Positions 1 to 64,000 of a DNA stretch of 64,000 nt are shown here, in pieces. The notes beneath the pieces are model-generated. The model made no database searches. It was given only the letters and a program-made list of their open reading frames with translations, and was not told the DNA's origin. The number at the start of each line of letters is the position of its first letter. Position 1 is the first letter of the stretch. Position numbers and translations under genes: made by a program. The DNA comes from Portibacter lacus (lineage in GTDB: Bacteria; Bacteroidota; Bacteroidia; Chitinophagales; Saprospiraceae): the NCBI RefSeq assembly GCF_021533215.1, contig NZ_JAJNKA010000007.1, positions 124,001-188,000 on the forward strand, written 5' to 3'.

Positions 1-1
1 G

Positions 2-475
2 GGAAATAGACCTGCATTAGGCAGTGGTAAACCACAGCTACATTTTTATTCTGATGATAGCAAATACGTATTCACAGGTATCGATTATAAGAGAGGTTTT
101 GGTTCAATAAATAGAAATGGCAGCAGATATAAAATTAACGCATATTTTATTGGGTTGGGTATTACAAAACGGGTTTTAGAGTTTCACAATTTTGAATATT
201 ACATAGGGTTAAATGTTTCCTACAAAAAACGAATGCAGATAGGACTATTACAAGTTGCTGAGAGTTCTGAACTGATTTCTCCCGATGGAAATACAATAGA
301 AATTGATGCGGAGTTTTTTCAAGTCTTCAGTCGAAGTAGTATTTCTCTAATTGGTAGCCACAAAATTACTTATGCAATAACTGATTTTTTTGATATAGGC
401 ATAATTAATGGAATTCCATATGACTTTGAAGAAGGTTTCTTTTTTCTTGATGTGATATTTACATACAAGCTTTGA
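2..475 (+). CDS. Hypothetical protein, 5'-truncated by the window edge
   Basis: Frame 2 is open from base 2 to the TGA at 473-475 with no ATG, so the true start lies before the window; a TTG at 155 is only an internal codon. The visible 157 residues are rich in alternating polar and aromatic residues, suggesting beta strands of a secreted or outer-membrane protein, and end in a Phe-rich strand (DVIFTYKL). I do not recognise a family. The stop overlaps the TTG start of the next gene (TTGA), suggesting translational coupling. Confidence 0.6.
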   Translation, partial: GNRPALGSGKPQLHFYSDDSKYVFTGIDYKRGFGSINRNGSRYKINAYFIGLGITKRVLEFHNFEYYIGLNVSYKKRMQIGLLQVAESSELISPDGNTIEIDAEFFQVFSRSSISLIGSHKITYAITDFFDIGIINGIPYDFEEGFFFLDVIFTYKL

Positions 476-1140
476 TTGTCATATTAAAATATAAAGTTAT
501 TATCATATTCTTACTATCTACATCTTATTGTTTATCCCAGTCAGGTGTAAATTATCAGAGCTTTGGTTCTTATTGGCAACATTCAGACATGATTGGTTAT
601 AATATAGGATATGGAGTTTATAAGGATATAGGTAAGATGAGTCTGAATTTAACCTTCAATTATGGTTATGGCGAAAAGAATGGACTCAAGAATAGCAAAA
701 TAGATACACTTTTATTTCATACCATTTATGTTCTTGATGACGGTGGTTTATTCGGAACTTCAAAGGTAACGGACTTTGCACATCAAATCGCACTTGATTT
801 CACCTGTTCCTACCCACTATTTACGAGGGCAAAAACTAGCTTGATTCTATCTGGGGGATTTTTTCTGTCACGTGTAACTCATTTTATAATATCTGATATA
901 TTTAATAGTTATACCATTAATACTCCTTTGGGAGTTCAAGATGAAATAATTATCTTAGAATCTATTTCCAGTCAAAACTTTTATTCTGGTGGTGTGGTTA
1001 TTGATTTAGCTTACGGAATAAAGTTTAGAGAACTAAAAACCTTATCTATTTTTACTTCAGGTATTATTGGGCCAAACAAAACGAATAGTTTAAATCTCGG
1101 AATTAGAATTAGCGGACCTTTTCATAGAAGAAGTAAGTAA
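472..1140 (+). CDS. Hypothetical secreted protein, probably outer-membrane beta-barrel-like
   Basis: A 222-residue protein. It starts at a TTG that overlaps the stop of the preceding gene and has an N-terminal hydrophobic signal segment ending near SYCLSQ. The remainder has repeated aromatic/Gly strands (YNIGYGVYKDIG, LTFNYGYGEKNG) and a final strand LNLGIRISG, as expected of small outer-membrane barrels. The family is not recognised. It is probably co-transcribed with the truncated gene before it. The TTG start is supported by the signal peptide; no earlier in-frame ATG is seen. Confidence 0.6.
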   Translation: MIVILKYKVIIIFLLSTSYCLSQSGVNYQSFGSYWQHSDMIGYNIGYGVYKDIGKMSLNLTFNYGYGEKNGLKNSKIDTLLFHTIYVLDDGGLFGTSKVTDFAHQIALDFTCSYPLFTRAKTSLILSGGFFLSRVTHFIISDIFNSYTINTPLGVQDEIIILESISSQNFYSGGVVIDLAYGIKFRELKTLSIFTSGIIGPNKTNSLNLGIRISGPFHRRSK

Positions 1141-1212
1141 TTGTTAAAACCTTGCTAATTTCCGTAGAAAAATAGATTTATAAACTATTGCCTTCGTAAT
1201 CTTAATAAATCA

Positions 1213-1236
1213 TGATAGTATCATATGATAGTATCA
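1213..1236. repeat. Tandem near-palindromic 11-mer
   Basis: TGATAGTATCA occurs twice with a 13-bp period (1213-1223 and 1226-1236). Each copy is an odd palindrome around a central G. It lies between two convergent genes, so a promoter role is not obvious. Confidence 0.5.
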
Positions 1237-1257
1237 GCGAGCATAGTTTCACTCCAA

Positions 1258-1284
1258 AAGATCATAGAAGATTCATATGATCTT
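1258..1284. terminator. Possible bidirectional terminator hairpin
   Basis: Perfect 8-bp inverted repeat AAGATCAT / ATGATCTT with an 11-nt loop, followed by ATTTTAA. It is placed between the 3' ends of the convergent genes at 472-1140 and 1361-2314. The stem is AT-rich and weak. Confidence 0.4.
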
Positions 1285-1360
1285 ATTTTAAATTACCCCA
1301 ACATCAACATGTCAATCATTGTAACTGTCTATATAACAATTTTTCACCATGCGTTTATTT

Positions 1361-2314
1361 CTAATCACCTTCTATATTTTTCAAAAAACCACGAATGACT
1401 TCAGTTACTTTCTGCGGTTGGTCATTGTAAGTTGAATGGGCTGCATTTTCTATAATTTCCACGGCTGCATTCTGGGCGAGCTTTTGATATCTATATATCG
1501 TTTCTGGTCTGGCTTCATCGTGCTCACCAGCGAGAAAAAGTATCGGTTCAGAGATTTGGTCTAATGATGAAGTCCTATCAAAGTCAATTAATGTCCCTGT
1601 TGCCGTAAATTCGGTGGGTCCCCACATATAGTTGTAAACTTGGGTATTAAAATAAGGCTTAGGAACTTGCTCACATTCACTATTTGTCTTAGGAGGCCAG
1701 CCTTTAAGTGACAAGTGTCTGATGTAAAATGAGTCTGTTGCAGCAAGGTAGATCGGTGAGGTATAATCTTTTAGCGCTTCATACTTCGATATGGTATCTC
1801 GAATGCTGGTCGGAAGTTCTGACAGCAATAAATTAGCATCTGCTATCCAATCTTTAGTACTGAGCATTGGGCTTGAAAAAATGACAGACTTCACACCTTT
1901 AGGCCTTTGAGAAATCATATATTCTATTAAGAATGTACTGCCACAAGAATGACCCAGAATGTGAACTTCCTCTAACTCTAATTCATTCCTTAAAAGGGTA
2001 ATTTCATTCACGAATCGATCGATCTTCCAGAGTGAAGTATCCGTAGGTCTATCTGAGTTCCCTGATCCTAATTGGTCATAAAAAATAACGGGTCTTTCGT
2101 TAGCCAAGCGCGAGAATGCAGGAATCATCGGGCAACTTAGGGAACCTGGCCCACCATGCAGCACTAACAGTGGAATGCCCTTGCCTTCGCCTACAATTTT
2201 ATACCAAATCTTCCCTCCTTCTACATTGACATAACCTTCCTTTGCAATTTTTTTCTCGCAGGACACACTTGCTAAAAATGAACAAACACAGAGTGTAATA
2301 ATTATTATTCGCAT
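1361..2314 (-). CDS. Proline-iminopeptidase-like alpha/beta hydrolase lipoprotein
   Basis: A 317-residue alpha/beta hydrolase of the S33 type. The N-terminus is a lipoprotein signal (SFLASVSCEKK), so it is probably tethered in the periplasm or outer membrane. HGGPG at residues 53-57 forms the oxyanion region, the nucleophile elbow is GHSCGS with Ser123, and the C-terminal part has the Asp (AGEHDEARP) and His (NAAHSTYND) expected of the catalytic triad. The family releases N-terminal proline or hydrolyses small esters and amides; the substrate here cannot be read from sequence. Monocistronic, convergent with the gene on its 3' side. Confidence 0.85.
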   Translation of the reverse strand: MRIIIITLCVCSFLASVSCEKKIAKEGYVNVEGGKIWYKIVGEGKGIPLLVLHGGPGSLSCPMIPAFSRLANERPVIFYDQLGSGNSDRPTDTSLWKIDRFVNEITLLRNELELEEVHILGHSCGSTFLIEYMISQRPKGVKSVIFSSPMLSTKDWIADANLLLSELPTSIRDTISKYEALKDYTSPIYLAATDSFYIRHLSLKGWPPKTNSECEQVPKPYFNTQVYNYMWGPTEFTATGTLIDFDRTSSLDQISEPILFLAGEHDEARPETIYRYQKLAQNAAVEIIENAAHSTYNDQPQKVTEVIRGFLKNIEGD

Positions 2315-2543
2315 GGTTTATAGTTTAAAGTAAAGGACTGGAGTTCGCCGAAACCTTCCAAGTTAATCACTGCTATTTGGTATAAGCTAATTTACACATT
2401 TGCAACTTTATTCATTATCTATCAAATATTTATATTAAATAAATATAGAACAATTCTAACTCGCTGACTTTCTTTAATTTGAAAGCATTTCAAAAATCCC
2501 GAATAAGCTGACCTCATCGAAAAACAGAATTCATATCCTTTGC

Positions 2544-5024
2544 CTATCTTCTAATAAAAATCGGTTCCATGTAATTTAATGCTTGAATTTGCACGAAGTA
2601 AAGACCTGATAATAAGCTATTAGGCAAGTTAACTACGATATTACTAGAGGTGTTTGTTACATTAACATTATGAACAGTCCTACCTAGCATATCCATAACT
2701 ACTATATCCCCAACATTGACATAACCACTAATTTTTATTTTAAAAAAGTCTTCGAAAGTAGGATTAGGAAACAAACTTATCGTGGTCTGCATTAATTCTA
2801 ATGTAGAAGAACTCACTACCGTTACGCTATTACTTAATCTGCTGCATCCGGACGAAAAGGTAACCGATACGGTATATTCACCGCTTTCGGTAGGAGCATA
2901 AACTTTAGCTTCTGCCCTAGGAATGAGCACGCCATCTTTATACCATCGAAAGCTTACACCATCTGCATCCGTCTTCAAGGAAGCTCCTTGGTCTATTAAT
3001 ACCACTTCAGGTGTAGCAGTTCCTGCAATCTGTAATTCAAGTGCATCAGTATTGCCACAGGCATTTTCTCCATAAACGGTCAAATAACCAGCGCCCGGCT
3101 CAATAGCATAGACCTTAATCTCCGGACCATTTTGATCTCCCACAACGACCCATTCATCAGGAATCGTCCAAACGTATTGGTCAATATTTGACCCATTGAC
3201 CGAATAAGTTATGGTATCGAAAAGGCATGGAAATCTTAAGCCTTCAATGTCTGCTAATAAAGGTGGATTTCTACAATCTGATTGTTTTTCGATAAATCCT
3301 CCATATCCGTGAAGCCATGTTGATTGTATGTCTTTGTTACTAAATTCGTAGATGCCCAGTAATTCCTGTTTTGGAAAATAAGCAAATGGCCAAGTTTCAC
3401 CACCGTCGTAGGTGTACCATAATTTATCAGCCGTAGAATCGTAAATGTAGCCTGTATCTTGATTGATAAAATGAATGTCTTTAACTATCATAGAATAGCC
3501 AGTGGGTGTTGTTAGTGAATCCCAAGTAAGTCCATAATCCGTTGATTTTCTGATGATATTAAGGGACTCCATCATGTAGATGGTGCTATCAATGATAGAC
3601 ATTGGCCCTAAATCAAGTGCAACATCGCCAGTGTATATTTCCGTCCATGATGTCCCTTCATCCTTGCTAAATAAAAGTTTACCCCGAACCCTCAAGAATA
3701 AATCTCCATTGTCGGCCAAATCCAAGCCATTTGAAAATTTTTCAATGTAAAAACTGTCCCATGTGATCCCCTGATCATCAGATAACACATAAAAATCTGA
3801 GGTACTGTAAGCAAGCCATCTACCAGATGGGGCGATGTGAAAATCAACAAATGCCCCAGGAGTAGGCCCATAAACAATCGTTTCTTCTTTTGTATTTAGG
3901 TCTTTTCTGATGATCTTTTGGGTGCCTGCAAAGATTATTGCTTCATCTTCAATGATCCCCATGTCATAAATATTAGTATTCAACGTATCGAAAACCTCCC
4001 ATGTATCTCCGCCATTTTCTGAGTTAAGGATAAATCCTCTTCCAGCTGCAAACACTTTCTGCCCATCGACAGTCCCCATTGTAGTGATGTGTGGTTTCAC
4101 GTGCGCAGTAACATCGTGCCATGAAATGCCTTCATCATCTGATTCAGCGATCGTCGAGAATGATGCTCCTACAAGTAATTTGCCATTTTCACTTATATAA
4201 AGCCCATTAAGATCGGCAAGGGAGATGATATTTTTATGTTCATTAAAGGTCTGAAATCCATCGAAAGTTGAATATAGGTAACTTGAAGAGGTGATATAGG
4301 CTGTGTCAGGGCTTGAACCAAATTTTATCTTTCCAAAATACCTCGACAAGCGGCCTCTCTCTTCCCAGGTCTGTCCACCGTCTTCTGTGAAATATAGATA
4401 TGGCAAGGATGCCGCTACACCCGTGTTTGTGTCGTAAAAACTTAAAGATGAAGGTCTCGTCAATTCTGTATTCGCTTCCCAATTTGCACCACCGTCCGTC
4501 GTAATGTATAGAACAGGCGATGATCCAACAGTTGCCCACCAAATGTGATCTTCATCTAATATAAAACTTGAATTTCCTAAGGAATCCGCCGGAGTATTCA
4601 AGCTAGTAAACGTTGTACCTTGGTCTGTAGACTTATACACTCCCCCATTGTTCGACACGATTAAGGTACCAGAGGGCGAAAGATAGGAATCAAAGATTTC
4701 TTTAGGAGCATCTGGAATTTCAGTGAAGGTTTCACCGCCATCCTCACTTTTATAAATACCTCTGCCACATGCATAGATAAGATCTTCATCTCTCTCTACG
4801 GTTGCAAAATTCCACCCGTTCAGATCGTTATCTTTAATCGTCCAAGTACTTCCAGCATCATTCGTGATGAATATGGCCGCATCATCCCCTACTGCAGCTC
4901 CGAAAGAACCATTTATCTCAATATCGTTTATGATTCCTAGATGATTAAACGGGTACTGACGGTCCCATTGAGCAGAAAGCGCTAGACAGCTCAACAGTAA
5001 ACAAAGCAAGAGGAAGGACTTCAT
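2544..5024 (-). CDS. T9SS-secreted beta-propeller (YCF48/BNR-like) repeat protein
   Basis: An 826-residue exported protein. A signal peptide (LLLCLLLSCLALSAQ) is followed by about 550 residues of repeats carrying sialidase/YCF48-type blade motifs (TNDAGSTW, SEDGGETF, TEDGGQTWEE, YTYDGGETW). Then come a PKD/Ig-like stretch (VNGSNIDQYVWTIPDEW) and a type A T9SS sorting domain (SLFPNPT ... GLYFVQIQ). Such proteins are displayed on the surface or released; blade proteins bind or scaffold, and no catalytic residues are evident. It stands alone, with non-coding gaps of about 230 and 90 bp on its two sides. Confidence 0.85.
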   Translation of the reverse strand: MKSFLLLCLLLSCLALSAQWDRQYPFNHLGIINDIEINGSFGAAVGDDAAIFITNDAGSTWTIKDNDLNGWNFATVERDEDLIYACGRGIYKSEDGGETFTEIPDAPKEIFDSYLSPSGTLIVSNNGGVYKSTDQGTTFTSLNTPADSLGNSSFILDEDHIWWATVGSSPVLYITTDGGANWEANTELTRPSSLSFYDTNTGVAASLPYLYFTEDGGQTWEERGRLSRYFGKIKFGSSPDTAYITSSSYLYSTFDGFQTFNEHKNIISLADLNGLYISENGKLLVGASFSTIAESDDEGISWHDVTAHVKPHITTMGTVDGQKVFAAGRGFILNSENGGDTWEVFDTLNTNIYDMGIIEDEAIIFAGTQKIIRKDLNTKEETIVYGPTPGAFVDFHIAPSGRWLAYSTSDFYVLSDDQGITWDSFYIEKFSNGLDLADNGDLFLRVRGKLLFSKDEGTSWTEIYTGDVALDLGPMSIIDSTIYMMESLNIIRKSTDYGLTWDSLTTPTGYSMIVKDIHFINQDTGYIYDSTADKLWYTYDGGETWPFAYFPKQELLGIYEFSNKDIQSTWLHGYGGFIEKQSDCRNPPLLADIEGLRFPCLFDTITYSVNGSNIDQYVWTIPDEWVVVGDQNGPEIKVYAIEPGAGYLTVYGENACGNTDALELQIAGTATPEVVLIDQGASLKTDADGVSFRWYKDGVLIPRAEAKVYAPTESGEYTVSVTFSSGCSRLSNSVTVVSSSTLELMQTTISLFPNPTFEDFFKIKISGYVNVGDIVVMDMLGRTVHNVNVTNTSSNIVVNLPNSLLSGLYFVQIQALNYMEPIFIRR

Positions 5025-5117
5025 AATTTTGATTTTATTACAATATTATCGGGATAATCACGTATTCTCTTCACCTCTCAGGGTGATATTTCAGTTTTTC
5101 GGCTCTCCAATATTGTA

Positions 5118-6332
5118 TTATTTTTTATCGGGTATTATCCAATCAGCATTACGAACGAAAAATATGTATTGAGCATAGTCGGTGGTGGAAGTTCCTTCGA
5201 TGATATCGTATGCATCCCAGATTGTGATAAGTTTTTTCACCTTAGTTCCTCTTGCAGAAGTCAAATAAGGTGAATTTACAGCGTCCAATTTCAGTAGACT
5301 AATCGAATTGCGTTCAGTAACTTTTTTATAATCTGCAATGCCTTGGATATACATAAATAGCCTATTGTCTTGAGAATATTTAAATCGCGTGAATTCTTGG
5401 CCTTTATCTTGCATAAATTTAGGAAGAGCTTTACTATCGACGGTTAGTCTTGAATCAACATACAAGGTATTCATACTGACCATTTTATCGGAATAAGGCA
5501 TAATCGTATCCTTCTTTATTCTTCCTGCTAGTGTGTAGTGATAAGCCTGTAGGGTGTGTGAAAATCCCATTCCTGCATATATTTTCTCATTATTCCATTG
5601 GTTTTGGGTGTAGTTGCGCTTAAAATTTTCATACATAAACTTGTCGCGGGATCTTATCTCTTTAAAATTACTTAGATTAAACTGAATGTTCTCGAGCAAT
5701 ATGACATCATCCGCCGCTAAGTCTGATTGTTCTGATTTCATTATTTCGCTCAATTTATTAGCTGACCACGACATCAATTCCTCTACACCTGATGGAATTT
5801 CTGCATGATATTGACTAGGAAGTTTTTCGATTAATAATCTACGCAATAGGTCAAAGTCAGCAATTTTATCAACCCCAATGAGTTTGAATTTTGAATCTTC
5901 GGAAAGCCCCGAATAATAAGCTCTAAAATTCTTCCATTTATTTCTGTGTTGTTCAGAAATTCGCCCGATATAAACAGCCCACTCTTTAAGAATTTCTTTC
6001 AGTTCGAGTTCATCAGAGCCTTCTATATATTTCTGCAAATAGTAGCCTTGAGCGATATCCATCTCCGCTATATAAATGTCAATGTTAATTTTCTCATTGA
6101 GCTGTGTGAATAATGCATAATCAATTCTTGGAGATGTTTCCACCTCGTGAACTTCACCTACTAAAAAAAGCTGGTTCTTGTAGAAATCTTCATCTAGTGA
6201 ATTAAATTGAAGGGAGTCGGTCATTTTTATGACTTCGGTTTGTTCTTTTAAGTAGTTAACATATTTACTTGAAGAACAACTACAAAGTAAAAATAAGCCT
6301 GCGATAATGCTAAAGATTGAATACGTTTTCAT
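5118..6332 (-). CDS. Lipoprotein with a ChaN/erythromycin-esterase-like fold (tentative)
   Basis: About 404 residues. The start chosen (MKTYSIF) puts a lipoprotein signal at the N-terminus (LFLLCSCSSSK); an in-frame upstream start at 6359 would only add nine residues. The opening FLVGEVHEVETSPRID, the spacing to YIAEMD, and later GMGFSHTLQAYH recall ChaN/erythromycin-esterase-like proteins, which share G-E-x-H and late H motifs. The family assignment is by motif resemblance only. Substrate unknown. The gene precedes the T9SS propeller gene on the same strand, with 93 bp between them. Confidence 0.65.
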   Translation of the reverse strand: MKTYSIFSIIAGLFLLCSCSSSKYVNYLKEQTEVIKMTDSLQFNSLDEDFYKNQLFLVGEVHEVETSPRIDYALFTQLNEKINIDIYIAEMDIAQGYYLQKYIEGSDELELKEILKEWAVYIGRISEQHRNKWKNFRAYYSGLSEDSKFKLIGVDKIADFDLLRRLLIEKLPSQYHAEIPSGVEELMSWSANKLSEIMKSEQSDLAADDVILLENIQFNLSNFKEIRSRDKFMYENFKRNYTQNQWNNEKIYAGMGFSHTLQAYHYTLAGRIKKDTIMPYSDKMVSMNTLYVDSRLTVDSKALPKFMQDKGQEFTRFKYSQDNRLFMYIQGIADYKKVTERNSISLLKLDAVNSPYLTSARGTKVKKLITIWDAYDIIEGTSTTDYAQYIFFVRNADWIIPDKK

Positions 6333-6436
6333 CTGTTTTGTTTTTAATGTTCTCAACAAATGAAGCGTATTAAAACCACCGAATAAAACGAGAGTGATGA
6401 AGTTGAAGTTTTTGTGTTGAAATTGAAGCTTGTGGG

Positions 6437-7276
6437 CTAGTTTTGAACGTTCTGGGATGAATTTGCAAGCCTTTTTTCTAAGGCTTCATAGTACTTTTGG
6501 GAAATTGGAATGGTTTCATCCATTTTCGAAATTTTCATAAATCGCTTCCGAGAATTGCCTTCTACAGCTGTTAAAAAGTCTAAATTTACTAAGTAAGAAC
6601 GATGCACTTGCCATGCATTTGGCAGTTGTTTCATGATGTTAGAAAGGGTACTTCGAAACATTTTTTGTTCCATTCCATTTTCCGTATCAAAATACACTTC
6701 TACATAATTTTGTTGGGACTGCGCATAGATAAATTGGGATTCAAAAATGGTAAGGGTCTCTGATTTATTTTCACCATTGATGGTCACTTTTTCATCCTTT
6801 TTCACATTCTTATGATCGGAAAGTGGCACTTCTATCACTCCATATTTGGATCGAAGGTAAAGCCATAATGGAATTAAAATCGGTGTAAAAGGAAGCCCGA
6901 AGGTCTTGATGAAATCCCAGATATCTGCCGAGGTAAAAGTTGATAATCCACTAATCACATAGAAATGATAAAGAAAGGCAAAAACAAATATGATGAAGAT
7001 GGTTGCTACGATGTATAACACTTCATTGACAATGAACCAACGGTTTTTCTGAAGCTTATACGTATAATTTTCAAGCGGATGAATGCTTAAGATTGGAATC
7101 ATAATGCACAAGGCATACCCTGATAGAATTAAGTATTTATAAGAAAAGCTATTGCTGTTATCAAAGGGTTCCAAGGTGATCAACAATAATGGGAGCACTA
7201 AACCTAATAAAAAAGCAATCCACAATGTCTGTTTCCAACTCTTAGCATACGCAATGGTTTTGTTTAGTGTAATCAT
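6437..7276 (-). CDS. LytTR-family transcriptional regulator with membrane N-terminus
   Basis: About 279 residues from MITLNKT. Four hydrophobic helices occupy roughly residues 15-140, then a linker, then a C-terminal LytTR DNA-binding domain (ESQFIYAQSQQNYVEVYF ... QVHRSYLVNLDFLTAVEG ... ISQKYYEAL). This is the Bacteroidota arrangement in which the sensor is the membrane part and no receiver domain is present. A longer frame starts at 7327, but those 17 residues do not look like family sequence. Target unknown; LytTR proteins often control adjacent secreted-protein genes, here the lipoprotein at 5118-6332. Confidence 0.85.
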   Translation of the reverse strand: MITLNKTIAYAKSWKQTLWIAFLLGLVLPLLLITLEPFDNSNSFSYKYLILSGYALCIMIPILSIHPLENYTYKLQKNRWFIVNEVLYIVATIFIIFVFAFLYHFYVISGLSTFTSADIWDFIKTFGLPFTPILIPLWLYLRSKYGVIEVPLSDHKNVKKDEKVTINGENKSETLTIFESQFIYAQSQQNYVEVYFDTENGMEQKMFRSTLSNIMKQLPNAWQVHRSYLVNLDFLTAVEGNSRKRFMKISKMDETIPISQKYYEALEKRLANSSQNVQN

Positions 7277-7549
7277 CTGCTTTTGTTGTGCTTTACTATT
7301 TTCGAGCAAAATAGGAAAACATAGCAATAACTTAATTAATAGCTATATAAAATTCAACTTATTAGCAAGTTCTAGGGAAGTACTAGCTACGATTAAGTGT
7401 TAATAATTCTCTTTCTATATATGCTTTAAACCAGTGAGATGAAAAGGAAAATTCTATTCAAACTGGATGCTGTTTCAGACCACTTTAATAAACCATAAAC
7501 CATTTTATATATTTCTACAGATTCTATATTCTGCCATTTGCCGCTACTT

Positions 7550-8074
7550 CTACGAATGAAGCTTTATCCGCCTTTTCATTTCAGAAAGTTCTATTCCATT
7601 CCAATAATCATTTTGTAGATCGAGATTCGTCTTATTCCTTGGCGTCACTTTAGGCCGTAAGCGATTTCCTTGGGTAAAAATGGTACAAGGAATGTGCCCT
7701 TTATATGGATAATCGATGATCTTATTATATATTAATCCATCATAATGCTCTCGATAATGTTGATTATCAAAATTATCAAGATAGTCATCAAAATCATGTG
7801 TTTTTACTAAAACCCAGACACCATAGGTCATAGCTATGCAGTTGTTTCGAATATAAATAGGAAGAACACATCTGATATAACAATCAATTTGTTCCCCGAG
7901 CTTGATGACACAAACTTCTGAAGTTGATTTTAAGATCTCCGTATTATCATTATCCGTCATCTCAGAACAAGGTGAATCATAAATGATCGTTGCGATACGT
8001 GGATGTACGGTATCACATAACTTACATTTATAGGCCTTAATTTCGGTGCCTTGATTTAATAATTGCTTGTACAT
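7550..8074 (-). CDS. DUF2199 domain protein
   Basis: About 174 residues from MYKQLLNQG. A CxxC near the start (YKCKLCDTVHPRI), followed by GVWVLVKTHDFDDY, YPYKGHIPCTIF and the end motif NDYWNGIELSEM, matches the DUF2199 pattern, including the shared 'conserved W/G, then short proline strand' layout. Function unknown; the paired Cys suggest a small metal site. The frame is open to 8242, but the extra 56 residues are low-complexity hydrophobic and do not match the family, so the ATG at 8074 is preferred. Confidence 0.7.
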   Translation of the reverse strand: MYKQLLNQGTEIKAYKCKLCDTVHPRIATIIYDSPCSEMTDNDNTEILKSTSEVCVIKLGEQIDCYIRCVLPIYIRNNCIAMTYGVWVLVKTHDFDDYLDNFDNQHYREHYDGLIYNKIIDYPYKGHIPCTIFTQGNRLRPKVTPRNKTNLDLQNDYWNGIELSEMKRRIKLHS

Positions 8075-8435
8075 CCATTTTCTTCTAAGAAATACAACTA
8101 AGGTAAAATTATTTAAGAGAGAGACGTTTAAGATGGTTAGATATTTTTGAGAGATATGAATATGTGGATAAACGAAGCATTTTAGGTTTACTAAATCTAC
8201 TTTCAGAATCCTATCATTGGGATTGCTGTGTGTTTTTATCATTCATTACATGGCTATTATATTATTGCTTAGTAGTATTTTTTGGTGCAAATTGAAGGGT
8301 GATTACTTAGATCATTTAAATTTTGAGAGATGATAAACATTCTCAATTACCTAAAGCAAATTAGTTAAAATCCGTTTGGAATGATAGATGAGAAATTTCT
8401 AATCCTTATATTACTATTGAGCTAAAAAAATAATT
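8075..8435. other. Gene-poor gap
   Basis: About 360 AT-rich bases between the DUF2199 gene start and the small protein at 8436. Apart from the in-frame open extension of the DUF2199 gene to 8242, I see no repeat, RNA or remnant here. It should contain the divergent promoters of both genes. Confidence 0.5.
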
Positions 8436-8822
8436 ATGCACAAATTATTCTTTTTCTGTTGGATTATTATTTCATTATGGCGGTGCGATAATAGGTTGGA
8501 CAAATCATATGAGACTATTACAAAGGACCCACTTTATACAGCATATTATAATGCATTTATCGAATCTTCGAATCATGCTCTAAAATTTGATATTATAGAA
8601 ATTGGGAATAATCTAGACGCATGTGATTTGAACAATAATGGCGGAAGTATATGCGATCCATTACCTGATTGTGATATAGGTAAAGAAACGGTACAATGGT
8701 TAGAAGTCTCTTGCAAAGTATTTACAGCTACAAATGCAGTAAAAGAAAAATACGTTTTAACAAACAAAGAATTCGGTGATATTTTAAGTAAATATATCAA
8801 GGAGAATTATGAAGTTATTTGA
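8436..8822 (+). CDS. Hypothetical small exported protein
   Basis: A 128-residue protein with an N-terminal hydrophobic stretch (FFFCWIIISLW) ending at RCDN; the Cys could be a lipoprotein acceptor, but Arg just before it is atypical. The mature part is acidic and Cys-rich (DACDLNNNGGSICDPLPDCD), which could form disulfides or bind a metal. No family recognised. No operon partner. Confidence 0.55.
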   Translation: MHKLFFFCWIIISLWRCDNRLDKSYETITKDPLYTAYYNAFIESSNHALKFDIIEIGNNLDACDLNNNGGSICDPLPDCDIGKETVQWLEVSCKVFTATNAVKEKYVLTNKEFGDILSKYIKENYEVI

Positions 8823-8867
8823 TATGTTTTTGTGGCGAGAATAGCAATTAATTGGAATTAATGATGA

Positions 8868-9049
8868 TTAGGAACCTCGATTTAATTCTTGAGCTTGCTT
8901 TGCTAAAAGGACGAGTTTTTGCTTCTTTCCTTTTTTAATTTGGATCTATGTTCGATAATATTTTTTACTAAAATTCTTCTATGAGTTCCAGCTTTTGTGA
9001 AAGGTATTAGTCCAGTTTCGAGAAGCTTAACAAGATGTGGTCTTGTATG
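8868..9049 (-). pseudogene. Frameshifted remnant of an excisionase-family HTH antitoxin
   Basis: On the minus strand, 9049-8903 reads RPHLVKLLETGLIPF, then AGTHRRI, then KNIIEHRSK, the second half of the helix-turn-helix of the excisionase-type antitoxins usually paired with PIN toxins. That frame stops at 8903-8905, but the next frame continues with LVLLAKQAQELN and stops at 8868-8870, which matches the usual C-terminus (AQELN). So there is one frameshift near 8906-8912. The N-terminal half is missing: an in-frame TGA precedes it at 9050-9052. No toxin gene remains beside it. Confidence 0.65.
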
Positions 9050-9307
9050 TCATCCCGATAAAAGCTGGATAATTTATAAAATCTTCATACATTTGAAACA
9101 GCAAAAATATACTCTTGAAACCCTGATAACATGTAATTTTAAATGATTATTCTGTTTCAATTAAGCAAAATCAGGGAAGAGAAATGACATCGCAAACGAA
9201 CAGAAGTGATAACGATATTTGCACTGAAAAAGAGGCTACATGACATTGATCAAAACCCGCGCATCATTAAAATTAAATCTTATCCAAATTTATTTAAATA
9301 GAGTTTA
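9050..9307. other. Non-coding leader region of the two-component system
   Basis: AT-rich sequence between the antitoxin remnant and the histidine kinase gene. I see no further coding homology. It must hold the promoter of the kinase/regulator operon; no clear TAnnTTTG element was found. Confidence 0.4.
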
Positions 9308-10963
9308 ATGAACATCAAAACTTTGATACTGATTATTATTAATAGTTTGATAGCATTAGTCATTGCTTTATTGTCATTTTCTTTTTATACGCAATTTTCA
9401 AAAGTTTTAAACGATCGTATTTTATTGCAATTGAATTCCATTAAAACACTTAAACAAATACAAGTTGAAAATTTAATAGAATCTGAATGGAAGACCTTTC
9501 TCACTTCTGAATCGAATGATCAGAGTTTTGACAGTACAGCAATTTTGCTTTCAGATAGCATTAAAAAGACTGATGGAATCTATGATTTTACGTCTTATCA
9601 CGTTGATAAAAAAACTTCAATAGGTTTTATTTCTAATTCTAAAAAAGGATCAAAGATTAAAATCTTAGATTACGATAAAATAAAGTTGATACTTCTTGAG
9701 CGAACAGGAATGGGTGAAAGTGGAGAATCTTATCTTGTTGGTGAAGATTATCGAATGCGTTCTCAATCTCGTTTTTTCCCAGATAAAATCCCATACAATA
9801 CCTTAGTAAAAACTGAGGGAGTAATGAACGCGCTAAATGGAATAAATCATAGAGGCGTATTTGAAGATTATAGGGCTATAGATGTATATAGTGTGTATAG
9901 TCTAATAGAGATTTCGAATCTAAAATTAGTCATCCTGTCTGAAATAGATGTAAGTGAAGTGACGATCCCATTAAGAAACTTAAAATCAAAGCTTATAGGT
10001 TTAACGCTCGCCATATTTCTTGTAGCTGTTATATTATCATTGTTCCTTACTAGAATTATTACCAACCCTATCAAAAATATGCAAAAAAGTCTAAGGGTTA
10101 TGGCAGCAGGAGATTATAATCAAACTAATAAATTCATAACAAACTCCAATGAGATAGCGGAAATGTTCGATGCACTAGCTAATCTAAAAGCATCGTTACA
10201 GGGTGCTGTAAAATTCTCCGATTATATTGGTAGGATGAATTTAAATACTGACTACCAACCAAAGGGTTCTAATGATCTGCTAGGAAAAAGCTTAGTAGCC
10301 ATGAGAGATAAACTCATAGAGTTTAGAAACAAGGAAGAAAATAGCAGAATAATTACAAAACGAATGTTAGTGGATGGTTTAGAAAACGAAAGGAGACGAC
10401 TTTCTAGAGAACTTCATGATGGCATTGGTCCTTATTTAACATGCTTAAAGCACTACGTAGAAAACAATGTTGTAGACGAAAATAAGAAAACAGAAATGAA
10501 AAAAATAGTTGATGATACCATTTCTGAAATCAGGTTGATGTCCAATGCCTTAATGCCTTCTTCTATAGATGATTTTGGGATCGGTGTTACCTTAACAAAC
10601 TTTGTTGAAAGCTTAAAAAAATCAACCGCTGTAAACATCGAATATGAAGATTTCACGATACATGATAACACCAACATAACCAATCGCCAAGGCATTAATC
10701 TTTTTAGAATTACCCAAGAGCTGATTAATAATTCATTGAGACATTCTAATGCAAAAACGATAAGAATTACACTTTCAGAATTTGATGAATTCATCTCACT
10801 TTTTTATTTTGATGACGGTATTGGTTTTGATGTAAATAATATTAAATTAGGTTCAGGGATTATTAACATTAAGGAACGTGTAGAAATTTGCAATGGTAAG
10901 ATCGTAATCGACTCCATGCAAAAAAACACGACTTTCGAAATTGAACTACCTGTCGAATTATGA
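9308..10963 (+). CDS. NarL-type membrane sensor histidine kinase
   Basis: A 551-residue kinase. A transmembrane helix at about 7-27, an extracytoplasmic Cache-like sensor at about 30-225 and a second helix at about 228-248 are followed by a HAMP linker (RIITNPIKNMQKSL). A HisKA_3 dimerisation domain follows, with the phospho-acceptor His370 in RELHDGIGPYL, and then an HATPase domain (ITQELINNSLRHSNA; DDGIGFD; GSGIINIKERVE). It should autophosphorylate and pass phosphate to the regulator that overlaps its stop (ATGA). The ligand is unknown. Confidence 0.92.
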   Translation: MNIKTLILIIINSLIALVIALLSFSFYTQFSKVLNDRILLQLNSIKTLKQIQVENLIESEWKTFLTSESNDQSFDSTAILLSDSIKKTDGIYDFTSYHVDKKTSIGFISNSKKGSKIKILDYDKIKLILLERTGMGESGESYLVGEDYRMRSQSRFFPDKIPYNTLVKTEGVMNALNGINHRGVFEDYRAIDVYSVYSLIEISNLKLVILSEIDVSEVTIPLRNLKSKLIGLTLAIFLVAVILSLFLTRIITNPIKNMQKSLRVMAAGDYNQTNKFITNSNEIAEMFDALANLKASLQGAVKFSDYIGRMNLNTDYQPKGSNDLLGKSLVAMRDKLIEFRNKEENSRIITKRMLVDGLENERRRLSRELHDGIGPYLTCLKHYVENNVVDENKKTEMKKIVDDTISEIRLMSNALMPSSIDDFGIGVTLTNFVESLKKSTAVNIEYEDFTIHDNTNITNRQGINLFRITQELINNSLRHSNAKTIRITLSEFDEFISLFYFDDGIGFDVNNIKLGSGIINIKERVEICNGKIVIDSMQKNTTFEIELPVEL

Positions 10964-11592
10964 ATGAAATTAAAATAGTTATAGCTGACGATCATGAACT
11001 TTTCCGAAAGGGATTAGCTGAATTATTGAGAAAGCATGATGATATAAAAATAGTTAAAAGTGTTGCGAATGGTGAAGAGTTTATGGTATTTATAAATAGT
11101 GAATTAGAAGCAGATATTGTGCTTTTAGATATTACGATGCCAAAAATGGACGGTTTTCAGGTTCTAAAAGAAATGAAAACTGCAAACTCTAACATAAAGC
11201 CTATTATTATTTCTATGCACAGTGATGGCAACTATATTGCTAAATGCGCTAAAAGCGGAGCTTATGGCTATTTGTTAAAAAATACTGATGAACACGAATT
11301 GACTTTAGCAATAAGAACAGTAAACAAGGGTAAAAAATATTTCAGCGCTGAAATTTCTGAAAAAATGATCAATTTTATGTCAACTCAAAGTGTCAGTGAG
11401 AATATTTTGTCAGCCAAGGAAACAGAAGTTTTAGGATTAATTTCGGAAGGCTTTACAACAAAAGAAATTGCGGCTAAACTCTTTGTTAGTTCTCGCACCA
11501 CAGAAACCCATCGCGCAAACATATTAAAAAAATTAGAAGTAAGAAACACCGCTGAACTGATTAAGAAAGCAGCAAAAATAAATTTGATATAA
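10960..11592 (+). CDS. NarL/FixJ-family response regulator
   Basis: A 210-residue protein that overlaps the kinase gene by 4 bp. The receiver domain (1-120) has the acidic pair in VIADDHELF, phospho-acceptor Asp57 in VLLDITMPKMDG, and Lys in YLLKNTDE. A LuxR-type HTH occupies about 147-205 (LSAKETEVLGLISEGFTTKEIA ... SSRTTETHRANILKKL is spread over this part). A dimer should bind an inverted repeat; a perfect one lies 18 bp after its stop, before the repeat-protein gene, making that gene the first candidate target. Confidence 0.95.
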   Translation: MNEIKIVIADDHELFRKGLAELLRKHDDIKIVKSVANGEEFMVFINSELEADIVLLDITMPKMDGFQVLKEMKTANSNIKPIIISMHSDGNYIAKCAKSGAYGYLLKNTDEHELTLAIRTVNKGKKYFSAEISEKMINFMSTQSVSENILSAKETEVLGLISEGFTTKEIAAKLFVSSRTTETHRANILKKLEVRNTAELIKKAAKINLI

Positions 11593-11609
11593 AGCTCACC
11601 AGGATACTA

Positions 11610-11629
11610 TATCCGTATAAATACGGATA
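11610..11629. promoter_or_regulatory. Perfect inverted repeat, candidate NarL-type operator
   Basis: TATCCGTAT, 2-bp spacer AA, ATACGGATA: perfect 9-bp arms. The 2-bp spacing resembles the 7-2-7 arrangement bound by NarL-family dimers. It lies between the regulator stop and the -7-like element at 11675, centred about 70 bp before the inferred transcription start of the repeat-protein gene. No T-run follows, so it is not a terminator. Confidence 0.55.
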
Positions 11630-11674
11630 CAAAATGGGTAGATTCACATAATCCTAAACACCTATTTTGGTGCG

Positions 11675-11682
11675 TACTTTTG
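11675..11682 (+). promoter_or_regulatory. Bacteroidota-type -7 element
   Basis: TACTTTTG matches the TAnnTTTG consensus and lies 24 bp before the ATG of the repeat-protein gene. No good -33 TTTG is found at the expected distance, consistent with a promoter needing an activator. Confidence 0.45.
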
Positions 11683-11706
11683 TCATGAACATTTTAAATA
11701 GTAGTC

Positions 11707-12024
11707 ATGAAAAAAGTAGTATTTATCTTAGGTCTTTTAGTTGTTTCTTTTGGGATGTTTGCACAAGGTGAAAATCACGTAAAAAGAAGTGATTTGCAGG
11801 GTCCAGCTTATAAAAATTATAAGCCTTGGAAACACAAAACAGAATCGCCGAAAACCAATATCGTTAGTAAGAAAAAATCACTTACAGGACCAGCATATAA
11901 AAATTATAAACCGTGGAAAGACGCTTCAAAAGTGGAAGCTGTGGTCGTTAAAAACCGTGATAGCAAAAGTGAAAAATTAACAGGACCAGCATATAAAAAC
12001 CACAAGCCCTGGATAAAAAGGTAG
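11707..12024 (+). CDS. Small secreted basic protein with three GPAYKN(Y/H)KPW repeats
   Basis: A 105-residue protein. Residues 1-20 are a signal peptide (VVFILGLLVVSFGMFAQ). The mature part is strongly basic and holds three near-identical decamers at residues 32-41, 61-70 and 93-102 (GPAYKNYKPW twice, GPAYKNHKPW once), each preceded by L(Q/T) and separated by variable Lys/Ser-rich linkers of 19 and 22 residues. I do not recognise a family. Repetition with variable linkers suggests either a multivalent binding protein or a precursor cut into similar peptides; both are inference. It follows the NarL-type two-component system and a palindrome, so it is likely controlled by it. Confidence 0.75.
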   Translation: MKKVVFILGLLVVSFGMFAQGENHVKRSDLQGPAYKNYKPWKHKTESPKTNIVSKKKSLTGPAYKNYKPWKDASKVEAVVVKNRDSKSEKLTGPAYKNHKPWIKR

Positions 12025-12030
12025 GATTGG

Positions 12031-12322
12031 CATGGGATGAAATGAAACATGTCCTCTGCAAAATATAAATTTCTTTTATTAGTACTAGTATCAAAAAAAC
12101 CGGTGTTGCAATATCTATATTCACTACCAGGTACAAAATCTAGTATATGTTTTAAACTGTATTTCAGGCATTGGTTCATATCGTCGTTCCATTTTAGACG
12201 TTTTGCCAAGGTGTAGTTATACAAGCCAGAAGTATGGTTAAGCAATTGCTTAATTGTTATACTAACTTCATGGTGCTGCTTAAGGTTTACATACTTAGAT
12301 ACCGGATCATTTACCCCCTTAC
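12031..12322 (-). pseudogene. Decayed class C beta-lactamase-like serine hydrolase
   Basis: On the minus strand, 12322 downward reads GVNDPVSKYVNL, ITIKQLLNHTSGLY and then PGSEYRYCNTGF, matching the middle of serine hydrolases (DPVSKY, LLNHTSGL, and the Y-S-N motif, here YCN). The N-terminal part with SxxK is absent: a stop precedes GVNDP. After CNTGF a run of seven T changes the frame to one reading LILVLIKEIY, similar to the next helix of the family. The remnant ends against the repeat-protein gene. An intact relative lies at 28143-29174. Confidence 0.7.
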
Positions 12323-12336
12323 CCTACTCTATCTTC

Positions 12337-13371
12337 TTATGAATTGGCTACGTCTTTTTTGTTTAGATTGACAACTATTTTACCAATCACCGTACGTTGT
12401 TCTAGGCTATGAATAGCATCTGGTATTTCTTTCAAGGAAATTACTTTTTGTATAGCAGGATTTATCTTTTTGTCAGCAATCATTTCAAGTACTGTTTTAA
12501 TATTTTTTGTAACCTCAACCTCTTGTGTTAAAGCCATAAATTTCTGACTACCACGGTCGAAGCGGCCAAAAAGTTTTAGCTTAAGCATATTGTAAAAATC
12601 ACCTCCAACTAATACATATTTACCGTCTTTCTTTAAAATTTGTTTATATCTGCCTGGACATTCGAACGATGCCGTATCAAAAACAACATCAAATTCATTT
12701 CCATTTAGCGCTTTGATGGAGCCCTTTTTTTTATAATCAACGATCTCATCTGCTCCCCAACTCCTGACTGCATTAATCTTTTTGGTGGAACATATTGCAG
12801 TTACATGGGCTCCCTGAGCTTTTGCTATCTGAACACCAAAAGATCCAACACCACCAGAGGCTCCATTAATCAACACTTTATCTCCTGGATTAATGGTGCA
12901 GAGTGTCATTCCCATCAGTGCAGCTTGGCCAGATATAGGCACTGTTGCGGCTTGCTCAAAAGAAACGGTATCCGGCTTTCTGACCAAGTGTTTAGCATCT
13001 ACTATTGCATACTCTGCAAAACCTCCTCCATAGGATTTACGAATATCAGCCACGACTGGATCCCCTATTTTAAAACCCTTAACATTTTTCCCTATGAGTT
13101 GAATCGTTCCAGCGATGTCCATTCCTAAGATGCTTTTTTTCTTAGAAGGTCTAAACAATCCAAAAACCATCCGAATGATAAAATAATTCGCTCGGACAAT
13201 ATACCTATCGGCAGCATTAATGGAGGAACATTCAATTTTTACTAAAACTTGATTCTTGTTGGGTTTAGGAATTTCCATATCATCGACAAGTTCCACTACT
13301 TCCTGAGGGTTACCATAGTTTCGGAAGATAATGGCGCGCATCAATTTGGGAGCATTCTTTAAAGGTTTCAT
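12337..13371 (-). CDS. Zinc-free MDR-type NAD(P)H:quinone oxidoreductase / alcohol dehydrogenase
   Basis: About 344 residues from MKPLKNA (MRAIIFRNYG at 13341 is also plausible; the frame is open to 13428). It has an N-terminal GroES-like domain (GMDIAGTIQLIG, GDPVVAD) and a Rossmann domain with the nucleotide motif GASGGVGSFGVQIAKAQGA. The C-terminal part includes TVIGKIVV. The structural and catalytic zinc Cys pattern is missing, as in quinone reductases. It should reduce a quinone or enone with NADPH. It follows the AraC gene closely on the same strand and is a probable target of it. Confidence 0.85.
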   Translation of the reverse strand: MKPLKNAPKLMRAIIFRNYGNPQEVVELVDDMEIPKPNKNQVLVKIECSSINAADRYIVRANYFIIRMVFGLFRPSKKKSILGMDIAGTIQLIGKNVKGFKIGDPVVADIRKSYGGGFAEYAIVDAKHLVRKPDTVSFEQAATVPISGQAALMGMTLCTINPGDKVLINGASGGVGSFGVQIAKAQGAHVTAICSTKKINAVRSWGADEIVDYKKKGSIKALNGNEFDVVFDTASFECPGRYKQILKKDGKYVLVGGDFYNMLKLKLFGRFDRGSQKFMALTQEVEVTKNIKTVLEMIADKKINPAIQKVISLKEIPDAIHSLEQRTVIGKIVVNLNKKDVANS

Positions 13372-13431
13372 ATTTTTTATTATAAATGTATGAGGAAGCG
13401 ATGATTCAGCCTTTTCCTGTAGGCTCAATTA

Positions 13432-14277
13432 TTATTCACTGAGGTTCTTTCTAAACGCTGTAGGCGAACATGCATTCTGCTCTTTGAACATTCTCGAAAA
13501 ACTAGATGGGTTCGTGAATCCACATTCATAGCAAATCTCTTTTATTGAGCTTTGTGATGTAGCTAAAATTATTTGTGCCCGCTTTAACTTTTTTTGAGTA
13601 ATGTATTTGGCCGGTGTGCTGTCATACATTTTGTTGAAATTTCTTTTGAACGAGGCCATACTGTTGTTTGTCATAGCCGCCAAACGTTGAAGGTCCAATG
13701 GCTCATACAGATTGGAATCTATGACTTCCCTAAATGAAAATTGTTTATCTGAAAACAAACCTCTTATGATGATATTCAAGTTGGATGATTCGTCAGTTTG
13801 AAGGAGAAGTAGAATAATTTCTTTTAACTTAAGTACCAAAATCTCTTCGCTCAGTACATTTTTGTAGCTGAAAAATTTTGCGATATAAGAGAAATATCCC
13901 TTTACAAGGGCTGTAGCATCTTCTTGAAAGGTATCCTTTCTTAATGGATGATCTAATTCTTTCCAAAATATCGGCTTTTGACCATCAAAAACTTTTTGTA
14001 GCACTTCTCGATTAAAATGAACGATAATTGCACTCAATTTTCCAGATTCTATTGTTGAGAGGCTACGACCGACTGTTTTACCGCATAAGGAAAGGATGAC
14101 CGTGCCCTTTGTAGCTAAAAATCCTGATTTTGTTAAGTCTTGCTCATCACCTTCTATGATATAGGCAAAACAAGATTCAGCCGGTATGTCAAAGCCTCTT
14201 TCTATAGGCGATAACAATTCATACCATGTAAATAATGGTTTTTCAAAGAGCAGGATTTGTTTAAATTTACTAGGCAT
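13432..14277 (-). CDS. AraC-family transcriptional regulator
   Basis: A 281-residue regulator with an N-terminal cupin-like effector domain and two C-terminal HTH motifs (LQRLAAMTNNSMASFKR; SIKEICYECGFTNPSSFSR, then MFKEQNACSPTAFRKN). The gene lies directly upstream of the oxidoreductase gene and probably controls it. The ATG at 14277 gives a normal family length. Effector unknown. Confidence 0.9.
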   Translation of the reverse strand: MPSKFKQILLFEKPLFTWYELLSPIERGFDIPAESCFAYIIEGDEQDLTKSGFLATKGTVILSLCGKTVGRSLSTIESGKLSAIIVHFNREVLQKVFDGQKPIFWKELDHPLRKDTFQEDATALVKGYFSYIAKFFSYKNVLSEEILVLKLKEIILLLLQTDESSNLNIIIRGLFSDKQFSFREVIDSNLYEPLDLQRLAAMTNNSMASFKRNFNKMYDSTPAKYITQKKLKRAQIILATSQSSIKEICYECGFTNPSSFSRMFKEQNACSPTAFRKNLSE

Positions 14278-14303
14278 TCCTGTTATAATTATATTATAAA
14301 TTT

Positions 14304-15014
14304 TTATTTAGTTGTTTCTTTTCTAATATTTTCTATCCCATTTTTCAGAAACTTCATTACCATTGGCTTAACCAGCCATAATGGCATTCCTTTTGGGTCA
14401 AATTGCACGCTATTTGTCGCTTGGCAAGAGTTATTAGAAGTCGAAGAAAAACTCCAAGAGCCTCTGAAAATTTGCACTCGATTCAGCTTTTTGGATGGAT
14501 GGATTTGACTTTCTTCCCATGCTTCATGCCATGTGATTCCTGTGTTTCCGTCTTTATCATTGAAAAAAATATACATGACACTCATTTCTGTATCTTTAAA
14601 TGGGAAAGGTTCGTTGTGAATGACGTAAGTTAAGAGACTGTCTTTCGAATTAATTTTGATTTCATAAGTTGGATGCTTCTTATTTTTCAAATCAGCAGAT
14701 TGATTCAGAATGTCTTGCTTAAAAGCTGCAACGCATGCTTTTGGTGCTGCCTGTATATCTCCTTCGATTTTATATTCTGAGAAATTGGTTCCTTTGATTT
14801 TTCGGGAATAGATAGTCCATTTTTCTCCTTTTCCCTCCGGGCTTTTTTTTACTTCTTCCATTTGATAAGAACTCCATTCTTTAATACTTTTATTTCTTAA
14901 TCGAATCGCACGGTGAGTTGAACAACTTGAAAATGTTATGGAAGCAATTCCTAAAACAATAGTGTAAACCAACAATATCGATATTCTGTGTTGGTAGATA
15001 ATAACCTTTCTCAT
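14304..15014 (-). CDS. START/SRPBCC-like lipoprotein
   Basis: A 236-residue lipoprotein: signal with Cys in TFSSCSTHRA. Beyond about residue 50 the strand/helix pattern and motifs (IQAAPKACVAAFKQDILNQS, YEIKINSKDSLLTYVIHNEPFP, FRGSWSF, LVKPMVMKFLKNGIEN) resemble START-domain proteins with a long C-terminal helix. These bind hydrophobic ligands in a helix-grip cavity. Ligand unknown. It precedes the AraC gene on the same strand, with 26 bp between them. Confidence 0.65.
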   Translation of the reverse strand: MRKVIIYQHRISILLVYTIVLGIASITFSSCSTHRAIRLRNKSIKEWSSYQMEEVKKSPEGKGEKWTIYSRKIKGTNFSEYKIEGDIQAAPKACVAAFKQDILNQSADLKNKKHPTYEIKINSKDSLLTYVIHNEPFPFKDTEMSVMYIFFNDKDGNTGITWHEAWEESQIHPSKKLNRVQIFRGSWSFSSTSNNSCQATNSVQFDPKGMPLWLVKPMVMKFLKNGIENIRKETTK

Positions 15015-15201
15015 ACTTCTTTGTCTTAATTCTGATGTATATACATCAAAGTTAAGTTGTAAGAACTATTTATGCATTCACTTAAGTTAATGGGCATTGT
15101 TTATTATCAATTTCACACGATGAAATATTCGAATTATTGAAATGAATATCTTTGATCATACCAACGAGACTTTCGAAAGTCAACTAAGTAGTATTTCGAC
15201 A

Positions 15202-15783
15202 CTATTTTTCCTTATCTATTATTCTTTTTCGTATTCTACTTAGAGATTGTGGTTTCATACCCAGATAACTGGCAATTTGATGATTGGGCACTCTATTAAA
15301 CAGATCAGGCTTAGTGTTAAGTAAATTCAAATATCTTTCTTCTGGTGAGGAAGATATAAATTGACTCCACTCTTCTTTAGCTTGGATTAATTTACGAATT
15401 GCAAAGTTTTGAAAAACATCATCAAGGCGGGGCATTAACAGTCGCAACTCTTCTTCAAATGTTTTTCCACTTATTGTTAACAAGCAATCCTCAGCGCATT
15501 CCAAATAATGTTTCGAAGGAATATCTTCTTTAGAAGGTGGGTTTATGGTTTCAGTTTCTGTGTAGAAGCCTATTGATTTTTCGTCTCCATCTTTTAATAA
15601 ATACTCCCTTATACATCCTTCAACCACCATGTAACAATTTTTAGGGATTTGCCCTTCCCTCAATAATATTTCACCTTTTTTAAATTCCTTAACTACCGTT
15701 TTGTCAACAATTAATGTAATCTCTTCTTTTGTGAGAATTGGGAATTTGCTAATGCTGGATCTTATTTTTTCTTTTGAATTCAA
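15202..15783 (-). CDS. Crp/Fnr-family transcriptional regulator
   Basis: A 193-residue protein with an N-terminal cyclic-nucleotide-binding jelly roll (KGEILLREGQIPKNCYMVVEG) and a C-terminal winged HTH (NHQIASYLGMKPQSLSRIRKR). It starts at a TTG at 15783; an in-frame stop lies four codons upstream and no nearby ATG fits. No FNR-type iron-sulfur Cys cluster is visible. Two copies of the dispersed AACATTGACC repeat lie 126 and 217 bp upstream of this start. Confidence 0.88.
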   Translation of the reverse strand: MNSKEKIRSSISKFPILTKEEITLIVDKTVVKEFKKGEILLREGQIPKNCYMVVEGCIREYLLKDGDEKSIGFYTETETINPPSKEDIPSKHYLECAEDCLLTISGKTFEEELRLLMPRLDDVFQNFAIRKLIQAKEEWSQFISSSPEERYLNLLNTKPDLFNRVPNHQIASYLGMKPQSLSRIRKRIIDKEK

Positions 15784-15908
15784 TGTGTTATTCTTTTAAT
15801 GAAGCAGAACGCTCCCATAAACACTCAATTTAGTATAAATCATTTCAACTTTCTCTATTCCTGTATATTTTTAATGGTGTCCATAAAACTAGGTATTAGT
15901 AGAGGACT

Positions 15909-15925
15909 AAAACATTGACCATTAA
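15909..15925 (+). repeat. Dispersed repeat, copy 1 (AAAACATTGACCATTAA)
   Basis: Exact core shared with the copy at 16000 and, in part, with those at 46605, 50936 and 59991. All copies are written in the same orientation and lie between minus-strand genes. Confidence 0.6.
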
Positions 15926-15999
15926 TAAGAAACACAAATTTTCCTTTTATTATCAACTTCTCAGTTCACTAATGTAAATTCTAGTTTTATCCGATCTTT

Positions 16000-16018
16000 A
16001 AAACATTGACCATTAAAA
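16000..16018 (+). repeat. Dispersed repeat, copy 2
   Basis: AAAACATTGACCATTAAAA, preceded by GATCTTT. It lies 60 bp 3' of the stop of the minus-strand gene at 16078 and 91 bp from copy 1. CATT is repeated with a 3-bp gap (CATTGACCATT). Confidence 0.6.
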
Positions 16019-16077
16019 AAATCATTACTTCGCTTATAGGGCTTCTTTCTCGCAGAAGTTGAATTATAACATAAACC

Positions 16078-17352
16078 TTAATTTAGGATGTTATGATATA
16101 AATATTCCCACGCTAACTGAACGCTATACAAGGGCGGATAAGAAAATTTTTCTACTTCTGCTACTTGATATTTTGGGACATTGAAATTAGGATGGTGAAA
16201 TAATTCCATCCAATTTATCTTTCCACTTGCGCCTAATTCTTTATAGTCCTTAATGTGCCAACTTATAAATCGATCAGGGTGTTTCTGAAAATAATCTACA
16301 GGTCTTACTCCTCCTACATGCATCCAATAAATATCGGCTTGGAAGTATACATATTCAGGGTCGGTGTTTTCTAAAAGAAAATCATAGATCCGAACGCCTT
16401 CAACCATTCCAAACTCATCTGCATGATTGTGAAAAGCGAAAGTCAGACCTTTTTCTTTGCATAATTTTCCTATCGCATTGTAATACTCGCAGTAGCGTTT
16501 CAGTTCGGCTATTGTTTTTACAGAATGGAGTTGATTATTAGAAGTGGTCAAATATGCTACACCTGCATCTAAATGGTCAGCAATACATTTCGACCACCAT
16601 TCCATAGCGTTTTCCCAAGCTCCTGAATTAGGTAGATGATGAAAAGTCATGGAACCTAAAAATTGCATTCCGTGATCTTCTACCACTTTACGAAATTCCT
16701 TAGGTGTCATACCGTAAAATAAACCTTTATCATAAACGAAGGTCTCTACGAAACTATAGCCCATTCGACCTAATGCGCTCAAGGTTTCTTTCGGTGACGT
16801 CAACATTTCCTGTTGGACGGAAACCAGCTGGATGCCAATGTTCTTATCCTTCGGGTTAGCTTTAATGTATCGGGTTTTCCAAAGACTTTTACCCGACTCA
16901 TCAAATCCTTCCACCATAACATTGGTCAAGCTTTCGAAATCAAATTCAACTTTCATGTAAAAATCACCTAACATGTCCACGTCTTGCATCTTCCATTTTC
17001 TTTCATCAAGAAAACGTCCACTGCCTCTGAAAACAACTCCTTCCGTATTCTGCCCTAGTGCAATAATTTGATCACTTTTTGTATCATAACTAATTAGTTC
17101 GGTGAGTATCGATTTATACGTTCCATCTTGGTATTGTAGCACTTCAACTTGTAAGGATTGATTCCCCAATTTAGAATTGTTGTTCATTTTTATAAGTGGA
17201 AATTGGCTAATGCTATCCGTCTCTGAATGTAAACTGCTCACCCAATGACCAGCATACTGATGCAGTCGATCAACTTGGGAATTGATTTCATTTTGTGCGA
17301 TCAGAAAAGGGCTGAAAAAGATAGCGATTATAATCAGCAGACTAATTTTCAT
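16078..17352 (-). CDS. Secreted sugar isomerase/epimerase-like TIM barrel with an extra N-terminal domain
   Basis: A 424-residue protein. The signal peptide (LLIIIAIFFSPFLIAQ) is followed by a beta-rich domain at about 20-165 resembling DUF1579/lipocalin-like folds (GHWVSSLHSE ... KWKMQDVDMLGDFYMKVEF). A xylose-isomerase-like TIM barrel (AP_endonuc_2 type) occupies about 170-424. Candidate metal/substrate residues are in VETFVYD, FAFHNHADEF, FQADIYWMHVGG and FISWHIKDY. Exported members of this family are thought to act on sugar-derived substrates outside the cytoplasm. The two-domain layout is unusual. Stands alone. Confidence 0.8.
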   Translation of the reverse strand: MKISLLIIIAIFFSPFLIAQNEINSQVDRLHQYAGHWVSSLHSETDSISQFPLIKMNNNSKLGNQSLQVEVLQYQDGTYKSILTELISYDTKSDQIIALGQNTEGVVFRGSGRFLDERKWKMQDVDMLGDFYMKVEFDFESLTNVMVEGFDESGKSLWKTRYIKANPKDKNIGIQLVSVQQEMLTSPKETLSALGRMGYSFVETFVYDKGLFYGMTPKEFRKVVEDHGMQFLGSMTFHHLPNSGAWENAMEWWSKCIADHLDAGVAYLTTSNNQLHSVKTIAELKRYCEYYNAIGKLCKEKGLTFAFHNHADEFGMVEGVRIYDFLLENTDPEYVYFQADIYWMHVGGVRPVDYFQKHPDRFISWHIKDYKELGASGKINWMELFHHPNFNVPKYQVAEVEKFSYPPLYSVQLAWEYLYHNILN

Positions 17353-17449
17353 GTTGTATTATTTAGTAAAGGCATCTTGCTAATATAGAAGCAAATTGGT
17401 GATAGAAAAAATCTAGATTGGTACATGGATTTCGAAAAATAAAATAGGT

Positions 17450-17767
17450 CTACCTAGCAAATGCTTGTATTTCATCGATGGCTCCTTGTTTATAAACTTC
17501 CATTACAATTTCATAATCTAATCTTCTATTAAAGAATAAAGAGCTATAATTTCTTTGGATGAGCGTACCCTTAAATAAATAATACTTGAGCCTTTCTATA
17601 CCTTCTTGTTTTTCTACTAAACTTAAGGCAAAATCAATAAACCTAGTCATAACCAGATTTGTTTCGCTTGTTAATTGACTCATTATAATATCCACATCCT
17701 CTGCGGTTCCATTTTTACCTCGCTCGGTTAGAACTCCTAGAATGCCAGAGTATTTATTCTTCTTCAT
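17450..17767 (-). CDS. Hypothetical cytoplasmic protein
   Basis: A 105-residue protein with no signal peptide, rich in helices (DVDIIMSQLTSETNLVMTRF; LDYEIVMEVYKQGAIDEIQAF). Family not recognised. No neighbour suggests a role. Confidence 0.5.
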   Translation of the reverse strand: MKKNKYSGILGVLTERGKNGTAEDVDIIMSQLTSETNLVMTRFIDFALSLVEKQEGIERLKYYLFKGTLIQRNYSSLFFNRRLDYEIVMEVYKQGAIDEIQAFAR

Positions 17768-17869
17768 TTCTTAAGATTAATATTGACTATCAGCTGATTG
17801 CAGATATTAATAGCATTATATCATGCCCTCTAAAAATAGCAAATTCTAAGTCAAAATTAACTCACTTGT

Positions 17870-18724
17870 TCATGAAACTCGTTCACCGAGTTCATAATGT
17901 TGAACAGATTCTAATTCTCCTAATTCGTTATAAAGAATTCTTTTACCATTCAGTTCACCATTTTTGTAATGTTCTCTTATAGAGATTGTTCCATTCTTCG
18001 ACCACCATATTCTTTCACCTTCTTCTACCCCATTAAAATAAATTCCCTCGCGCATTTTTATCATATTAGGAAAATATACTATTTCTCTGCCATTCTTTGT
18101 ATTATTTCGATATTCGGTTTCGCTATATACTCCTCCGTCTGTAACTTTCCCCTTAAATTCCCATAATTCATAAACAAGTCCCTCCACTTTACCATTAACA
18201 TAAGTTTTTCTTCTTTTTAATAGCCCATTGTTAAGATATAGCAAACAATCTCCAGTTTGAATTCCTTGAATAAAATTTTGATCTAGTTTTAATAGTCCAT
18301 TCTCATACCACTCATATTTTTTACCGTTTAATACACCGTCAATGAAAGTTTCTTCTTTCTCTTTTTGGCCATTTCCAAACCAGGCTACAGACTTGCCGTT
18401 GAGTTTGTTGTGTTTCCATTCTTGTTGAACTTTAGAGCCATCTTCGAAAAAGCTTAGGCTAGTTCCTTCTAGATTGTCCTCTGAATAGTTTTCAACCAAA
18501 TAGATTTTACTTTTTTTTTCAGGTAAGTGTAGGAATGGAGTATTCATTCGACCAATAGTAGCACCATGAAGTTGATCGTTTTTATAATTTTCTTCTAAAG
18601 AATAATTTTCGTATAACGTTATTCTTTTGGTCAGGTTACTTTTGTGATATTCTTTGTGAGTAGGTGTTTCACTTAACAACTCCCACTCTACTATATCTAT
18701 TTCTTCTAAATGATGTAAATCCAT
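17870..18724 (-). CDS. YwqK/MORN-repeat protein
   Basis: About 284 residues built from repeats of the G-x-x-N-G-x-x-x-x-(W/Y)-x-x-N-G type (NKLNGKSVAWFGNGQ, GVLNGKKYEWYENG, GVEEGERIWWSKNG, GELNGKRILYNELG). This is the MORN-like repeat of YwqK-family proteins, often annotated as antitoxins although most copies have no toxin partner; none is seen here. No signal peptide. The ATG (MDLHHLEE) at 18724 is preferred to the TTG six bases upstream. Confidence 0.8.
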   Translation of the reverse strand: MDLHHLEEIDIVEWELLSETPTHKEYHKSNLTKRITLYENYSLEENYKNDQLHGATIGRMNTPFLHLPEKKSKIYLVENYSEDNLEGTSLSFFEDGSKVQQEWKHNKLNGKSVAWFGNGQKEKEETFIDGVLNGKKYEWYENGLLKLDQNFIQGIQTGDCLLYLNNGLLKRRKTYVNGKVEGLVYELWEFKGKVTDGGVYSETEYRNNTKNGREIVYFPNMIKMREGIYFNGVEEGERIWWSKNGTISIREHYKNGELNGKRILYNELGELESVQHYELGERVS

Positions 18725-18808
18725 AGGCAAATATTACTTACTCCATTTTTCACTAAATTATATCTGGTATAGGTTTCTATATGTTCAACTATAGTCTTCG
18801 AAATCAAT

Positions 18809-21418
18809 TTACTTTTGAAGGATCAATTTCCTCGTTTGATAGGAATGACCACTTTTTAATTGACAATAATAGATGCCACTTGGCATGTCTGATGCGTCAA
18901 AATTTACTTTATAATTTCCGGTGGTTTGTTTTTCATCCACCAGTGTACTTACTTTGTTACCATGTATGTCGTAAACTACAAGCTGAATAGATGCATACTC
19001 ACCCATTGATGGAGAAGTTACTTCATATTCAATAGTTGTATTTATTTCAAATGGATTCGGATAACTTGGAAACAAAGTGAAAGATGTTGGACGTGTGATC
19101 AATTCATCTTTTGTGGACACCGTTACTCCTTCTGGCCATTCAAGTATCAAGCTAGTCTGAGGTTGAATAACTGGATTCGAAGACAAATCAATTTCTGATT
19201 TACTAATCAAGTCAAAAGCTACACTGGGACTTCCATCTGGTAAATTAAATTCATATTCTGTATCTGGCGAAGCATTCATTAAGACCAAATATTTACCAAA
19301 ATGCCAAATATATAGACTATACATTTCGTCCACACTTTTCATTGCAGTTGTGGCCAAAAGCTCGTATTCTGGAGTTGAGTAATGTACTCTAACCTTATCG
19401 TTAGGTAGCGCTTTATCAACATGACGAATATCATTTTCCAGCGGATGACGCCACTGCATGGTTGCCCATAATTGGCTTCCTTGGTCTTTAATAACTAATA
19501 GTCCAGCTTGTTCATCTGCCCAAGCAAAATCTGGCTGTCCTTCTTCAAATGGGTACTTAACATCAGGTGTTGGCATTTCCAATGCCTGTTCAATGTAATC
19601 AACCTTACGCATCATTTCTGAGGATTCAGACATCAAGTGCACCCAATATCTAGAATAATCTACTTTAAAGTAGTGACCATATGCTGCAGCCTTTTGAGTT
19701 CCATATAAAGCCATTTCATTATCCAGCAATACCGCAGCCATGGAAACATCACCATAACCTTCACTTCCAGGGTAATAATTCTTTCTCCATCCAAGCCACT
19801 CTTCGTTTCTCACTAAAGGTCTTAAGTCATTATCATATTTTAATGAGCGCATTTTCCCAAGTGCTTCTAGATGTATTTCTAGGTATTCTTTTAATCTTTC
19901 TTCTCCAGATAACACCGCCAACCGAGCATAGTGTTCTGTATTATGTTCCCCATAGATGGTTTCATATCCACCACGTGCTAATCCGTTACCTTCTAAAGAA
20001 GTACCTTTTGGAGAAACCCAAGGGCCTCCGTAAATACCATCTTCTAACCCGATACAAACATCAAAATAATATTGCTTTGTTTCTTCTGTCCAGCAGAGAT
20101 TAGGATCAAGTGCATGTAAACATTGATCTGCTAAGTAAGCCGCCGTAAGATTAACAATATCTTGATTAGACGCATGACCTCTATTCCTGGGCAAGGTCAG
20201 ATATTCTCGGAATCCAGTAAACAAATTGATATAAGCCTGACGACGGGTAATCAGAGAATCTCCTTCATTTATTATTTCATCCATGTAGGAATCGGTCATA
20301 ATTTCATTCTGCATGGCGAGGAATGCTCCAGGAGCACCTTTCATCCCAAATCCCATCAATGAACCAACTCCCTGTATCCGATTAGGAGCTCCAACCCATC
20401 TGCCTCCAGGTACATTTTCTAGTTCAATATATCCACCATCACTACCTTGGGCAACTCTTAGAAAATCAAGCGCCTCCACCACTCGGTCTATAAGTGTAGA
20501 ATCTTGATAGTATTTCGACCATTCTTTATGAAAAGCTAGTGCAATTGTTTCGATAGGCATTTGTGCTCTGACATGTCCATTTTGACGAGCACTCCAAGTT
20601 GATTTATACTGGTCAATAGTCCAGGAAGTATCTTTTGCACCATGAATATTTAAGGCTCCGGTCATAATTTCTGGTGCCCAATCATTCGCCACCCAATTAT
20701 CCCATTCTTCACCATAATACTGCCAAGTTAAAAATCTGTCTACAGCAAGATCTAACTGAGTATGAAGATGTTCTATTTGACTTTGTCCATTGGGAGAGGA
20801 ATACGGTTCATTAAATGCCGGTGCACTGCCTTGTGCATCTTCCTCATCAGGTTTAAAGTAAGAATTAGTATGCGTGTAAGCTTTGTAAATTGGCAATTCT
20901 GCTCCACCCAATCGCATATGTATCGTGTCCTTACCGTTCAATATTTCATTAGGCAATAGGTAGGTAACATAAATGTAGCGATTCGGATAAATAGAAGAAG
21001 TACTCCAGTTGATAAGTTCTGGTGAATCAGACCCTGAACTTCCGAATGAAGTCCACCTTCCAATGTTACCAAAAACATTTTCATAATAATGTAGATGTAA
21101 ATATTTCGTACTTTTCAGGGTGTCGGATCCCCAAAATTTGAAAGTGATATAATTTTGAACTTCTGGATCTACAGCAAGGGTGACACCAAAATAGCTGGAA
21201 TCAGGATCGCTTTTGTCTAGTTTTCGGAAGGACTCATTTAATCCACCAGTTCCAATAGTCGAATTAAGTTGGTCTAAGTGATGCGCTGTCTCAGAGACTT
21301 TATCTCCAAAAATCACCATGTCTATTTGCTGAGCATCAAGATCTGAAGATAGTATTAATGTTAATCCCAAAAATAAAGAGAGATATAAGGCAAGTTTTTT
21401 CAAAATTAAATCGTGCAT
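18809..21418 (-). CDS. T9SS-secreted protein, probable helical-toroid carbohydrate-active enzyme
   Basis: An 869-residue protein: signal peptide, an N-terminal beta domain (to about 180), a long helical region at about 210-570, a beta-rich C-terminal part, and a type A T9SS sorting domain (LFPSYPNPFE ... GIYYCQLKSG). The helical region, with GARGG-like and aromatic motifs (WLGWRKNYYPG, ARGGYETIYGEHNTEHYAR), suggests an (alpha/alpha) toroid as found in polysaccharide lyases and hydrolases. I cannot assign a CAZy family or catalytic residues. The beta-helix T9SS protein follows it at 21542, suggesting joint polysaccharide processing. Confidence 0.7.
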   Translation of the reverse strand: MHDLILKKLALYLSLFLGLTLILSSDLDAQQIDMVIFGDKVSETAHHLDQLNSTIGTGGLNESFRKLDKSDPDSSYFGVTLAVDPEVQNYITFKFWGSDTLKSTKYLHLHYYENVFGNIGRWTSFGSSGSDSPELINWSTSSIYPNRYIYVTYLLPNEILNGKDTIHMRLGGAELPIYKAYTHTNSYFKPDEEDAQGSAPAFNEPYSSPNGQSQIEHLHTQLDLAVDRFLTWQYYGEEWDNWVANDWAPEIMTGALNIHGAKDTSWTIDQYKSTWSARQNGHVRAQMPIETIALAFHKEWSKYYQDSTLIDRVVEALDFLRVAQGSDGGYIELENVPGGRWVGAPNRIQGVGSLMGFGMKGAPGAFLAMQNEIMTDSYMDEIINEGDSLITRRQAYINLFTGFREYLTLPRNRGHASNQDIVNLTAAYLADQCLHALDPNLCWTEETKQYYFDVCIGLEDGIYGGPWVSPKGTSLEGNGLARGGYETIYGEHNTEHYARLAVLSGEERLKEYLEIHLEALGKMRSLKYDNDLRPLVRNEEWLGWRKNYYPGSEGYGDVSMAAVLLDNEMALYGTQKAAAYGHYFKVDYSRYWVHLMSESSEMMRKVDYIEQALEMPTPDVKYPFEEGQPDFAWADEQAGLLVIKDQGSQLWATMQWRHPLENDIRHVDKALPNDKVRVHYSTPEYELLATTAMKSVDEMYSLYIWHFGKYLVLMNASPDTEYEFNLPDGSPSVAFDLISKSEIDLSSNPVIQPQTSLILEWPEGVTVSTKDELITRPTSFTLFPSYPNPFEINTTIEYEVTSPSMGEYASIQLVVYDIHGNKVSTLVDEKQTTGNYKVNFDASDMPSGIYYCQLKSGHSYQTRKLILQK

Positions 21419-21541
21419 ATCTATGATTAAGCAAATTTACAACAGGTAGTAGATCTATTACAATAATAGTAATATATTATTAATATGCAGTTGTGATTAC
21501 AAAGTAATGCGGTTTAATAAAGTTGTTGATCTATGTAGCAC

Positions 21542-23041
21542 TTAAAACTTTATCAATTTCTTCAGAAAAAGTTGGTCATACAGATCACATTCTATCAGAA
21601 TGAAAATCGGGCCATTTGGCAGATCTTCAATATTGATTACTATCGGGGAATTAGCTTTAGAATAATCTTGCAGTATTTGACCAGTAAGATTGAGCAGCTG
21701 GATATTAGCATTGGTGAAGTTGCCTATAATTTTAACGGTATTAGTCGATGGATTAGGAAATACTTCTATGAAGCCATCATCAATTGCGATGTGGGCTTGC
21801 GATGTGGTTTCGCGACCTTCGAAAGCGCCTCTTGACGGAGGTTGGGCAAACAGGAATTGGTCGAAATCGCTTATCGGGGCATCGAGAATCAAACCATTTC
21901 CTACTGCTGGACTATTAGCTGGGATGCTATAATCTTCTGAACTGACATCTTCGAAAAGTGGATCGGCTAAGATTTGATCGGTGTCCGTTACGGGTAAATT
22001 AGGTGACCAATTATTACTACTTTCATTAAACCATAAATTATGGCTAAATGTAAATGTTTCGGGAGCGGTATTATTACCAATGTTTACCTCTGTCAGGTCG
22101 CTTTCTAATTGGACAATATTGTTTCTAAATTCATTATCTGAACAAGGTAAAAACCCAGGCTCTGTAGTTTCTTGCAGTATTCTTAGCACCCAATTCTCGG
22201 GATGGTAAAAAGTATTATTATACACTTTCACCCGTATAGCCCCAACATACGCTAAAGGTGCTCTACAACCAATAAAAACATTAGAAAATACTTCTAGATC
22301 TGCTGCTTCGAAAGCATCGACTATAGGATCAGGAAGTGGTGGACGAAAAAACTGTAAGCCTGTACTTCCTCCAAGGTTCAAAGCTCGTTGAGATATGTTT
22401 TTGAAGGTGTTTCTTTGAATCCTAATGAATTGAGTACCTCCTTTATTTTGTATCCCACTTGTTCCAGCATTGTCGAATAAGCAATCTTGAACGGTTCCCC
22501 AATGACAACCGACAAAATCTACACCACTTCCGCCGCTACCTCCATTGATAAATAGGCATCCTTCTATCAAAAAGCTATCCACGCCAGACATTTTTAGCAA
22601 ATCATTATTACCGCTAGCCGCCATATCTCGAAAAATACAATTACGAATCGTAATGTGTTTCGCGGGAGAAGAATAATCACCACCGTCATCGATATTGATC
22701 CCGTTGCCAGTTTGCTGCTCTATCACAAGTCCATCGAGCACTACATAGGAACAGTCAATAAGGTGAATCGCCTCTGTTCCGCCACGAAAGATACTTTGGT
22801 GTTGTTCATCTGCTAAAATGACAATCGGTTCATCTGCTGTTCCGTTCAAGGTTAGAAATTGGGATCCATCTGAAAAGACTTGTGCTTGTAATAGCAGCGT
22901 ATCTCCAGGTGATACAAAGCTTTCAGCTGCCTCTAAGTTATTGTAGTCACCTGTAGAGCCTATCGTTATGATTTGGGCATTAGTGAAATTGCATAAAAGC
23001 AGAAAACTAGTAATTAGCTGAAATATTTGAATTCTTTTCAT
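21542..23041 (-). CDS. T9SS-secreted right-handed beta-helix protein
   Basis: About 499 residues from MKRIQIF. A signal peptide is followed by a parallel beta-helix with strand-turn repeats (YVVLDGLVIEQQTGNGINI, HITIRNCIFRDM, DSFLIEGCLF, TVQDCLFDNAG) and the end motif RGAFEG, then a type A sorting domain (VFPNPSTNTVKIIG). Members of this fold include polysaccharide lyases (e.g. PL6) and epimerases, but no catalytic residues can be named. A TTG-started extension to 23065 is less likely because the ATG begins the signal peptide. A cluster of AGCGCT sites lies upstream. Confidence 0.8.
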   Translation of the reverse strand: MKRIQIFQLITSFLLLCNFTNAQIITIGSTGDYNNLEAAESFVSPGDTLLLQAQVFSDGSQFLTLNGTADEPIVILADEQHQSIFRGGTEAIHLIDCSYVVLDGLVIEQQTGNGINIDDGGDYSSPAKHITIRNCIFRDMAASGNNDLLKMSGVDSFLIEGCLFINGGSGGSGVDFVGCHWGTVQDCLFDNAGTSGIQNKGGTQFIRIQRNTFKNISQRALNLGGSTGLQFFRPPLPDPIVDAFEAADLEVFSNVFIGCRAPLAYVGAIRVKVYNNTFYHPENWVLRILQETTEPGFLPCSDNEFRNNIVQLESDLTEVNIGNNTAPETFTFSHNLWFNESSNNWSPNLPVTDTDQILADPLFEDVSSEDYSIPANSPAVGNGLILDAPISDFDQFLFAQPPSRGAFEGRETTSQAHIAIDDGFIEVFPNPSTNTVKIIGNFTNANIQLLNLTGQILQDYSKANSPIVINIEDLPNGPIFILIECDLYDQLFLKKLIKF

Positions 23042-23135
23042 TTTATGGAGATTGAATGAAGTCAAAAAATACTGACTATTTTCCTAACCATTTTGAAAAA
23101 TGTCATTATTCGTCTTGATGGGTTACATGCAAATT

Positions 23136-23217
23136 TGATAGCGCTTTCTGATCTGATAGCGCTCCAAGCGATGTTAGATCTCTTCTAGTAACATTGATGT
23201 CATCGCGGAAAGCGCTA
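23136..23217. promoter_or_regulatory. Cluster of three AGCGCT-centred sites (LacI-like operators)
   Basis: TGATAGCGCT occurs at 23136-23145 and 23154-23163 (18-bp spacing), and GAAAGCGCTAACA at 23208-23220. The arms TAGCGCTTTC (23139-23148) and GAAAGCGCTA (23208-23217) are exact inverted repeats. AGCGCT with flanking TGAT/AACA is the core of many LacI-family operators. They are 95-176 bp before the beta-helix gene start. No LacI regulator is encoded in the window. Confidence 0.45.
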
Positions 23218-23227
23218 ACATCAAGAC

Positions 23228-23285
23228 TGCTGATTTAAATTCTAGCTATCAGCAGGTTAGATATGATTCAATATCGGTCGATATT
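23228..23285. repeat. Two further inverted repeats after the AraC gene
   Basis: TGCTGAT (23228-23234) pairs with ATCAGCA (23248-23254), and AATATCG-GT-CGATATT (23270-23285) is a perfect 7-bp-arm palindrome 10 bp beyond the AraC stop at 23295. No T-run follows on the minus strand, so an operator or weak terminator is possible. Confidence 0.4.
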
Positions 23286-23294
23286 TTCGATTTT

Positions 23295-24218
23295 TTAATT
23301 AAATGAGGTGCGAAATTCCTTGGGTGTTTGTTGGGTTTTTGATTTAAATAGTTTGCTAAATGATTGCGAATGTTCAAACCCTAATCCATATGCAATCTCA
23401 CTCACGGATAATGTAGTAGTTGATAATTTCATTTTCGCTCTTTCTATTAATTTATGGTGAATATGTTGTTGAGTCGTTTGTCCTGTTAAACTCTTTAGTA
23501 CACTACTCAAGTAGTCTGGTGTAAAGTTCATTATTTGGGCGATATCTTGGACAGACGGCAAGCCACCATTAACACCATCATCATTATTAAAATAATCATC
23601 AAGAATCTTTTCCAATTGATCCAATATTTGATGACTTGAAATTTTTCTGGTCAAAAATTGTCGCTGATAAAACCGCTCCGCATAGTTAAGTAATAATTCT
23701 AGCTGACTAATAATAATTTGTTGACTGAACTGGTCTAAGTTGGTCTGATATTCAGTCATAATATGATGTAGAATTTCATTTACTGTATGCTCTTCTTTCT
23801 CAGATAGGAAAAGCGCCTCACGGACGGAGTAATTTAGAAATGAATATTTCTTAATATTTGTTGCTAATGATGTTCCAAACAAAAAATCAGGATGTATGGC
23901 TAAAATAAATCCTGATGGACTATTCCCTGCCTCTTCTGGTATCAACTTTACCGAAATAACCTGTTCAGGTGAAAAGAAAGTCATTAACCCTTCATCGAAA
24001 TCATAAGTCTGTTGACCATAACGATATTTACCGATTACATTTCGTTTAATGGAAATCGTATAAAACTCTTGCACCCATTTTAATTCATTGTCTTCGGGTG
24101 TTGGATTTATTTTACTGTAATCTATTAAACTAATCAAGGGATGCTCAGGAGGAGACATGTTGTTAAAGCGATGCAGGTCGCTTATGGTCTTAAGTCTTGT
24201 TGGGATAGTGGAAGACAT
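23295..24218 (-). CDS. AraC-family transcriptional regulator
   Basis: A 307-residue regulator: N-terminal AraC-type arm (residues 1-180) and C-terminal HTH pair (VQDIAQIMNFTPDYLSSVLKSL; SVSEIAYGLGFEHSQSFSKLF, then TQQTPKEF). It lies 63 bp downstream of the SDR gene on the same strand, which makes the SDR and this regulator a likely pair. Effector unknown. Confidence 0.9.
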   Translation of the reverse strand: MSSTIPTRLKTISDLHRFNNMSPPEHPLISLIDYSKINPTPEDNELKWVQEFYTISIKRNVIGKYRYGQQTYDFDEGLMTFFSPEQVISVKLIPEEAGNSPSGFILAIHPDFLFGTSLATNIKKYSFLNYSVREALFLSEKEEHTVNEILHHIMTEYQTNLDQFSQQIIISQLELLLNYAERFYQRQFLTRKISSHQILDQLEKILDDYFNNDDGVNGGLPSVQDIAQIMNFTPDYLSSVLKSLTGQTTQQHIHHKLIERAKMKLSTTTLSVSEIAYGLGFEHSQSFSKLFKSKTQQTPKEFRTSFN

Positions 24219-24281
24219 GCTATAAAATTTAAATGATAAAAATAAACAAATTCTTCATGACTGTTTCTCAGGACACCGCTC

Positions 24282-25148
24282 TTAGAAAGGGAGATAGCTT
24301 CCAGTTGCCTCATTTGCCCAATCCCACAATTTAGCATTAAGATCTTGGTCTAAAGCAGCGGCATCAATTTTAGCTAAAGCTGGTTTACCTTTTTGCTCAT
24401 TAGGTCCATCAGGGCCCCAGTATTGTCCGCCTTCCGCATTTTCATTTAGACAGGCTGCTAAGGTAGGTTGTGCACCTTGATTCGCAGTCATTAAATCAAG
24501 AGAGGCAAGCGTATTCTTGTCCATATGCACTTGTAAATCTGTTTTACTGAAACCAGGGTGCGCCGCTAATGATTTGATTTGATAACCATTACTTTTAATT
24601 CTTTTGTCGAACTCAAGAGCAAAAATTAAATCTGCTAACTTACTTTGTCCATATTCTCTCCAATTGTGGTATTCTTTTTCCAAACGAAAATTGTCAAAGT
24701 CGATCGCAGCACCTCTATGCGCTATACTACTTAGCGTGACTACTCTAGATCCACTAGTAGATTCCAACAATTTAAACAATTGACCTGTAAGTGCAAAGTG
24801 TCCAATGAAATTTACACCGAACTGAAATTCAAACCCATCTTCAGTTTTAGATGGTGGCGGAATCATAATACCCGCATTATTGATAAGTAAATCAAGACTT
24901 GATTCTGATTCTAATATTCTCGATGAAAAATCTTTCACAGACCGAAGACTAGCCAAATCTAAATGACTAAACACAAGTTCACCTGTTCCTCCTTGAGATT
25001 TCATTCTCTTAATCGCATCTATGGCTTTCTCTTCATTTCGACAAGCAACATAGACTTTTGCTCCTTTTTGATATAAATCCAACGCCGTTTCGAAGCCAAT
25101 TCCTGTGTTTGATCCAGTTACAATCGCTATTTTTCCTGATAAATTCAT
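24282..25148 (-). CDS. Short-chain dehydrogenase/reductase (retinol-dehydrogenase-like)
   Basis: A 288-residue SDR. The Rossmann motif TGSNTGIGFE at residues 12-21, NNAGIM, and the active site with Ser in LSSIAHRG and YGQSK (Tyr/Lys) are all present. The arrangement is that of the WW-oxidoreductase/RDH subgroup, using NADP(H). Substrate unknown. It is followed by an AraC gene on the same strand. Confidence 0.88.
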   Translation of the reverse strand: MNLSGKIAIVTGSNTGIGFETALDLYQKGAKVYVACRNEEKAIDAIKRMKSQGGTGELVFSHLDLASLRSVKDFSSRILESESSLDLLINNAGIMIPPPSKTEDGFEFQFGVNFIGHFALTGQLFKLLESTSGSRVVTLSSIAHRGAAIDFDNFRLEKEYHNWREYGQSKLADLIFALEFDKRIKSNGYQIKSLAAHPGFSKTDLQVHMDKNTLASLDLMTANQGAQPTLAACLNENAEGGQYWGPDGPNEQKGKPALAKIDAAALDQDLNAKLWDWANEATGSYLPF

Positions 25149-25337
25149 TATTTCTAATTTATATTAAACAATAGTACAAAAATGAAGACTTTCGACATAG
25201 GTAAAGTAGCCAAATCCGTGAATGTTGTAGCTGAAAATGGCTTTTGTATAATATAAAATTAGGTTTTAATCATCCGTATGATATGATTGTGTCCTATTTT
25301 GACTCTCATTACCTAACTCTTACTTCTAACATTAGAA

Positions 25338-25721
25338 TCATTTACCAACTTTATAGATGGAGCCTTCTTTCTTGTATCCCAGTTTTTCATAATATTCATC
25401 TACATCAGACATTACATAAGCATCAAGATCAGGATAATCCAGTGTTAAGGATTCCATTAATTTTCTGCCTATTCCGTTACCTCGATAGCTTTTATCTACT
25501 AACAAATCTATCACCCACAGGTATAAACCATGGTCATTGATTGTACGTGAGAATCCGCATATCACTTGGTTCGAAGTAGCGATATAGGTAATGGACTGCT
25601 TTAAGACTTCTCGATAATTTTCCTTGAAATAATCCTTCCATTCCTCACCTTCAGTTTTCATGATTTTTAAGATTTCCTGATAATCTCTTAAGTCATCATA
25701 TTTTCTAATTTCAATATTCAT
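25338..25721 (-). CDS. GNAT-family acetyltransferase
   Basis: A 127-residue protein with the GNAT fold: the acetyl-CoA pyrophosphate-binding motif RGNGIGRKLME at about 80-90, preceded by LYLWVIDLLVDKSYRG and followed by YYEKLGYKKEG. Substrate cannot be predicted. It lies 24 bp after the stop of the DUF5700 gene on the same strand, so the two could share a transcript. Confidence 0.85.
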   Translation of the reverse strand: MNIEIRKYDDLRDYQEILKIMKTEGEEWKDYFKENYREVLKQSITYIATSNQVICGFSRTINDHGLYLWVIDLLVDKSYRGNGIGRKLMESLTLDYPDLDAYVMSDVDEYYEKLGYKKEGSIYKVGK

Positions 25722-25745
25722 TTGACGATCTATTTATGAAAAATT

Positions 25746-26852
25746 TCAATGATTGGGTTCTGTTTCGGATTCTATTTTCTTCTCGATGAATTCCTTTTCA
25801 AGTTTTTTAAGGTAGTCGATGGAAGATTTAGAGAAAACATGAAAATCTCCATTAGAATTCATTGCTATCTCGTTATACAGGTATAAAAACGGGAACGGAC
25901 TTTCTAGGCAGGATATTAAAGCATTATCACCCATTTCTTTCTTTATCAGTTTCGCGATAAATAAGCCTGTTGGGTGAGCACCATACGGTAATTGTCTTCT
26001 TATTTCCTTTCCGACTTCATGTAATTTTGCTTCATCTTGTGAGATAATCTGGAGTAAAGAATCTATCGTTCTTAGGTATTGTTTAGAGTTGTTATAATGG
26101 TCAATGTATTTGCGGTCATAAGCTGTCAGATCTTCCTTTTCAACAATATTTTGTTTGTCTATTAGATCCGCAATTCCTTCATTTCGTAATTTGTCAATGC
26201 TCCAAATGAGCGCATCTTTCTCATAATCAATAGGCTTTAGCTTAGAAAGGTATTTACTTGAATAAATATGGTGGAGTTCATGTCCGAGAAATTTTTCGAA
26301 GCCATCACCATAATTGTAAGCGAACAAGACGTCCAGTATAATTATATCATCCTCAGGAATTGCAAATGCGTCTGGCTGAAAAATCATTAGTGAGATCAGT
26401 GTACTGTCAAGATCAATCGGTATAGTATCAGGTAAATATTTAAGCGCGTGAAGTTTCGCTTGTTCTATAATATCTGAGGCCATCAGTTTCTTTGCAAATT
26501 CCGTGAGCTCAGACTGTTTCTGTTTAGCTTCTATAAAATGATTAAATAAAACTAATCGATATCCTTCACTCTCTTCCAATTCTAGATTTAAGGAATCTTG
26601 TAAATGTGGAGCATTAACCAATGAAAAGTAGTTAAAATAGATGCCTTGGCTTTTTTCAGAGCCTGTCCATGAGCTGTAGCCAGGAGCGTTCCAAAGTTCA
26701 TTCAATTCTTCAATAGAAACTTCATCTTGGGTTTCAAATTTGCTCATTGACTCCCAGAATAGATCAAAGCTCACATTACTGAATTGCTGTCCGTAGGAAA
26801 ATGTTATGAATATAGAATTCAAGAATAGCAAATATATGGCCCCTTTAATCAT
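25746..26852 (-). CDS. Exported DUF5700-type putative zinc protease
   Basis: About 368 residues from MIKGAIYLL; a signal segment ends near YGQQF. Numbering from the TTG frame start (26876), an HExxH zinc site is at H199-E-L-H-H203 (FLGHELHHIYSS), with a later NEGIADLID (Glu about 233) as the probable third ligand, as in gluzincins. This matches DUF5700 proteins, described as putative Zn-dependent proteases. Substrate unknown. The TTG eight codons upstream is a poorer start than the ATG used here. Confidence 0.75.
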   Translation of the reverse strand: MIKGAIYLLFLNSIFITFSYGQQFSNVSFDLFWESMSKFETQDEVSIEELNELWNAPGYSSWTGSEKSQGIYFNYFSLVNAPHLQDSLNLELEESEGYRLVLFNHFIEAKQKQSELTEFAKKLMASDIIEQAKLHALKYLPDTIPIDLDSTLISLMIFQPDAFAIPEDDIIILDVLFAYNYGDGFEKFLGHELHHIYSSKYLSKLKPIDYEKDALIWSIDKLRNEGIADLIDKQNIVEKEDLTAYDRKYIDHYNNSKQYLRTIDSLLQIISQDEAKLHEVGKEIRRQLPYGAHPTGLFIAKLIKKEMGDNALISCLESPFPFLYLYNEIAMNSNGDFHVFSKSSIDYLKKLEKEFIEKKIESETEPNH

Positions 26853-27163
26853 GTACTTTTTTAGGTTGTTGGTCAAGATGATTTAGAGGTGTAACAATAG
26901 TCACATCTACATCAGCTACTTATAAAAATAATAAAATTCTGTGATTGTTATAAGAAGTATGAATGCTTCTAAATGATGTGAGTACGTTGATCTTACTTCT
27001 CGATTTGTTTAATTATTTTTTTAACCTTTTATCTTTATTCCTGTAGAGTTATTATTGGATTCTTGGTTGCTACCAGCCTAAGGGTGCTCTAAAATTGACC
27101 TACATATCCTGCTAAAACTTGAGTATAATACATCTTATTCCTGTCTTAAAACTCTGCGATCAA

Positions 27164-28075
27164 TTATCGGCCTTGTTTTAATTCATCAATAATTTCAGCA
27201 CTTATCCAGTATATATCTTGGTTGCTAGTGTAGAAGAAATATTTACCATCCTTCGAAACGAATGGACAGAGCTCATGATTCTTAGTATTGATTTTATCAC
27301 CCATTGTAATAGCTTCAGTCCAAGAACCATCAGTGTCTTTGAAGCTTATGTAAAGATCGCCTCTACCCTTTCCTCCTGGCCGAATAGAACAGAAAATGAG
27401 ATATTGCTCATCAGGATCCACGAATACATCAGCTTCGTAAGAATTTGTATTAATAGATTCACCAAGTCTAATGGCTTCCTGAAATTCACCGTTTAGGATA
27501 TCAGCATAATAAATGTCAAAACTCTGTCCATTTTCATTTTCAGATTTTTTATTAGAGGAAAAATACATGCTACCCTTTTCAGTGAAAGACATGTAATATT
27601 CATTGTATTTTGTATTAATATTAGTTCCGGCATTGATAGGTTCTGACCATTTCTCCCCTATTTTCTTTACATACCAAATATCATGATCTTGCTTCGAGGT
27701 GTTGTCTTCTAATGCTTTCTGAGATATAAAATATAATCGTTGCTCGTCATTCGAAAGAAAAGGATCATTAAACCCATAATTTATATGAGATAAAATGGTA
27801 ATCGGTTCACTCCATTTGTTTTTAATCAGTTCCGTATATTTAATTTCAGTTCTACCATCGATATCTATTCCATAGTAAAATGCAGTACCATCTTTATTGA
27901 AAACAGACCCAAATTCTGATATCTGATTTCTAGAAATATGGCCAGGTGCGAAAACTTCTGCTTCTAAAGAGGGAGGTTTTTGTGCTAGATATTTCAGCCG
28001 TTCATCTGTCTTTTGAGCACATGCCATTATAGATATTGCGAATGTGAAGAAGAGTGAATTCCATATTAATTGCAT
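27164..28075 (-). CDS. PD40 (WD40-like/TolB-type) beta-propeller lipoprotein
   Basis: A 303-residue protein with a lipoprotein signal (FAISIMACAQK) and repeated TolB-type blades: FGSVFNKDGTAFYYG, DPFLSNDEQRLYFIS, MSFTEKGSMYFSS, DVFVDPDEQYLIFCS and PFVSKDGKYFFYTSN. It should form a small propeller, likely for binding; no enzyme residues are visible. Monocistronic on the minus strand. Confidence 0.8.
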   Translation of the reverse strand: MQLIWNSLFFTFAISIMACAQKTDERLKYLAQKPPSLEAEVFAPGHISRNQISEFGSVFNKDGTAFYYGIDIDGRTEIKYTELIKNKWSEPITILSHINYGFNDPFLSNDEQRLYFISQKALEDNTSKQDHDIWYVKKIGEKWSEPINAGTNINTKYNEYYMSFTEKGSMYFSSNKKSENENGQSFDIYYADILNGEFQEAIRLGESINTNSYEADVFVDPDEQYLIFCSIRPGGKGRGDLYISFKDTDGSWTEAITMGDKINTKNHELCPFVSKDGKYFFYTSNQDIYWISAEIIDELKQGR

Positions 28076-28142
28076 ATTTCCTTTTATTTTAATAGTTCTT
28101 GTATTTTACAATAAGGTACTGATGTATATAGACTAACGAATA

Positions 28143-29174
28143 TTATTTCCTAATTGTTTTTCTCAGAATTTTCATAATTCTACCATAACTGATGGTCGCC
28201 AGATTCCAGTGGTATCCTGTGAAATGAGAGGTGTTGTTAAATTGAATTACTACGGAATTTATGTCTTTATGGTATTTCGCAATGCTTTGATATCCAGGGA
28301 GTAATCCAGTATGATCGTAAACATATATAGAAGTATATATTTCCTGTTCTTCCTCATTGAGCAAACTACCATCGTTTAATGCCCGCAAAAATATACCCAC
28401 ATCCTGAGCAGTTGCAATCATACCTTGTTCCTCGCTTTTGAAATCCGTATCGACACCGACATAGTAACCACTCATAACATCATCTAAATTAACTTCATTA
28501 ACGGAGCCAAATGTATTTTTAAGACCGAGCGGATCTAGAATCTCTTCTTTGATAAACTGTTGCCGGTTATACCCTACTATTTTTTCAATAATTCTGGAAA
28601 GTAGGAGGTAATTCGTATTCGAATAACCATAATTATCATCAGGTGAAAAATTAGCTGGTAAGTCTAGTGCGTATTCGAGAGCATCTTTCTTGATGGAATC
28701 CTGCCAGAAGTCTGGGTTGTCCGTATAGTTAGGGATTCCACTTCTATGCTGAACCATTAATCTTAAAGTGATTTTATCAGCATTTTCAATTCGCCCTTCA
28801 AGTTCGGGGAAGTAATCTGTCATTGTTTGATCTAGAGATAAGCGATTCGCATAAGCTAATTTGGTGATGGAAACCGCTACATATAATTTACTGATACTTG
28901 CGATTTTGAATAGTGCATTAGGATCTGCAGGTATTTTCTTTTCTCGATCATGCCAGCCTGATGCATAAAACTGGGGAGGTTGTCCTGCTTGATCCACATA
29001 AACAATCATTCCATCAAAACCATGACCGATCGCCTGATCCATTTGTTCTTGGATGGTATCTGGTAAAGGCAGAATCCAAGCTTTGACCAATATCCAAGGT
29101 ACGAAAGCTAGGGAGGCAATACTCGCGAGTATAAAGAGTATTCTAAGTATGCGTTTAACTTGTTTTTTGGCCAT
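28143..29174 (-). CDS. Class C beta-lactamase-related serine hydrolase
   Basis: A 343-residue protein anchored by an N-terminal transmembrane helix (ILFILASIASLAFVPWILV). SxxK is S93-I-S-K96, the second motif is YSN in DNYGYSNTNYLLL, and the third region is GLLPGYQSIAKYH. So the catalytic set of penicillin-binding-protein-like esterases is complete. Likely periplasmic peptidase or esterase; a beta-lactamase role is not implied. Compare the decayed relative at 12031-12322. Confidence 0.88.
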   Translation of the reverse strand: MAKKQVKRILRILFILASIASLAFVPWILVKAWILPLPDTIQEQMDQAIGHGFDGMIVYVDQAGQPPQFYASGWHDREKKIPADPNALFKIASISKLYVAVSITKLAYANRLSLDQTMTDYFPELEGRIENADKITLRLMVQHRSGIPNYTDNPDFWQDSIKKDALEYALDLPANFSPDDNYGYSNTNYLLLSRIIEKIVGYNRQQFIKEEILDPLGLKNTFGSVNEVNLDDVMSGYYVGVDTDFKSEEQGMIATAQDVGIFLRALNDGSLLNEEEQEIYTSIYVYDHTGLLPGYQSIAKYHKDINSVVIQFNNTSHFTGYHWNLATISYGRIMKILRKTIRK

Positions 29175-29249
29175 GCTTCTTCAGGGTAATATAGTGTTTC
29201 ATGGTATATTCAGATGGCAAACCATATTATCAACGTTTTCGTCTGAATT

Positions 29250-30125
29250 TTACTTCTTAAATATAAGAGAATTTGAAGTAATGTAAGGACTTAAATAATC
29301 CCTTGCAACTTCAATAATTTTCTCACCAGTAGCTAAATTATAACTCTGCTCAGTTGTTTTTGTTACTTTTTTCTGGGAGTAATATTCACCAGTCTTAAGC
29401 AAATCCTTCTTGGTTTCGATGAGGTAACTTAATGTCTGAGATCCTTTTTCTGCAGAACTTCCCATTAAATAGAAAATGAATTTAGCAAACCAGCCAGCAC
29501 TTCTACCCAGTTCGGTTCTAACCATTCCTGGATGCTGAGAATAGATACCGATTTGATGTTTATCTAATTCTTCTGCAAGTGTTCTACATACAAGAATAAC
29601 GGCTAGCTTAGAGTGGCGATAAACCTTAAAACTCGAGAAATTGTCTTTGAATTCTAGATTATCAAAATATATTTCACCTTGATGCATTTGAGAACTAGTG
29701 AATATGATTTTCGCGCTATTCGATCTTTTTAAATTTTCTAAAAGTAAGTGACAGACTAACAAGGGAGAAAGTAAATTGACCTGAAAAGTCTCTTCGATAT
29801 GATCATCAGATTCTTTGTATTCAAAATTCATTATTCCAGCGTTATTTACAATCATGTCGATGACTGGAAATCTTGAACTTACCTCGTTGCAGGCATTGGA
29901 AGTTGATTCGAAGGAAGTTAGATTTCCCTCTACTAATTCTATTTTGCCTCGGCCATCAGGATATTGCTTTTTATAGTCTTCAATTAAGAGTTGGCTTTTC
30001 TCTTTGTCACGAGCTAGAACAATTAATGTAGCGCCTTCATTCGCAGCCTTCAGAGCACTGACTTTACCTAGGCCGGATGTTGCACCGGTCATGAAAATGG
30101 TTTTGTTGAGCAGATTGTCGTTCAT
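29250..30125 (-). CDS. Short-chain dehydrogenase/reductase
   Basis: A 291-residue SDR with Rossmann motif TGATSGLGKV, NNAGIMNFEY, catalytic TSSQMH, and Tyr-x-x-x-Lys in YRHSKLAV. Similar to retinol/WW-domain oxidoreductases and to the SDR at 24282-25148. Substrate unknown. The serine hydrolase gene lies 75 bp downstream on the same strand. Confidence 0.87.
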   Translation of the reverse strand: MNDNLLNKTIFMTGATSGLGKVSALKAANEGATLIVLARDKEKSQLLIEDYKKQYPDGRGKIELVEGNLTSFESTSNACNEVSSRFPVIDMIVNNAGIMNFEYKESDDHIEETFQVNLLSPLLVCHLLLENLKRSNSAKIIFTSSQMHQGEIYFDNLEFKDNFSSFKVYRHSKLAVILVCRTLAEELDKHQIGIYSQHPGMVRTELGRSAGWFAKFIFYLMGSSAEKGSQTLSYLIETKKDLLKTGEYYSQKKVTKTTEQSYNLATGEKIIEVARDYLSPYITSNSLIFKK

Positions 30126-30468
30126 CTTTGATATACATTGGTTTTATTGGATAATATGAAAGACAAGCTTAACCATTCAATTAATTTGCCTTCAATTTTT
30201 CTTTTATGTATGCTTTTAGTATTAAAATACGAATGCATCCTACAAAATAGTAAATGATTCTGTCATTTAAAGTACTTGTTCATAAAACCTCTTTTATAGT
30301 TTATAGAGCAATAACATTTAAATTAATGGTCATAGATCTAGTAATATCATGGATGAATAATTGATTTATCGCATGCGTATTAATTTTTTAAAAGTAATAG
30401 AAGTTCCCAATGTTCTAAACATGCTTTCACTTTCGATGATTTGGTATACGTTTTTCATTTCTAATTTT
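30126..30468. other. Gene-poor gap
   Basis: About 340 AT-rich bases between the SDR start and the Sde182-like gene stop. A half-copy of the dispersed repeat (TTAATGGTCA, 30323-30332) is written in the reverse orientation. I see no coding remnant or RNA. Confidence 0.4.
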
Positions 30469-31908
30469 TTATTTTTCGACTTGTATAATTATCCTTTTAT
30501 ATCTCGTTAATCGTGGTGAACCGTGATCTGTAACTTCTAAAATAACATGGATAGTGCCTGTACCTGGAGGCATGAATCGTTTAGTAGGTATGGTTATCGA
30601 TGCATCAGCTTGATCAAAGTTATGTATTTTAATAGGTTGTCCATCTCGTGCATTAGATACAGGAAAAGTTCCAGCTTCTTTATAGAAAAACCAATTGTAA
30701 GAAAGTGCATCACCATCAGGATCACTAGACCCCTTCGCACTTAAGTTTATACGATCTCCTTTCTTCGCCTTTATGACTGTATCTTGGTTAATAACTGGAA
30801 TAGGAGGATGATTTGCTTGATTTCTCGGCTTAATCGTCCAATCCATTCTCGCTGCAAAGTCGTTTTGGAAAGCTTCCCTCCATCGCCATATCGTTTCATG
30901 ATTTCCTTCATGCCATTTGCCATCAACGCCTATCACTTCATCTTCCGCATCGGACCATATCGGTCTGGTTTCAGGATAAAGGTGCCATCTTCTAAAACGT
31001 GGGGTATAAAGTTCATACCTACCTCCCCATCCTCCCCAGTCAGGTTGTTCCGGTTGATTAAGACCATTGTCAATTAGTGATAAAAAAGAAGGTGTATCTC
31101 CTTCCATAAGGTATTCCCATAAAGGATATTCTGCTCCTAACGGTCCTTTCTTTCTAATATTTGTTTCCAGCCATTCATTGCTTACCATTTGAGTGTTAGC
31201 TCCATCTGCTCTGGCGTGAAACAGATCACCACTAATCCCGCTCCAAGTTGCTTTATGATAGGCTCCGCCACTATAGAATCCAGGGCTTACAATATAGAAT
31301 AAACTTGGATATTGTTTGCGAATCCAAGGACCACTATCGTCTTGATCTGAAATCGTGTAAACCCTCATTTTACTGATAAATAGCTCTAACTCACTTTTTG
31401 AGCGTGATTTTTCAACTTTCCATAGTGCCTGTGCTAATACATTAGGACCTCCCCAAACGCTTATCCATATTGGTCTCGAATCTTCTTTGTCTACCGCTTT
31501 GATTAGTAATTCAGAAGCAGGTGAATCTTTCCCTTCTCCTACGGCATTGATACCATATTCAGGAAGACCTTCTGTTACTATCGATTTCAAATAGGCTTCT
31601 GTCGGAAAACCAGTTTCATGAAGTTCTAGATTATCACGAACCTTTCCATAGGCGTTGATGATTTCATTTACTCTCCACGTTGCAACCTCATTCTTCTGAT
31701 GAATAGAAGTTGTTGCTGCAATACCTTCGATATCATATTGATTAGCATATACAAGAAATCGAACTAATGACATGGCGTCGTCTGGTTCATTCTCTATATC
31801 AGTTAGAACAAAAACTCTTGGTTTTTCGCTAGCATAAATACAAACCATGCTAGATATGAACATGAAACTAGCAAAGCATAGTAATTTTTTTAAAAAAATC
31901 ATTTTCAT
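30469..31908 (-). CDS. Secreted Sde182/DUF1593 nucleoside-hydrolase-like protein
   Basis: A 479-residue exported protein: signal peptide ([18 protein letters not shown]), then a nucleoside-hydrolase-like domain with the acidic motif [11 protein letters not shown] (residues 36-45). The C-terminal domain contains a PKD-like stretch ([19 protein letters not shown]). This is the Sde182 architecture, named from a cellulose-binding protein of Saccharophagus. It may cleave a glycosidic (ribosyl or related) bond. It is divergent from the deoR-led operon and shares the 145-bp intergenic region with it, suggesting co-regulation. Confidence 0.82.
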
Positions 31909-31987
31909 TTGAATTAAATTATATCTGAATTATTAACAGTTGCGGATTTTGAATGAACAAGTCTATTCTAGGTTTAATATAAAATGA

Positions 31988-32035
31988 ATTTACGTATATT
32001 TTCTATTATTTACGTTTATTTTTGATTATCTTCGT
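31988..32035 (+). promoter_or_regulatory. Three phased octamers, candidate DeoR operator
   Basis: ATTTACGT at 31988-31995 and 32008-32015 is identical, and ATCTTCGT at 32028-32035 matches 6 of 8. Starts are exactly 20 bp apart (two helical turns). The last ends 18 bp before the deoR ATG. Tandem phased sites are typical of DeoR-family repressors, so self-regulation of the operon is likely. Confidence 0.6.
32017..32024 (+). promoter_or_regulatory. -7-like element (TATTTTTG)
   Basis: Matches the Bacteroidota TAnnTTTG consensus, 30 bp before the deoR ATG. It lies between the second and third octamer, so a bound repressor would cover it. No clear -33 element. Confidence 0.4.
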
Positions 32036-32053
32036 TTTAAATAAATATAATTT

Positions 32054-32821
32054 ATGGCAATCTTACCTAATCATAGGAGGGAAAAAATAATGGAGTTTCT
32101 GCAAGAAGACGGATCTGCTAAAGTGGTAGACCTGGCTAAATTGTTTAAGGTAACTGAAGTAACAATACGGCAAGATCTTGAGAAATTAGAACAGCAGGGA
32201 CTTATTATAAGAGAACATGGAGGTGCCTTCCTGAAGAACATAGAAGATAACGTTCGTAATTTCTCCATCAAGAATCAAGAGAATCTGGATAAAAAGGCAA
32301 TGATTGCGTTTAAGTGTCTGGAGTTTATAGAAAGTGGCGACACCATTATTTTAGATTCAGGAAGTACGACTACTGAAATTGCAAAGAAATTAGTGGGGTA
32401 TAAAAACTTAACCGTAATTACCAATGCTTTAAATATTGCATTAATGTTAGGAACGGAACCAGGAATCGATGTTATTATGACTGGAGGAGAATTCAAGCCA
32501 CCGACCCTATCTTTAACTGGACAAAAAGCTGCTGATTTTTTCAATGGGATGAATGTTCAAAAACTGTTTCTTGCGACGGCTGGAATTTCTTTAAAGTCTG
32601 GTCTAACTTATCCTAGTATAAGTGATCTAGTGGTTAAGAAAGCAATGATAGATGCAGCAGATCTTACCTACATAGTTGCAGATAGTACTAAAATAGGAAA
32701 AAATGCATTGGCAAGCTTAGGAGCATTATCCTTAATCGATTATATAATAACAGATGCTGGAATGGAAGAAAAGGATAAAAAAATATTTAAGAATCATGAA
32801 ATAGAAGTGATTATTTCTTAA
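32054..32821 (+). CDS. DeoR-family sugar-operon repressor
   Basis: A 255-residue protein with an N-terminal HTH (RREKIMEFLQEDGSAKVVDLA; TEVTIRQDLEKLEQQGLIIREHGGA) and a C-terminal sugar-phosphate sensor domain (DSGSTTTEIAKKL; TGGEFKP; ADSTKIGKNA). The effector is probably a phosphorylated sugar made by the kinase of the same operon. First gene of the operon; phased octamers precede it. Confidence 0.93.
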   Translation: MAILPNHRREKIMEFLQEDGSAKVVDLAKLFKVTEVTIRQDLEKLEQQGLIIREHGGAFLKNIEDNVRNFSIKNQENLDKKAMIAFKCLEFIESGDTIILDSGSTTTEIAKKLVGYKNLTVITNALNIALMLGTEPGIDVIMTGGEFKPPTLSLTGQKAADFFNGMNVQKLFLATAGISLKSGLTYPSISDLVVKKAMIDAADLTYIVADSTKIGKNALASLGALSLIDYIITDAGMEEKDKKIFKNHEIEVIIS

Positions 32822-32851
32822 TCATTAGAAGGGTAAATAAAGAAAAAAAGC

Positions 32852-34273
32852 ATGTCAGAAACTGCATTAAGTATAGGAGTTATAATTGGGAATCGGGACT
32901 TTTTTCCAGATAGCTTGGTTGAAAAAGCGAGAATTGAAATCATTGATATTTTTACAAAGCTTAACTTAAAACCAATCCTTCTAGATACTAACGAAACCAA
33001 ATTAGGAGGAGTAGAAACTTATCAAGATTCGCTTAAATGCGCAGAGCTATTTAAAAAACATAGTGGCGAATTAGTGGGAATCCTTGTCCTTTTACCAAAT
33101 TTCGGAGATGAAAGAGGTGTCGCGGATACATTAAAATTGGCCGATTTAGATGTTCCAGTTTTAATTCAAGCTTATCCTGATGAGTTGTCTAAAATGAATG
33201 TGGCCAATCGCCGTGATTCTTGGTGTGGTAAAATTTCAATCTGTAATAATTTATATCAATATGGTATAAAATACTCCTTAACTAGTCAGCATGTTTCACA
33301 TCCATCTGATCCAATATTTCATAAGGATCTAAATGATTTTGTTGCGGTTTGTCGTGTTGTACGGGGATTGAAAAATATAAGAATTGGAGCAATTGGTGCT
33401 AGACCAGGCGCATTTAATACGGTTCGTTATTCAGAAAAGATATTGCAGCGAAATGGTATCACTGTAGTCACTGCTGATCTGTCTGAAATCTTAGGGAAGG
33501 CCAATAAATTGACCAAAGATGATACCTCTGTAAAAGAACATTTAGATAAAATCAATGCATATGCTCCAAAAGGAAGAACTCCCGATGAGGCAATGATACA
33601 AATTGCAAAGTTAGATGTGGTATTAAACGATTTTGTAGCGGAGCATTCATTAGATGCAACAGCTATTCAATGTTGGACATCCTTACAGCAGAATTTTGGC
33701 TGTAATGTGTGCACAAGTATGAGTATCATGTCTGAGAATATGTTACCATCTGCGTGTGAAGTGGATGTGACTGGAACATTAAGTATGTATGCCATGCAGT
33801 TGGCTTCAGGATCTCCAAGTGCGCTTGTTGATTGGAATAATAATTATGCAGATGATTCAGATAAGTGTGTCTTGTTCCATTGCGGCAATTGGGCTAAGTC
33901 CTTCATTCCTGACATTGAAATAAGCAATGCCCCGATACTCGGAACCACTGTTGGCGTTGAGAATACTTTCGGTGCATTAGATGGTCGTACTCCAGCAATG
34001 CCACTTACATATGGAAGAATTAGCACTGATGATCCTAAAGGAATCATTAAAGCATATATAGGAGAAGGAGAATTAACAGACGATCCTTTGAATACTTTTG
34101 GAAATAGAGCTGTGGCCAAAATAGAAGATTTACAAGGATTGATGAATTATGTCTGCAGAAATGGCTTTGAACACCACGTTGTTATGAATGCTTCTAAGTC
34201 AGCTGATATTCTTGAAGAAGCTCTTGGAAACTATATGGGATGGGATATATTTAAGCATCAAGTTCAATCATAA
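32852..34273 (+). CDS. L-fucose/L-arabinose isomerase-like sugar isomerase
   Basis: A 473-residue protein with the N-terminal fold of the AraA/FucI superfamily (LIQAYPDELSK; IRIGAIGARPGAFNTVRYSE). Candidate metal-site residues are in CEVDVTG and FHCGNW; the C-terminus reads GFEHHVVMNASKSADILEEAL. It should interconvert an aldose and a ketose with a divalent metal. It is 30 bp after deoR, and the operon context (kinase and transketolase) implies a pentose or branched pentose substrate, for example apiose to apulose, which is inference. Usual family length is 470-500. Confidence 0.82.
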   Translation: MSETALSIGVIIGNRDFFPDSLVEKARIEIIDIFTKLNLKPILLDTNETKLGGVETYQDSLKCAELFKKHSGELVGILVLLPNFGDERGVADTLKLADLDVPVLIQAYPDELSKMNVANRRDSWCGKISICNNLYQYGIKYSLTSQHVSHPSDPIFHKDLNDFVAVCRVVRGLKNIRIGAIGARPGAFNTVRYSEKILQRNGITVVTADLSEILGKANKLTKDDTSVKEHLDKINAYAPKGRTPDEAMIQIAKLDVVLNDFVAEHSLDATAIQCWTSLQQNFGCNVCTSMSIMSENMLPSACEVDVTGTLSMYAMQLASGSPSALVDWNNNYADDSDKCVLFHCGNWAKSFIPDIEISNAPILGTTVGVENTFGALDGRTPAMPLTYGRISTDDPKGIIKAYIGEGELTDDPLNTFGNRAVAKIEDLQGLMNYVCRNGFEHHVVMNASKSADILEEALGNYMGWDIFKHQVQS

Positions 34274-34291
34274 ATTGGTTACGAAAAAATT

Positions 34292-35116
34292 ATGACAGAA
34301 AAAGCATTAAAATTAAAATCTGTATTCTTAAGAAAGCAAATTCTTAAATACATATATAGTGCTAAAGCAGGACACACTGGAGGTAGCTTATCATGCATAG
34401 ATATTTTAAATGTTCTTTATAATTCGGTGTTAAATGTGGATCCTAATGATTTTAAAAATTCAACTCGTGATCGATATATTCAAAGCAAGGGACACTGTGT
34501 AGAAGCACTCTTTGTCACGTTAGCAGATAGAGGCTTTTTTCCTGAATCAGCATTAGAAACTTTGTGTAGATATCAATCTCATTACATTGGTCATCCAACT
34601 AGAAAAATAAATGGCGTAGAGCAAAACACAGGTGCATTAGGACATGGTTTGTCCATCAGTGTAGGAGAAGCTATCGCCGCTAAATTAGATCAGAAAAGTC
34701 ATCGTATTTTTACCTTGTTAGGTGACGGTGAATTAGCCGAAGGGTCTAATTGGGAAGCATTTTTATCCGCTTCACATTACAAATTGGATAACCTTTATGC
34801 TATCCTAGATTATAATAAACAACAAATTACAGGAAACAATAGTGAAGTGATGAACATGAATTCCATAAAAGATAAGCTTGAATCTTTTGGCTGGGCAGTT
34901 AGAGAAATAGACGGGCATAACTTAATTCAGCTTGAAACCAATTTGAATAGCGGTTCATTTCGAAAAGGAAAGCCCAATTTTGTTATTGCCCATACCATAA
35001 AAGGTAAAGGCGTAAGCTATATGGAAGGTAACTTAAAATGGCATCATGGTGTGCCTAGTCCTGATCAATATGCATTGGCTCTTAATGAATTAAATGAAGC
35101 GGAAGCATTAATCTAA
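34292..35116 (+). CDS. Transketolase, N-terminal (TPP-binding) subunit
   Basis: A 274-residue protein equal to the first half of transketolase: KAGHTGGSLSC, the thiamine diphosphate/Mg motif GDGELAEGSNWEA (GDG at 144-146, closing LDYN), and IKGKGVSYMEG. Full transketolases are about 660 residues; here the halves are separate genes, as in archaea and several sugar operons. Together with the next gene it should move a two-carbon ketol unit between sugar phosphates. 18 bp after the isomerase gene. Confidence 0.92.
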   Translation: MTEKALKLKSVFLRKQILKYIYSAKAGHTGGSLSCIDILNVLYNSVLNVDPNDFKNSTRDRYIQSKGHCVEALFVTLADRGFFPESALETLCRYQSHYIGHPTRKINGVEQNTGALGHGLSISVGEAIAAKLDQKSHRIFTLLGDGELAEGSNWEAFLSASHYKLDNLYAILDYNKQQITGNNSEVMNMNSIKDKLESFGWAVREIDGHNLIQLETNLNSGSFRKGKPNFVIAHTIKGKGVSYMEGNLKWHHGVPSPDQYALALNELNEAEALI

Positions 35117-35122
35117 GTCATT

Positions 35123-36109
35123 ATGGGAGTTGATAAAATTGACCTAAAAAAAATAAAAAATGGAAAAGCAAATCAAATTGTTTTTTCAGAAACCCTAGAG
35201 AAGTTAGCTTCGAAAGACAGGGATATTATAGTTGTAACAAGTGATTCTCGTGGGTCAGGAAAGCTTGTCTCATTCGGCGAAAACTATCCTCAACAAATAG
35301 TGGAAGTTGGAATTGCAGAGCAAAACTTAGTAGGCGTTGCAGCTGGTTTAGCATCAGCAGGGAAAAAGACATTTGCTATATCCCCAGCTTGCTTCTTAAC
35401 AGCAAGGGCATTGGAGCAAATAAAAAATGATGTTTGCTATTCTGATAACCCGGTTATACTAGTTGGCATCAGTGCTGGTGTAAGTTATGGGGCCTTAGGA
35501 ACAACGCATCACAGTTTGCACGATTTTGCTGCTCTTCGGGCATTTAATAACATCATTATTGTCGCTCCAGCTGATAATTTCGAAACTGAGCAGGTTGTTC
35601 GGTTAGCGGCAACAAGTAAAAAGCCTATTTACATGCGATATGGCAAGAAACAGATGCCTTTATTAAATGAGAATAATACATCATTTGAGCTTGGTAAAGG
35701 TAGAGTGATAAGTGAGGGACAAGATTTAACAATTATTGCCAATGGAGAAACCGTCTATCCTGCTTATTTAGCAACAAAAAAACTGGAAATAGAAAAAGGA
35801 TTAAAAGTAACGGTGGTAAGTATGCATACCATTAAGCCATTAGATACTGCATTAATTAAAAAACTTGCTTCTAACGGGAAACCTATCCTAACTGTAGAAG
35901 AACATATGGTGAATGGTGGTTTAGGCGAAGCCTGTGCTTCCTATTTAATGCAGAATGGTTTTACCAATCCATTTAAAATTATGGGCATCCCAGATGAATA
36001 TACGGTTACGGGTTCTCAGATTGAAATTTTTAATCATTATGGACTTTCAGAAGAAGGAATTTATAATGCTTGCATTGCTTTAAATGACCGTCAAAATAAC
36101 ACCAACTAA
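35123..36109 (+). CDS. Transketolase, C-terminal (pyrimidine-binding) subunit
   Basis: A 328-residue protein with the transketolase pyrimidine-binding and C-terminal domains: VEVGIAEQNLVGVAAGLA, with the catalytic Glu activating TPP, then RYGKKQMPL, TVEEHMVNGGLGEA. Starts 6 bp after the N-terminal subunit, so a 1:1 heteromer is expected. Apulose-4-phosphate transketolases are also split in this way (known for the apiose pathway), but so are several other transketolases. Confidence 0.92.
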   Translation: MGVDKIDLKKIKNGKANQIVFSETLEKLASKDRDIIVVTSDSRGSGKLVSFGENYPQQIVEVGIAEQNLVGVAAGLASAGKKTFAISPACFLTARALEQIKNDVCYSDNPVILVGISAGVSYGALGTTHHSLHDFAALRAFNNIIIVAPADNFETEQVVRLAATSKKPIYMRYGKKQMPLLNENNTSFELGKGRVISEGQDLTIIANGETVYPAYLATKKLEIEKGLKVTVVSMHTIKPLDTALIKKLASNGKPILTVEEHMVNGGLGEACASYLMQNGFTNPFKIMGIPDEYTVTGSQIEIFNHYGLSEEGIYNACIALNDRQNNTN

Positions 36110-36122
36110 ACCTATATTTTAT

Positions 36123-37082
36123 ATGCTCCAATCTTATTATACTGATGGTTTAAAAGTTTTATTGAGTTTCTTTCTCTTCATTGCGATATGTTCTTGTTCC
36201 AATACAAATGGAAGTGAGAATAAAAGAATTGCTGTGGTTATATCAACGTTGAATAATCCATGGTTTGTAGTACTTGGAGAATCAGCTGCTGAAAGAGCTC
36301 AGGAATTAGGATATGAGACTACGATTTTTGATTCACAGAATAATACTTCGAAAGAAGCAGAGCATTTCGAAAATCTTATTGCTGCAGGTTATAGTGCGGT
36401 TCTATTTAATCCAACTGATTCAGAAGGTTCTGTTTCTAATGTCAAAAGAGCAAAAGCAGCAGGTGTTCCTGTGTTCTGCATGGACAGAGAGGTTAATTCT
36501 TTAGATGCAGCAACTTCTCAGATTATATCCGACAGTTTTTCTGGTTGTGTAGCATTAGGTGAATATTTCGTTCGCCAATTAAATAAAAAAGGGAAGTATG
36601 TGGAGTTGTTAGGATTAGTCGGAGACAATAATACGTGGAATCGCTCTAAAGGCTTTCATAGTGTAGTCGATCATTTTCCAGATCTTAAAATGGTGGCACA
36701 ACAAAGTGCAGATTTTGATAGAAGTAAAGCAATGGAGGTCCTAGAATCAGTTATGCAATCACACCCAGATATTGATGCTGTTTTTTGTGGTAATGACGCA
36801 ATGGCCATGGGAGCTTATCAAGCTTTAGTGGCAGCTGGTAAAACAGAAAATGTAATGGTATTCGGTTTTGATGGCGCAGATGATGTTATGAATGCGATTT
36901 CGAATAAAAAAATAAAGGCAACTGTAATGCAATCCCCAAAGCATATGGCTAAGGTCGCTGCTGAATTAGCGGATTTATATATTAAAGGTAAGCGTGATTT
37001 CATTCCTAAAACACCTATTGCTGTGGAAGTTGTAACTCAGGAAAACATACATGACTTTGTGGCCTATGGTCAGGATAATTAA
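36123..37082 (+). CDS. Sugar ABC transporter substrate-binding lipoprotein
   Basis: About 319 residues from MLQSYYT. The signal ends in a lipobox (FIAICSCSNTN), so it is membrane-anchored. The rest is a Peripla_BP_4 (RbsB-type) two-lobe protein: VVISTLNNPWFVVLGES, NPTDSEGS, FCMDREV, FCGNDAMAMGAYQAL, FGFDGADDV. A frame start at 36084 overlaps the transketolase gene and gives a non-signal N-terminus, so 36123 is preferred. It should capture a pentose-like sugar for the ABC permease. Confidence 0.92.
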   Translation: MLQSYYTDGLKVLLSFFLFIAICSCSNTNGSENKRIAVVISTLNNPWFVVLGESAAERAQELGYETTIFDSQNNTSKEAEHFENLIAAGYSAVLFNPTDSEGSVSNVKRAKAAGVPVFCMDREVNSLDAATSQIISDSFSGCVALGEYFVRQLNKKGKYVELLGLVGDNNTWNRSKGFHSVVDHFPDLKMVAQQSADFDRSKAMEVLESVMQSHPDIDAVFCGNDAMAMGAYQALVAAGKTENVMVFGFDGADDVMNAISNKKIKATVMQSPKHMAKVAAELADLYIKGKRDFIPKTPIAVEVVTQENIHDFVAYGQDN

Positions 37083-37088
37083 ACAGCT

Positions 37089-37709
37089 ATGAATAATACT
37101 ATCAAATATTTACTTATTACAATCATCGCTGGTGTTTCTTTGTATAACGCTATTTATTTCAAGAAGCTTGATGAGGTTAAAAAGGAAGCCTCCAATACTA
37201 CTTTTAATGCGAAAAACTACGCTAACCAGTTTTTTAAGAATGATGTAGAATCATTTAAAGCTATCAATGCTTCAGATTTTTTAAACCATATCAATGCTGA
37301 TGCACAAGCATATGCAGAAAATAATGGTCATAAACTTGGAATAAGTTCAGACTATAATTTCATTGTTGAGGGTAATGCTATTGTTTTAGAGATAGAAGAA
37401 GAATACATTGTTGTAGAACTAGAATCAGACCAGCAAAGATTAAAAATAGCAACAGATTTTATTTTCGGCAATGCAATCCGGGAAGGTGCCAGAAGGGCCA
37501 ATATTGGTGACTACCAAAACACAATGGATTTCAATAATATTTCGGTCGAGCTCAATAATATTGTCAGGGAGCAAATCTTACCGCCATTTCTTCAAGAAGT
37601 GAAAGTTTCAGATCGAATCTATTTCAAAGGTGCGGCAAAAGTAAATACTAAAAGACATACAAATGAAAATATGAAAGTAATTCCAATGCTTCTAAAAATC
37701 AATAACTAG
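37089..37709 (+). CDS. DUF2291 membrane-anchored protein
   Basis: A 206-residue protein. An N-terminal transmembrane helix (YLLITIIAGVSLYNAIYF) is followed by an extracytoplasmic helical and beta domain. The position between the sugar-binding protein and ATPase genes, the length and the pattern match DUF2291, an accessory protein found in several RbsABC-type sugar transporter operons, sometimes described as a periplasmic lipoprotein; here no lipobox is seen. Its role is not established; an assembly or gating role for the transporter is inference. Confidence 0.7.
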   Translation: MNNTIKYLLITIIAGVSLYNAIYFKKLDEVKKEASNTTFNAKNYANQFFKNDVESFKAINASDFLNHINADAQAYAENNGHKLGISSDYNFIVEGNAIVLEIEEEYIVVELESDQQRLKIATDFIFGNAIREGARRANIGDYQNTMDFNNISVELNNIVREQILPPFLQEVKVSDRIYFKGAAKVNTKRHTNENMKVIPMLLKINN

Positions 37710-37713
37710 TGTT

Positions 37714-39237
37714 TTGAAAGAACAGCGAGAAACCATATTACAAGCAAAAAGCATCACTAAGAAATTTGGTAAAGTTACTGTCTTAGATGATGTAAATATT
37801 GATGTCCATCAGGGCAAGGTCAATGTAATTATTGGAGAAAATGGTGCTGGTAAATCAACCTTGATGAAGATTCTATCTGGTGTTTACTCGGATTATGATG
37901 GTGAAATATTACTGAATAATAAGGTTGTAAATTTTAGTAATCCTAAAGAGGCCATGGAAAATGGGATCGCAATTATGCATCAAGAGTTAAACTTAATACC
38001 ATACTTAAGTATTACGGCGAATATTTTTTTAGGCAGAGAAATTACAAACCAGTTTGGTATACTTAGTACAAATCAAATGCATGATAAAGTGGATGAACTA
38101 CTGAAGCGTTTGGACTGTAATCTAAGTCCAAGGACACTCGTTTCTGAGCTTCGTGTTGGAGAGCAGCAATTAGTTGAAATCGCGAAAGCCCTATTAGAAG
38201 ATGCAAAAGTAATAATCATGGACGAGCCTACTTCAGCAATTTCAGATAGTGAAGTTGAAGTACTTTTTAAAATTATTAAAAATTTAAAAACACAGGACGT
38301 TGGCATTTTATACATTTCCCATAAGCTAGATGAACTTTTCACAATAGCAGACCGATTTATCGGGTTGCGTGATGGAAAAATGGTCGGTATAATAGAAGAT
38401 GTGCGAAATACTGGAAAGGAAGACCTTATCAAATTGATGGTGGGCCGAAACATTGAAAATAGATTTCAGAAAGAAATTCTGCCAATAGGTGATGATTTAT
38501 TAGGTGTGGAAAATTTAAATCTAATTCAGGCGGATAATAAAGCTCGTTATTTATTAAAAGATATCAATTTTAGTCTTAAGAAAGGTGAAGTGTTAGGCAT
38601 ATTTGGGCTAATGGGTGCAGGAAGAACTGAGTTACTTGAAACACTTTTCGGACTGTATCCAAAGCTTTCTACTTGTAAATTGACCATAGAAAAAAAGGAA
38701 GTAAATATTAGTTCAGTGCAAGATGCTATACTGAATGGTTTGGCACTAGTTCCAGAAAATCGAAAAGAGGATGGCTTAGTACTACAGATGGATGTCTCTA
38801 AGAACATTAGCATGGTTTCCACTGATAGAGTTATTAGAAATGGATTTCTGAATAAGCACCTTGAAACCAATTTAGCTAGGAAATATATCGATTCCTTACA
38901 TATAAAATTATCATCAGAAAAACAGCTCGCAAGAAACTTAAGCGGTGGAAATCAGCAAAAGGTTGTATTAGCTAAATGGTTAGCTAATCAACCTAAGGTA
39001 TTATTTCTAGATGAACCGACTAGAGGAATAGATGTGAATGCAAAAAATGAAATATACCACCTGATTAGCCAATTAGCCAGCAAGGGATTGGGACTTATTG
39101 TAGTATCATCCGAGTTGCCAGAAATTATGGCTATTTCAGATCGGATTCTTATACTAAGTCAGGGCAAAATAACAGGGGAATTTAATCGAACAAGTGCTAA
39201 TGAAGAAGCTATAATGCAAGCTGCAACTTCTACATAA
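37714..39237 (+). CDS. Sugar ABC transporter ATP-binding protein (RbsA type, two domains)
   Basis: A 507-residue protein with two fused ATPase domains. Domain 1: Walker A GENGAGKST (41-49), signature LRVGEQQ, Walker B VIIMDEPTS. Domain 2: degenerate Walker A FGLMGAGRT, signature LSGGNQQ (409-415), Walker B VLFLDEPTR. This is the ribose/galactoside subfamily. The start is TTG, four bases after the DUF2291 stop. Powers the permease that follows. Confidence 0.94.
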   Translation: MKEQRETILQAKSITKKFGKVTVLDDVNIDVHQGKVNVIIGENGAGKSTLMKILSGVYSDYDGEILLNNKVVNFSNPKEAMENGIAIMHQELNLIPYLSITANIFLGREITNQFGILSTNQMHDKVDELLKRLDCNLSPRTLVSELRVGEQQLVEIAKALLEDAKVIIMDEPTSAISDSEVEVLFKIIKNLKTQDVGILYISHKLDELFTIADRFIGLRDGKMVGIIEDVRNTGKEDLIKLMVGRNIENRFQKEILPIGDDLLGVENLNLIQADNKARYLLKDINFSLKKGEVLGIFGLMGAGRTELLETLFGLYPKLSTCKLTIEKKEVNISSVQDAILNGLALVPENRKEDGLVLQMDVSKNISMVSTDRVIRNGFLNKHLETNLARKYIDSLHIKLSSEKQLARNLSGGNQQKVVLAKWLANQPKVLFLDEPTRGIDVNAKNEIYHLISQLASKGLGLIVVSSELPEIMAISDRILILSQGKITGEFNRTSANEEAIMQAATST

Positions 39238-39264
39238 GACAAATAACAAGAACTAAAAACTATA

Positions 39265-40236
39265 ATGACCACGGTTAAATCAACATTAATAAAATTTCAA
39301 TCCATCATTGCGTTATTCGTGATGTGTGTGGTCTTGATCATTTTATCAGATAAATTTTTTACAGTAGAAAACGGATGGAATATTGCTAGACAAATTTCTA
39401 TTAACGTCTGTATTTCTGTTGGGATGACATTAGTAATATTAACAAAAGGAATCGATTTATCGGTAGGTTCTATGCTTGCATTAAGTGGAGCTGTTGCAGC
39501 AGGTCTTTTAAAATATGGCTTAGAAATACCTTCGATGAACACCTATGTCGGTTTTACAGTATTTGGTGCTATCCTTGCGGGATTGGCTGTTGGCGGCGGT
39601 TTAGGTGTATTTAACGGTTGGATGATCACTAATTTTAAAGTGCCCTCTTTTGTTGCTACGCTTGCGATGTTAACAATTGCACGAGGAGCAACAATGTTAT
39701 GGACTGGTGGTTTCCCTATAACAGGGTTGGGAGATCATTTTGCATTTATAGGTACAGGCTGGTTTTTAGGAATACCTATGCCAGTTTGGATAACCGTAAT
39801 AGTGGTCATCCTAGCCGTTATTTTAACTACAAAAACAAAATTCGGTCGTCATATATATGCTATTGGTGGTAATGAAAGTGCTGCAAGATTGTCGGGAATA
39901 AATATTAATAAAGTTAAGATTTGGGTATATACCATTGCAGGTATATTAGCAGCTGTCGGTGGTATTATTCTTACATCAAGATTAGATTCTGCTCAACCTA
40001 ATGCAGGAATGAGCTATGAATTAGATGCCATAGCCGCTGTAGTGATAGGTGGAACATCTCTATCAGGAGGTCGGGGTTCTATCATGGGAACAGTTCAGGG
40101 AGCCTTAATTATTGGCGTATTAAATAGTGGTCTAGTGCTACTTAATGTCTCTCCTTTTTGGCAGCAAATTATTAAAGGATTGGTTATTTTATTAGCGGTT
40201 ATCTTAGATCGTTTAAATTATGCAAACGAAGATTAA
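39265..40236 (+). CDS. Sugar ABC transporter permease (RbsC type)
   Basis: A 323-residue membrane protein with about eight to ten helices. The family signatures are LTKGIDLSVGSMLAL and ALIIGVLNSGLVLL, with GGTSLSGGRGSIMGT just before the last. It forms the channel with the ATPase encoded immediately upstream. The C-terminus is close to usual family length. Confidence 0.94.
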   Translation: MTTVKSTLIKFQSIIALFVMCVVLIILSDKFFTVENGWNIARQISINVCISVGMTLVILTKGIDLSVGSMLALSGAVAAGLLKYGLEIPSMNTYVGFTVFGAILAGLAVGGGLGVFNGWMITNFKVPSFVATLAMLTIARGATMLWTGGFPITGLGDHFAFIGTGWFLGIPMPVWITVIVVILAVILTTKTKFGRHIYAIGGNESAARLSGININKVKIWVYTIAGILAAVGGIILTSRLDSAQPNAGMSYELDAIAAVVIGGTSLSGGRGSIMGTVQGALIIGVLNSGLVLLNVSPFWQQIIKGLVILLAVILDRLNYANED

Positions 40237-40259
40237 AGAATACAAACCAATATCGAAGC

Positions 40260-41756
40260 ATGTTGAAATCATATATCCTCTCTATTGACCAAGGTACTAG
40301 CGGAACAAAGGCAATTATATTTAATCAAAATGGAGAGATAGTTTCCAAGGCAACAGCACCATTAAGATCTATTTATTTAAGTGCAGGATATGTTGAGCAA
40401 GACCCATTTGAAATTTATAATTCTGTTTTAAATGCAGTAAAAGCATGTGTTTTAGAGTTTAGGAAAAAATATACCGCCGATGTCCATCAAATTGTTTCTT
40501 GTGGTATATCTAATCAAAGGGAAACGTTTGTTTTATGGGATCAAGATGGAAAACCTTTTCATAATGCTGTTGTGTGGCAATGTAAAAGATCCATAGCAAT
40601 TTGTGAATCTTTAAAAGAATCGAAATATGAAACTAAGATCAATGAGAAAACTGGATTAACAATAGATGCTTATTTCTCTGCGACTAAGGTGATGTGGCTC
40701 AATCAAAACATTCCTCATCTTAGAAAATCTATTTCGGAAGGTCAAGTATTTTTTGGTACTGTGGATACTTGGTTGCTCTATAATTTAACAAGCAAGCAGA
40801 CTTTCAAGACCGACCATACGAATGCCTCCAGAACCTTATTTTATAACATCTATAATTTATCATGGGATAAAGAATTACTCCAGATTTTCGAGCTAGAGCA
40901 ATTGAATTTGCCAGAGGTCGTTTCATCGTCATCAAATTTTGGATCCTCAACATTTGGAGGGGTTTTTAATTATGAGATTCCGATTACCGGAATGATCGGC
41001 GATTCTCAAGCGGCATTTTTCGGTGAAGAATGTTTTAGTATCGGACAAGCAAAAGCAACATTAGGGACGGGATGTTCGATTTTATGGAATGCAGAAAAAT
41101 TAGACCCAAATAGAAATAATAGGATGATGACAACGATTGGTTGGAGTCATGAAGGAAGAGTTAGGTATGCGTTAGAAGGAGTAATAGTGAGTTGTGGATC
41201 TACAATAGAATGGTTAAAAAATCAACTCAATATTTTTGAGTCAAATGAGGATATTGAGAAAATGGCAGTGTCACTACCATCCAATGAAGGCGTATATCTC
41301 ATTCCAGCTTTTAGCGGCATGGGGGCACCATATTGGAAGCAAGACTGGAAAGCATCTATACACGGATTAACTTTCAAGACGACAAAGGCTCATTTAGTAA
41401 GAGCTGCTCTTGAATCTATTGCCTATCAGATATTCGATGTCATAAAATCTATGGAAGGTGAAACTGGAATCACTCTGGAAGAATTAAAAGTAAACGGTGG
41501 AATAACAGCGAATCAATTTCTAATGCAGTTTCTAGCAGACTTATTAAATATTCCTGCAGTCAATAAAGGAATAACAGATGTTTCTGCATGGGGTGCTGCT
41601 ATGATTGCTGGTTTAGGTCATGAATTATGGGACAGTATTGAAGAATTCCCAATAACAAAACCTGGTGCTGTTAAAACGTATATTCCTAGTGATGAAAGAC
41701 CAGAAGTACAAGAATATCATGCACAATGGTTAAAGCTTATTCATGAGAAATTATAG
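40260..41756 (+). CDS. FGGY-family sugar kinase (glycerol-kinase-like)
   Basis: A 498-residue kinase. The phosphate motif LSIDQGTSGTKAIIF and the adenosine region GTGCSILWN are present, and the C-terminal FGGY half has LEELKVNGGITANQFLMQFLAD. Similarity to glycerol kinase is seen, but the operon makes a ketose (for example apulose or a pentulose) the more likely substrate. It would phosphorylate the ketose made by the isomerase before transketolase cleavage. Last gene of the operon. Confidence 0.88.
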   Translation: MLKSYILSIDQGTSGTKAIIFNQNGEIVSKATAPLRSIYLSAGYVEQDPFEIYNSVLNAVKACVLEFRKKYTADVHQIVSCGISNQRETFVLWDQDGKPFHNAVVWQCKRSIAICESLKESKYETKINEKTGLTIDAYFSATKVMWLNQNIPHLRKSISEGQVFFGTVDTWLLYNLTSKQTFKTDHTNASRTLFYNIYNLSWDKELLQIFELEQLNLPEVVSSSSNFGSSTFGGVFNYEIPITGMIGDSQAAFFGEECFSIGQAKATLGTGCSILWNAEKLDPNRNNRMMTTIGWSHEGRVRYALEGVIVSCGSTIEWLKNQLNIFESNEDIEKMAVSLPSNEGVYLIPAFSGMGAPYWKQDWKASIHGLTFKTTKAHLVRAALESIAYQIFDVIKSMEGETGITLEELKVNGGITANQFLMQFLADLLNIPAVNKGITDVSAWGAAMIAGLGHELWDSIEEFPITKPGAVKTYIPSDERPEVQEYHAQWLKLIHEKL

Positions 41757-41828
41757 TAAGCCTTTTAACTGTTATTAGCACACGTAACTGATTGTCTGTT
41801 TCAGATTTTACCTATTATACAGTGATCG

Positions 41829-41852
41829 CTTCTTTAAGTATTTAATTAGAAG
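41829..41852. terminator. Possible terminator hairpin after the sugar operon
   Basis: CTTCT ... AGAAG stem with TTAA repeats inside (CTTCTTTAA-GTAT-TTAATTAGAAG), between the convergent stops of the kinase (41756) and the NTF2-like gene (41864). AT-rich and weak. Confidence 0.35.
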
Positions 41853-41863
41853 TTATCCACTTT

Positions 41864-42412
41864 TTACTTAGGATCTTGATGATCAAAGCTAAGAACACGT
41901 TTTAACTGCCATATATCATTTTCAATAATCCATAAGTGGGTAAATTTTGCCGTATTTGTTTTTCGAGCTGTTTCTCCATCATGTTGTTGAAAGAAGTCGT
42001 GACTTCCGTTTTGAATTGCACCGTAAAGAACTTTATTGTTGTCCTTGTATAATGGAAAAACCTCCATAGATCCTGGCACTAGTTTTCTCCATGTTTTAAA
42101 TGGTAAGGTTTTTAGTCCATAAATGCTGGTCAGGAAATCATTCTTTGAATTTGTAATGCCATTTTTATCATGATAAAATTCAATATCTGAAGAGGATAAC
42201 GCTGCAACTTGTGAAGTATCAATTTGATTAAATCCAATTTGAAAAAGTAAACTGTCTTTTTCTTTAATTAGGTCAAATAACTCTTGATTCGCTGTAGTTG
42301 TTGCTTTCGTTTCATTGGTTTCTGAAACAGCATTCTCACCGTTTGACACACGATCGTTACAAGACCATAATCCAAGAATTAAAACCAATATTGTTAATTT
42401 CGTTACATCCAT
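41864..42412 (-). CDS. NTF2-like (DUF4440-type) lipoprotein
   Basis: A 182-residue protein: lipoprotein signal (LILGLWSCND) and an NTF2/SnoaL-type cone domain (ELFDLIKEKDSLLFQIGF ... DIEFYHDKNGI ... AKFTHLWIIENDIWQLKRVLSFDHQ). These proteins bind or hydrolyse small molecules; no conserved catalytic dyad is confirmed. Monocistronic. Confidence 0.75.
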   Translation of the reverse strand: MDVTKLTILVLILGLWSCNDRVSNGENAVSETNETKATTTANQELFDLIKEKDSLLFQIGFNQIDTSQVAALSSSDIEFYHDKNGITNSKNDFLTSIYGLKTLPFKTWRKLVPGSMEVFPLYKDNNKVLYGAIQNGSHDFFQQHDGETARKTNTAKFTHLWIIENDIWQLKRVLSFDHQDPK

Positions 42413-42536
42413 TAATTAGGTTTATTTAGAAGTTAGGCAATTTGCATATTCAATAATAGAAAATATATCTCACTTAGTTTTTATTCTTTATAGATCCACG
42501 TACAATTAGCTTTATCAAGCTCTTTGAATTGGAACA

Positions 42537-43487
42537 TTACTTTTCATCCTTTTCACAAACCCATATTTTACGAGCAAAAGTAGTTTTTCCTTTCTTACTG
42601 ACGCTGCAAGAATCTGAAACACGGAATCCAACATTGGCAATTAAAGAAGAAATATCCGATGCCGATACGATGACCATTCGGTCTGTAATTTCGGTTGTCG
42701 ACTTAATAATGTGAAACAAATCTAGTTCTGTTGCAACACTCATCAGATTGTACGGAAGGTCTATAATGGCCACATCGTAGGTTTTTTGGATCGTTTTAAT
42801 ATCAGAGCAAAATACATTTGCCCTATAATCGAAAAAGGAAAGATTATCCCGAGCAGACTGGCAAATTTTCGGATTAATATCGTTTCCCTCGATAGTGTAC
42901 CCTGCGAAACAAGCTTCTAGCATGATCGTCCCTACTCCACAGCAAGCATCCAGTATTTCCATATCTCTGTTAGCTTTCGCGGCAATATTAACGAGCGATT
43001 TTGCAATATTTATACTTATGGAATTACTGTAGGAATATGGTTTCTGATTGTGTTTGTACCAGTCAAATTTGTCTTTGATCACAGTTCCAAAATACCAGAT
43101 GTCCTCGTAAAAACATAAGGCGTAAGTCCTTGTTGGGTGGTGATAATCTGGATAACCGTTAATGTTGTATCCGATATCTCTGAGCATGTCTAGTCGATCC
43201 GCATAATTCGTTGTGTCCCCATAGAAAACGTGGTATTCAACCTTGAAACCTTCTATGGTAATGCACTCTTGATTGATCGCTCTTATTAAGGTTGTGTAGT
43301 CATCAGAGAATGCAATGATATCAAGTCTGTTTTTAATAAATGCACTGGAAGAAGGCGCTATTTTTAGTGGAGAAATAAGCAGCCTGTTCTTTTCTTCTTG
43401 ATCGAAGATATACCTCGATTCAAGTTTGCAGAGTTCACTTTCCGTATCATTATAGGTAAAGGAATATAAGTAGTTGTTATCCTGCAT
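42537..43487 (-). CDS. TRM11-like SAM-dependent RNA methyltransferase
   Basis: A 316-residue protein. Motif I is LDACCGVGTIMLEA; the acidic motif is EGNDINPKICQSARDNL; the catalytic region reads IIDLPYNLMS, where the more usual motif is (D/N)PPY. This suits UPF0020/TRM11-type guanosine-N2 methyltransferases. The N-terminal 140 residues lack a recognisable THUMP domain. Cytoplasmic; tRNA substrate inferred. Confidence 0.78.
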   Translation of the reverse strand: MQDNNYLYSFTYNDTESELCKLESRYIFDQEEKNRLLISPLKIAPSSSAFIKNRLDIIAFSDDYTTLIRAINQECITIEGFKVEYHVFYGDTTNYADRLDMLRDIGYNINGYPDYHHPTRTYALCFYEDIWYFGTVIKDKFDWYKHNQKPYSYSNSISINIAKSLVNIAAKANRDMEILDACCGVGTIMLEACFAGYTIEGNDINPKICQSARDNLSFFDYRANVFCSDIKTIQKTYDVAIIDLPYNLMSVATELDLFHIIKSTTEITDRMVIVSASDISSLIANVGFRVSDSCSVSKKGKTTFARKIWVCEKDEK

Positions 43488-43648
43488 GCATTATTGGACT
43501 TGAAATTTTTCCAATGTACGATAATGGTGGGAATAAAGCTTTCTTTGTCAATTAACGCAAGTAAGAATGGTCGAAAATTTCACTAAAGTCGTACGAAAGA
43601 ATAGATTAGGTGCTTCCATGCTATAAGATTATCTTGCATTTTCTATGT

Positions 43649-44521
43649 CTACTTTTTACCTTTTAAGGTCCACTGCCAATAAAAGTACGGGAAAATAGGA
43701 ACAACTGATTCAATACTTTCCTGGGCATCTGGTAACCACATATAAAATCCAATAAATTCTTTTCTAAAATGCTTTAGTATCCCATATTTGTTCTTGTAAA
43801 ATGGTGCTAATCTAAATCCATAAGACAGTTGATACTTTCTCGGAATATTATCTAGATAAACAAAAGTGGTTCCGTAAGAAGAAGTGAAATGGGACGATAA
43901 CCAAGGTTTGATTCTCCAATCTAAACTAAATGAAACATCAGGATTGATTGTTTTCGGAAAGAATTCTCCTATATAATTAGCAGTATCTTTATTTTCAATT
44001 AGCAAATTTTCCGTGTAGGTAAGTCCAGCCGAAAAATGAAGATGCAGATTGTTTGCATTTTTCAAACTGAAATTGAATCTATTAAACCAGGTATTTCCTC
44101 TTTGGCGTTCAATTCTTAAGTTACTTTGATCTGACTGGTTCTGTGTTCTCCAGAGATGCTGGTACATAGTCTCAAATGCGATAGCGGGTGAAACTCCTTT
44201 TTGGTCTTTAATCTTAAATCTGAAATTGAAACTAGGAACTGGAAGATGGGGTTCCTGAAAAAAACCTCCTATAAGAGGAAGTAGGTCAATTTCCGCGGTG
44301 ATGTTATCTGTTATTCCCCACCAAGCCCAACTAGGAAACGGTAAAGTAAATGGAGATTGGTTGTAAATGAATTCGCCTTTTTTCAAGGTATAAGCGGTGA
44401 ACCCATTAGCTGGGTGCAAGAGTACTTCAGTTTGAATATTTGATATGATTTTATCTTGGGAAAAGGTCATCCCATATTGGCAAATCAATAATATTGCTAC
44501 AATCGAAATTCTAAATTTCAT
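43649..44521 (-). CDS. Hypothetical outer-membrane barrel-like protein
   Basis: A 290-residue protein with signal peptide (ISIVAILLICQYGMTFSQ) and a high content of aromatic, alternating strands (FNFRFKIKDQKGVS, LHLHFSAGLTYTENL, YQLSYGFRLAPFYKN). Ends in YFYWQWTLKGKK. No family recognised; a beta-barrel of about 12 strands is inferred. No partner gene. Confidence 0.55.
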   Translation of the reverse strand: MKFRISIVAILLICQYGMTFSQDKIISNIQTEVLLHPANGFTAYTLKKGEFIYNQSPFTLPFPSWAWWGITDNITAEIDLLPLIGGFFQEPHLPVPSFNFRFKIKDQKGVSPAIAFETMYQHLWRTQNQSDQSNLRIERQRGNTWFNRFNFSLKNANNLHLHFSAGLTYTENLLIENKDTANYIGEFFPKTINPDVSFSLDWRIKPWLSSHFTSSYGTTFVYLDNIPRKYQLSYGFRLAPFYKNKYGILKHFRKEFIGFYMWLPDAQESIESVVPIFPYFYWQWTLKGKK

Positions 44522-44800
44522 TAGGTTAATTCTTTGTTGCAGGTTTATCTTATAGCAGTAGCTGCGTAATCTAATGGATTATTCTAAAGTAATGCTTACT
44601 AATATTAGAACAAAGATTTTAGAAATAATATTATTCATAAGATCGAAAGGGAGATGAGTTGTTAATGAGAAAAAGAATATCCATCTTAATTTTTGTCAAT
44701 CTTACTTCCTTTTCAGGAGTAGCATTTGCTTAGATTTTCTAAAGCTTGATACAATACAAATATTACTCTGTTCACTTCAGACTCAATTACTCTAATTATC

Positions 44801-46378
44801 TCACCGAATTAAGGTAATCGTATTACTGAAACTCCATTCATGATTTTCCGAATCTACCAATTTAATATTGTAAATGTATACTCCTGAATTGGCCAATTTA
44901 TTATTAATCGTTCCGTCCCATTGATTACCTTGGTAACATAAATTACCAAAGCGATCAAATATGGTCATTTCCGTCATGATATATTCATCATTCACCATAT
45001 ATACTTCGAAATAATCATTGTTGTTGTCCCCATTCGGAGAAAAGATATTCGGAATAAAGACGTTGATGTTTTCAAGCTGTAATACCGTCGTATTATCACA
45101 TCCACTAGCCGATAAAAATGTTAATTGATATTCTCCAGGTTCATTGAATTGATACTCCCCTATTTCATAAGTCGTTCCAGGAAATATTTTAGCTTGAATA
45201 GTGTCGATCTCATTAGGTAACAGTTCTACATTAACCATGATAATCGAATCACATCCTTCTGACGAAATCAGATTATACTCATATATTCCAGCTTCATCGA
45301 TAACTCCTCCTTCATATATTAAGCTGTTACCTTCACAAATCGTTTCATAAACATCAGTAGTATTCTTTGTAATGATAAATTCAAACTCATCTGAAATTCG
45401 GCATTGTTGGCTGGCTTTATTTATAATTCTAATCTGGTAGCGTCCCTCTCCATACATTTTAGATAACTTAGGATCAGTTTCACCTATTAAGGCAATTCCC
45501 TCCTTATACCACTGATAGGTAAAACTGAAATTACCGGCCACTGCAAAGGTGAAATCTGGGCTACACTGTGATTCTTGAGTAATCTGTTCAAAATCAAAAT
45601 TACTTTCTTCACTTAGTCTAAGATTATCGATAAGGTAGCCTCTGATTTTGGTTTCACTGTCTTGACTGCAGTCTGCACCGAGAATTAAGGCATTTATATC
45701 AAACTTAGGTTGAATCGTTGTCTCGACTTCCACCCATCCTGGATAATTTCCATTATTCTCTAATCTGTCGGCTTTGACAAAATACCAATCAGGATACGAG
45801 GACGGGCAATCTGCGTAGATGGAAAAAGGAAGATTAGTGCAACTTTCTGACCCGAAAAAGGAGAATCTGATCTCTGGTGAAGTTTCTTCGTTCAGAAAAC
45901 CTAGATGAAATTTGAGCTTATAGACTGAATCTTTTTGCATGGTACTGTTCAGACAAACACCTGCATACTCTTTATAAATTTGCGTCGAATTTCCAACAAT
46001 AATTGAGCCTGTTAGAAATAGAAGCGCACCCTCGCCATCAGGAAAGGGTAAAATGTCTTCAGTTCCTCCGAGATAATCACAAGTGTTTAGATAATCAGTT
46101 GTCCCACCAGAAGCTTGCTGCCAACTATCTACACAATTTAATTGGCTATCCTTACTCGGACAACAGTTATGATCTTCGAATGATGGATTCGGAATGAGTG
46201 ATTCAAGTGTGACCGTTTCACAGATGCAATCAGGATCATTAATGTCGATTAATCCATCGTTGTCATCGTCTAGTCCATTATCACAAATTTCCACCATGTG
46301 CACAGAAGCTGGATGATAGCTTTGACAAACTAGGAGTATGAATATCATCAAGGAAATTCGAAACAAATCCTGAGTCAT
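44801..46378 (-). CDS. T9SS type B (CHU_C) cell-surface protein
   Basis: About 525 residues from the ATG (MTQDLFR). After the signal peptide comes an acidic Ca-binding-like repeat (CDNGLDDDNDGLIDINDPDC), a carbohydrate-binding-module-like beta domain, and a C-terminal gliding-motility/CHU_C domain (IFSPNGDNNNDYFEVY; FDRFGNLCYQGNQWDG; SGVYIYNIKL). It should be secreted and held at the surface. A likely adhesin or polysaccharide-binding protein; no enzyme motif. A TTG-started extension to 46384 adds only two residues. Confidence 0.85.
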   Translation of the reverse strand: MTQDLFRISLMIFILLVCQSYHPASVHMVEICDNGLDDDNDGLIDINDPDCICETVTLESLIPNPSFEDHNCCPSKDSQLNCVDSWQQASGGTTDYLNTCDYLGGTEDILPFPDGEGALLFLTGSIIVGNSTQIYKEYAGVCLNSTMQKDSVYKLKFHLGFLNEETSPEIRFSFFGSESCTNLPFSIYADCPSSYPDWYFVKADRLENNGNYPGWVEVETTIQPKFDINALILGADCSQDSETKIRGYLIDNLRLSEESNFDFEQITQESQCSPDFTFAVAGNFSFTYQWYKEGIALIGETDPKLSKMYGEGRYQIRIINKASQQCRISDEFEFIITKNTTDVYETICEGNSLIYEGGVIDEAGIYEYNLISSEGCDSIIMVNVELLPNEIDTIQAKIFPGTTYEIGEYQFNEPGEYQLTFLSASGCDNTTVLQLENINVFIPNIFSPNGDNNNDYFEVYMVNDEYIMTEMTIFDRFGNLCYQGNQWDGTINNKLANSGVYIYNIKLVDSENHEWSFSNTITLIR

Positions 46379-46604
46379 ACACAAGCGTTTAAAGGTGCCA
46401 ACGAAAACAGGTGATTCCCTATTTTTTCAACAAGTCTATCGTTTAAAAAATGCATGATTTTATATGGAAATACGGTGCAATTAAATTATTAACGGACTGC
46501 AAAGTAGGAGAATATGTGTGTTACGCCAAATAACTTATGTCTAAATCACTATTTAAGACCAAAAACAATCTGATATTTATGGGTATTGTCTGCTCCCAAT
46601 AACC

Positions 46605-46620
46605 TTAAAACATTGACCTA
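46605..46620 (+). repeat. Dispersed repeat, copy 3 (TTAAAACATTGACCTA)
   Basis: Shares AAAACATTGACC with the copies at 15909 and 16000, then diverges. It ends 5 bp 3' of the minus-strand gene at 46625. Confidence 0.5.
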
Positions 46621-46624
46621 AATC

Positions 46625-47044
46625 CTAGTTTTCCTTTTCCGCTAAGGGATTATCCATCATTCCTATTTTCCATGAAACGAACAGAAATAGAAATGCCAAC
46701 AAGGTGCCAGCATATCCGAAATAGGAATCTATTATATCCGGTGTATTCAGAACGGTTATCCAGTATTCGAAGACCACATTACTTAGCAAAATTAAAACAC
46801 CAAATAAAACTATATATCTAAAATTTACGTCCATCATCAAATAGAGATAACCTATGCCAACGTAGATCATAAAACTCAGTGAAAAATTAGACACATGTGA
46901 GTAAAACTCAGGCATGATTGCGATCAGCCGATTCACTTTTAAGAAATCAATAGACCTCCCGAGAAACAAGCCAAATACAATGAAAAACAAAGCTAAGAAT
47001 ATAAGTGATGTAGCTACTTTCGGAAGATATTTCAGGTTTTTAAT
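46625..47044 (-). CDS. Hypothetical membrane protein (start uncertain)
   Basis: A small integral membrane protein with four hydrophobic helices (SLSFMIYVGIGYLYLMM; YIVLFGVLILLSNVVFEYWI; AGTLLAFLFLFVSWKIG). A TTG at 46990 begins a 121-residue frame inside the first helix. The frame stays open to an ATT at 47044 that would give the natural N-terminus IKNLKYLPKVATSLIFLALF; no ATG exists in between. An ATT start, or a mutated ATG, is therefore plausible. Family not recognised. Confidence 0.5.
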   Translation of the reverse strand: MKNLKYLPKVATSLIFLALFFIVFGLFLGRSIDFLKVNRLIAIMPEFYSHVSNFSLSFMIYVGIGYLYLMMDVNFRYIVLFGVLILLSNVVFEYWITVLNTPDIIDSYFGYAGTLLAFLFLFVSWKIGMMDNPLAEKEN

Positions 47045-47183
47045 AGGGGCCTAATTTATAGATGAAGAAATTGGATGCAAAAAAGCATATTGCCTACTTC
47101 ATTCGCTAAGAAGTTATCAAGTAGGAAGCTTTTCTCCTACAAGTTAGAAAGTATTTTATCTATTTGTCAATCTTGTTTACGAA

Positions 47184-47822
47184 TTATTTTTCCAAAAAGT
47201 CAGGGACTTCTGATGTTCTAGCATATGGAAATGAACCGATTTTCTGCAATTGATAGTAGTTGTTTAATCCTGAAATTCCAACTGTAGATAGTGCTTCCAT
47301 ATCAATGTAACCTTCCTCGTTGATGACCGCATCTGGAAGAATGATGTGATTGATTTCTCCTATAACAAGGACTGTATTATTCACTTTTATGGGCACAATT
47401 TCTAGGAATTTCATACCGATTTTAAGTTGGCTTTCTTGGACATAAGGAGCTTGGAAGTTTTCAATATACTCCTCTGTGAATCCACACTTTTCAAATTCAG
47501 ATTCATGACGATCAAATTTTGCAGAAGTATAGTGAGCTTGTTCTATAAAAGATTCGTGAACATGATTTATCGTGTATGAGCCTGTTTCCTTTATATTTTC
47601 CAAAGTATGTCGATGCACATTCCCTGCCGGCCTAGAAATAAATCCCAGCAAACCGGGATTACTTCCCAAGTGGATTACAGAACTGAAAATGGCGAGATTA
47701 GGTACCTTTTTCGCTGAAATACTACCGATTAGGTTCGCTGGTTTAATACCGGAAATGGCATTAATGATATTCAGTCTTTTGACTTTTCCTAAAGCCTTCA
47801 GATCTTCTTTCCTAAGATGCAT
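47184..47822 (-). CDS. Flavin reductase family protein
   Basis: A 212-residue FMN-binding split-barrel protein (flavoredoxin type). Features: INAISGIKPANLIGSISAKKVPNLAIFSS, GFISRPAG, and HVHESFIEQAHYTSAKFDRHESEFEKCGF spread over this region. It reduces flavin with NAD(P)H or acts on a flavin-linked substrate. Starts 11 bp after the stop of the DUF2805 gene in the same operon. Confidence 0.85.
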   Translation of the reverse strand: MHLRKEDLKALGKVKRLNIINAISGIKPANLIGSISAKKVPNLAIFSSVIHLGSNPGLLGFISRPAGNVHRHTLENIKETGSYTINHVHESFIEQAHYTSAKFDRHESEFEKCGFTEEYIENFQAPYVQESQLKIGMKFLEIVPIKVNNTVLVIGEINHIILPDAVINEEGYIDMEALSTVGISGLNNYYQLQKIGSFPYARTSEVPDFLEK

Positions 47823-47833
47823 ACGATCGTTTT

Positions 47834-48115
47834 CTATCTTTTCGAAATCTTATTATTACTAATTGCGTTCTGGCGAGAACATTTGAATCGATTGATTTCA
47901 GAGCTTCTCTTTTTCAGATGTTTTTGACTTACTCCGCTATTCACTCTTTTCCGCCAAAGTTTGAAACTATTTGTTTTCAGGTTACGGCGCATGATTTGAA
48001 TGACTTCCTTTTCGGAAATACCGAATTGGAAAGTAATGGCTTCGAAAGGTGTTCTATCTTCCCAAGCCATTTCGATGATTCGATTCAAGTCTCTGTCTAC
48101 AAAACTATTTTCCAT
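47834..48115 (-). CDS. DUF2805 (TIGR03643) small protein
   Basis: A 93-residue protein with the family core LNRIIEMAWEDRTPFEAI, FGISEKEVIQIMRRNL and FKLWRKRV. The C-terminus is basic. The fold suggests an HTH-like, nucleic-acid-binding small protein, which is inference. It overlaps the Lacal_2735 gene by 11 bp and sits just before the flavin reductase gene, so all three form an operon. Confidence 0.82.
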   Translation of the reverse strand: MENSFVDRDLNRIIEMAWEDRTPFEAITFQFGISEKEVIQIMRRNLKTNSFKLWRKRVNSGVSQKHLKKRSSEINRFKCSRQNAISNNKISKR

Positions 48116-48290
48116 TTCCTTCCGCTTTTTCCAAGGCCTCTATTTCTTTTAAGACTTCTTGGGCTTCGGCATATTTCTGGTCGCTTTCCATTCGATTAGA
48201 AGTGGAAAGTTCATAGCCTTCTTTCTGGAGCTTACTGTATTTTTCATTGAGTAGGTCAATGTTAGATTTCTTCTTGAAAAACTTAAACAT
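48105..48290 (-). CDS. Lacal_2735-family small protein
   Basis: A 61-residue protein with the Lacal_2735 pattern LNEKYSKLQKEGYELS, RMESDQKYAEAQEVLKEIE. Predicted helical hairpin; function unknown. It is typical of Bacteroidota. Its stop overlaps the DUF2805 start by 11 bp. Confidence 0.82.
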   Translation of the reverse strand: MFKFFKKKSNIDLLNEKYSKLQKEGYELSTSNRMESDQKYAEAQEVLKEIEALEKAEGNGK

Positions 48291-48348
48291 GTTCTTGTAT
48301 ATTAATAACTATTAGTAAATATGAAACCTAGTAAGTTCCTATTTATCA

Positions 48349-49044
48349 TTATTTTATACTGGACATTCCACCGTCGAGGTGAATAATCTGACCAGTCATC
48401 CAAGAAGATTTCTCAGAGAGTAGAAAAGCTGCCATTTCAGCGATATCTCTCGGATCTCCGATTTTCTTAAGTGGATGTCGTTGTGCATTTGCGTCTATTT
48501 TGTCATCTGAACTAAGGAGTTTTGCTGCCAAAGGTGTGTTGGTAATTGATGGCGCAATTGCATTAATTCGTATCGAAGGTGCCCATTCCGCTGCTAGTGA
48601 TTTAGTCAGTCCTTCTATCGCTCCTTTCGAAGCGGCAACTTGTGCATGAAAATTAAAACCTAATTGAACAGCTACCGTAGAGAATAAAACAACCGATGAT
48701 CCAGGTGTTGACTTTAATTTAGGATAGACTGTTTGTAGAACTTTCACGGCTCCGAGTACTTGAAGTTTGTAGTCTGCTTCGAAAGCACTAAGCTTAATTC
48801 GATGAAATGGTTTCAAATCTATACTTCCCGGACAATATACCACACCATCGAGTTGATCAGGTACAAAATCTAGATCTATTTCATCCGCTAATACATCTAA
48901 GAAAGCGTAGTGAATATTCGATGCTATTTCTGCTTGCTCATTCTGATTATAAGTTGCGTAAACTTGATGTCCTGAATCGCTAAGGCTCTGGGTTAATGAT
49001 TTACCAATTCCTGATGAACCGCCTATAATAAGGTAATTTTTCAT
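48349..49044 (-). CDS. Short-chain dehydrogenase/reductase
   Basis: A 231-residue SDR: cofactor motif GGSSGIGKSL, VVLFSTVAVQ with catalytic Ser region, and AASKGAIEGLTKSLAAEWAP. The usual Tyr of YxxxK appears replaced: the sequence before K is QVAASK, so the Tyr position is Ala. C-terminus GQIIHLDGGMS is normal. 24 bp after the CIA30 gene. Substrate unknown. Confidence 0.83.
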   Translation of the reverse strand: MKNYLIIGGSSGIGKSLTQSLSDSGHQVYATYNQNEQAEIASNIHYAFLDVLADEIDLDFVPDQLDGVVYCPGSIDLKPFHRIKLSAFEADYKLQVLGAVKVLQTVYPKLKSTPGSSVVLFSTVAVQLGFNFHAQVAASKGAIEGLTKSLAAEWAPSIRINAIAPSITNTPLAAKLLSSDDKIDANAQRHPLKKIGDPRDIAEMAAFLLSEKSSWMTGQIIHLDGGMSSIK

Positions 49045-49068
49045 AAATTTAAAGCTCTGGTTATGTGA

Positions 49069-49551
49069 TTATTTTAAGGTAATCTTGTCAATTTCTAATT
49101 TGAAACTTTCTGCTTTTTTATTAGAAATAAGGATGGCTACTTCTTCCAATTCTTGAGCTGAGTAATTTGGTATATCCAATTTTCTACCCCGAAAAAAGGG
49201 CTTCATTTGGGTAAGTGGAATTGAAATATTTTGCCATTCACCTGAGGTTTCGAAGTAATAAATATAGGAATGCCGATCATTTCTATCTGGTTTTACTCTG
49301 AACTGATATCGTTTTCCATCACCTTTAATGCGAAGCACCATTTTTGTATAATCCTTCACCTCGATCTGGTCGAAACTATAGCGGACAGATGAAAATCCAC
49401 CGTTATTTTCAAGAGACACTTCTCCTTTAAATACAGCATGACCATTATCATTCAACAGGAATCGGCCATCTGATCTCCCGCCCATCACATTATCATCGAC
49501 TACAACCCACTGATCAAGGCTGCTGTCTTTATTAAAGTCAAATAGAACCAT
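49069..49551 (-). CDS. CIA30-family protein
   Basis: About 160 residues from MVLFDFNK. The beta-sandwich pattern (SLDQWVVVDDNVMGGRSDGRF; GFSSVRYSFDQIEVKDY; YIYYFETSGEWQNISIPL) matches CIA30 (complex I intermediate-associated protein 30), a fold also related to carbohydrate-binding modules. It lies directly before an SDR on the same strand. Function in bacteria is unclear. A TTG extension to 49578 is less likely. Confidence 0.82.
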   Translation of the reverse strand: MVLFDFNKDSSLDQWVVVDDNVMGGRSDGRFLLNDNGHAVFKGEVSLENNGGFSSVRYSFDQIEVKDYTKMVLRIKGDGKRYQFRVKPDRNDRHSYIYYFETSGEWQNISIPLTQMKPFFRGRKLDIPNYSAQELEEVAILISNKKAESFKLEIDKITLK

Positions 49552-49750
49552 ATTGCTAAGAATTAAAAAAATGCCCAAAAAAAATATTGGTATAGATTGT
49601 CATGAATTATTAAACATCATTTAATATGGCTTGGTTTAGAATTTTAGGTATAATCTTCTAAGAAAACTGAATTATGAAAAAGAGAACATAAGTTATTTCA
49701 GCAAGGCTTTTAATATTTGCAGTGATTTAAAGAGAGAAGATTCTTTGCAC

Positions 49751-50410
49751 TTAATGTTGTTCTAGGAATGCAGTTAATTCAGAAGGTTCCGCTCGATTTC
49801 GGTAGTCAGAATCTAAGAATGCGTAGACAATGATGCCCTCGTTGTTAATGATGTAAGTTGCTGCAAGCGGTAGTTCATTCGAATCATCACCATTAGTAGA
49901 TTTCATGTCAAAAGAATTGTTGTAAATTTCAGCAACTTCGTCTGTTAATTGGAATACTATCCCATATTCACGCGCAATTTTGTTTCCTACATCACTGAGC
50001 ACTTCAAATTCTAAGTTATGTTTTTCTGCTGTACTTATGGATTCATCTGGTAATTCAGGAGTAAGCGCAATTAAGGTCGCGCCATTTGAGTTAAAATGTG
50101 GAAGTTCACTTTGTAATTCATGTAAGGTCATATTGCAGTACGGACACCAGCCACCGCGGTACCAAGTCAGAATAACACTTCCTTTTTCTAAGAATTCAGA
50201 TAGAGTAACCGGATTGCCTAAGGCATTATTCAGTTGAAAATCTGGTGCTTTGTCTCCTACTTGTTTAGCCTTTGCTGCTACACCACTTTTCTCGACAGCT
50301 TCTATTCCAGCCATATAAGTATTCTTTTTATACTCATCTGCATTTTGCTCGAAATTTGCTCTTTTCTCGTCTAACTGTGATTTTAACGATGTCTTGTTGC
50401 TTGTTGTCAT
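49751..50410 (-). CDS. Peroxiredoxin-like (AhpC/TSA) protein
   Basis: A 219-residue thioredoxin-fold protein with the redox motif GGWCPYCNMTL (C89, C92). This is the peroxiredoxin-like subgroup with CxxC rather than a single peroxidatic Cys. ALTPELPDESIS and the Arg in NEGIIVYAFLDSDYRNRAEP are family features. Cytoplasmic; probably reduces peroxide or a disulfide. Followed by no gene on the same strand for about 170 bp. Confidence 0.87.
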   Translation of the reverse strand: MTTSNKTSLKSQLDEKRANFEQNADEYKKNTYMAGIEAVEKSGVAAKAKQVGDKAPDFQLNNALGNPVTLSEFLEKGSVILTWYRGGWCPYCNMTLHELQSELPHFNSNGATLIALTPELPDESISTAEKHNLEFEVLSDVGNKIAREYGIVFQLTDEVAEIYNNSFDMKSTNGDDSNELPLAATYIINNEGIIVYAFLDSDYRNRAEPSELTAFLEQH

Positions 50411-50478
50411 TTCTTGTATGTTTTAGAAAGAACAATTAACAACGGTGGTTAAATTTAGTTGAGAAGTATCAAGCTTAA

Positions 50479-50901
50479 CTACATGACTAATTGATCTAAA
50501 TCGTCAAATTCAGCAAACGGACTATATGCTACTTCAAAAAGATGGCCATCTAGATCCTTGAAATAACCACTATAGCCTCCCCAAAATACTTTTTCAGGAG
50601 CTTTCACGATTTCAGCGCCTAATCCTTTGACTTCCTTCATCACCTCATCAACTTCTGCTTCTGTTTTGGTATTGTAGGCAATAGTTATTCCAGCGAAACC
50701 ACTCCCTTCAGGACTTAGTTTTGCATCTTCAGCAAGCATTTCTCTAGGATAGAAAGCTAATACTATTCCTCCCATTTGGAAGAAGGCAATATTTCCTTGG
50801 CTCGACTTTGATTTTTTCCAGCCTAATCCTTTTTCATAGAAATCTAGCGTTCTTTCTAGGTTCGAAACACCGAGTGTAATTATATTTAATTTCTGTCTCA
50901 A
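50479..50901 (-). CDS. VOC-family (glyoxalase-like) protein
   Basis: A 140-residue protein with two beta-alpha-beta modules (GVSNLERTLDFYEKGLGWKK; YSGYFKDLDGHLFEVAYSP). Possible metal ligands are His in DGHLF and Glu in LFEVA; substrate unknown. The TTG start (50901) lies inside a 12-bp tandem duplication; no in-frame ATG fits the family N-terminus. Confidence 0.82.
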   Translation of the reverse strand: MRQKLNIITLGVSNLERTLDFYEKGLGWKKSKSSQGNIAFFQMGGIVLAFYPREMLAEDAKLSPEGSGFAGITIAYNTKTEAEVDEVMKEVKGLGAEIVKAPEKVFWGGYSGYFKDLDGHLFEVAYSPFAEFDDLDQLVM

Positions 50902-50935
50902 TTTCTGTCTGGTTTATATCTGTTTACGCTTGATC

Positions 50936-50953
50936 TAACATTGACCATTAAAA
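50936..50953 (+). repeat. Dispersed repeat, copy 4
   Basis: TAACATTGACCATTAAAA, preceded by GATC. It lies 20 bp 3' of the decarboxylase stop and 35 bp before the VOC start on the minus strand. Confidence 0.55.
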
Positions 50954-50972
50954 GAAAAAAATGAGTTAAATC

Positions 50973-52451
50973 CTAATCCATGTGTAATTCTGAATGCACT
51001 CTTCCTCCTTCTCTCACAACGATTTCAATGATCTCTTCAATATCTTTTTCCGATGTTCTAAAATTAACAATACAAGCTCTCAAACAATATTTCTCTTTCA
51101 CTACAGCATTTGATAAGAATACTTCTCCGCCTGCTTGCAGTTCATTCAATAAGGTTTCATTCAGCCGATTCAAATACGTTTCGCTTAAGTCCTGACCTTC
51201 AGGAATATATCTGAAAGTAGTAATACTTAGGTTCTGAGAAACTGCTTCTAGTTCTAAATGCTTGTTTGATAATTCAAATAAAAATTTCGACAGTGCGATG
51301 TCTTCGCTAATCAACTTTTCATAGCCGCTTCTCCCTATTTGTTGTAATGCCAGCCAAACTTTCAATGCTCTAAAACCACGAGAATTCTGGAAACCATATT
51401 CATAGAAATTCAATGATTTATCTTCTTCATTGTTGCTGAAATTATAGTATTCAGGATGCGAGCTGTACGTATCCATTAAATGCTTAGGATTTTTCACCAA
51501 TGTGCATCCAGCTTCTAGTGGACTATACAACCATTTATGTGGATCCATTGCAATCGAGTCCGCATCTTCCATACCTTTGAATAAATCCTTGAATTCAGGG
51601 ATAACGGCTGCAGGAACACCGTATGCACCATCTATATGAAACCATAAATTATATTGCTTACAGACTGCAGCTATATCGACCAAATTATCTACGACTCCAG
51701 TGCTCACATCTCCTGCTGTTCCGATGACCATAATCGGTTGACATCCATTTGCTAGATCGGTTTTAATCGAATCTTCTAACGCTTTGGTATTCATTTGGTT
51801 AGCATCATCTGTTTCTATCCAACGAACCGACTTGCTACCTAAACCAAATAAGACAACTGCTTTATCGATCCAGGTATGTGTAGACTTAGAGCAGTAGACG
51901 GTTAATTTTCCAGAAGTACCTTGCATACCATCTTCTTTAATGTTCGCAGGTGCTTTAGCTGTTCTTGCAGCAAGGAATGCTGTGAAATTGGCCATATTTC
52001 CGCCACTGACTAAGATTCCAGCATAATTAGTAGGCACACCTATAAATTCACACAGCCATCTTACTGTTTGCTTTTCTATTTCCGTTGCAATGGGACTTAA
52101 TATCTGTGCACCGACATTAGGATTTACTGAAGAAGCTAGCAAATCGCCTAGTGCACCAATCGGTGCAGCTGAGGAAGTAATGTAGCCGAGGAACTTCGGA
52201 TGCCCATTGAATAAAGAGTGATTAAACAATAGGTCTGTCGCCTTCGCCATCAATTCAGATTCGGACATTCCAGATTCAGGGAGTGATCCATTTCCTAATA
52301 TCGATTGGAGTTGATTAGGACTTTCATTAGGAGTTACTGCTTGTTGGTCTATAGACCCAATAAACTCTGAAATATCATCGATGAGTTGGTAGCCGATTTT
52401 TCGAAATGATTCCTTGTTGATTTCTAAAGATGATTTCCGCTCTTTGGGCAT
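50973..52451 (-). CDS. PLP-dependent group II amino-acid decarboxylase
   Basis: A 492-residue protein of the aromatic-L-amino-acid/glutamate decarboxylase-like family. The PLP lysine is Lys306 in DPHKWLYSP, with HIDGAYGVPA and SGGNMANFTAF before it. The substrate (tyrosine, tryptophan, diaminobutyrate or related) cannot be read. It lies 88 bp 3' of the FAH gene; no direct pathway link is evident. Confidence 0.88.
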   Translation of the reverse strand: MPKERKSSLEINKESFRKIGYQLIDDISEFIGSIDQQAVTPNESPNQLQSILGNGSLPESGMSESELMAKATDLLFNHSLFNGHPKFLGYITSSAAPIGALGDLLASSVNPNVGAQILSPIATEIEKQTVRWLCEFIGVPTNYAGILVSGGNMANFTAFLAARTAKAPANIKEDGMQGTSGKLTVYCSKSTHTWIDKAVVLFGLGSKSVRWIETDDANQMNTKALEDSIKTDLANGCQPIMVIGTAGDVSTGVVDNLVDIAAVCKQYNLWFHIDGAYGVPAAVIPEFKDLFKGMEDADSIAMDPHKWLYSPLEAGCTLVKNPKHLMDTYSSHPEYYNFSNNEEDKSLNFYEYGFQNSRGFRALKVWLALQQIGRSGYEKLISEDIALSKFLFELSNKHLELEAVSQNLSITTFRYIPEGQDLSETYLNRLNETLLNELQAGGEVFLSNAVVKEKYCLRACIVNFRTSEKDIEEIIEIVVREGGRVHSELHMD

Positions 52452-52539
52452 GAAATGTTTGTTTTATTTGTCAATGTTTTGGGTTGAACTTCGCAAGTTT
52501 TGTTGCTTATAAGTTGTAATATAAAGTATTATTTTTTGT

Positions 52540-53376
52540 CTAAGCCACTGTATTGTGCAGTGTACCGATGCCATCTATCGTAATAATAATCTCGTCTCCA
52601 CTGGCCAGATTGAAATCTGTAGAAGGAACAATTCCTGTTCCAGTCATCAGTAAACTACCTTGAGGGAAGGAGCATTCTAGATAGAGATAGTGAACGAGGT
52701 CTTCAAATTTTCTTTTGATTTGGTCAATTCCGATGCTGTCTTCAAAAACACTTCCTCCATTTCTGTTTATTTTCAAGTGGATTTTTGTAACTGCAGGTAA
52801 TGCATCATTCGTCACTAAAATACATGGACCTACAGCGGCGCAACCATCATAGGTTTTGGCTTGTGGAAGATAGAGTGGATTTTCTCCTTCGATACTTCTG
52901 GAACTCATATCATTACCGATGGTGTAGCCTATAATTTTACCTGTGGAAGTAATGACTAAAGTAAGTTCTGGCTCTGGGACATCCCAAGTAGAATCACTTC
53001 TTTTTCTAACTTGCCCACCTGATCCAACGGTACGGTAAGGTGTCGCCTTAAAGAAAAGCTCAGGACGGTCGGCAACATAAACTTTGGAATAAAAACTACT
53101 TCCTCCGGCTTCTTTAGATTCTTCTTCCCGACCTAATTTGCTGTTATAATAGGTAACTCCACTTGCCCAGATTTCTTGATTTCCAACTGGAGCAAGGACT
53201 TCGTTCTTGATAAGGTCGGCTGCATTGGTGATGGGTTCTAAGCGATCAATCTTGCTTTGTGTGTTCACTAATAAATTATCATCATTGATGAAGATATCCC
53301 AATCTTCATTTTCTAAGAGATAAGAATTATTATTTTCCACTACAACTATGCCACTTTTGATTTTATAAATTTTCAT
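52540..53376 (-). CDS. FAH-family 2-keto-3-deoxy-pentonate dehydratase
   Basis: A 278-residue fumarylacetoacetate-hydrolase-fold enzyme. RPELFFKATPYRTVG, PEPELTLVITSTGKIIGYTIG, NDMSSRSIEGENPLYLP and TGTGIVPSTDF closely match the 2-keto-3-deoxy-D-arabinonate/xylonate dehydratase branch (Mg-dependent; acidic ligands in ExE and D). It should convert 2-keto-3-deoxypentonate to 2-oxoglutarate semialdehyde. It starts 13 bp after the GntP importer stop and ends the sugar-acid operon. Confidence 0.87.
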   Translation of the reverse strand: MKIYKIKSGIVVVENNNSYLLENEDWDIFINDDNLLVNTQSKIDRLEPITNAADLIKNEVLAPVGNQEIWASGVTYYNSKLGREEESKEAGGSSFYSKVYVADRPELFFKATPYRTVGSGGQVRKRSDSTWDVPEPELTLVITSTGKIIGYTIGNDMSSRSIEGENPLYLPQAKTYDGCAAVGPCILVTNDALPAVTKIHLKINRNGGSVFEDSIGIDQIKRKFEDLVHYLYLECSFPQGSLLMTGTGIVPSTDFNLASGDEIIITIDGIGTLHNTVA

Positions 53377-53389
53377 AGTTTTCCTATTT

Positions 53390-54721
53390 TTAGGTTAATA
53401 TTAAGTGTGCAAAAAATACTGCAATTGCGCCCGTTGCACCTAACACGAAACTCCCCAAACTGAATAACCGGTAACCAGTTTTTACATTCATTCCACTCAT
53501 CTGAGTTACCACCCAAAAGAAGCTATCATTAGCATGAGAAACTACTGCTGAACCAGAGCCAATTGCGATAACAACCAATGCTTTCTGCATGGCTGAATCA
53601 AATCCAAGTGATTCCATCATCGGCATCATAATAGATGCAGTTGTTATCAAAGCCACGGTAGATGAACCTTGCGCAGATTTTATGGCAGCAGCAAGAATAA
53701 AAGGTAGAAAGATGCCAATATTTAGGGCTGACAGAGAATTTCCTAAGCTCTCAGCTATTCCTGAATTCTGTAGGATTTTACCAAAAATACCTCCAGCACC
53801 AGTAATAAGCACAATGGAAGCACAATCTTTAATGGCCTTTCCTACCCAACCAGAAGTCGCCAGCATATCGTAATTCAATTTTTTAGGAAGCAAAAGACAT
53901 AGAAAAACACCAATAAGTAACGCAATGATAGGCTCACCAACAAAACCAATGATATCTATAAATTGATTAGTGTATCCTAGCCGATCTGGATTAAAAAGGG
54001 ACCTAAGAACTATTAATAAAATCGGAATAACGATGGGAATAGAAGCTTTTAAAGCTGTTGGAGCATCTTTCTTAGCAACCACATTTTCCGATAAAGAACC
54101 ATCGAAATCTGGGTCAATGTAAGTTCTAGCAGCATATTTAGTAGCAAACAATATAGAAGCGGTTAAAGCAATAATACTAATAGGCAGACCTAGGGCTATT
54201 ACTAATCCCAAATCCGCACCCAAAATTCCTGCTGCAGCAATGGGACCAGGTGTAGGTGGAACCATCGTATGCGAAGCCATTAATCCAAGACCAAGCGCAA
54301 TTCCAGTGCCTGATAAAGATATTTTAGCTTTTTTAGATAGACTTTTATTGAGTGGATTTAACAAAAGAAAACCACTATCCGCAAATACTGGAATAGAAAC
54401 AATGTAGCCAATAACTCCCATTGCCGTAGGCACTCTTTTACTACCGATAACTTTTAGAACCTTCTCAGCAATAGCATATGCGCCGCCCGTATTTTCTAGA
54501 AAGGCACCGATAATTACACCCAGAACGATGATGAGCCCTATTTTTCCAAGTGTCCCGCCAAATCCATCGTTGATAGAAGTTATGATATCAGCGTAAGGCA
54601 TTCCTGCAAAGAGCCCGTATAAAATAGAGGTGATAAATAGCGCAAGAAATGGATGCACTTTCAATTTTGTAGTCAGTAAAATGATTAATAATACTGCTAG
54701 TAGTAAATAAAGAATTGCCAT
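53390..54721 (-). CDS. GntP-family gluconate/aldonate:H+ symporter
   Basis: A 443-residue membrane protein with about 12 helices. SIPVFADSGFLLLNPL, SHTMVPPTPGPIAAAGILGADLG and SHANDSFFWVV match the gluconate permease family. It should import an aldonate for the dehydratase encoded 11 bp upstream. Hydrophobic throughout; no signal peptide. Confidence 0.92.
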   Translation of the reverse strand: MAILYLLLAVLLIILLTTKLKVHPFLALFITSILYGLFAGMPYADIITSINDGFGGTLGKIGLIIVLGVIIGAFLENTGGAYAIAEKVLKVIGSKRVPTAMGVIGYIVSIPVFADSGFLLLNPLNKSLSKKAKISLSGTGIALGLGLMASHTMVPPTPGPIAAAGILGADLGLVIALGLPISIIALTASILFATKYAARTYIDPDFDGSLSENVVAKKDAPTALKASIPIVIPILLIVLRSLFNPDRLGYTNQFIDIIGFVGEPIIALLIGVFLCLLLPKKLNYDMLATSGWVGKAIKDCASIVLITGAGGIFGKILQNSGIAESLGNSLSALNIGIFLPFILAAAIKSAQGSSTVALITTASIMMPMMESLGFDSAMQKALVVIAIGSGSAVVSHANDSFFWVVTQMSGMNVKTGYRLFSLGSFVLGATGAIAVFFAHLILT

Positions 54722-54732
54722 AGTTTAGTTTT

Positions 54733-56454
54733 TTAGTGTAGGTCTCTCTCAACTTTTGATCCTGAGCCCCCAACTAAAAAGTCTAGATCTGCTCCTTTAT
54801 CAGCTTGTTCTACATGATCGATATACATTCTAGCGTAACCTCTTGTAGCTATTGGTTCACTCGGTTTCCATTCTGATTGCCGTTTTTTGAGCTCCTCATC
54901 TGAAATGTCAAGATGTAACTTTCTATTTTCCACATCGAGTTCTATATAATCACCATTTTTGATAAGTGCAAAATTTCCACCAACTGTAGATTCAGGTGAA
55001 ACATGAAGAATGACGGTTCCATAAGCTGTACCGCTCATTCTACCATCTGATATACGAACCATATCCTTTACTCCTTTAAGTAAGAGCTTTTCTGGTAGAT
55101 CTACATTTCCAACTTCAGGCATTCCTGGATATCCTTTAGGTCCTACACCTTTCAGAACAATCACACTATTTTCATCAATGTCAAGATCTGGCAAGTCTAT
55201 TCGCTCATGATAATCTTCCATACTTTCGAAGACAACTGCTTTTCCTCTGTGTTTCATGAGCCTAGGACTTGCTGCGGATGGTTTGATCACAGCACCATTT
55301 TCACAGATATTACCTTTCAGGACTGCGATTCCAGCATTTTCTTGAAGCGGTTTGTCCTTAGTGAAGATGACATCTTGATCATAACATATCGCGTCTGCAT
55401 AATTCTCATTAAATGTTTTTCCATTCACTGTGATGATGTCACTATGTAGTATATTATTTAATTCTTTCATGATAACAGGTAGTCCTCCAGCATAGAAAAA
55501 ATCCTCCATGAGGTGTTTGCCAGATGGCATCAGATTCAGAAGAAGAGGTATGTTGCTTCCAATTTTATCAAAATCTTCGAGATTTAAATCTACTCCAATT
55601 CTGCCTGCGATTGCAGTCAAATGGATGATCAAGTTTGTCGATCCTCCGACTGCTGCATTTGTTATGATTGCATTTTCAAAAGCTTTTCTGGTCAATATTT
55701 TAGAAAGCGTTAAGTCTTCTCGAACCATGTCTACAATCCTTCGACCTGAAAGTTGTGCGAACATTTTCTTTCTAGAATCAGCAGCTGGAATCGATGAGAA
55801 TCCAGGAAGGGTTAATCCAAGCGCTTCGGACATCGTTCCCATAGTGGATGCGGTACCCATTGTATTACAATGTCCAATACTCCGTGCGGCACATGCTTCT
55901 GCTTCTGCAAAATCTGCTTCCGTATATTCCCCTGTTTTCTGCTTTTCCTTAATCATCCAGTTAAAAGAACCGGAGCCTATTTTTCCACCTCTAAAGCGAC
56001 CATTTAACATTGGCCCACCAGGAACAACAATAGTTGGTAAGTCTACGCTACATGCGCCCATAATGGTAGAAGGTGTAGTTTTATCACAGCCTGTAAGTAG
56101 CACAATCCCATCTAGAGGATTTGCTCGAATAGATTCCTCGGTATCCATACTGGCGAGGTTCCGAAAGAGCATGGTAGAAGGTTTCATGATGGTTTCTCCC
56201 AGAGACATTACCGGAAATTCTAACGGAAATCCTCCCGATTCTACGACGCCTCGTTTAACGACCTCTGCGAAATCTCGTAAATGACCATTGCAAGGTGTAA
56301 GTTCAGACCATGTATTGCAAATTCCGATGACCGGTTTTCCTCTAAAATAATCGTCTGGATATCCTTGATTTCTTAACCATGATCTGTGTACAAAGCCCAT
56401 TTTGTCATTGTTACCAAACCACTCACTACTTCGCAGCTTCTTTTTATCGCTCAT
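54733..56454 (-). CDS. IlvD/Edd-family aldonate dehydratase
   Basis: A 573-residue Fe-S dehydratase. Cluster-associated cysteines are in LTPCNGHL (C55), LLTGCDKTTP (C123) and GHCNTMGTAS; later RISDGRMSGTAYGT. The length and the RSSEWFGNND start fit the L-arabonate/D-xylonate dehydratase branch rather than dihydroxy-acid dehydratase of branched-chain synthesis. It should make 2-keto-3-deoxypentonate. First gene of the operon with GntP and FAH genes. Confidence 0.9.
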   Translation of the reverse strand: MSDKKKLRSSEWFGNNDKMGFVHRSWLRNQGYPDDYFRGKPVIGICNTWSELTPCNGHLRDFAEVVKRGVVESGGFPLEFPVMSLGETIMKPSTMLFRNLASMDTEESIRANPLDGIVLLTGCDKTTPSTIMGACSVDLPTIVVPGGPMLNGRFRGGKIGSGSFNWMIKEKQKTGEYTEADFAEAEACAARSIGHCNTMGTASTMGTMSEALGLTLPGFSSIPAADSRKKMFAQLSGRRIVDMVREDLTLSKILTRKAFENAIITNAAVGGSTNLIIHLTAIAGRIGVDLNLEDFDKIGSNIPLLLNLMPSGKHLMEDFFYAGGLPVIMKELNNILHSDIITVNGKTFNENYADAICYDQDVIFTKDKPLQENAGIAVLKGNICENGAVIKPSAASPRLMKHRGKAVVFESMEDYHERIDLPDLDIDENSVIVLKGVGPKGYPGMPEVGNVDLPEKLLLKGVKDMVRISDGRMSGTAYGTVILHVSPESTVGGNFALIKNGDYIELDVENRKLHLDISDEELKKRQSEWKPSEPIATRGYARMYIDHVEQADKGADLDFLVGGSGSKVERDLH

Positions 56455-56684
56455 TTGCTTTTTGGAGATTGTTTATAAGAGCTTCAATTTATGGAAAATT
56501 TGGCGATGTTAGTAAATGAGCGTGATTATATTTTGTGAAATTTTGATACTGTGATTTATTTATCGCTTGAAACAATGGAAGCTTGAAACAATAGATAGAT
56601 ATATACTATACATTATTATCCCTGGATAGGGCTAAATCTGGGGTCTTGCAATTAGTTTGGTAGGTATTATTAACTGCCGTCGTC

Positions 56685-57323
56685 CTAAAACATGATATGT
56701 TCAAGAATATCATACAATTCAGACTTTTCGTCCTCATTTGTATATGACAAGATAAAGGTAAGACTGAAGCCATTTATAACTGCTGTCATGTAGTCCTGAA
56801 CTATAGTGTTGCCTAGGTAGTCTACTTTAGCTTCCATTACATAAAATTCGATACTTCCTACTTGCTGCTGGAAAATATCTTTATCAAATGTATAGGGCAC
56901 TTGAGACTGTTGAAGTAATTTTTTTGAATGGAATAAGTAGTCGCTGCCTTTCTTAATTCCTGGAAAATTGATTGTATTTTCTGCAACAACAAGGAATGAT
57001 GGATTAAATTCAACTGGGGCGCCAACTTCATATTTGAATATTGTTAATAGATATGCTGTATTGACCATAGAAGCTTTCACCACAGATTTCAACATTTCGT
57101 CATCGCCCGCAACTATTTCGCCTCCAGTTTTAACTAAGCTATTCATCTGTCTTCTGTCTTGTATTACCCAAGTAGAATCGAAAGTAATCTCCATTTTAAA
57201 GAAGTCATTCTGGTATGAATCACTTTCTGTGGTACCGAAGTCAAAAGTTTCTGGAAAACTTTGGGCATTTGTGTGCCCATATAACAAGGTGAAAATAATG
57301 GTAAAACTTATAATTAACTTCAT
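56685..57323 (-). CDS. Hypothetical exported protein
   Basis: A 212-residue protein with a signal peptide (FTIIFTLLYGHTNAQ). Beta-rich, no Cys cluster or lipobox. Family not recognised. It lies alone between the dehydratase gene and the GreA-like gene. Confidence 0.55.
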   Translation of the reverse strand: MKLIISFTIIFTLLYGHTNAQSFPETFDFGTTESDSYQNDFFKMEITFDSTWVIQDRRQMNSLVKTGGEIVAGDDEMLKSVVKASMVNTAYLLTIFKYEVGAPVEFNPSFLVVAENTINFPGIKKGSDYLFHSKKLLQQSQVPYTFDKDIFQQQVGSIEFYVMEAKVDYLGNTIVQDYMTAVINGFSLTFILSYTNEDEKSELYDILEHIMF

Positions 57324-57424
57324 GCTTTATATGCTTGGATCTAGATATATTTAGATGCTATATTAGCCTATTTTATATGTCAATTTATTCTTATCAAGAT
57401 TTGCAACACTAAATAATACCGTAC

Positions 57425-57886
57425 TCAATTAATCTCTAAAATTATCATTTCGCTTCCATTAAAGTGAAAATGATCCCCTTTGGTTTTTCCAAGTAGTTGG
57501 GCTCCTATTGGTGAATTGATAGATACACAATAAAAAAGACCATCTTCCAGTCGGACTTTCCCGATGCCTACGGAAATAAAGTACGCTCCTTTGTTTGTAG
57601 AGACTAAACTTCCAAGAACCACCTTTTCTGATTTTTTATGAAGGTCAATTTTTAGCAAAACTTGTTGCACTTGATTGGCTTCGTAACGTTGTCTATTATT
57701 TTTGTCTTCTTCGAGTTGCATCATTGCTCTTCCTGTCTCGAATTTATCACCCGCACTGCTCTTCGTTTCGTTGTTCTTAGATTCTGCGATTGATTTAAGT
57801 GTTTTATCAATGGTAAGGAGTCTATCATCAATGTTCAGTTTACAAGCCTGAAAAAGTGAATCTTTTATTTGGAGTTTAGACTTCAT
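57425..57886 (-). CDS. GreA/GreB-like elongation-factor-family protein
   Basis: A 153-residue protein: an N-terminal helical coiled-coil (SSAGDKFETGRAMMQLEEDKN) and a C-terminal GreA-type domain with SPIGAQLLGKTKGDHF. Similar proteins are common in Bacteroidota and differ from the main GreA. Presumed transcription-related, cytoplasmic. It could bind RNA polymerase; this is not shown by sequence alone. Confidence 0.75.
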   Translation of the reverse strand: MKSKLQIKDSLFQACKLNIDDRLLTIDKTLKSIAESKNNETKSSAGDKFETGRAMMQLEEDKNNRQRYEANQVQQVLLKIDLHKKSEKVVLGSLVSTNKGAYFISVGIGKVRLEDGLFYCVSINSPIGAQLLGKTKGDHFHFNGSEMIILEIN

Positions 57887-58107
57887 TGGATACTGCTTTT
57901 ATCTACACTTATATTGATAGAACAATCATGTAATGATAACAGTAATTTTTGGTATTTGAAGAAATATGCAATAGTGTGAAATTGATATGAGTTTAATCAG
58001 ATTATCAAATGTTTACATCATTCAAACTTTAGCACCCCCTTTATCAAGAACTGTACTTAAAAGCAAATAAAGACTTATGAATTGACTAAAAAGACATTTT
58101 TAAGAGT

Positions 58108-58422
58108 TTACGGGAAAATCATTTGGCTTTCTTTACATCCAAAAACATTCAAGTCACCTTCTACTACAGTTGGGAATATTAAATATCCGCTTTTCTGTAT
58201 AACTTCAGCTGTATGTTTACCTTCTGGTAATTCAATTTCTACAAAGCTATTGCTATTCATATCCATTTCAAATTCACCATTGATGTATAGTAGATATGGG
58301 TTTGATGATATGTTTGTGAATCGAACTGTACCCTCTAAACATTCAGGTTCTTTCGTACAAGAACTAAAAATAAAAAATGAAAACAGTAGTAGTATTAAAG
58401 CTGATTTGGTGTATTTAGACAT
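58108..58422 (-). CDS. Small hypothetical lipoprotein
   Basis: A 104-residue protein with a clear lipoprotein signal (LFSFFIFSSCTKEPE) and a small beta domain (TVRFTNISSNPYLLYINGEF). Function unknown; resembles PEGA-like surface-layer domains only in general strand pattern. Confidence 0.65.
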   Translation of the reverse strand: MSKYTKSALILLLFSFFIFSSCTKEPECLEGTVRFTNISSNPYLLYINGEFEMDMNSNSFVEIELPEGKHTAEVIQKSGYLIFPTVVEGDLNVFGCKESQMIFP

Positions 58423-58627
58423 CTTTAATTTTTTTAATTGGTTAAAAATTTATTTCTAATTTCTTTATTGGGATTATAATTATAGACACTAAAGTTTGTA
58501 TAACGCCACTATGATTGATCATAATTTACCGCATCTCCTTTATCACGATAGTAATTTAAGAATGCAAGTATCCTAAATCGTTTATTTTTAAATTCTATCT
58601 CAAGGAAGAATTTAATGTTTTACGATA

Positions 58628-58831
58628 TCACACTTTCACCAATTCATATAGCATTTCATTCTGCTTTCTACTTACGGAATCAGGCGTCATTCTCAGTGCT
58701 TGATTTCTTAACCTTCTTAGAATTGGATTAGACAGATGTGCTACTTTACCAATTTTCCAGCTCGTCTTAACTACTCGATGTGCCTTTATATAGGCGTGTG
58801 CAGGTTTTTGGTGATTTTTGGATGACTTCAT
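58628..58831 (-). pseudogene. C-terminal remnant of a FAD-dependent monooxygenase
   Basis: The 67-codon frame ends with NPILRRLRNQALRMTPDSV and SRKQNEMLYELV, which resembles the C-terminal segment of FAD-dependent monooxygenases (UbiH/PHBH type). The FAD-binding N-terminus is absent; sequence upstream on this strand does not continue the family. So it looks like the tail of a deleted gene. A short plus-strand frame (58822-58959) overlaps its start. The assignment rests on a short segment. Confidence 0.5.
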
Positions 58832-58959
58832 TAGAAATTGAACAAAAGAAAATTGACAAAAAGTCTATTTTACATAATTTAGAAATCATTGTTCAAGCCA
58901 TCTATCCTTACTTAACAGAGAAAGGAAAAGCCGAGTATAAAAACCTAAATCGACGATAA
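58822..58959 (+). CDS. Possible 45-residue small protein or remnant
   Basis: An ATG-started frame on the plus strand (MTSLEIEQKKIDKKS ... EKGKAEYKNLNRR) with basic, helical composition. It overlaps the flavin-monooxygenase remnant by ten bases. No family seen and no convincing promoter. Could be the leftover of a deletion. Confidence 0.25.
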   Translation: MTSLEIEQKKIDKKSILHNLEIIVQAIYPYLTEKGKAEYKNLNRR

Positions 58960-58978
58960 TCCTTATAGTTCTAGCCTA

Positions 58979-59875
58979 CTAATCGAAATAACTATTCAAC
59001 TTGTTAATAATAGTGTCTAAGGCCATCTTTGCTTCCTTCATCACAGGTAAAAACGGCCAAACATGAATCATGTTTTCACTGTCGAATACTTCTAATTGCA
59101 CATCTGAATTTAGGAATTTTTCAACTGCCAATTTTTGATCTGGGTAAGTGATATCGCGTCCAGCCATGTACAAGATGGTTTCAGGAAATCCGGTAAAGTC
59201 ACCATAAAGTGGTGAAATAACTGGATCCTTAAGAACCTTCTCCCCAGCATACATTCGCTTCGCACTAATTATACCTTTCTTAGAAAGAATAGGATCTATC
59301 TGATCAATGGCATCTATTTCTGGATTTGTAAATGAAGCATCCATTACGGGCGAAACCATGATTATACTTCTAGGAAGATCTATTGAGTTCTGAATCAATC
59401 TCTGGGTTAAAGTAGCAATCAAAGTGCCTCCTGCTGAATCACCTATCAATACAATATCTTTTCCTTCAAATGTTTCTAAAGCTTTCCTGTAGACTTCATC
59501 AATATTAGCATTAACCTTTAGTACGTTGTGTTCAGGCGCTTTCGGGTAATCACACATCCAGATATCATATTGACTGCGTTTATGAATGGTTTTTATAATA
59601 TCCCAATGGTGTTTTGCTGGACCAGAAATGAATGCGCCTCCATGGAAAAAGATCAACAGTTTTTTAGATTTACCCGACTGCTTAACTTCTGTAATAGTCG
59701 TTTCAGATAAACTAAACTTTCGTACATTCTCGCCCTTGAAAAATTGACCTTTCGGATCATGCACATCTTCCTTCCTTATTTTCTCAAAATCAATCGGATC
59801 ACTACTAAAATCTTTTTTCAGCCCTTTGAGTTTAAGCACAAATAAAATAATGTAAAACGTAAAGCTTGGTTTCAT
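58979..59875 (-). CDS. Alpha/beta hydrolase (HSL/GDXG-type esterase)
   Basis: A 298-residue esterase. HGGAF at residues 78-82, nucleophile Ser147 in GDSAGG, and the C-terminal Asp/His (MAGRDITYPDQ; MIHVWPFLP) make a complete hormone-sensitive-lipase-type triad. The N-terminal helix (FYIILFVLKLKG) could be a membrane anchor or cap. Substrate: short-chain esters by family. A diverged copy of the dispersed repeat lies 116 bp upstream of the start. Confidence 0.87.
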   Translation of the reverse strand: MKPSFTFYIILFVLKLKGLKKDFSSDPIDFEKIRKEDVHDPKGQFFKGENVRKFSLSETTITEVKQSGKSKKLLIFFHGGAFISGPAKHHWDIIKTIHKRSQYDIWMCDYPKAPEHNVLKVNANIDEVYRKALETFEGKDIVLIGDSAGGTLIATLTQRLIQNSIDLPRSIIMVSPVMDASFTNPEIDAIDQIDPILSKKGIISAKRMYAGEKVLKDPVISPLYGDFTGFPETILYMAGRDITYPDQKLAVEKFLNSDVQLEVFDSENMIHVWPFLPVMKEAKMALDTIINKLNSYFD

Positions 59876-59985
59876 TCTCTAATTTTTAAAATAAACACCT
59901 CTAAATTTTTCTACTCTGCAAATTGCTAATAATAATTTCGGCATAATTGAAACAACCTCATAATCCATCCATTATATTGTTCCTG

Positions 59986-60007
59986 ATCTTTTAAACATTT
60001 ACCGTTA
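59986..60007 (+). repeat. Dispersed repeat, diverged copy 5
   Basis: GATCTTTTAAACATTTACCGTT aligns with the copy at 15993-16014 with three mismatches. It runs across the 3' end of the sulfatase gene (stop at 60005). Confidence 0.35.
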
Positions 60008-61834
60008 TACTTTTTTAACATATGCATAATAAGCAGATTGCTCATTTCCTTCACCATCGATCAGCCAGGCTTGAACTTCTGTCTGACCAGCAGGTAAATC
60101 TATAATAAATTCAGCACCTACTTCACTTCCTTCTACTGCCTTTTCAATAATTTGCGTACCAACTTTTAAGCGAACTTTAGTAACTGGAATTCCTTTTCCG
60201 GCTCCTTTTTTAATTGGTTTCCCATTCGTAGAAATATCACTATAAGCAGCTTCCGGTAATGCTGATGCAAGTGGTAAATTCACTTCTTTAGGCCATCGAC
60301 GAACATCGAAGTGGTATGGTCCTTCTTGGGAGATTTCAACGGGCCAGAAACCTATCGCTTTTTCACCAGCTAAAACATGGCTTTGATTCCAGCTATGAAC
60401 CTTAAGATCTTCCCTGATCCAACTGATCGAATTCAACCAAACTTCCTCTTGATATTCAGTTCCAATGATAGGTCTTGGGTATGGGTAGTCGTCCATCTGC
60501 AATTCATCCCAGTAGTCATCATATTTTTTAGATAATTCTGCAACGATATCTGGATACGCTTCAGCAACATTGTTTTTCTGCCCAGGATCAGCATTAATAT
60601 CGTAGAGCGCATTCTTATTAATAAGCCTCCACTGGTCGGTATAGACAATAATATTCTTATCCTTAATCTGTTTGTCTACAATGTTCTGAACATGATTTAT
60701 GATTACTCGATCTTCCCATTCCGTCTCTGGATTTTTTAACAAGGGCTCCAGACTACGTCCGTCTATAGCGAGATTACTTTTTTCTAAATTGTCCAAGTGG
60801 CAAATATTAATTAAGGTGGGTAAGAGATCTATATGTGCTGTAAACTTATCGATATCAACTGCCTTATTGAATCCGCCTGCAGGCCAATGAACAAAACAAG
60901 GCACTCGATGACCACCATCATACAATGAACCTTTCGAGCCTCTCATTCCATCGTTGAAAACATGAGTGCCATCAGAACTTCCATTATCCGTCAGAAAAAT
61001 GATGATGGTATTTTCATCTAGCTCATTGTCTGCTAAATATTGACGTAGTCTTCCTATGTTTTGATCTACTCTAGTAATCGATGCAAATAAATCCTTTGTA
61101 TCGCCCCATGGAACTGTCCGCATTTTAAAATCCATACCCTCATATTCTTCCCGCCATTCAGGAAGCACATTCATCGGCCCGTGAGGAACATTGGTTGCTA
61201 AGTAAATAAAAAATGGTTCGTCTTTGCTTTTTTCAATAAAATCAATGGTTTCATCAAAGAAAACATCAGTATTAAAGCCTTTGATCTTTTCCCACTTCCC
61301 ATTTCTGAGATAAGCATCATCCATTCGATCATTCCCCCAGTAATCATTAGCGGTCCCTACTCCACCATCTCCGATTCCTACCCATTCATCGAATCCTCTA
61401 TCCATCGGTCGGTATGGATAGTTATCACCAAGATGCCATTTTCCAAAATGTCCCGTATGGTATCCCGAAGCTTTAAAGTAATCAGCCATAGTTATTTCCT
61501 CTTTGGCGAGGTGGTTCCGAACATATACGGTAGAATGCACTTGAGTCCTATCAGACATTCTTCCAGTCATTAAGGCTGCTCTCGTCGGTGCACAAAAAGA
61601 ATTCACATGAAAGACAGTAAATCTCGTGCTTTCAGCATATAATTTGTCCAGATGAGGTGTTTTAATGTATGGATTACCGTGAGCTGCTAAATCTCCGTAT
61701 CCTTGATCGTCGGTCATGATAAGAATAACATTTGGCTTTTTAAATTTTTCATCATCCTGCGATGTAGACGAATGAAACAAAAAGACAATTACAATGAGGA
61801 TATTATATGGCGTTAAAATGTTCAAGTTTTTCAT
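60005..61834 (-). CDS. Secreted type I (formylglycine) sulfatase
   Basis: A 609-residue exported sulfatase. A signal peptide is followed by PNVILIMTDDQGYGDL (metal Asp pair) and the formylglycine motif CAPTR with Cys81, where Thr replaces the usual Ser. GKWHLGD and LTDNGSSDGTH complete the active site. The last 100 residues form a beta domain. It desulfates a sulfated carbohydrate or ester; needs a sulfatase-maturing enzyme, not found in this window. Suggests use of marine sulfated polysaccharides. Confidence 0.9.
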   Translation of the reverse strand: MKNLNILTPYNILIVIVFLFHSSTSQDDEKFKKPNVILIMTDDQGYGDLAAHGNPYIKTPHLDKLYAESTRFTVFHVNSFCAPTRAALMTGRMSDRTQVHSTVYVRNHLAKEEITMADYFKASGYHTGHFGKWHLGDNYPYRPMDRGFDEWVGIGDGGVGTANDYWGNDRMDDAYLRNGKWEKIKGFNTDVFFDETIDFIEKSKDEPFFIYLATNVPHGPMNVLPEWREEYEGMDFKMRTVPWGDTKDLFASITRVDQNIGRLRQYLADNELDENTIIIFLTDNGSSDGTHVFNDGMRGSKGSLYDGGHRVPCFVHWPAGGFNKAVDIDKFTAHIDLLPTLINICHLDNLEKSNLAIDGRSLEPLLKNPETEWEDRVIINHVQNIVDKQIKDKNIIVYTDQWRLINKNALYDINADPGQKNNVAEAYPDIVAELSKKYDDYWDELQMDDYPYPRPIIGTEYQEEVWLNSISWIREDLKVHSWNQSHVLAGEKAIGFWPVEISQEGPYHFDVRRWPKEVNLPLASALPEAAYSDISTNGKPIKKGAGKGIPVTKVRLKVGTQIIEKAVEGSEVGAEFIIDLPAGQTEVQAWLIDGEGNEQSAYYAYVKKV

Positions 61835-61960
61835 ATAGGTTGGTTAGAAATTTAGCCATTGGCTTTCTGTGCCGAATTTAATAAAAAACCAATAGCAATA
61901 TTAAAGAATGGAAAATGAAATCTGAACATTGCTTCATGCTAGCCAATGAAATGCTTCGAC

Positions 61961-62407
61961 CTAAATAGATTTTTTTTTCATATGAAGGATAGGATAAGGT
62001 TTTCCAGAAGAATCTAATGCTGAGCGACTGAATATCTCGAAACCACAATGTTCATAGAAACCAACTGCTAGTTTATTCTGTTCATTAACATCAACCTTCG
62101 TGACTTTTAGTTGATCTATGGCATAAGCTAACAAGGTTTTACCAATTCCTTTTCCGAAGTAGTTAGGATTAATAAACAACATTTCTAGATGCTGATCAGC
62201 AACACCCATAAATCCAATGATCTCTAGATTTTCGTTTCTTATACCTCTCAGTTCAACTGCATCTAAATAAGTGTTGAGAATAAGGGGTTTAAAATAGGCG
62301 ATATCCTCTTCCTGTAAAAAGTGGTGTGTGGCTCTTATTGAATCTTCCCATACCTTAACCAGCTTTGGGTATTCTTTTTTTTCTATTTCTTCAATTTTAT
62401 ATACCAC
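61961..62407 (-). CDS. GNAT-family acetyltransferase
   Basis: About 149 residues from a GTG at 62407 (VVYKIEEIEKKEYPKL ...). The GNAT signature is FGKGIGKTLLAYAIDQL, with ATHHFLQEEDI, MLFINPNY and GFYEHCGFEIF. Related GNATs start at the same place. The frame is open to an ATG at 62554, adding a 49-residue segment with a transmembrane-like stretch that is foreign to the family. Substrate unknown. Confidence 0.78.
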   Translation of the reverse strand: MVYKIEEIEKKEYPKLVKVWEDSIRATHHFLQEEDIAYFKPLILNTYLDAVELRGIRNENLEIIGFMGVADQHLEMLFINPNYFGKGIGKTLLAYAIDQLKVTKVDVNEQNKLAVGFYEHCGFEIFSRSALDSSGKPYPILHMKKKSI

Positions 62408-62642
62408 CTGATAAGGTAATTGTGTAGTTATTAAATGAATAGTATCTTGATAACAAGGATAAATAAAAATCGTTAATATCAAGATGAAATTGACCTGTAT
62501 TACACCTAGAATGACCGACTTTTTTCTAATTTTTCCATTTAATATGTAATACATATTAAGTTAAAAAAGTGCTAGGAATTAATTTTCCTTAGAATATTTT
62601 ATAACTTCATGATGTTATTATTTTAATAAAACAAATACAACC

Positions 62643-63797
62643 ATGGCACCCAGTTTAGAGCTGTATAAGCATTTAAGTCTTATAACTAGCTTTCTATCCA
62701 TTTCGCTTGGATTCTTTTTTGTTTTTATCAAGTCAAAGCATAACAGATCAAATGTATTTTTAGGTATTCTAATTTTATTATATTCTCTATACTTCTTACC
62801 GGGATTTTTTGATGCGCTTAATATATTAGATGATTTACCGCATGTCATAAGACTTAATTTCTTTTCAGGAATACTTATTGGACCATTTACATACTTATAT
62901 TGTAAATCTTCGATAGAAGCAGAACCTTTGACTTTTAAAAAGATAAGATTACATTTAGTACCTGCTGTAATTGGCTTCTTTTACTATCTCCCAATGTTAG
63001 CTAAATCTGGAGCTGAAAAAATGGAAGTCTACCATTCCATAATGGTCACAGGATTTACGCCTTCTCCAATTTGGATTTCACTTGGAATAGGATTGATTGC
63101 GGTGACATATACTGTGCTTTCTATTAGAATGATAATTAGATACTTGAATCATCTCAAGAAAACTAGATCTTCCATAGATCCATCATTTCATAGGTGGTTA
63201 TTATTTTTAAGCAGTACTTTATTAATTCCTATAGTAATAACAGTAATTACAAGATTGGTAGGTGCCACGACGCTACCTTTTCCTGTAGTTGTATTTGCAT
63301 TATCTTTACTTATTTTCATTATTTATGGTACTTTCTTACTACAACCTAAGTTTTTTGATAAGTTCCAATATCAGATTGATGATCAAGAGATCGAAGAAGT
63401 AAATAGTATCGAAAAATATCAAAACTCTAATCTTCAGAATAATCAAAAGTCGGAGTACTTAGAAAAGATTATCAAGTATATGGATTCTGAAAAGCCATAC
63501 TTAGATCCAGAACTCACTATTTTGCAATTTTCGAATACCGTAGATATTCCGACTTATTATGTATCTCAGATTATTAATGAGCAGCTAGAGTGCAATTTTA
63601 TTGATTTTGTTAATAGATATCGGATAGATGAAATTAAGGTAAAACTAGAAGATCCAAAACTTAATCATTTTAAGATTCTTAATCTAGCCTATGATTCTGG
63701 TTTCAATTCTAAAACTGCTTTTTATTATGCATTCAAAAAGCATGTTGACATGACTCCTGGTGCCTACAGAAAAGAAAATCAGCTATCTACTGCTTGA
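62643..63797 (+). CDS. Membrane-bound AraC-family transcriptional regulator
   Basis: A 384-residue regulator. About seven hydrophobic helices span residues 8-245, then a C-terminal AraC HTH pair (ELTILQFSNTVDIPTYYVSQIIN; HFKILNLAYDSGFNSKTAFYYAFK, MTPGAYRKE). It is a one-component membrane sensor type common in Bacteroidota. Divergent from the GNAT gene, with no gene near on its 3' side. Signal unknown. Confidence 0.88.
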   Translation: MAPSLELYKHLSLITSFLSISLGFFFVFIKSKHNRSNVFLGILILLYSLYFLPGFFDALNILDDLPHVIRLNFFSGILIGPFTYLYCKSSIEAEPLTFKKIRLHLVPAVIGFFYYLPMLAKSGAEKMEVYHSIMVTGFTPSPIWISLGIGLIAVTYTVLSIRMIIRYLNHLKKTRSSIDPSFHRWLLFLSSTLLIPIVITVITRLVGATTLPFPVVVFALSLLIFIIYGTFLLQPKFFDKFQYQIDDQEIEEVNSIEKYQNSNLQNNQKSEYLEKIIKYMDSEKPYLDPELTILQFSNTVDIPTYYVSQIINEQLECNFIDFVNRYRIDEIKVKLEDPKLNHFKILNLAYDSGFNSKTAFYYAFKKHVDMTPGAYRKENQLSTA

Positions 63798-63967
63798 AAT
63801 TCCTAAACCAAGGTTTTCTAAAACTTTTGATTCGCTTTTCATATGCTTACGTTTAAATTATTCTAAAAATACTTGTTTTAGGGGCTTAAAAGCATGTCCG
63901 CATTTAGCAATACGCACTTTAAACTCCATTTTATTATATAATTTTAGCATCGTTAAATTATAAGCCG

Positions 63968-63991
63968 CTTCTAAAAAGGAGGGTTTAGAAG
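63968..63991 (+). terminator. Possible terminator hairpin
   Basis: Perfect 8-bp inverted repeat CTTCTAAA / TTTAGAAG with an 8-nt loop (AAGGAGGG), followed by TTTATG. 170 bp after the AraC stop, so perhaps it belongs to a gene beyond the window. Confidence 0.35.
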
Positions 63992-64000
63992 TTTATGTAA

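Follow-up and report, generated by a model that had tools for sequence, protein, structure and literature searches.

Gene content and conservation of the operon

The window analysed here, a stretch of 64,000 nucleotides from Portibacter lacus, holds nine same-strand genes (+ strand, 32054-41756) separated by gaps of -26 to +30 nt (in order 30, 18, 6, -26, 6, 4, 27 and 23 nt), in agreement with the short spacing described in the initial annotation. The gene identities proposed there were borne out by Pfam matches, and the nine include no gene for an aldolase, epimerase or phosphatase, as had also been claimed. The features of the locus are as follows.

30469..31908, - strand: Sde182 nucleoside-hydrolase-like protein (PF07632 and Sde0182_C), encoded divergently from the operon and carrying a hydrophobic helix at its N-terminus
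31989..32027, + strand: tandem 20-nt direct repeats, a candidate operator for the DeoR-type regulator, lying in the 145 nt between the two divergent genes
32054..32821, + strand: DeoR-family regulator, AgaR-like (PF00455/PF08220, HTH_DeoR/DeoRC)
32852..34273, + strand: FucI-type ketol-isomerase, candidate D-apiose isomerase (PF02952, Fucose_iso_C)
34292..35116, + strand: N-terminal subunit of a split transketolase, AptA-like (PF00456, Transketolase_N)
35123..36109, + strand: C-terminal subunit of the split transketolase, AptB-like (PF02779/PF02780, Transket_pyr and Transketolase_C)
36084..37082, + strand: ribose-type sugar-binding lipoprotein, RbsB-like (PF13407, Peripla_BP_4)
37089..37709, + strand: DUF2291 protein, a predicted periplasmic lipoprotein according to Pfam (PF10054, 141 bits)
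37714..39237, + strand, TTG start: RbsA-type double ABC ATPase (PF00005, ABC_tran, in two stretches)
39265..40236, + strand: RbsC-type permease (PF02653, BPD_transp_2)
40260..41756, + strand: GlpK-type FGGY kinase (FGGY_N/FGGY_C), candidate for a D-apulose kinase, its glycerol pocket altered to S246/S270

The unit had originally been delimited as 31988-41756; its nine + strand genes stand, but its start falls at the tandem repeats and it left out the divergent gene at 30469-31908, itself a part of the conserved operon neighbourhood. All eight operon genes other than DUF2291 were found by tblastn in 56 of 80 related loci, these being the closest 80 of 466, counted as is across kin and including several that end at contig ends. 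The operon is therefore no chance cluster, and gene order is mostly kept among the related loci. Simple ORF picking performed poorly in GC-rich loci, and one ORF overlapping another was left out of the third-position GC comparison. A promoter and terminator scan gave results at chance level, and in the empty-site search the flanking gene used as marker was missing from both same-genus genomes.

The best NCBIfam match of the regulator was AgaR (209 bits, under the cut-off of 260). The two repeats upstream of it are 85% identical to each other, and similar repeats were seen by eye 5' of the regulator in loci L015 and L016. Allowing up to 3 mismatches, the pattern of two copies occurs once in the 6.3 Mb genome; on this single match, the idea that the candidate operator serves a wider regulon was rejected.

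The importer is of the ribose type. The RbsB-like lipoprotein is 57% identical to the ribose-binding protein of T. maritima, and when the two are aligned each of the ten ribose contacts listed for that protein is conserved. Its Cys38 is invariant across 31 aligned sequences. The permease scored 351 bits against the NCBIfam ribose permease model, under the cut-off of 398. DUF2291 genes are annotated beside rbsB in the clusters of E. coli, Klebsiella, Rahnella and Sodalis, and none of these gave a BLAST match to the Portibacter DUF2291 at 1e-5.

Catabolic enzymes and their relatives

The initial annotation had described the isomerase as AraA/FucI-like, and sequence comparison places it in one clade (99/100; 16 rows) with the isomerases of the apt clusters of Klebsiella, Rahnella and Sodalis, while 13 remoter homologues from the same phylum fall outside it. 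Its identity to the isomerases of these enterobacterial clusters is 53-54%. The AptA-like subunit of the transketolase is 46% identical to AptA of E. coli SE15 and 53% identical to the corresponding Listeria subunit, and the AptB-like subunit is 40% identical to AptB of E. coli SE15.

The kinase scored 549 bits against the TIGR01311 equivalog model, under its cut-off of 590, and 545 bits against the broader PRK00047 subfamily model, over its cut-off of 498. We take the glycerol pocket of GlpK to be formed by R83, E84, W103, Y135, D245, Q246 and F270; in the operon kinase this pocket is changed at two positions (Q246S and F270S) and no longer matches that of GlpK. The resulting signature, REW(Y/L)DSS, is present in the operon kinase and in all 57 kinases recovered from the 80 related loci, as well as in those of Listeria, Croceibacterium and genome G416 and in four enterobacterial kinases, including the kinase of the E. 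coli apiose cluster. REWYDQF, with the Q/F pair, is kept at 26 of 30 TIGR01311 loci in a sample of 60 genomes, the other four being the G098 operon kinase, which has Ser/Ser, a wrongly picked ORF and two distant FGGY proteins. The enterobacterial cluster kinases share S246/S270 but are 35-37% identical to the Portibacter kinase and sit in a separate clade: GlpK groups with them (96/92) and not with the operon-kinase clade, in a tree whose root is unsure and whose outgroup branches are very long. Orthology with enterobacterial AplK is thus unsupported by the tree.

In its enzymes and importer the operon matches the enterobacterial D-apiose cluster (apsI, aplK, aptA, aptB, RbsABC and DUF2291); E. 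coli and E. fergusonii strains carrying the cluster are reported to have grown on D-apiose, and K-12 not (PMC13001218). The same enzymes occur in the clusters of Klebsiella, Rahnella and Sodalis, whereas the cluster of E. coli SE15 is without the isomerase. The systems differ in their regulators, which is DeoR/AgaR-like in Portibacter and resembles Bacillus DeoR and LsrR in the enterobacterial cluster, and no PF07632 match was found in the four enterobacterial stretches. A Listeria operon (LacI-isomerase-TKN-TKC-GlpK-like-PTS-PF13204) has the kinase signature and the same set of four catabolic enzymes, but it has a PTS instead of ABC import, its isomerase is just 26% identical, and it includes a PF13204 (Apiosidase) protein (313 bits).

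The divergent PF07632 protein and apiosidase-family genes

The divergently encoded protein matches PF07632 with 380 bits, against a gathering score of 26.8, and is one of six PF07632 proteins in the Portibacter genome. Residues D37, D43 and D44, which presumably have a calcium role as in nucleoside hydrolases, are invariant in 49 homologues; in a profile comparison with nucleoside hydrolases only the N-terminal part was aligned (69% probability). Its nearest solved structure is 2yhg, that of Sde_0182 from Saccharophagus degradans (40% identity over the model alignment), which shares the nucleoside-hydrolase-like fold. According to the available text on Sde_0182, that protein has three carbohydrate-binding domains in addition and was inactive on purine and pyrimidine nucleosides, and apiose goes unmentioned there (PMC8910321). 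The solved member is also described as an inactive furanose-interacting module.

By direct count, PF07632 homologues lie at 51 of the 80 related loci, in 34 of these inside the operon (where the kinase lay beyond the examined DNA, a PF07632 gene was counted as inside if it followed the isomerase in the same orientation). A second count placed 72 of 112 PF07632 matches near related loci, against 0.94 expected, with 38 of the 80 loci used and 7 fragmentary matches omitted from the 119 listed outside the Portibacter genome; as it compared coordinates without contig identity, at least one of its pairs (G042) is false, and the direct count is the safer one. The corresponding figure for PF13204, 13 of 76 matches, was likewise obtained without contig identity. 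In a sample of 392 genomes, PF07632 and the isomerase occurred together in 7 genomes versus 1.6 expected (p 0.0004), being adjacent only in Portibacter; in G416 and G294, PF07632 lies beside aptA and a TIM-barrel gene, with the isomerase elsewhere. The family is not an exclusive marker of apiose, since 28 of the 35 PF07632-bearing genomes in this sample are without the isomerase, and no apt genes were found in the 20 PF07632 regions taken from 20 such genomes.

PF13204, the GH140 apiosidase family, is a different Pfam family from PF07632 and has no match in the Portibacter genome. PF13204-type matches were found at 11 of the 80 related loci, the three inside the operon being of a divergent DUF5060/PF13204/DUF5605 type (64 bits). 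In the 392-genome sample, its co-occurrence with the isomerase was not significant (5 genomes versus 2.25 expected, p 0.06); PF07632 and PF13204 were found together in 20 genomes versus 4.4 expected, which may merely reflect plant-polymer lifestyles. Neighbours of the related loci include pectinesterase, GH127 and rhamnosidase genes, and a pectinase region surrounds the Croceibacterium module. Apiose, a rare sugar of plant cell walls, bears the borate cross-link of pectin RG-II, and apiose-releasing enzymes therefore matter for plant cell-wall turnover. From the genomic linkage, we propose that the divergent PF07632 protein may act on apiofuranosides. That PF07632 (Sde182/DUF1593) could form an apiofuranosidase (or apiofuranose-binding) family of its own, feeding the apiose operon and replacing GH140 in Portibacter is a tentative suggestion, for which the chances would be somewhat below even.

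Apiose and the alternative substrates

The operon is likely to be a DeoR-regulated system for D-apiose catabolism by a transketolase route. The apiose chemistry used here is reportedly that of the known pathway of Carter et al. 2018; a literature search for 'apulose', largely without subscription papers, gave no match. We infer every substrate and step, as well as the ligand of the repressor and the roles of DUF2291 and PF07632. The pathway would begin outside the cytoplasm, where the PF07632 protein would probably free or capture apiofuranosyl residues. Apiose would be bound by the RbsB-like lipoprotein, imported via RbsA/RbsC and converted to D-apulose by the FucI-type enzyme. At the glycerol-like end of apulose, the GlpK-type kinase would phosphorylate a hydroxymethyl group to yield apulose 4-phosphate, and the split transketolase would transfer C1-C2 to an aldose phosphate acceptor, leaving dihydroxyacetone phosphate. 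The sequence of import, isomerisation, phosphorylation and transketolase cleavage put forward in the initial annotation agrees with that of clusters whose E. coli form is associated with growth on D-apiose (PMC13001218). The choice of apiose is likewise supported, by inference, by the clade that unites the isomerase with those of apt clusters, by the Ser/Ser pair found also in the apiose-cluster kinase of E. coli, and by the Listeria operon with its PF13204 gene. Pointing away from apiose are the ribose-type binding protein with its ten contacts, the kinase tree, the likeness to the T. maritima operon, the missing PF13204 and the p of 0.06.

An operon for ribose or D-arabinose, in which ribose would be imported, converted to ribulose, phosphorylated and passed to the pentose phosphate pathway with the transketolase as an accessory, would account for the binding protein and for the likeness to the T. 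maritima ribose operon. The ribose might come from nucleosides that the PF07632 protein cleaves. This reading is consistent with the nucleoside-hydrolase-fold proteins nearby and with the PF01156-type gene that separates aptA from aptB in five Spirosoma loci. We nevertheless regard it as unlikely. Ribulose 5-phosphate is not known to serve as a transketolase donor, the kinase is of the GlpK type with the pocket pair of the E. coli apiose-cluster kinase, and Sde_0182, the solved PF07632 relative, is reported to be inactive on nucleosides (PMC8910321). The ribose operon of T. maritima is alike in its RbsABC importer and, going by the available descriptions, in two predicted sugar catabolic enzymes (assigned to D-arabinose) and a transketolase, and it is said to be induced by ribose and xylose (PMC3750489). 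It differs in having a ribokinase and is described as a ribose/D-arabinose system (PMC3750489, PMC2630998), whereas no ribokinase or PfkB-family gene lies in the Portibacter operon and none of the eight PF00294 matches of the genome is on contig C41.

A pathway of the same layout might instead process another ketose with a glycerol-like end, a four-carbon sugar or a branched one that is not apiose: the kinase pocket differs from the glycerol type, yet its exact ligand is unreadable from sequence. This appears rather improbable, as the pocket pair and module are those of the enterobacterial clusters tied to growth on apiose (PMC13001218), and apiosidase-family genes lie nearby in relatives. Still more remote, to the point of being very improbable, is a sulfoquinovose pathway of the transketolase type, in which the isomerase would make sulfofructose for the split transketolase to cut. 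The sulfoquinovose isomerase SftI was the only NCBIfam match of the isomerase at E 0.001, and that route is described as employing a PF02952 isomerase and the transketolase SqwGH; the score was 99 bits, however, far under the cut-off of 700, and the isomerase of the Klebsiella apt cluster itself reaches merely 114 bits. As far as the source describes it, the route also runs without a kinase step, and its SqwI and sulfoacetaldehyde enzyme are missing from the operon (PMC9594981). On the score and the missing genes, a sulfoquinovose reading of the SftI match was rejected.

With D-apiose as the likely substrate, the apiose transketolase route would extend to a conserved operon of the Bacteroidota, and the Ser-Ser pair in the glycerol pocket provides a simple sequence test for separating candidate apulose kinases from those that act on glycerol. 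The linkage of PF07632 to this operon would also tie a nucleoside-hydrolase-like family whose function is unknown to a specific class of substrates.

Operon layout and upstream region

The nine genes reported by the initial annotation were borne out in order and strand, with spacings of -26 to +30 nt. Pfam and NCBIfam models identified a DeoR-type regulator, a fucose-isomerase-type isomerase, the N and C parts of a split transketolase (TK-N and TK-C, of the AptA/AptB type encoded by apt genes), a ribose-type binding protein, DUF2291, RbsA, RbsC and a GlpK-type FGGY kinase. The features of this region are as follows:

30469-31908 (-): PF07632 (Sde182 nucleoside-hydrolase-like) protein, on the opposite strand to the operon, across the divergent region
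31989-32027: tandem 20-nt repeats, in the 145-nt divergent region upstream of the operon
32054-41756 (+): nine-gene operon

The repeats are a plausible candidate operator, judged from sequence; their two-copy form occurs once in the whole genome. Third-position GC averaged 0.266 in the ten genes at 30469-41756, lower than the 0.307 of 38 other ORFs in the window that are 180 aa or longer (p 0.003). The window also encodes a sulfatase (PF00884) with an SGSH_C domain (60005-61834, -) and two Por_Secre_tail (type IX secretion sorting) proteins, one with a beta-helix domain too (18809-23065, -).

Likeness to apiose clusters and the ribose alternative

According to the excerpted text of PMC13001218, D-apiose supports growth of those E. 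coli and E. fergusonii strains that have the apiose cluster but not of K-12; locus tags are supplied for aplK, aptA and aptB. The E. coli cluster comprises AptA, AptB, an FGGY kinase, a ribose-type binding protein, DUF2291, RbsA and RbsC; in strain SE15 (region L010:4042-5657), as in that excerpt, two SDR oxidoreductases stand where others have the isomerase, whereas the Klebsiella, Rahnella and Sodalis clusters are a variant with a fucose-type isomerase. One Klebsiella record (L007, CP110761.1) is an 11.6 kb linear 'plasmid' consisting almost entirely of an apiose-type cluster, and is perhaps an assembly fragment. By BLAST, the window proteins matched the enterobacterial isomerase (53-54% identity), AptA (44-47%), AptB (38-41%) and kinase (35-37%); the DUF2291 proteins gave no match at 1e-5. 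A tree of 31 isomerases placed the operon enzymes of enterobacteria and Bacteroidota together in one group of 16 rows (99/100), with 13 distant homologues outside it and very long Listeria and Subdoligranulum branches. We infer that the window enzyme is probably an apiose isomerase.

The kinase scored 549 bits against the glycerol kinase equivalog model, short of its cut-off of 590, and exceeded that of the broader PRK00047 subfamily model. It has serine at both Q246 and F270 of E. coli GlpK, which we take to be among the glycerol-contact positions. This Ser/Ser pair recurred in every one of the 57 kinases that could be recovered at the 80 loci (the best 80 of 466 isomerase relatives), in four enterobacterial kinases, and in those of Listeria, Croceibacterium and genome G416. 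Q/F was kept at 26 of 30 GlpK-family loci in a 60-genome sample, the other four being the G098 operon kinase (Ser/Ser), an ORF picked in error and two distant FGGY proteins. A GlpK-type kinase whose pocket has been widened would make chemical sense here, given the glycerol-like end of apulose. In the kinase tree, window and enterobacterial kinases did not form a group of their own that leaves out GlpK, and their common pair may be ancestral or convergent.

Cluster match, isomerase grouping and Ser/Ser pair together support the initial suggestion of apiose: the most likely reading is an operon for the apiose transketolase route, which is already known elsewhere. That the operon instead serves ribose or D-arabinose appears improbable, and this reading keeps its small share through the binding protein and the content of a Thermotoga maritima operon. 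The binding protein shares 57% identity with the T. maritima ribose-binding protein, and none of the ten ribose contacts listed for the latter is changed in it. PDB 5ibq presumably shows a related binding protein in complex with apiose. The T. maritima ribose operon, according to the portion of PMC3750489 consulted, includes two predicted D-arabinose enzymes and a transketolase; both ribose and xylose elicit a response from it. Five Spirosoma loci (L076, L080, L082, L083, L088) carry a PF01156-like nucleoside hydrolase homologue between aptA and aptB, assigned by Pfam on the L082 copy.

Distribution of the isomerase and of apiosidase-family genes

A genome-collection scan with the window isomerase gave the 466 relatives; the best 80, retained for locus work, were all from Bacteroidota (77-88% identity). 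All eight non-DUF2291 genes were found at 56 of these loci, several being truncated by contig ends. A search of 40 close genomes, made up of the window's own and 39 relatives, found the isomerase in the window genome alone. A phylum sample had it in 18 of 392 genomes, with identities of 70-100% in four and 48-51% in fourteen. Of 14 regions around the latter, 12 gave no apt match at 1e-10; the remaining two (L124, L125) had a weak transketolase-N match, 37-39% identical to other AptA-like subunits. These surveys indicate a patchy distribution and an isomerase family not limited to one pathway. A sodium symporter followed the distant isomerase in all three regions checked (L131:9374-15773, L128:7088-12020, L123:9302-12457), with an additional ARMT1-like phosphatase gene in L131 and FGGY kinase gene in L128; these neighbours suggest that the distant enzymes may serve a different sugar.

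The Listeria locus encodes LacI, isomerase, TK-N, TK-C, a GlpK-like kinase, a PTS and a DUF4038-annotated protein; its isomerase is 26% and its TK-N 53% identical to those of the window. The DUF4038 protein scored 313 bits with PF13204 (Apiosidase). A Listeria record (L011, NZ_CP030101.1), labelled plasmid, is chromosome-sized at 2.9 Mb. PF13204 matches (tblastn, two queries) occurred at 11 of the 80 loci, inside the operon at three Emticicia loci, where they are of the divergent DUF5060/PF13204/DUF5605 type, putative apiosidase relatives. T. maritima also has a PF13204 match.

The linked PF07632 family

PF07632-type matches occurred in the stretches analysed for 51 of the 80 loci; at 34 of these the match falls within the operon and shares its strand. 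When 38 locus genomes were searched whole, 72 of 112 matches lay near the locus against about one expected, a count that compared coordinates without contig identity, includes at least one false pair (G042) and leaves out seven fragmentary matches. A TIM-barrel (PF01261) gene sits next to PF07632 in G416, in G294 and on a Croceibacterium plasmid, and the three TIM-barrel copies share 51-89% identity. The pair has apt genes beside it in G416 and G294, and about 23 kb off in Croceibacterium; the PF07632-apt link thus holds with a different isomerase type. The AlphaFold model of the window protein (mean pLDDT 87) matches 2yhg, Sde_0182, which is described in the available part of PMC8910321 as inactive on nucleosides, yet binding ribofuranose and keeping its calcium ion. 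Aspartates D37, D43 and D44 do not vary among 49 homologues. Six PF07632 matches, and none to PF13204, were found in the window genome.

From this linkage, structural likeness, family content and invariant aspartates, we tentatively propose, at somewhat less than even confidence, an apiofuranoside-directed role for the PF07632 protein. Several results count against it: of the 35 phylum-sample genomes with PF07632, 28 were without the isomerase, apt genes occurred in none of 20 PF07632 regions from isomerase-lacking genomes, and the four enterobacterial stretches and the Listeria stretch had no PF07632 match. Elsewhere on the window's contig (L135:7637-13765), three PF07632 genes in a row adjoin a sulfate-permease-type transporter, and SulP-type genes also occur in PF07632 regions L118 and L098. 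Any novelty in this system would lie in the linked PF07632 family.
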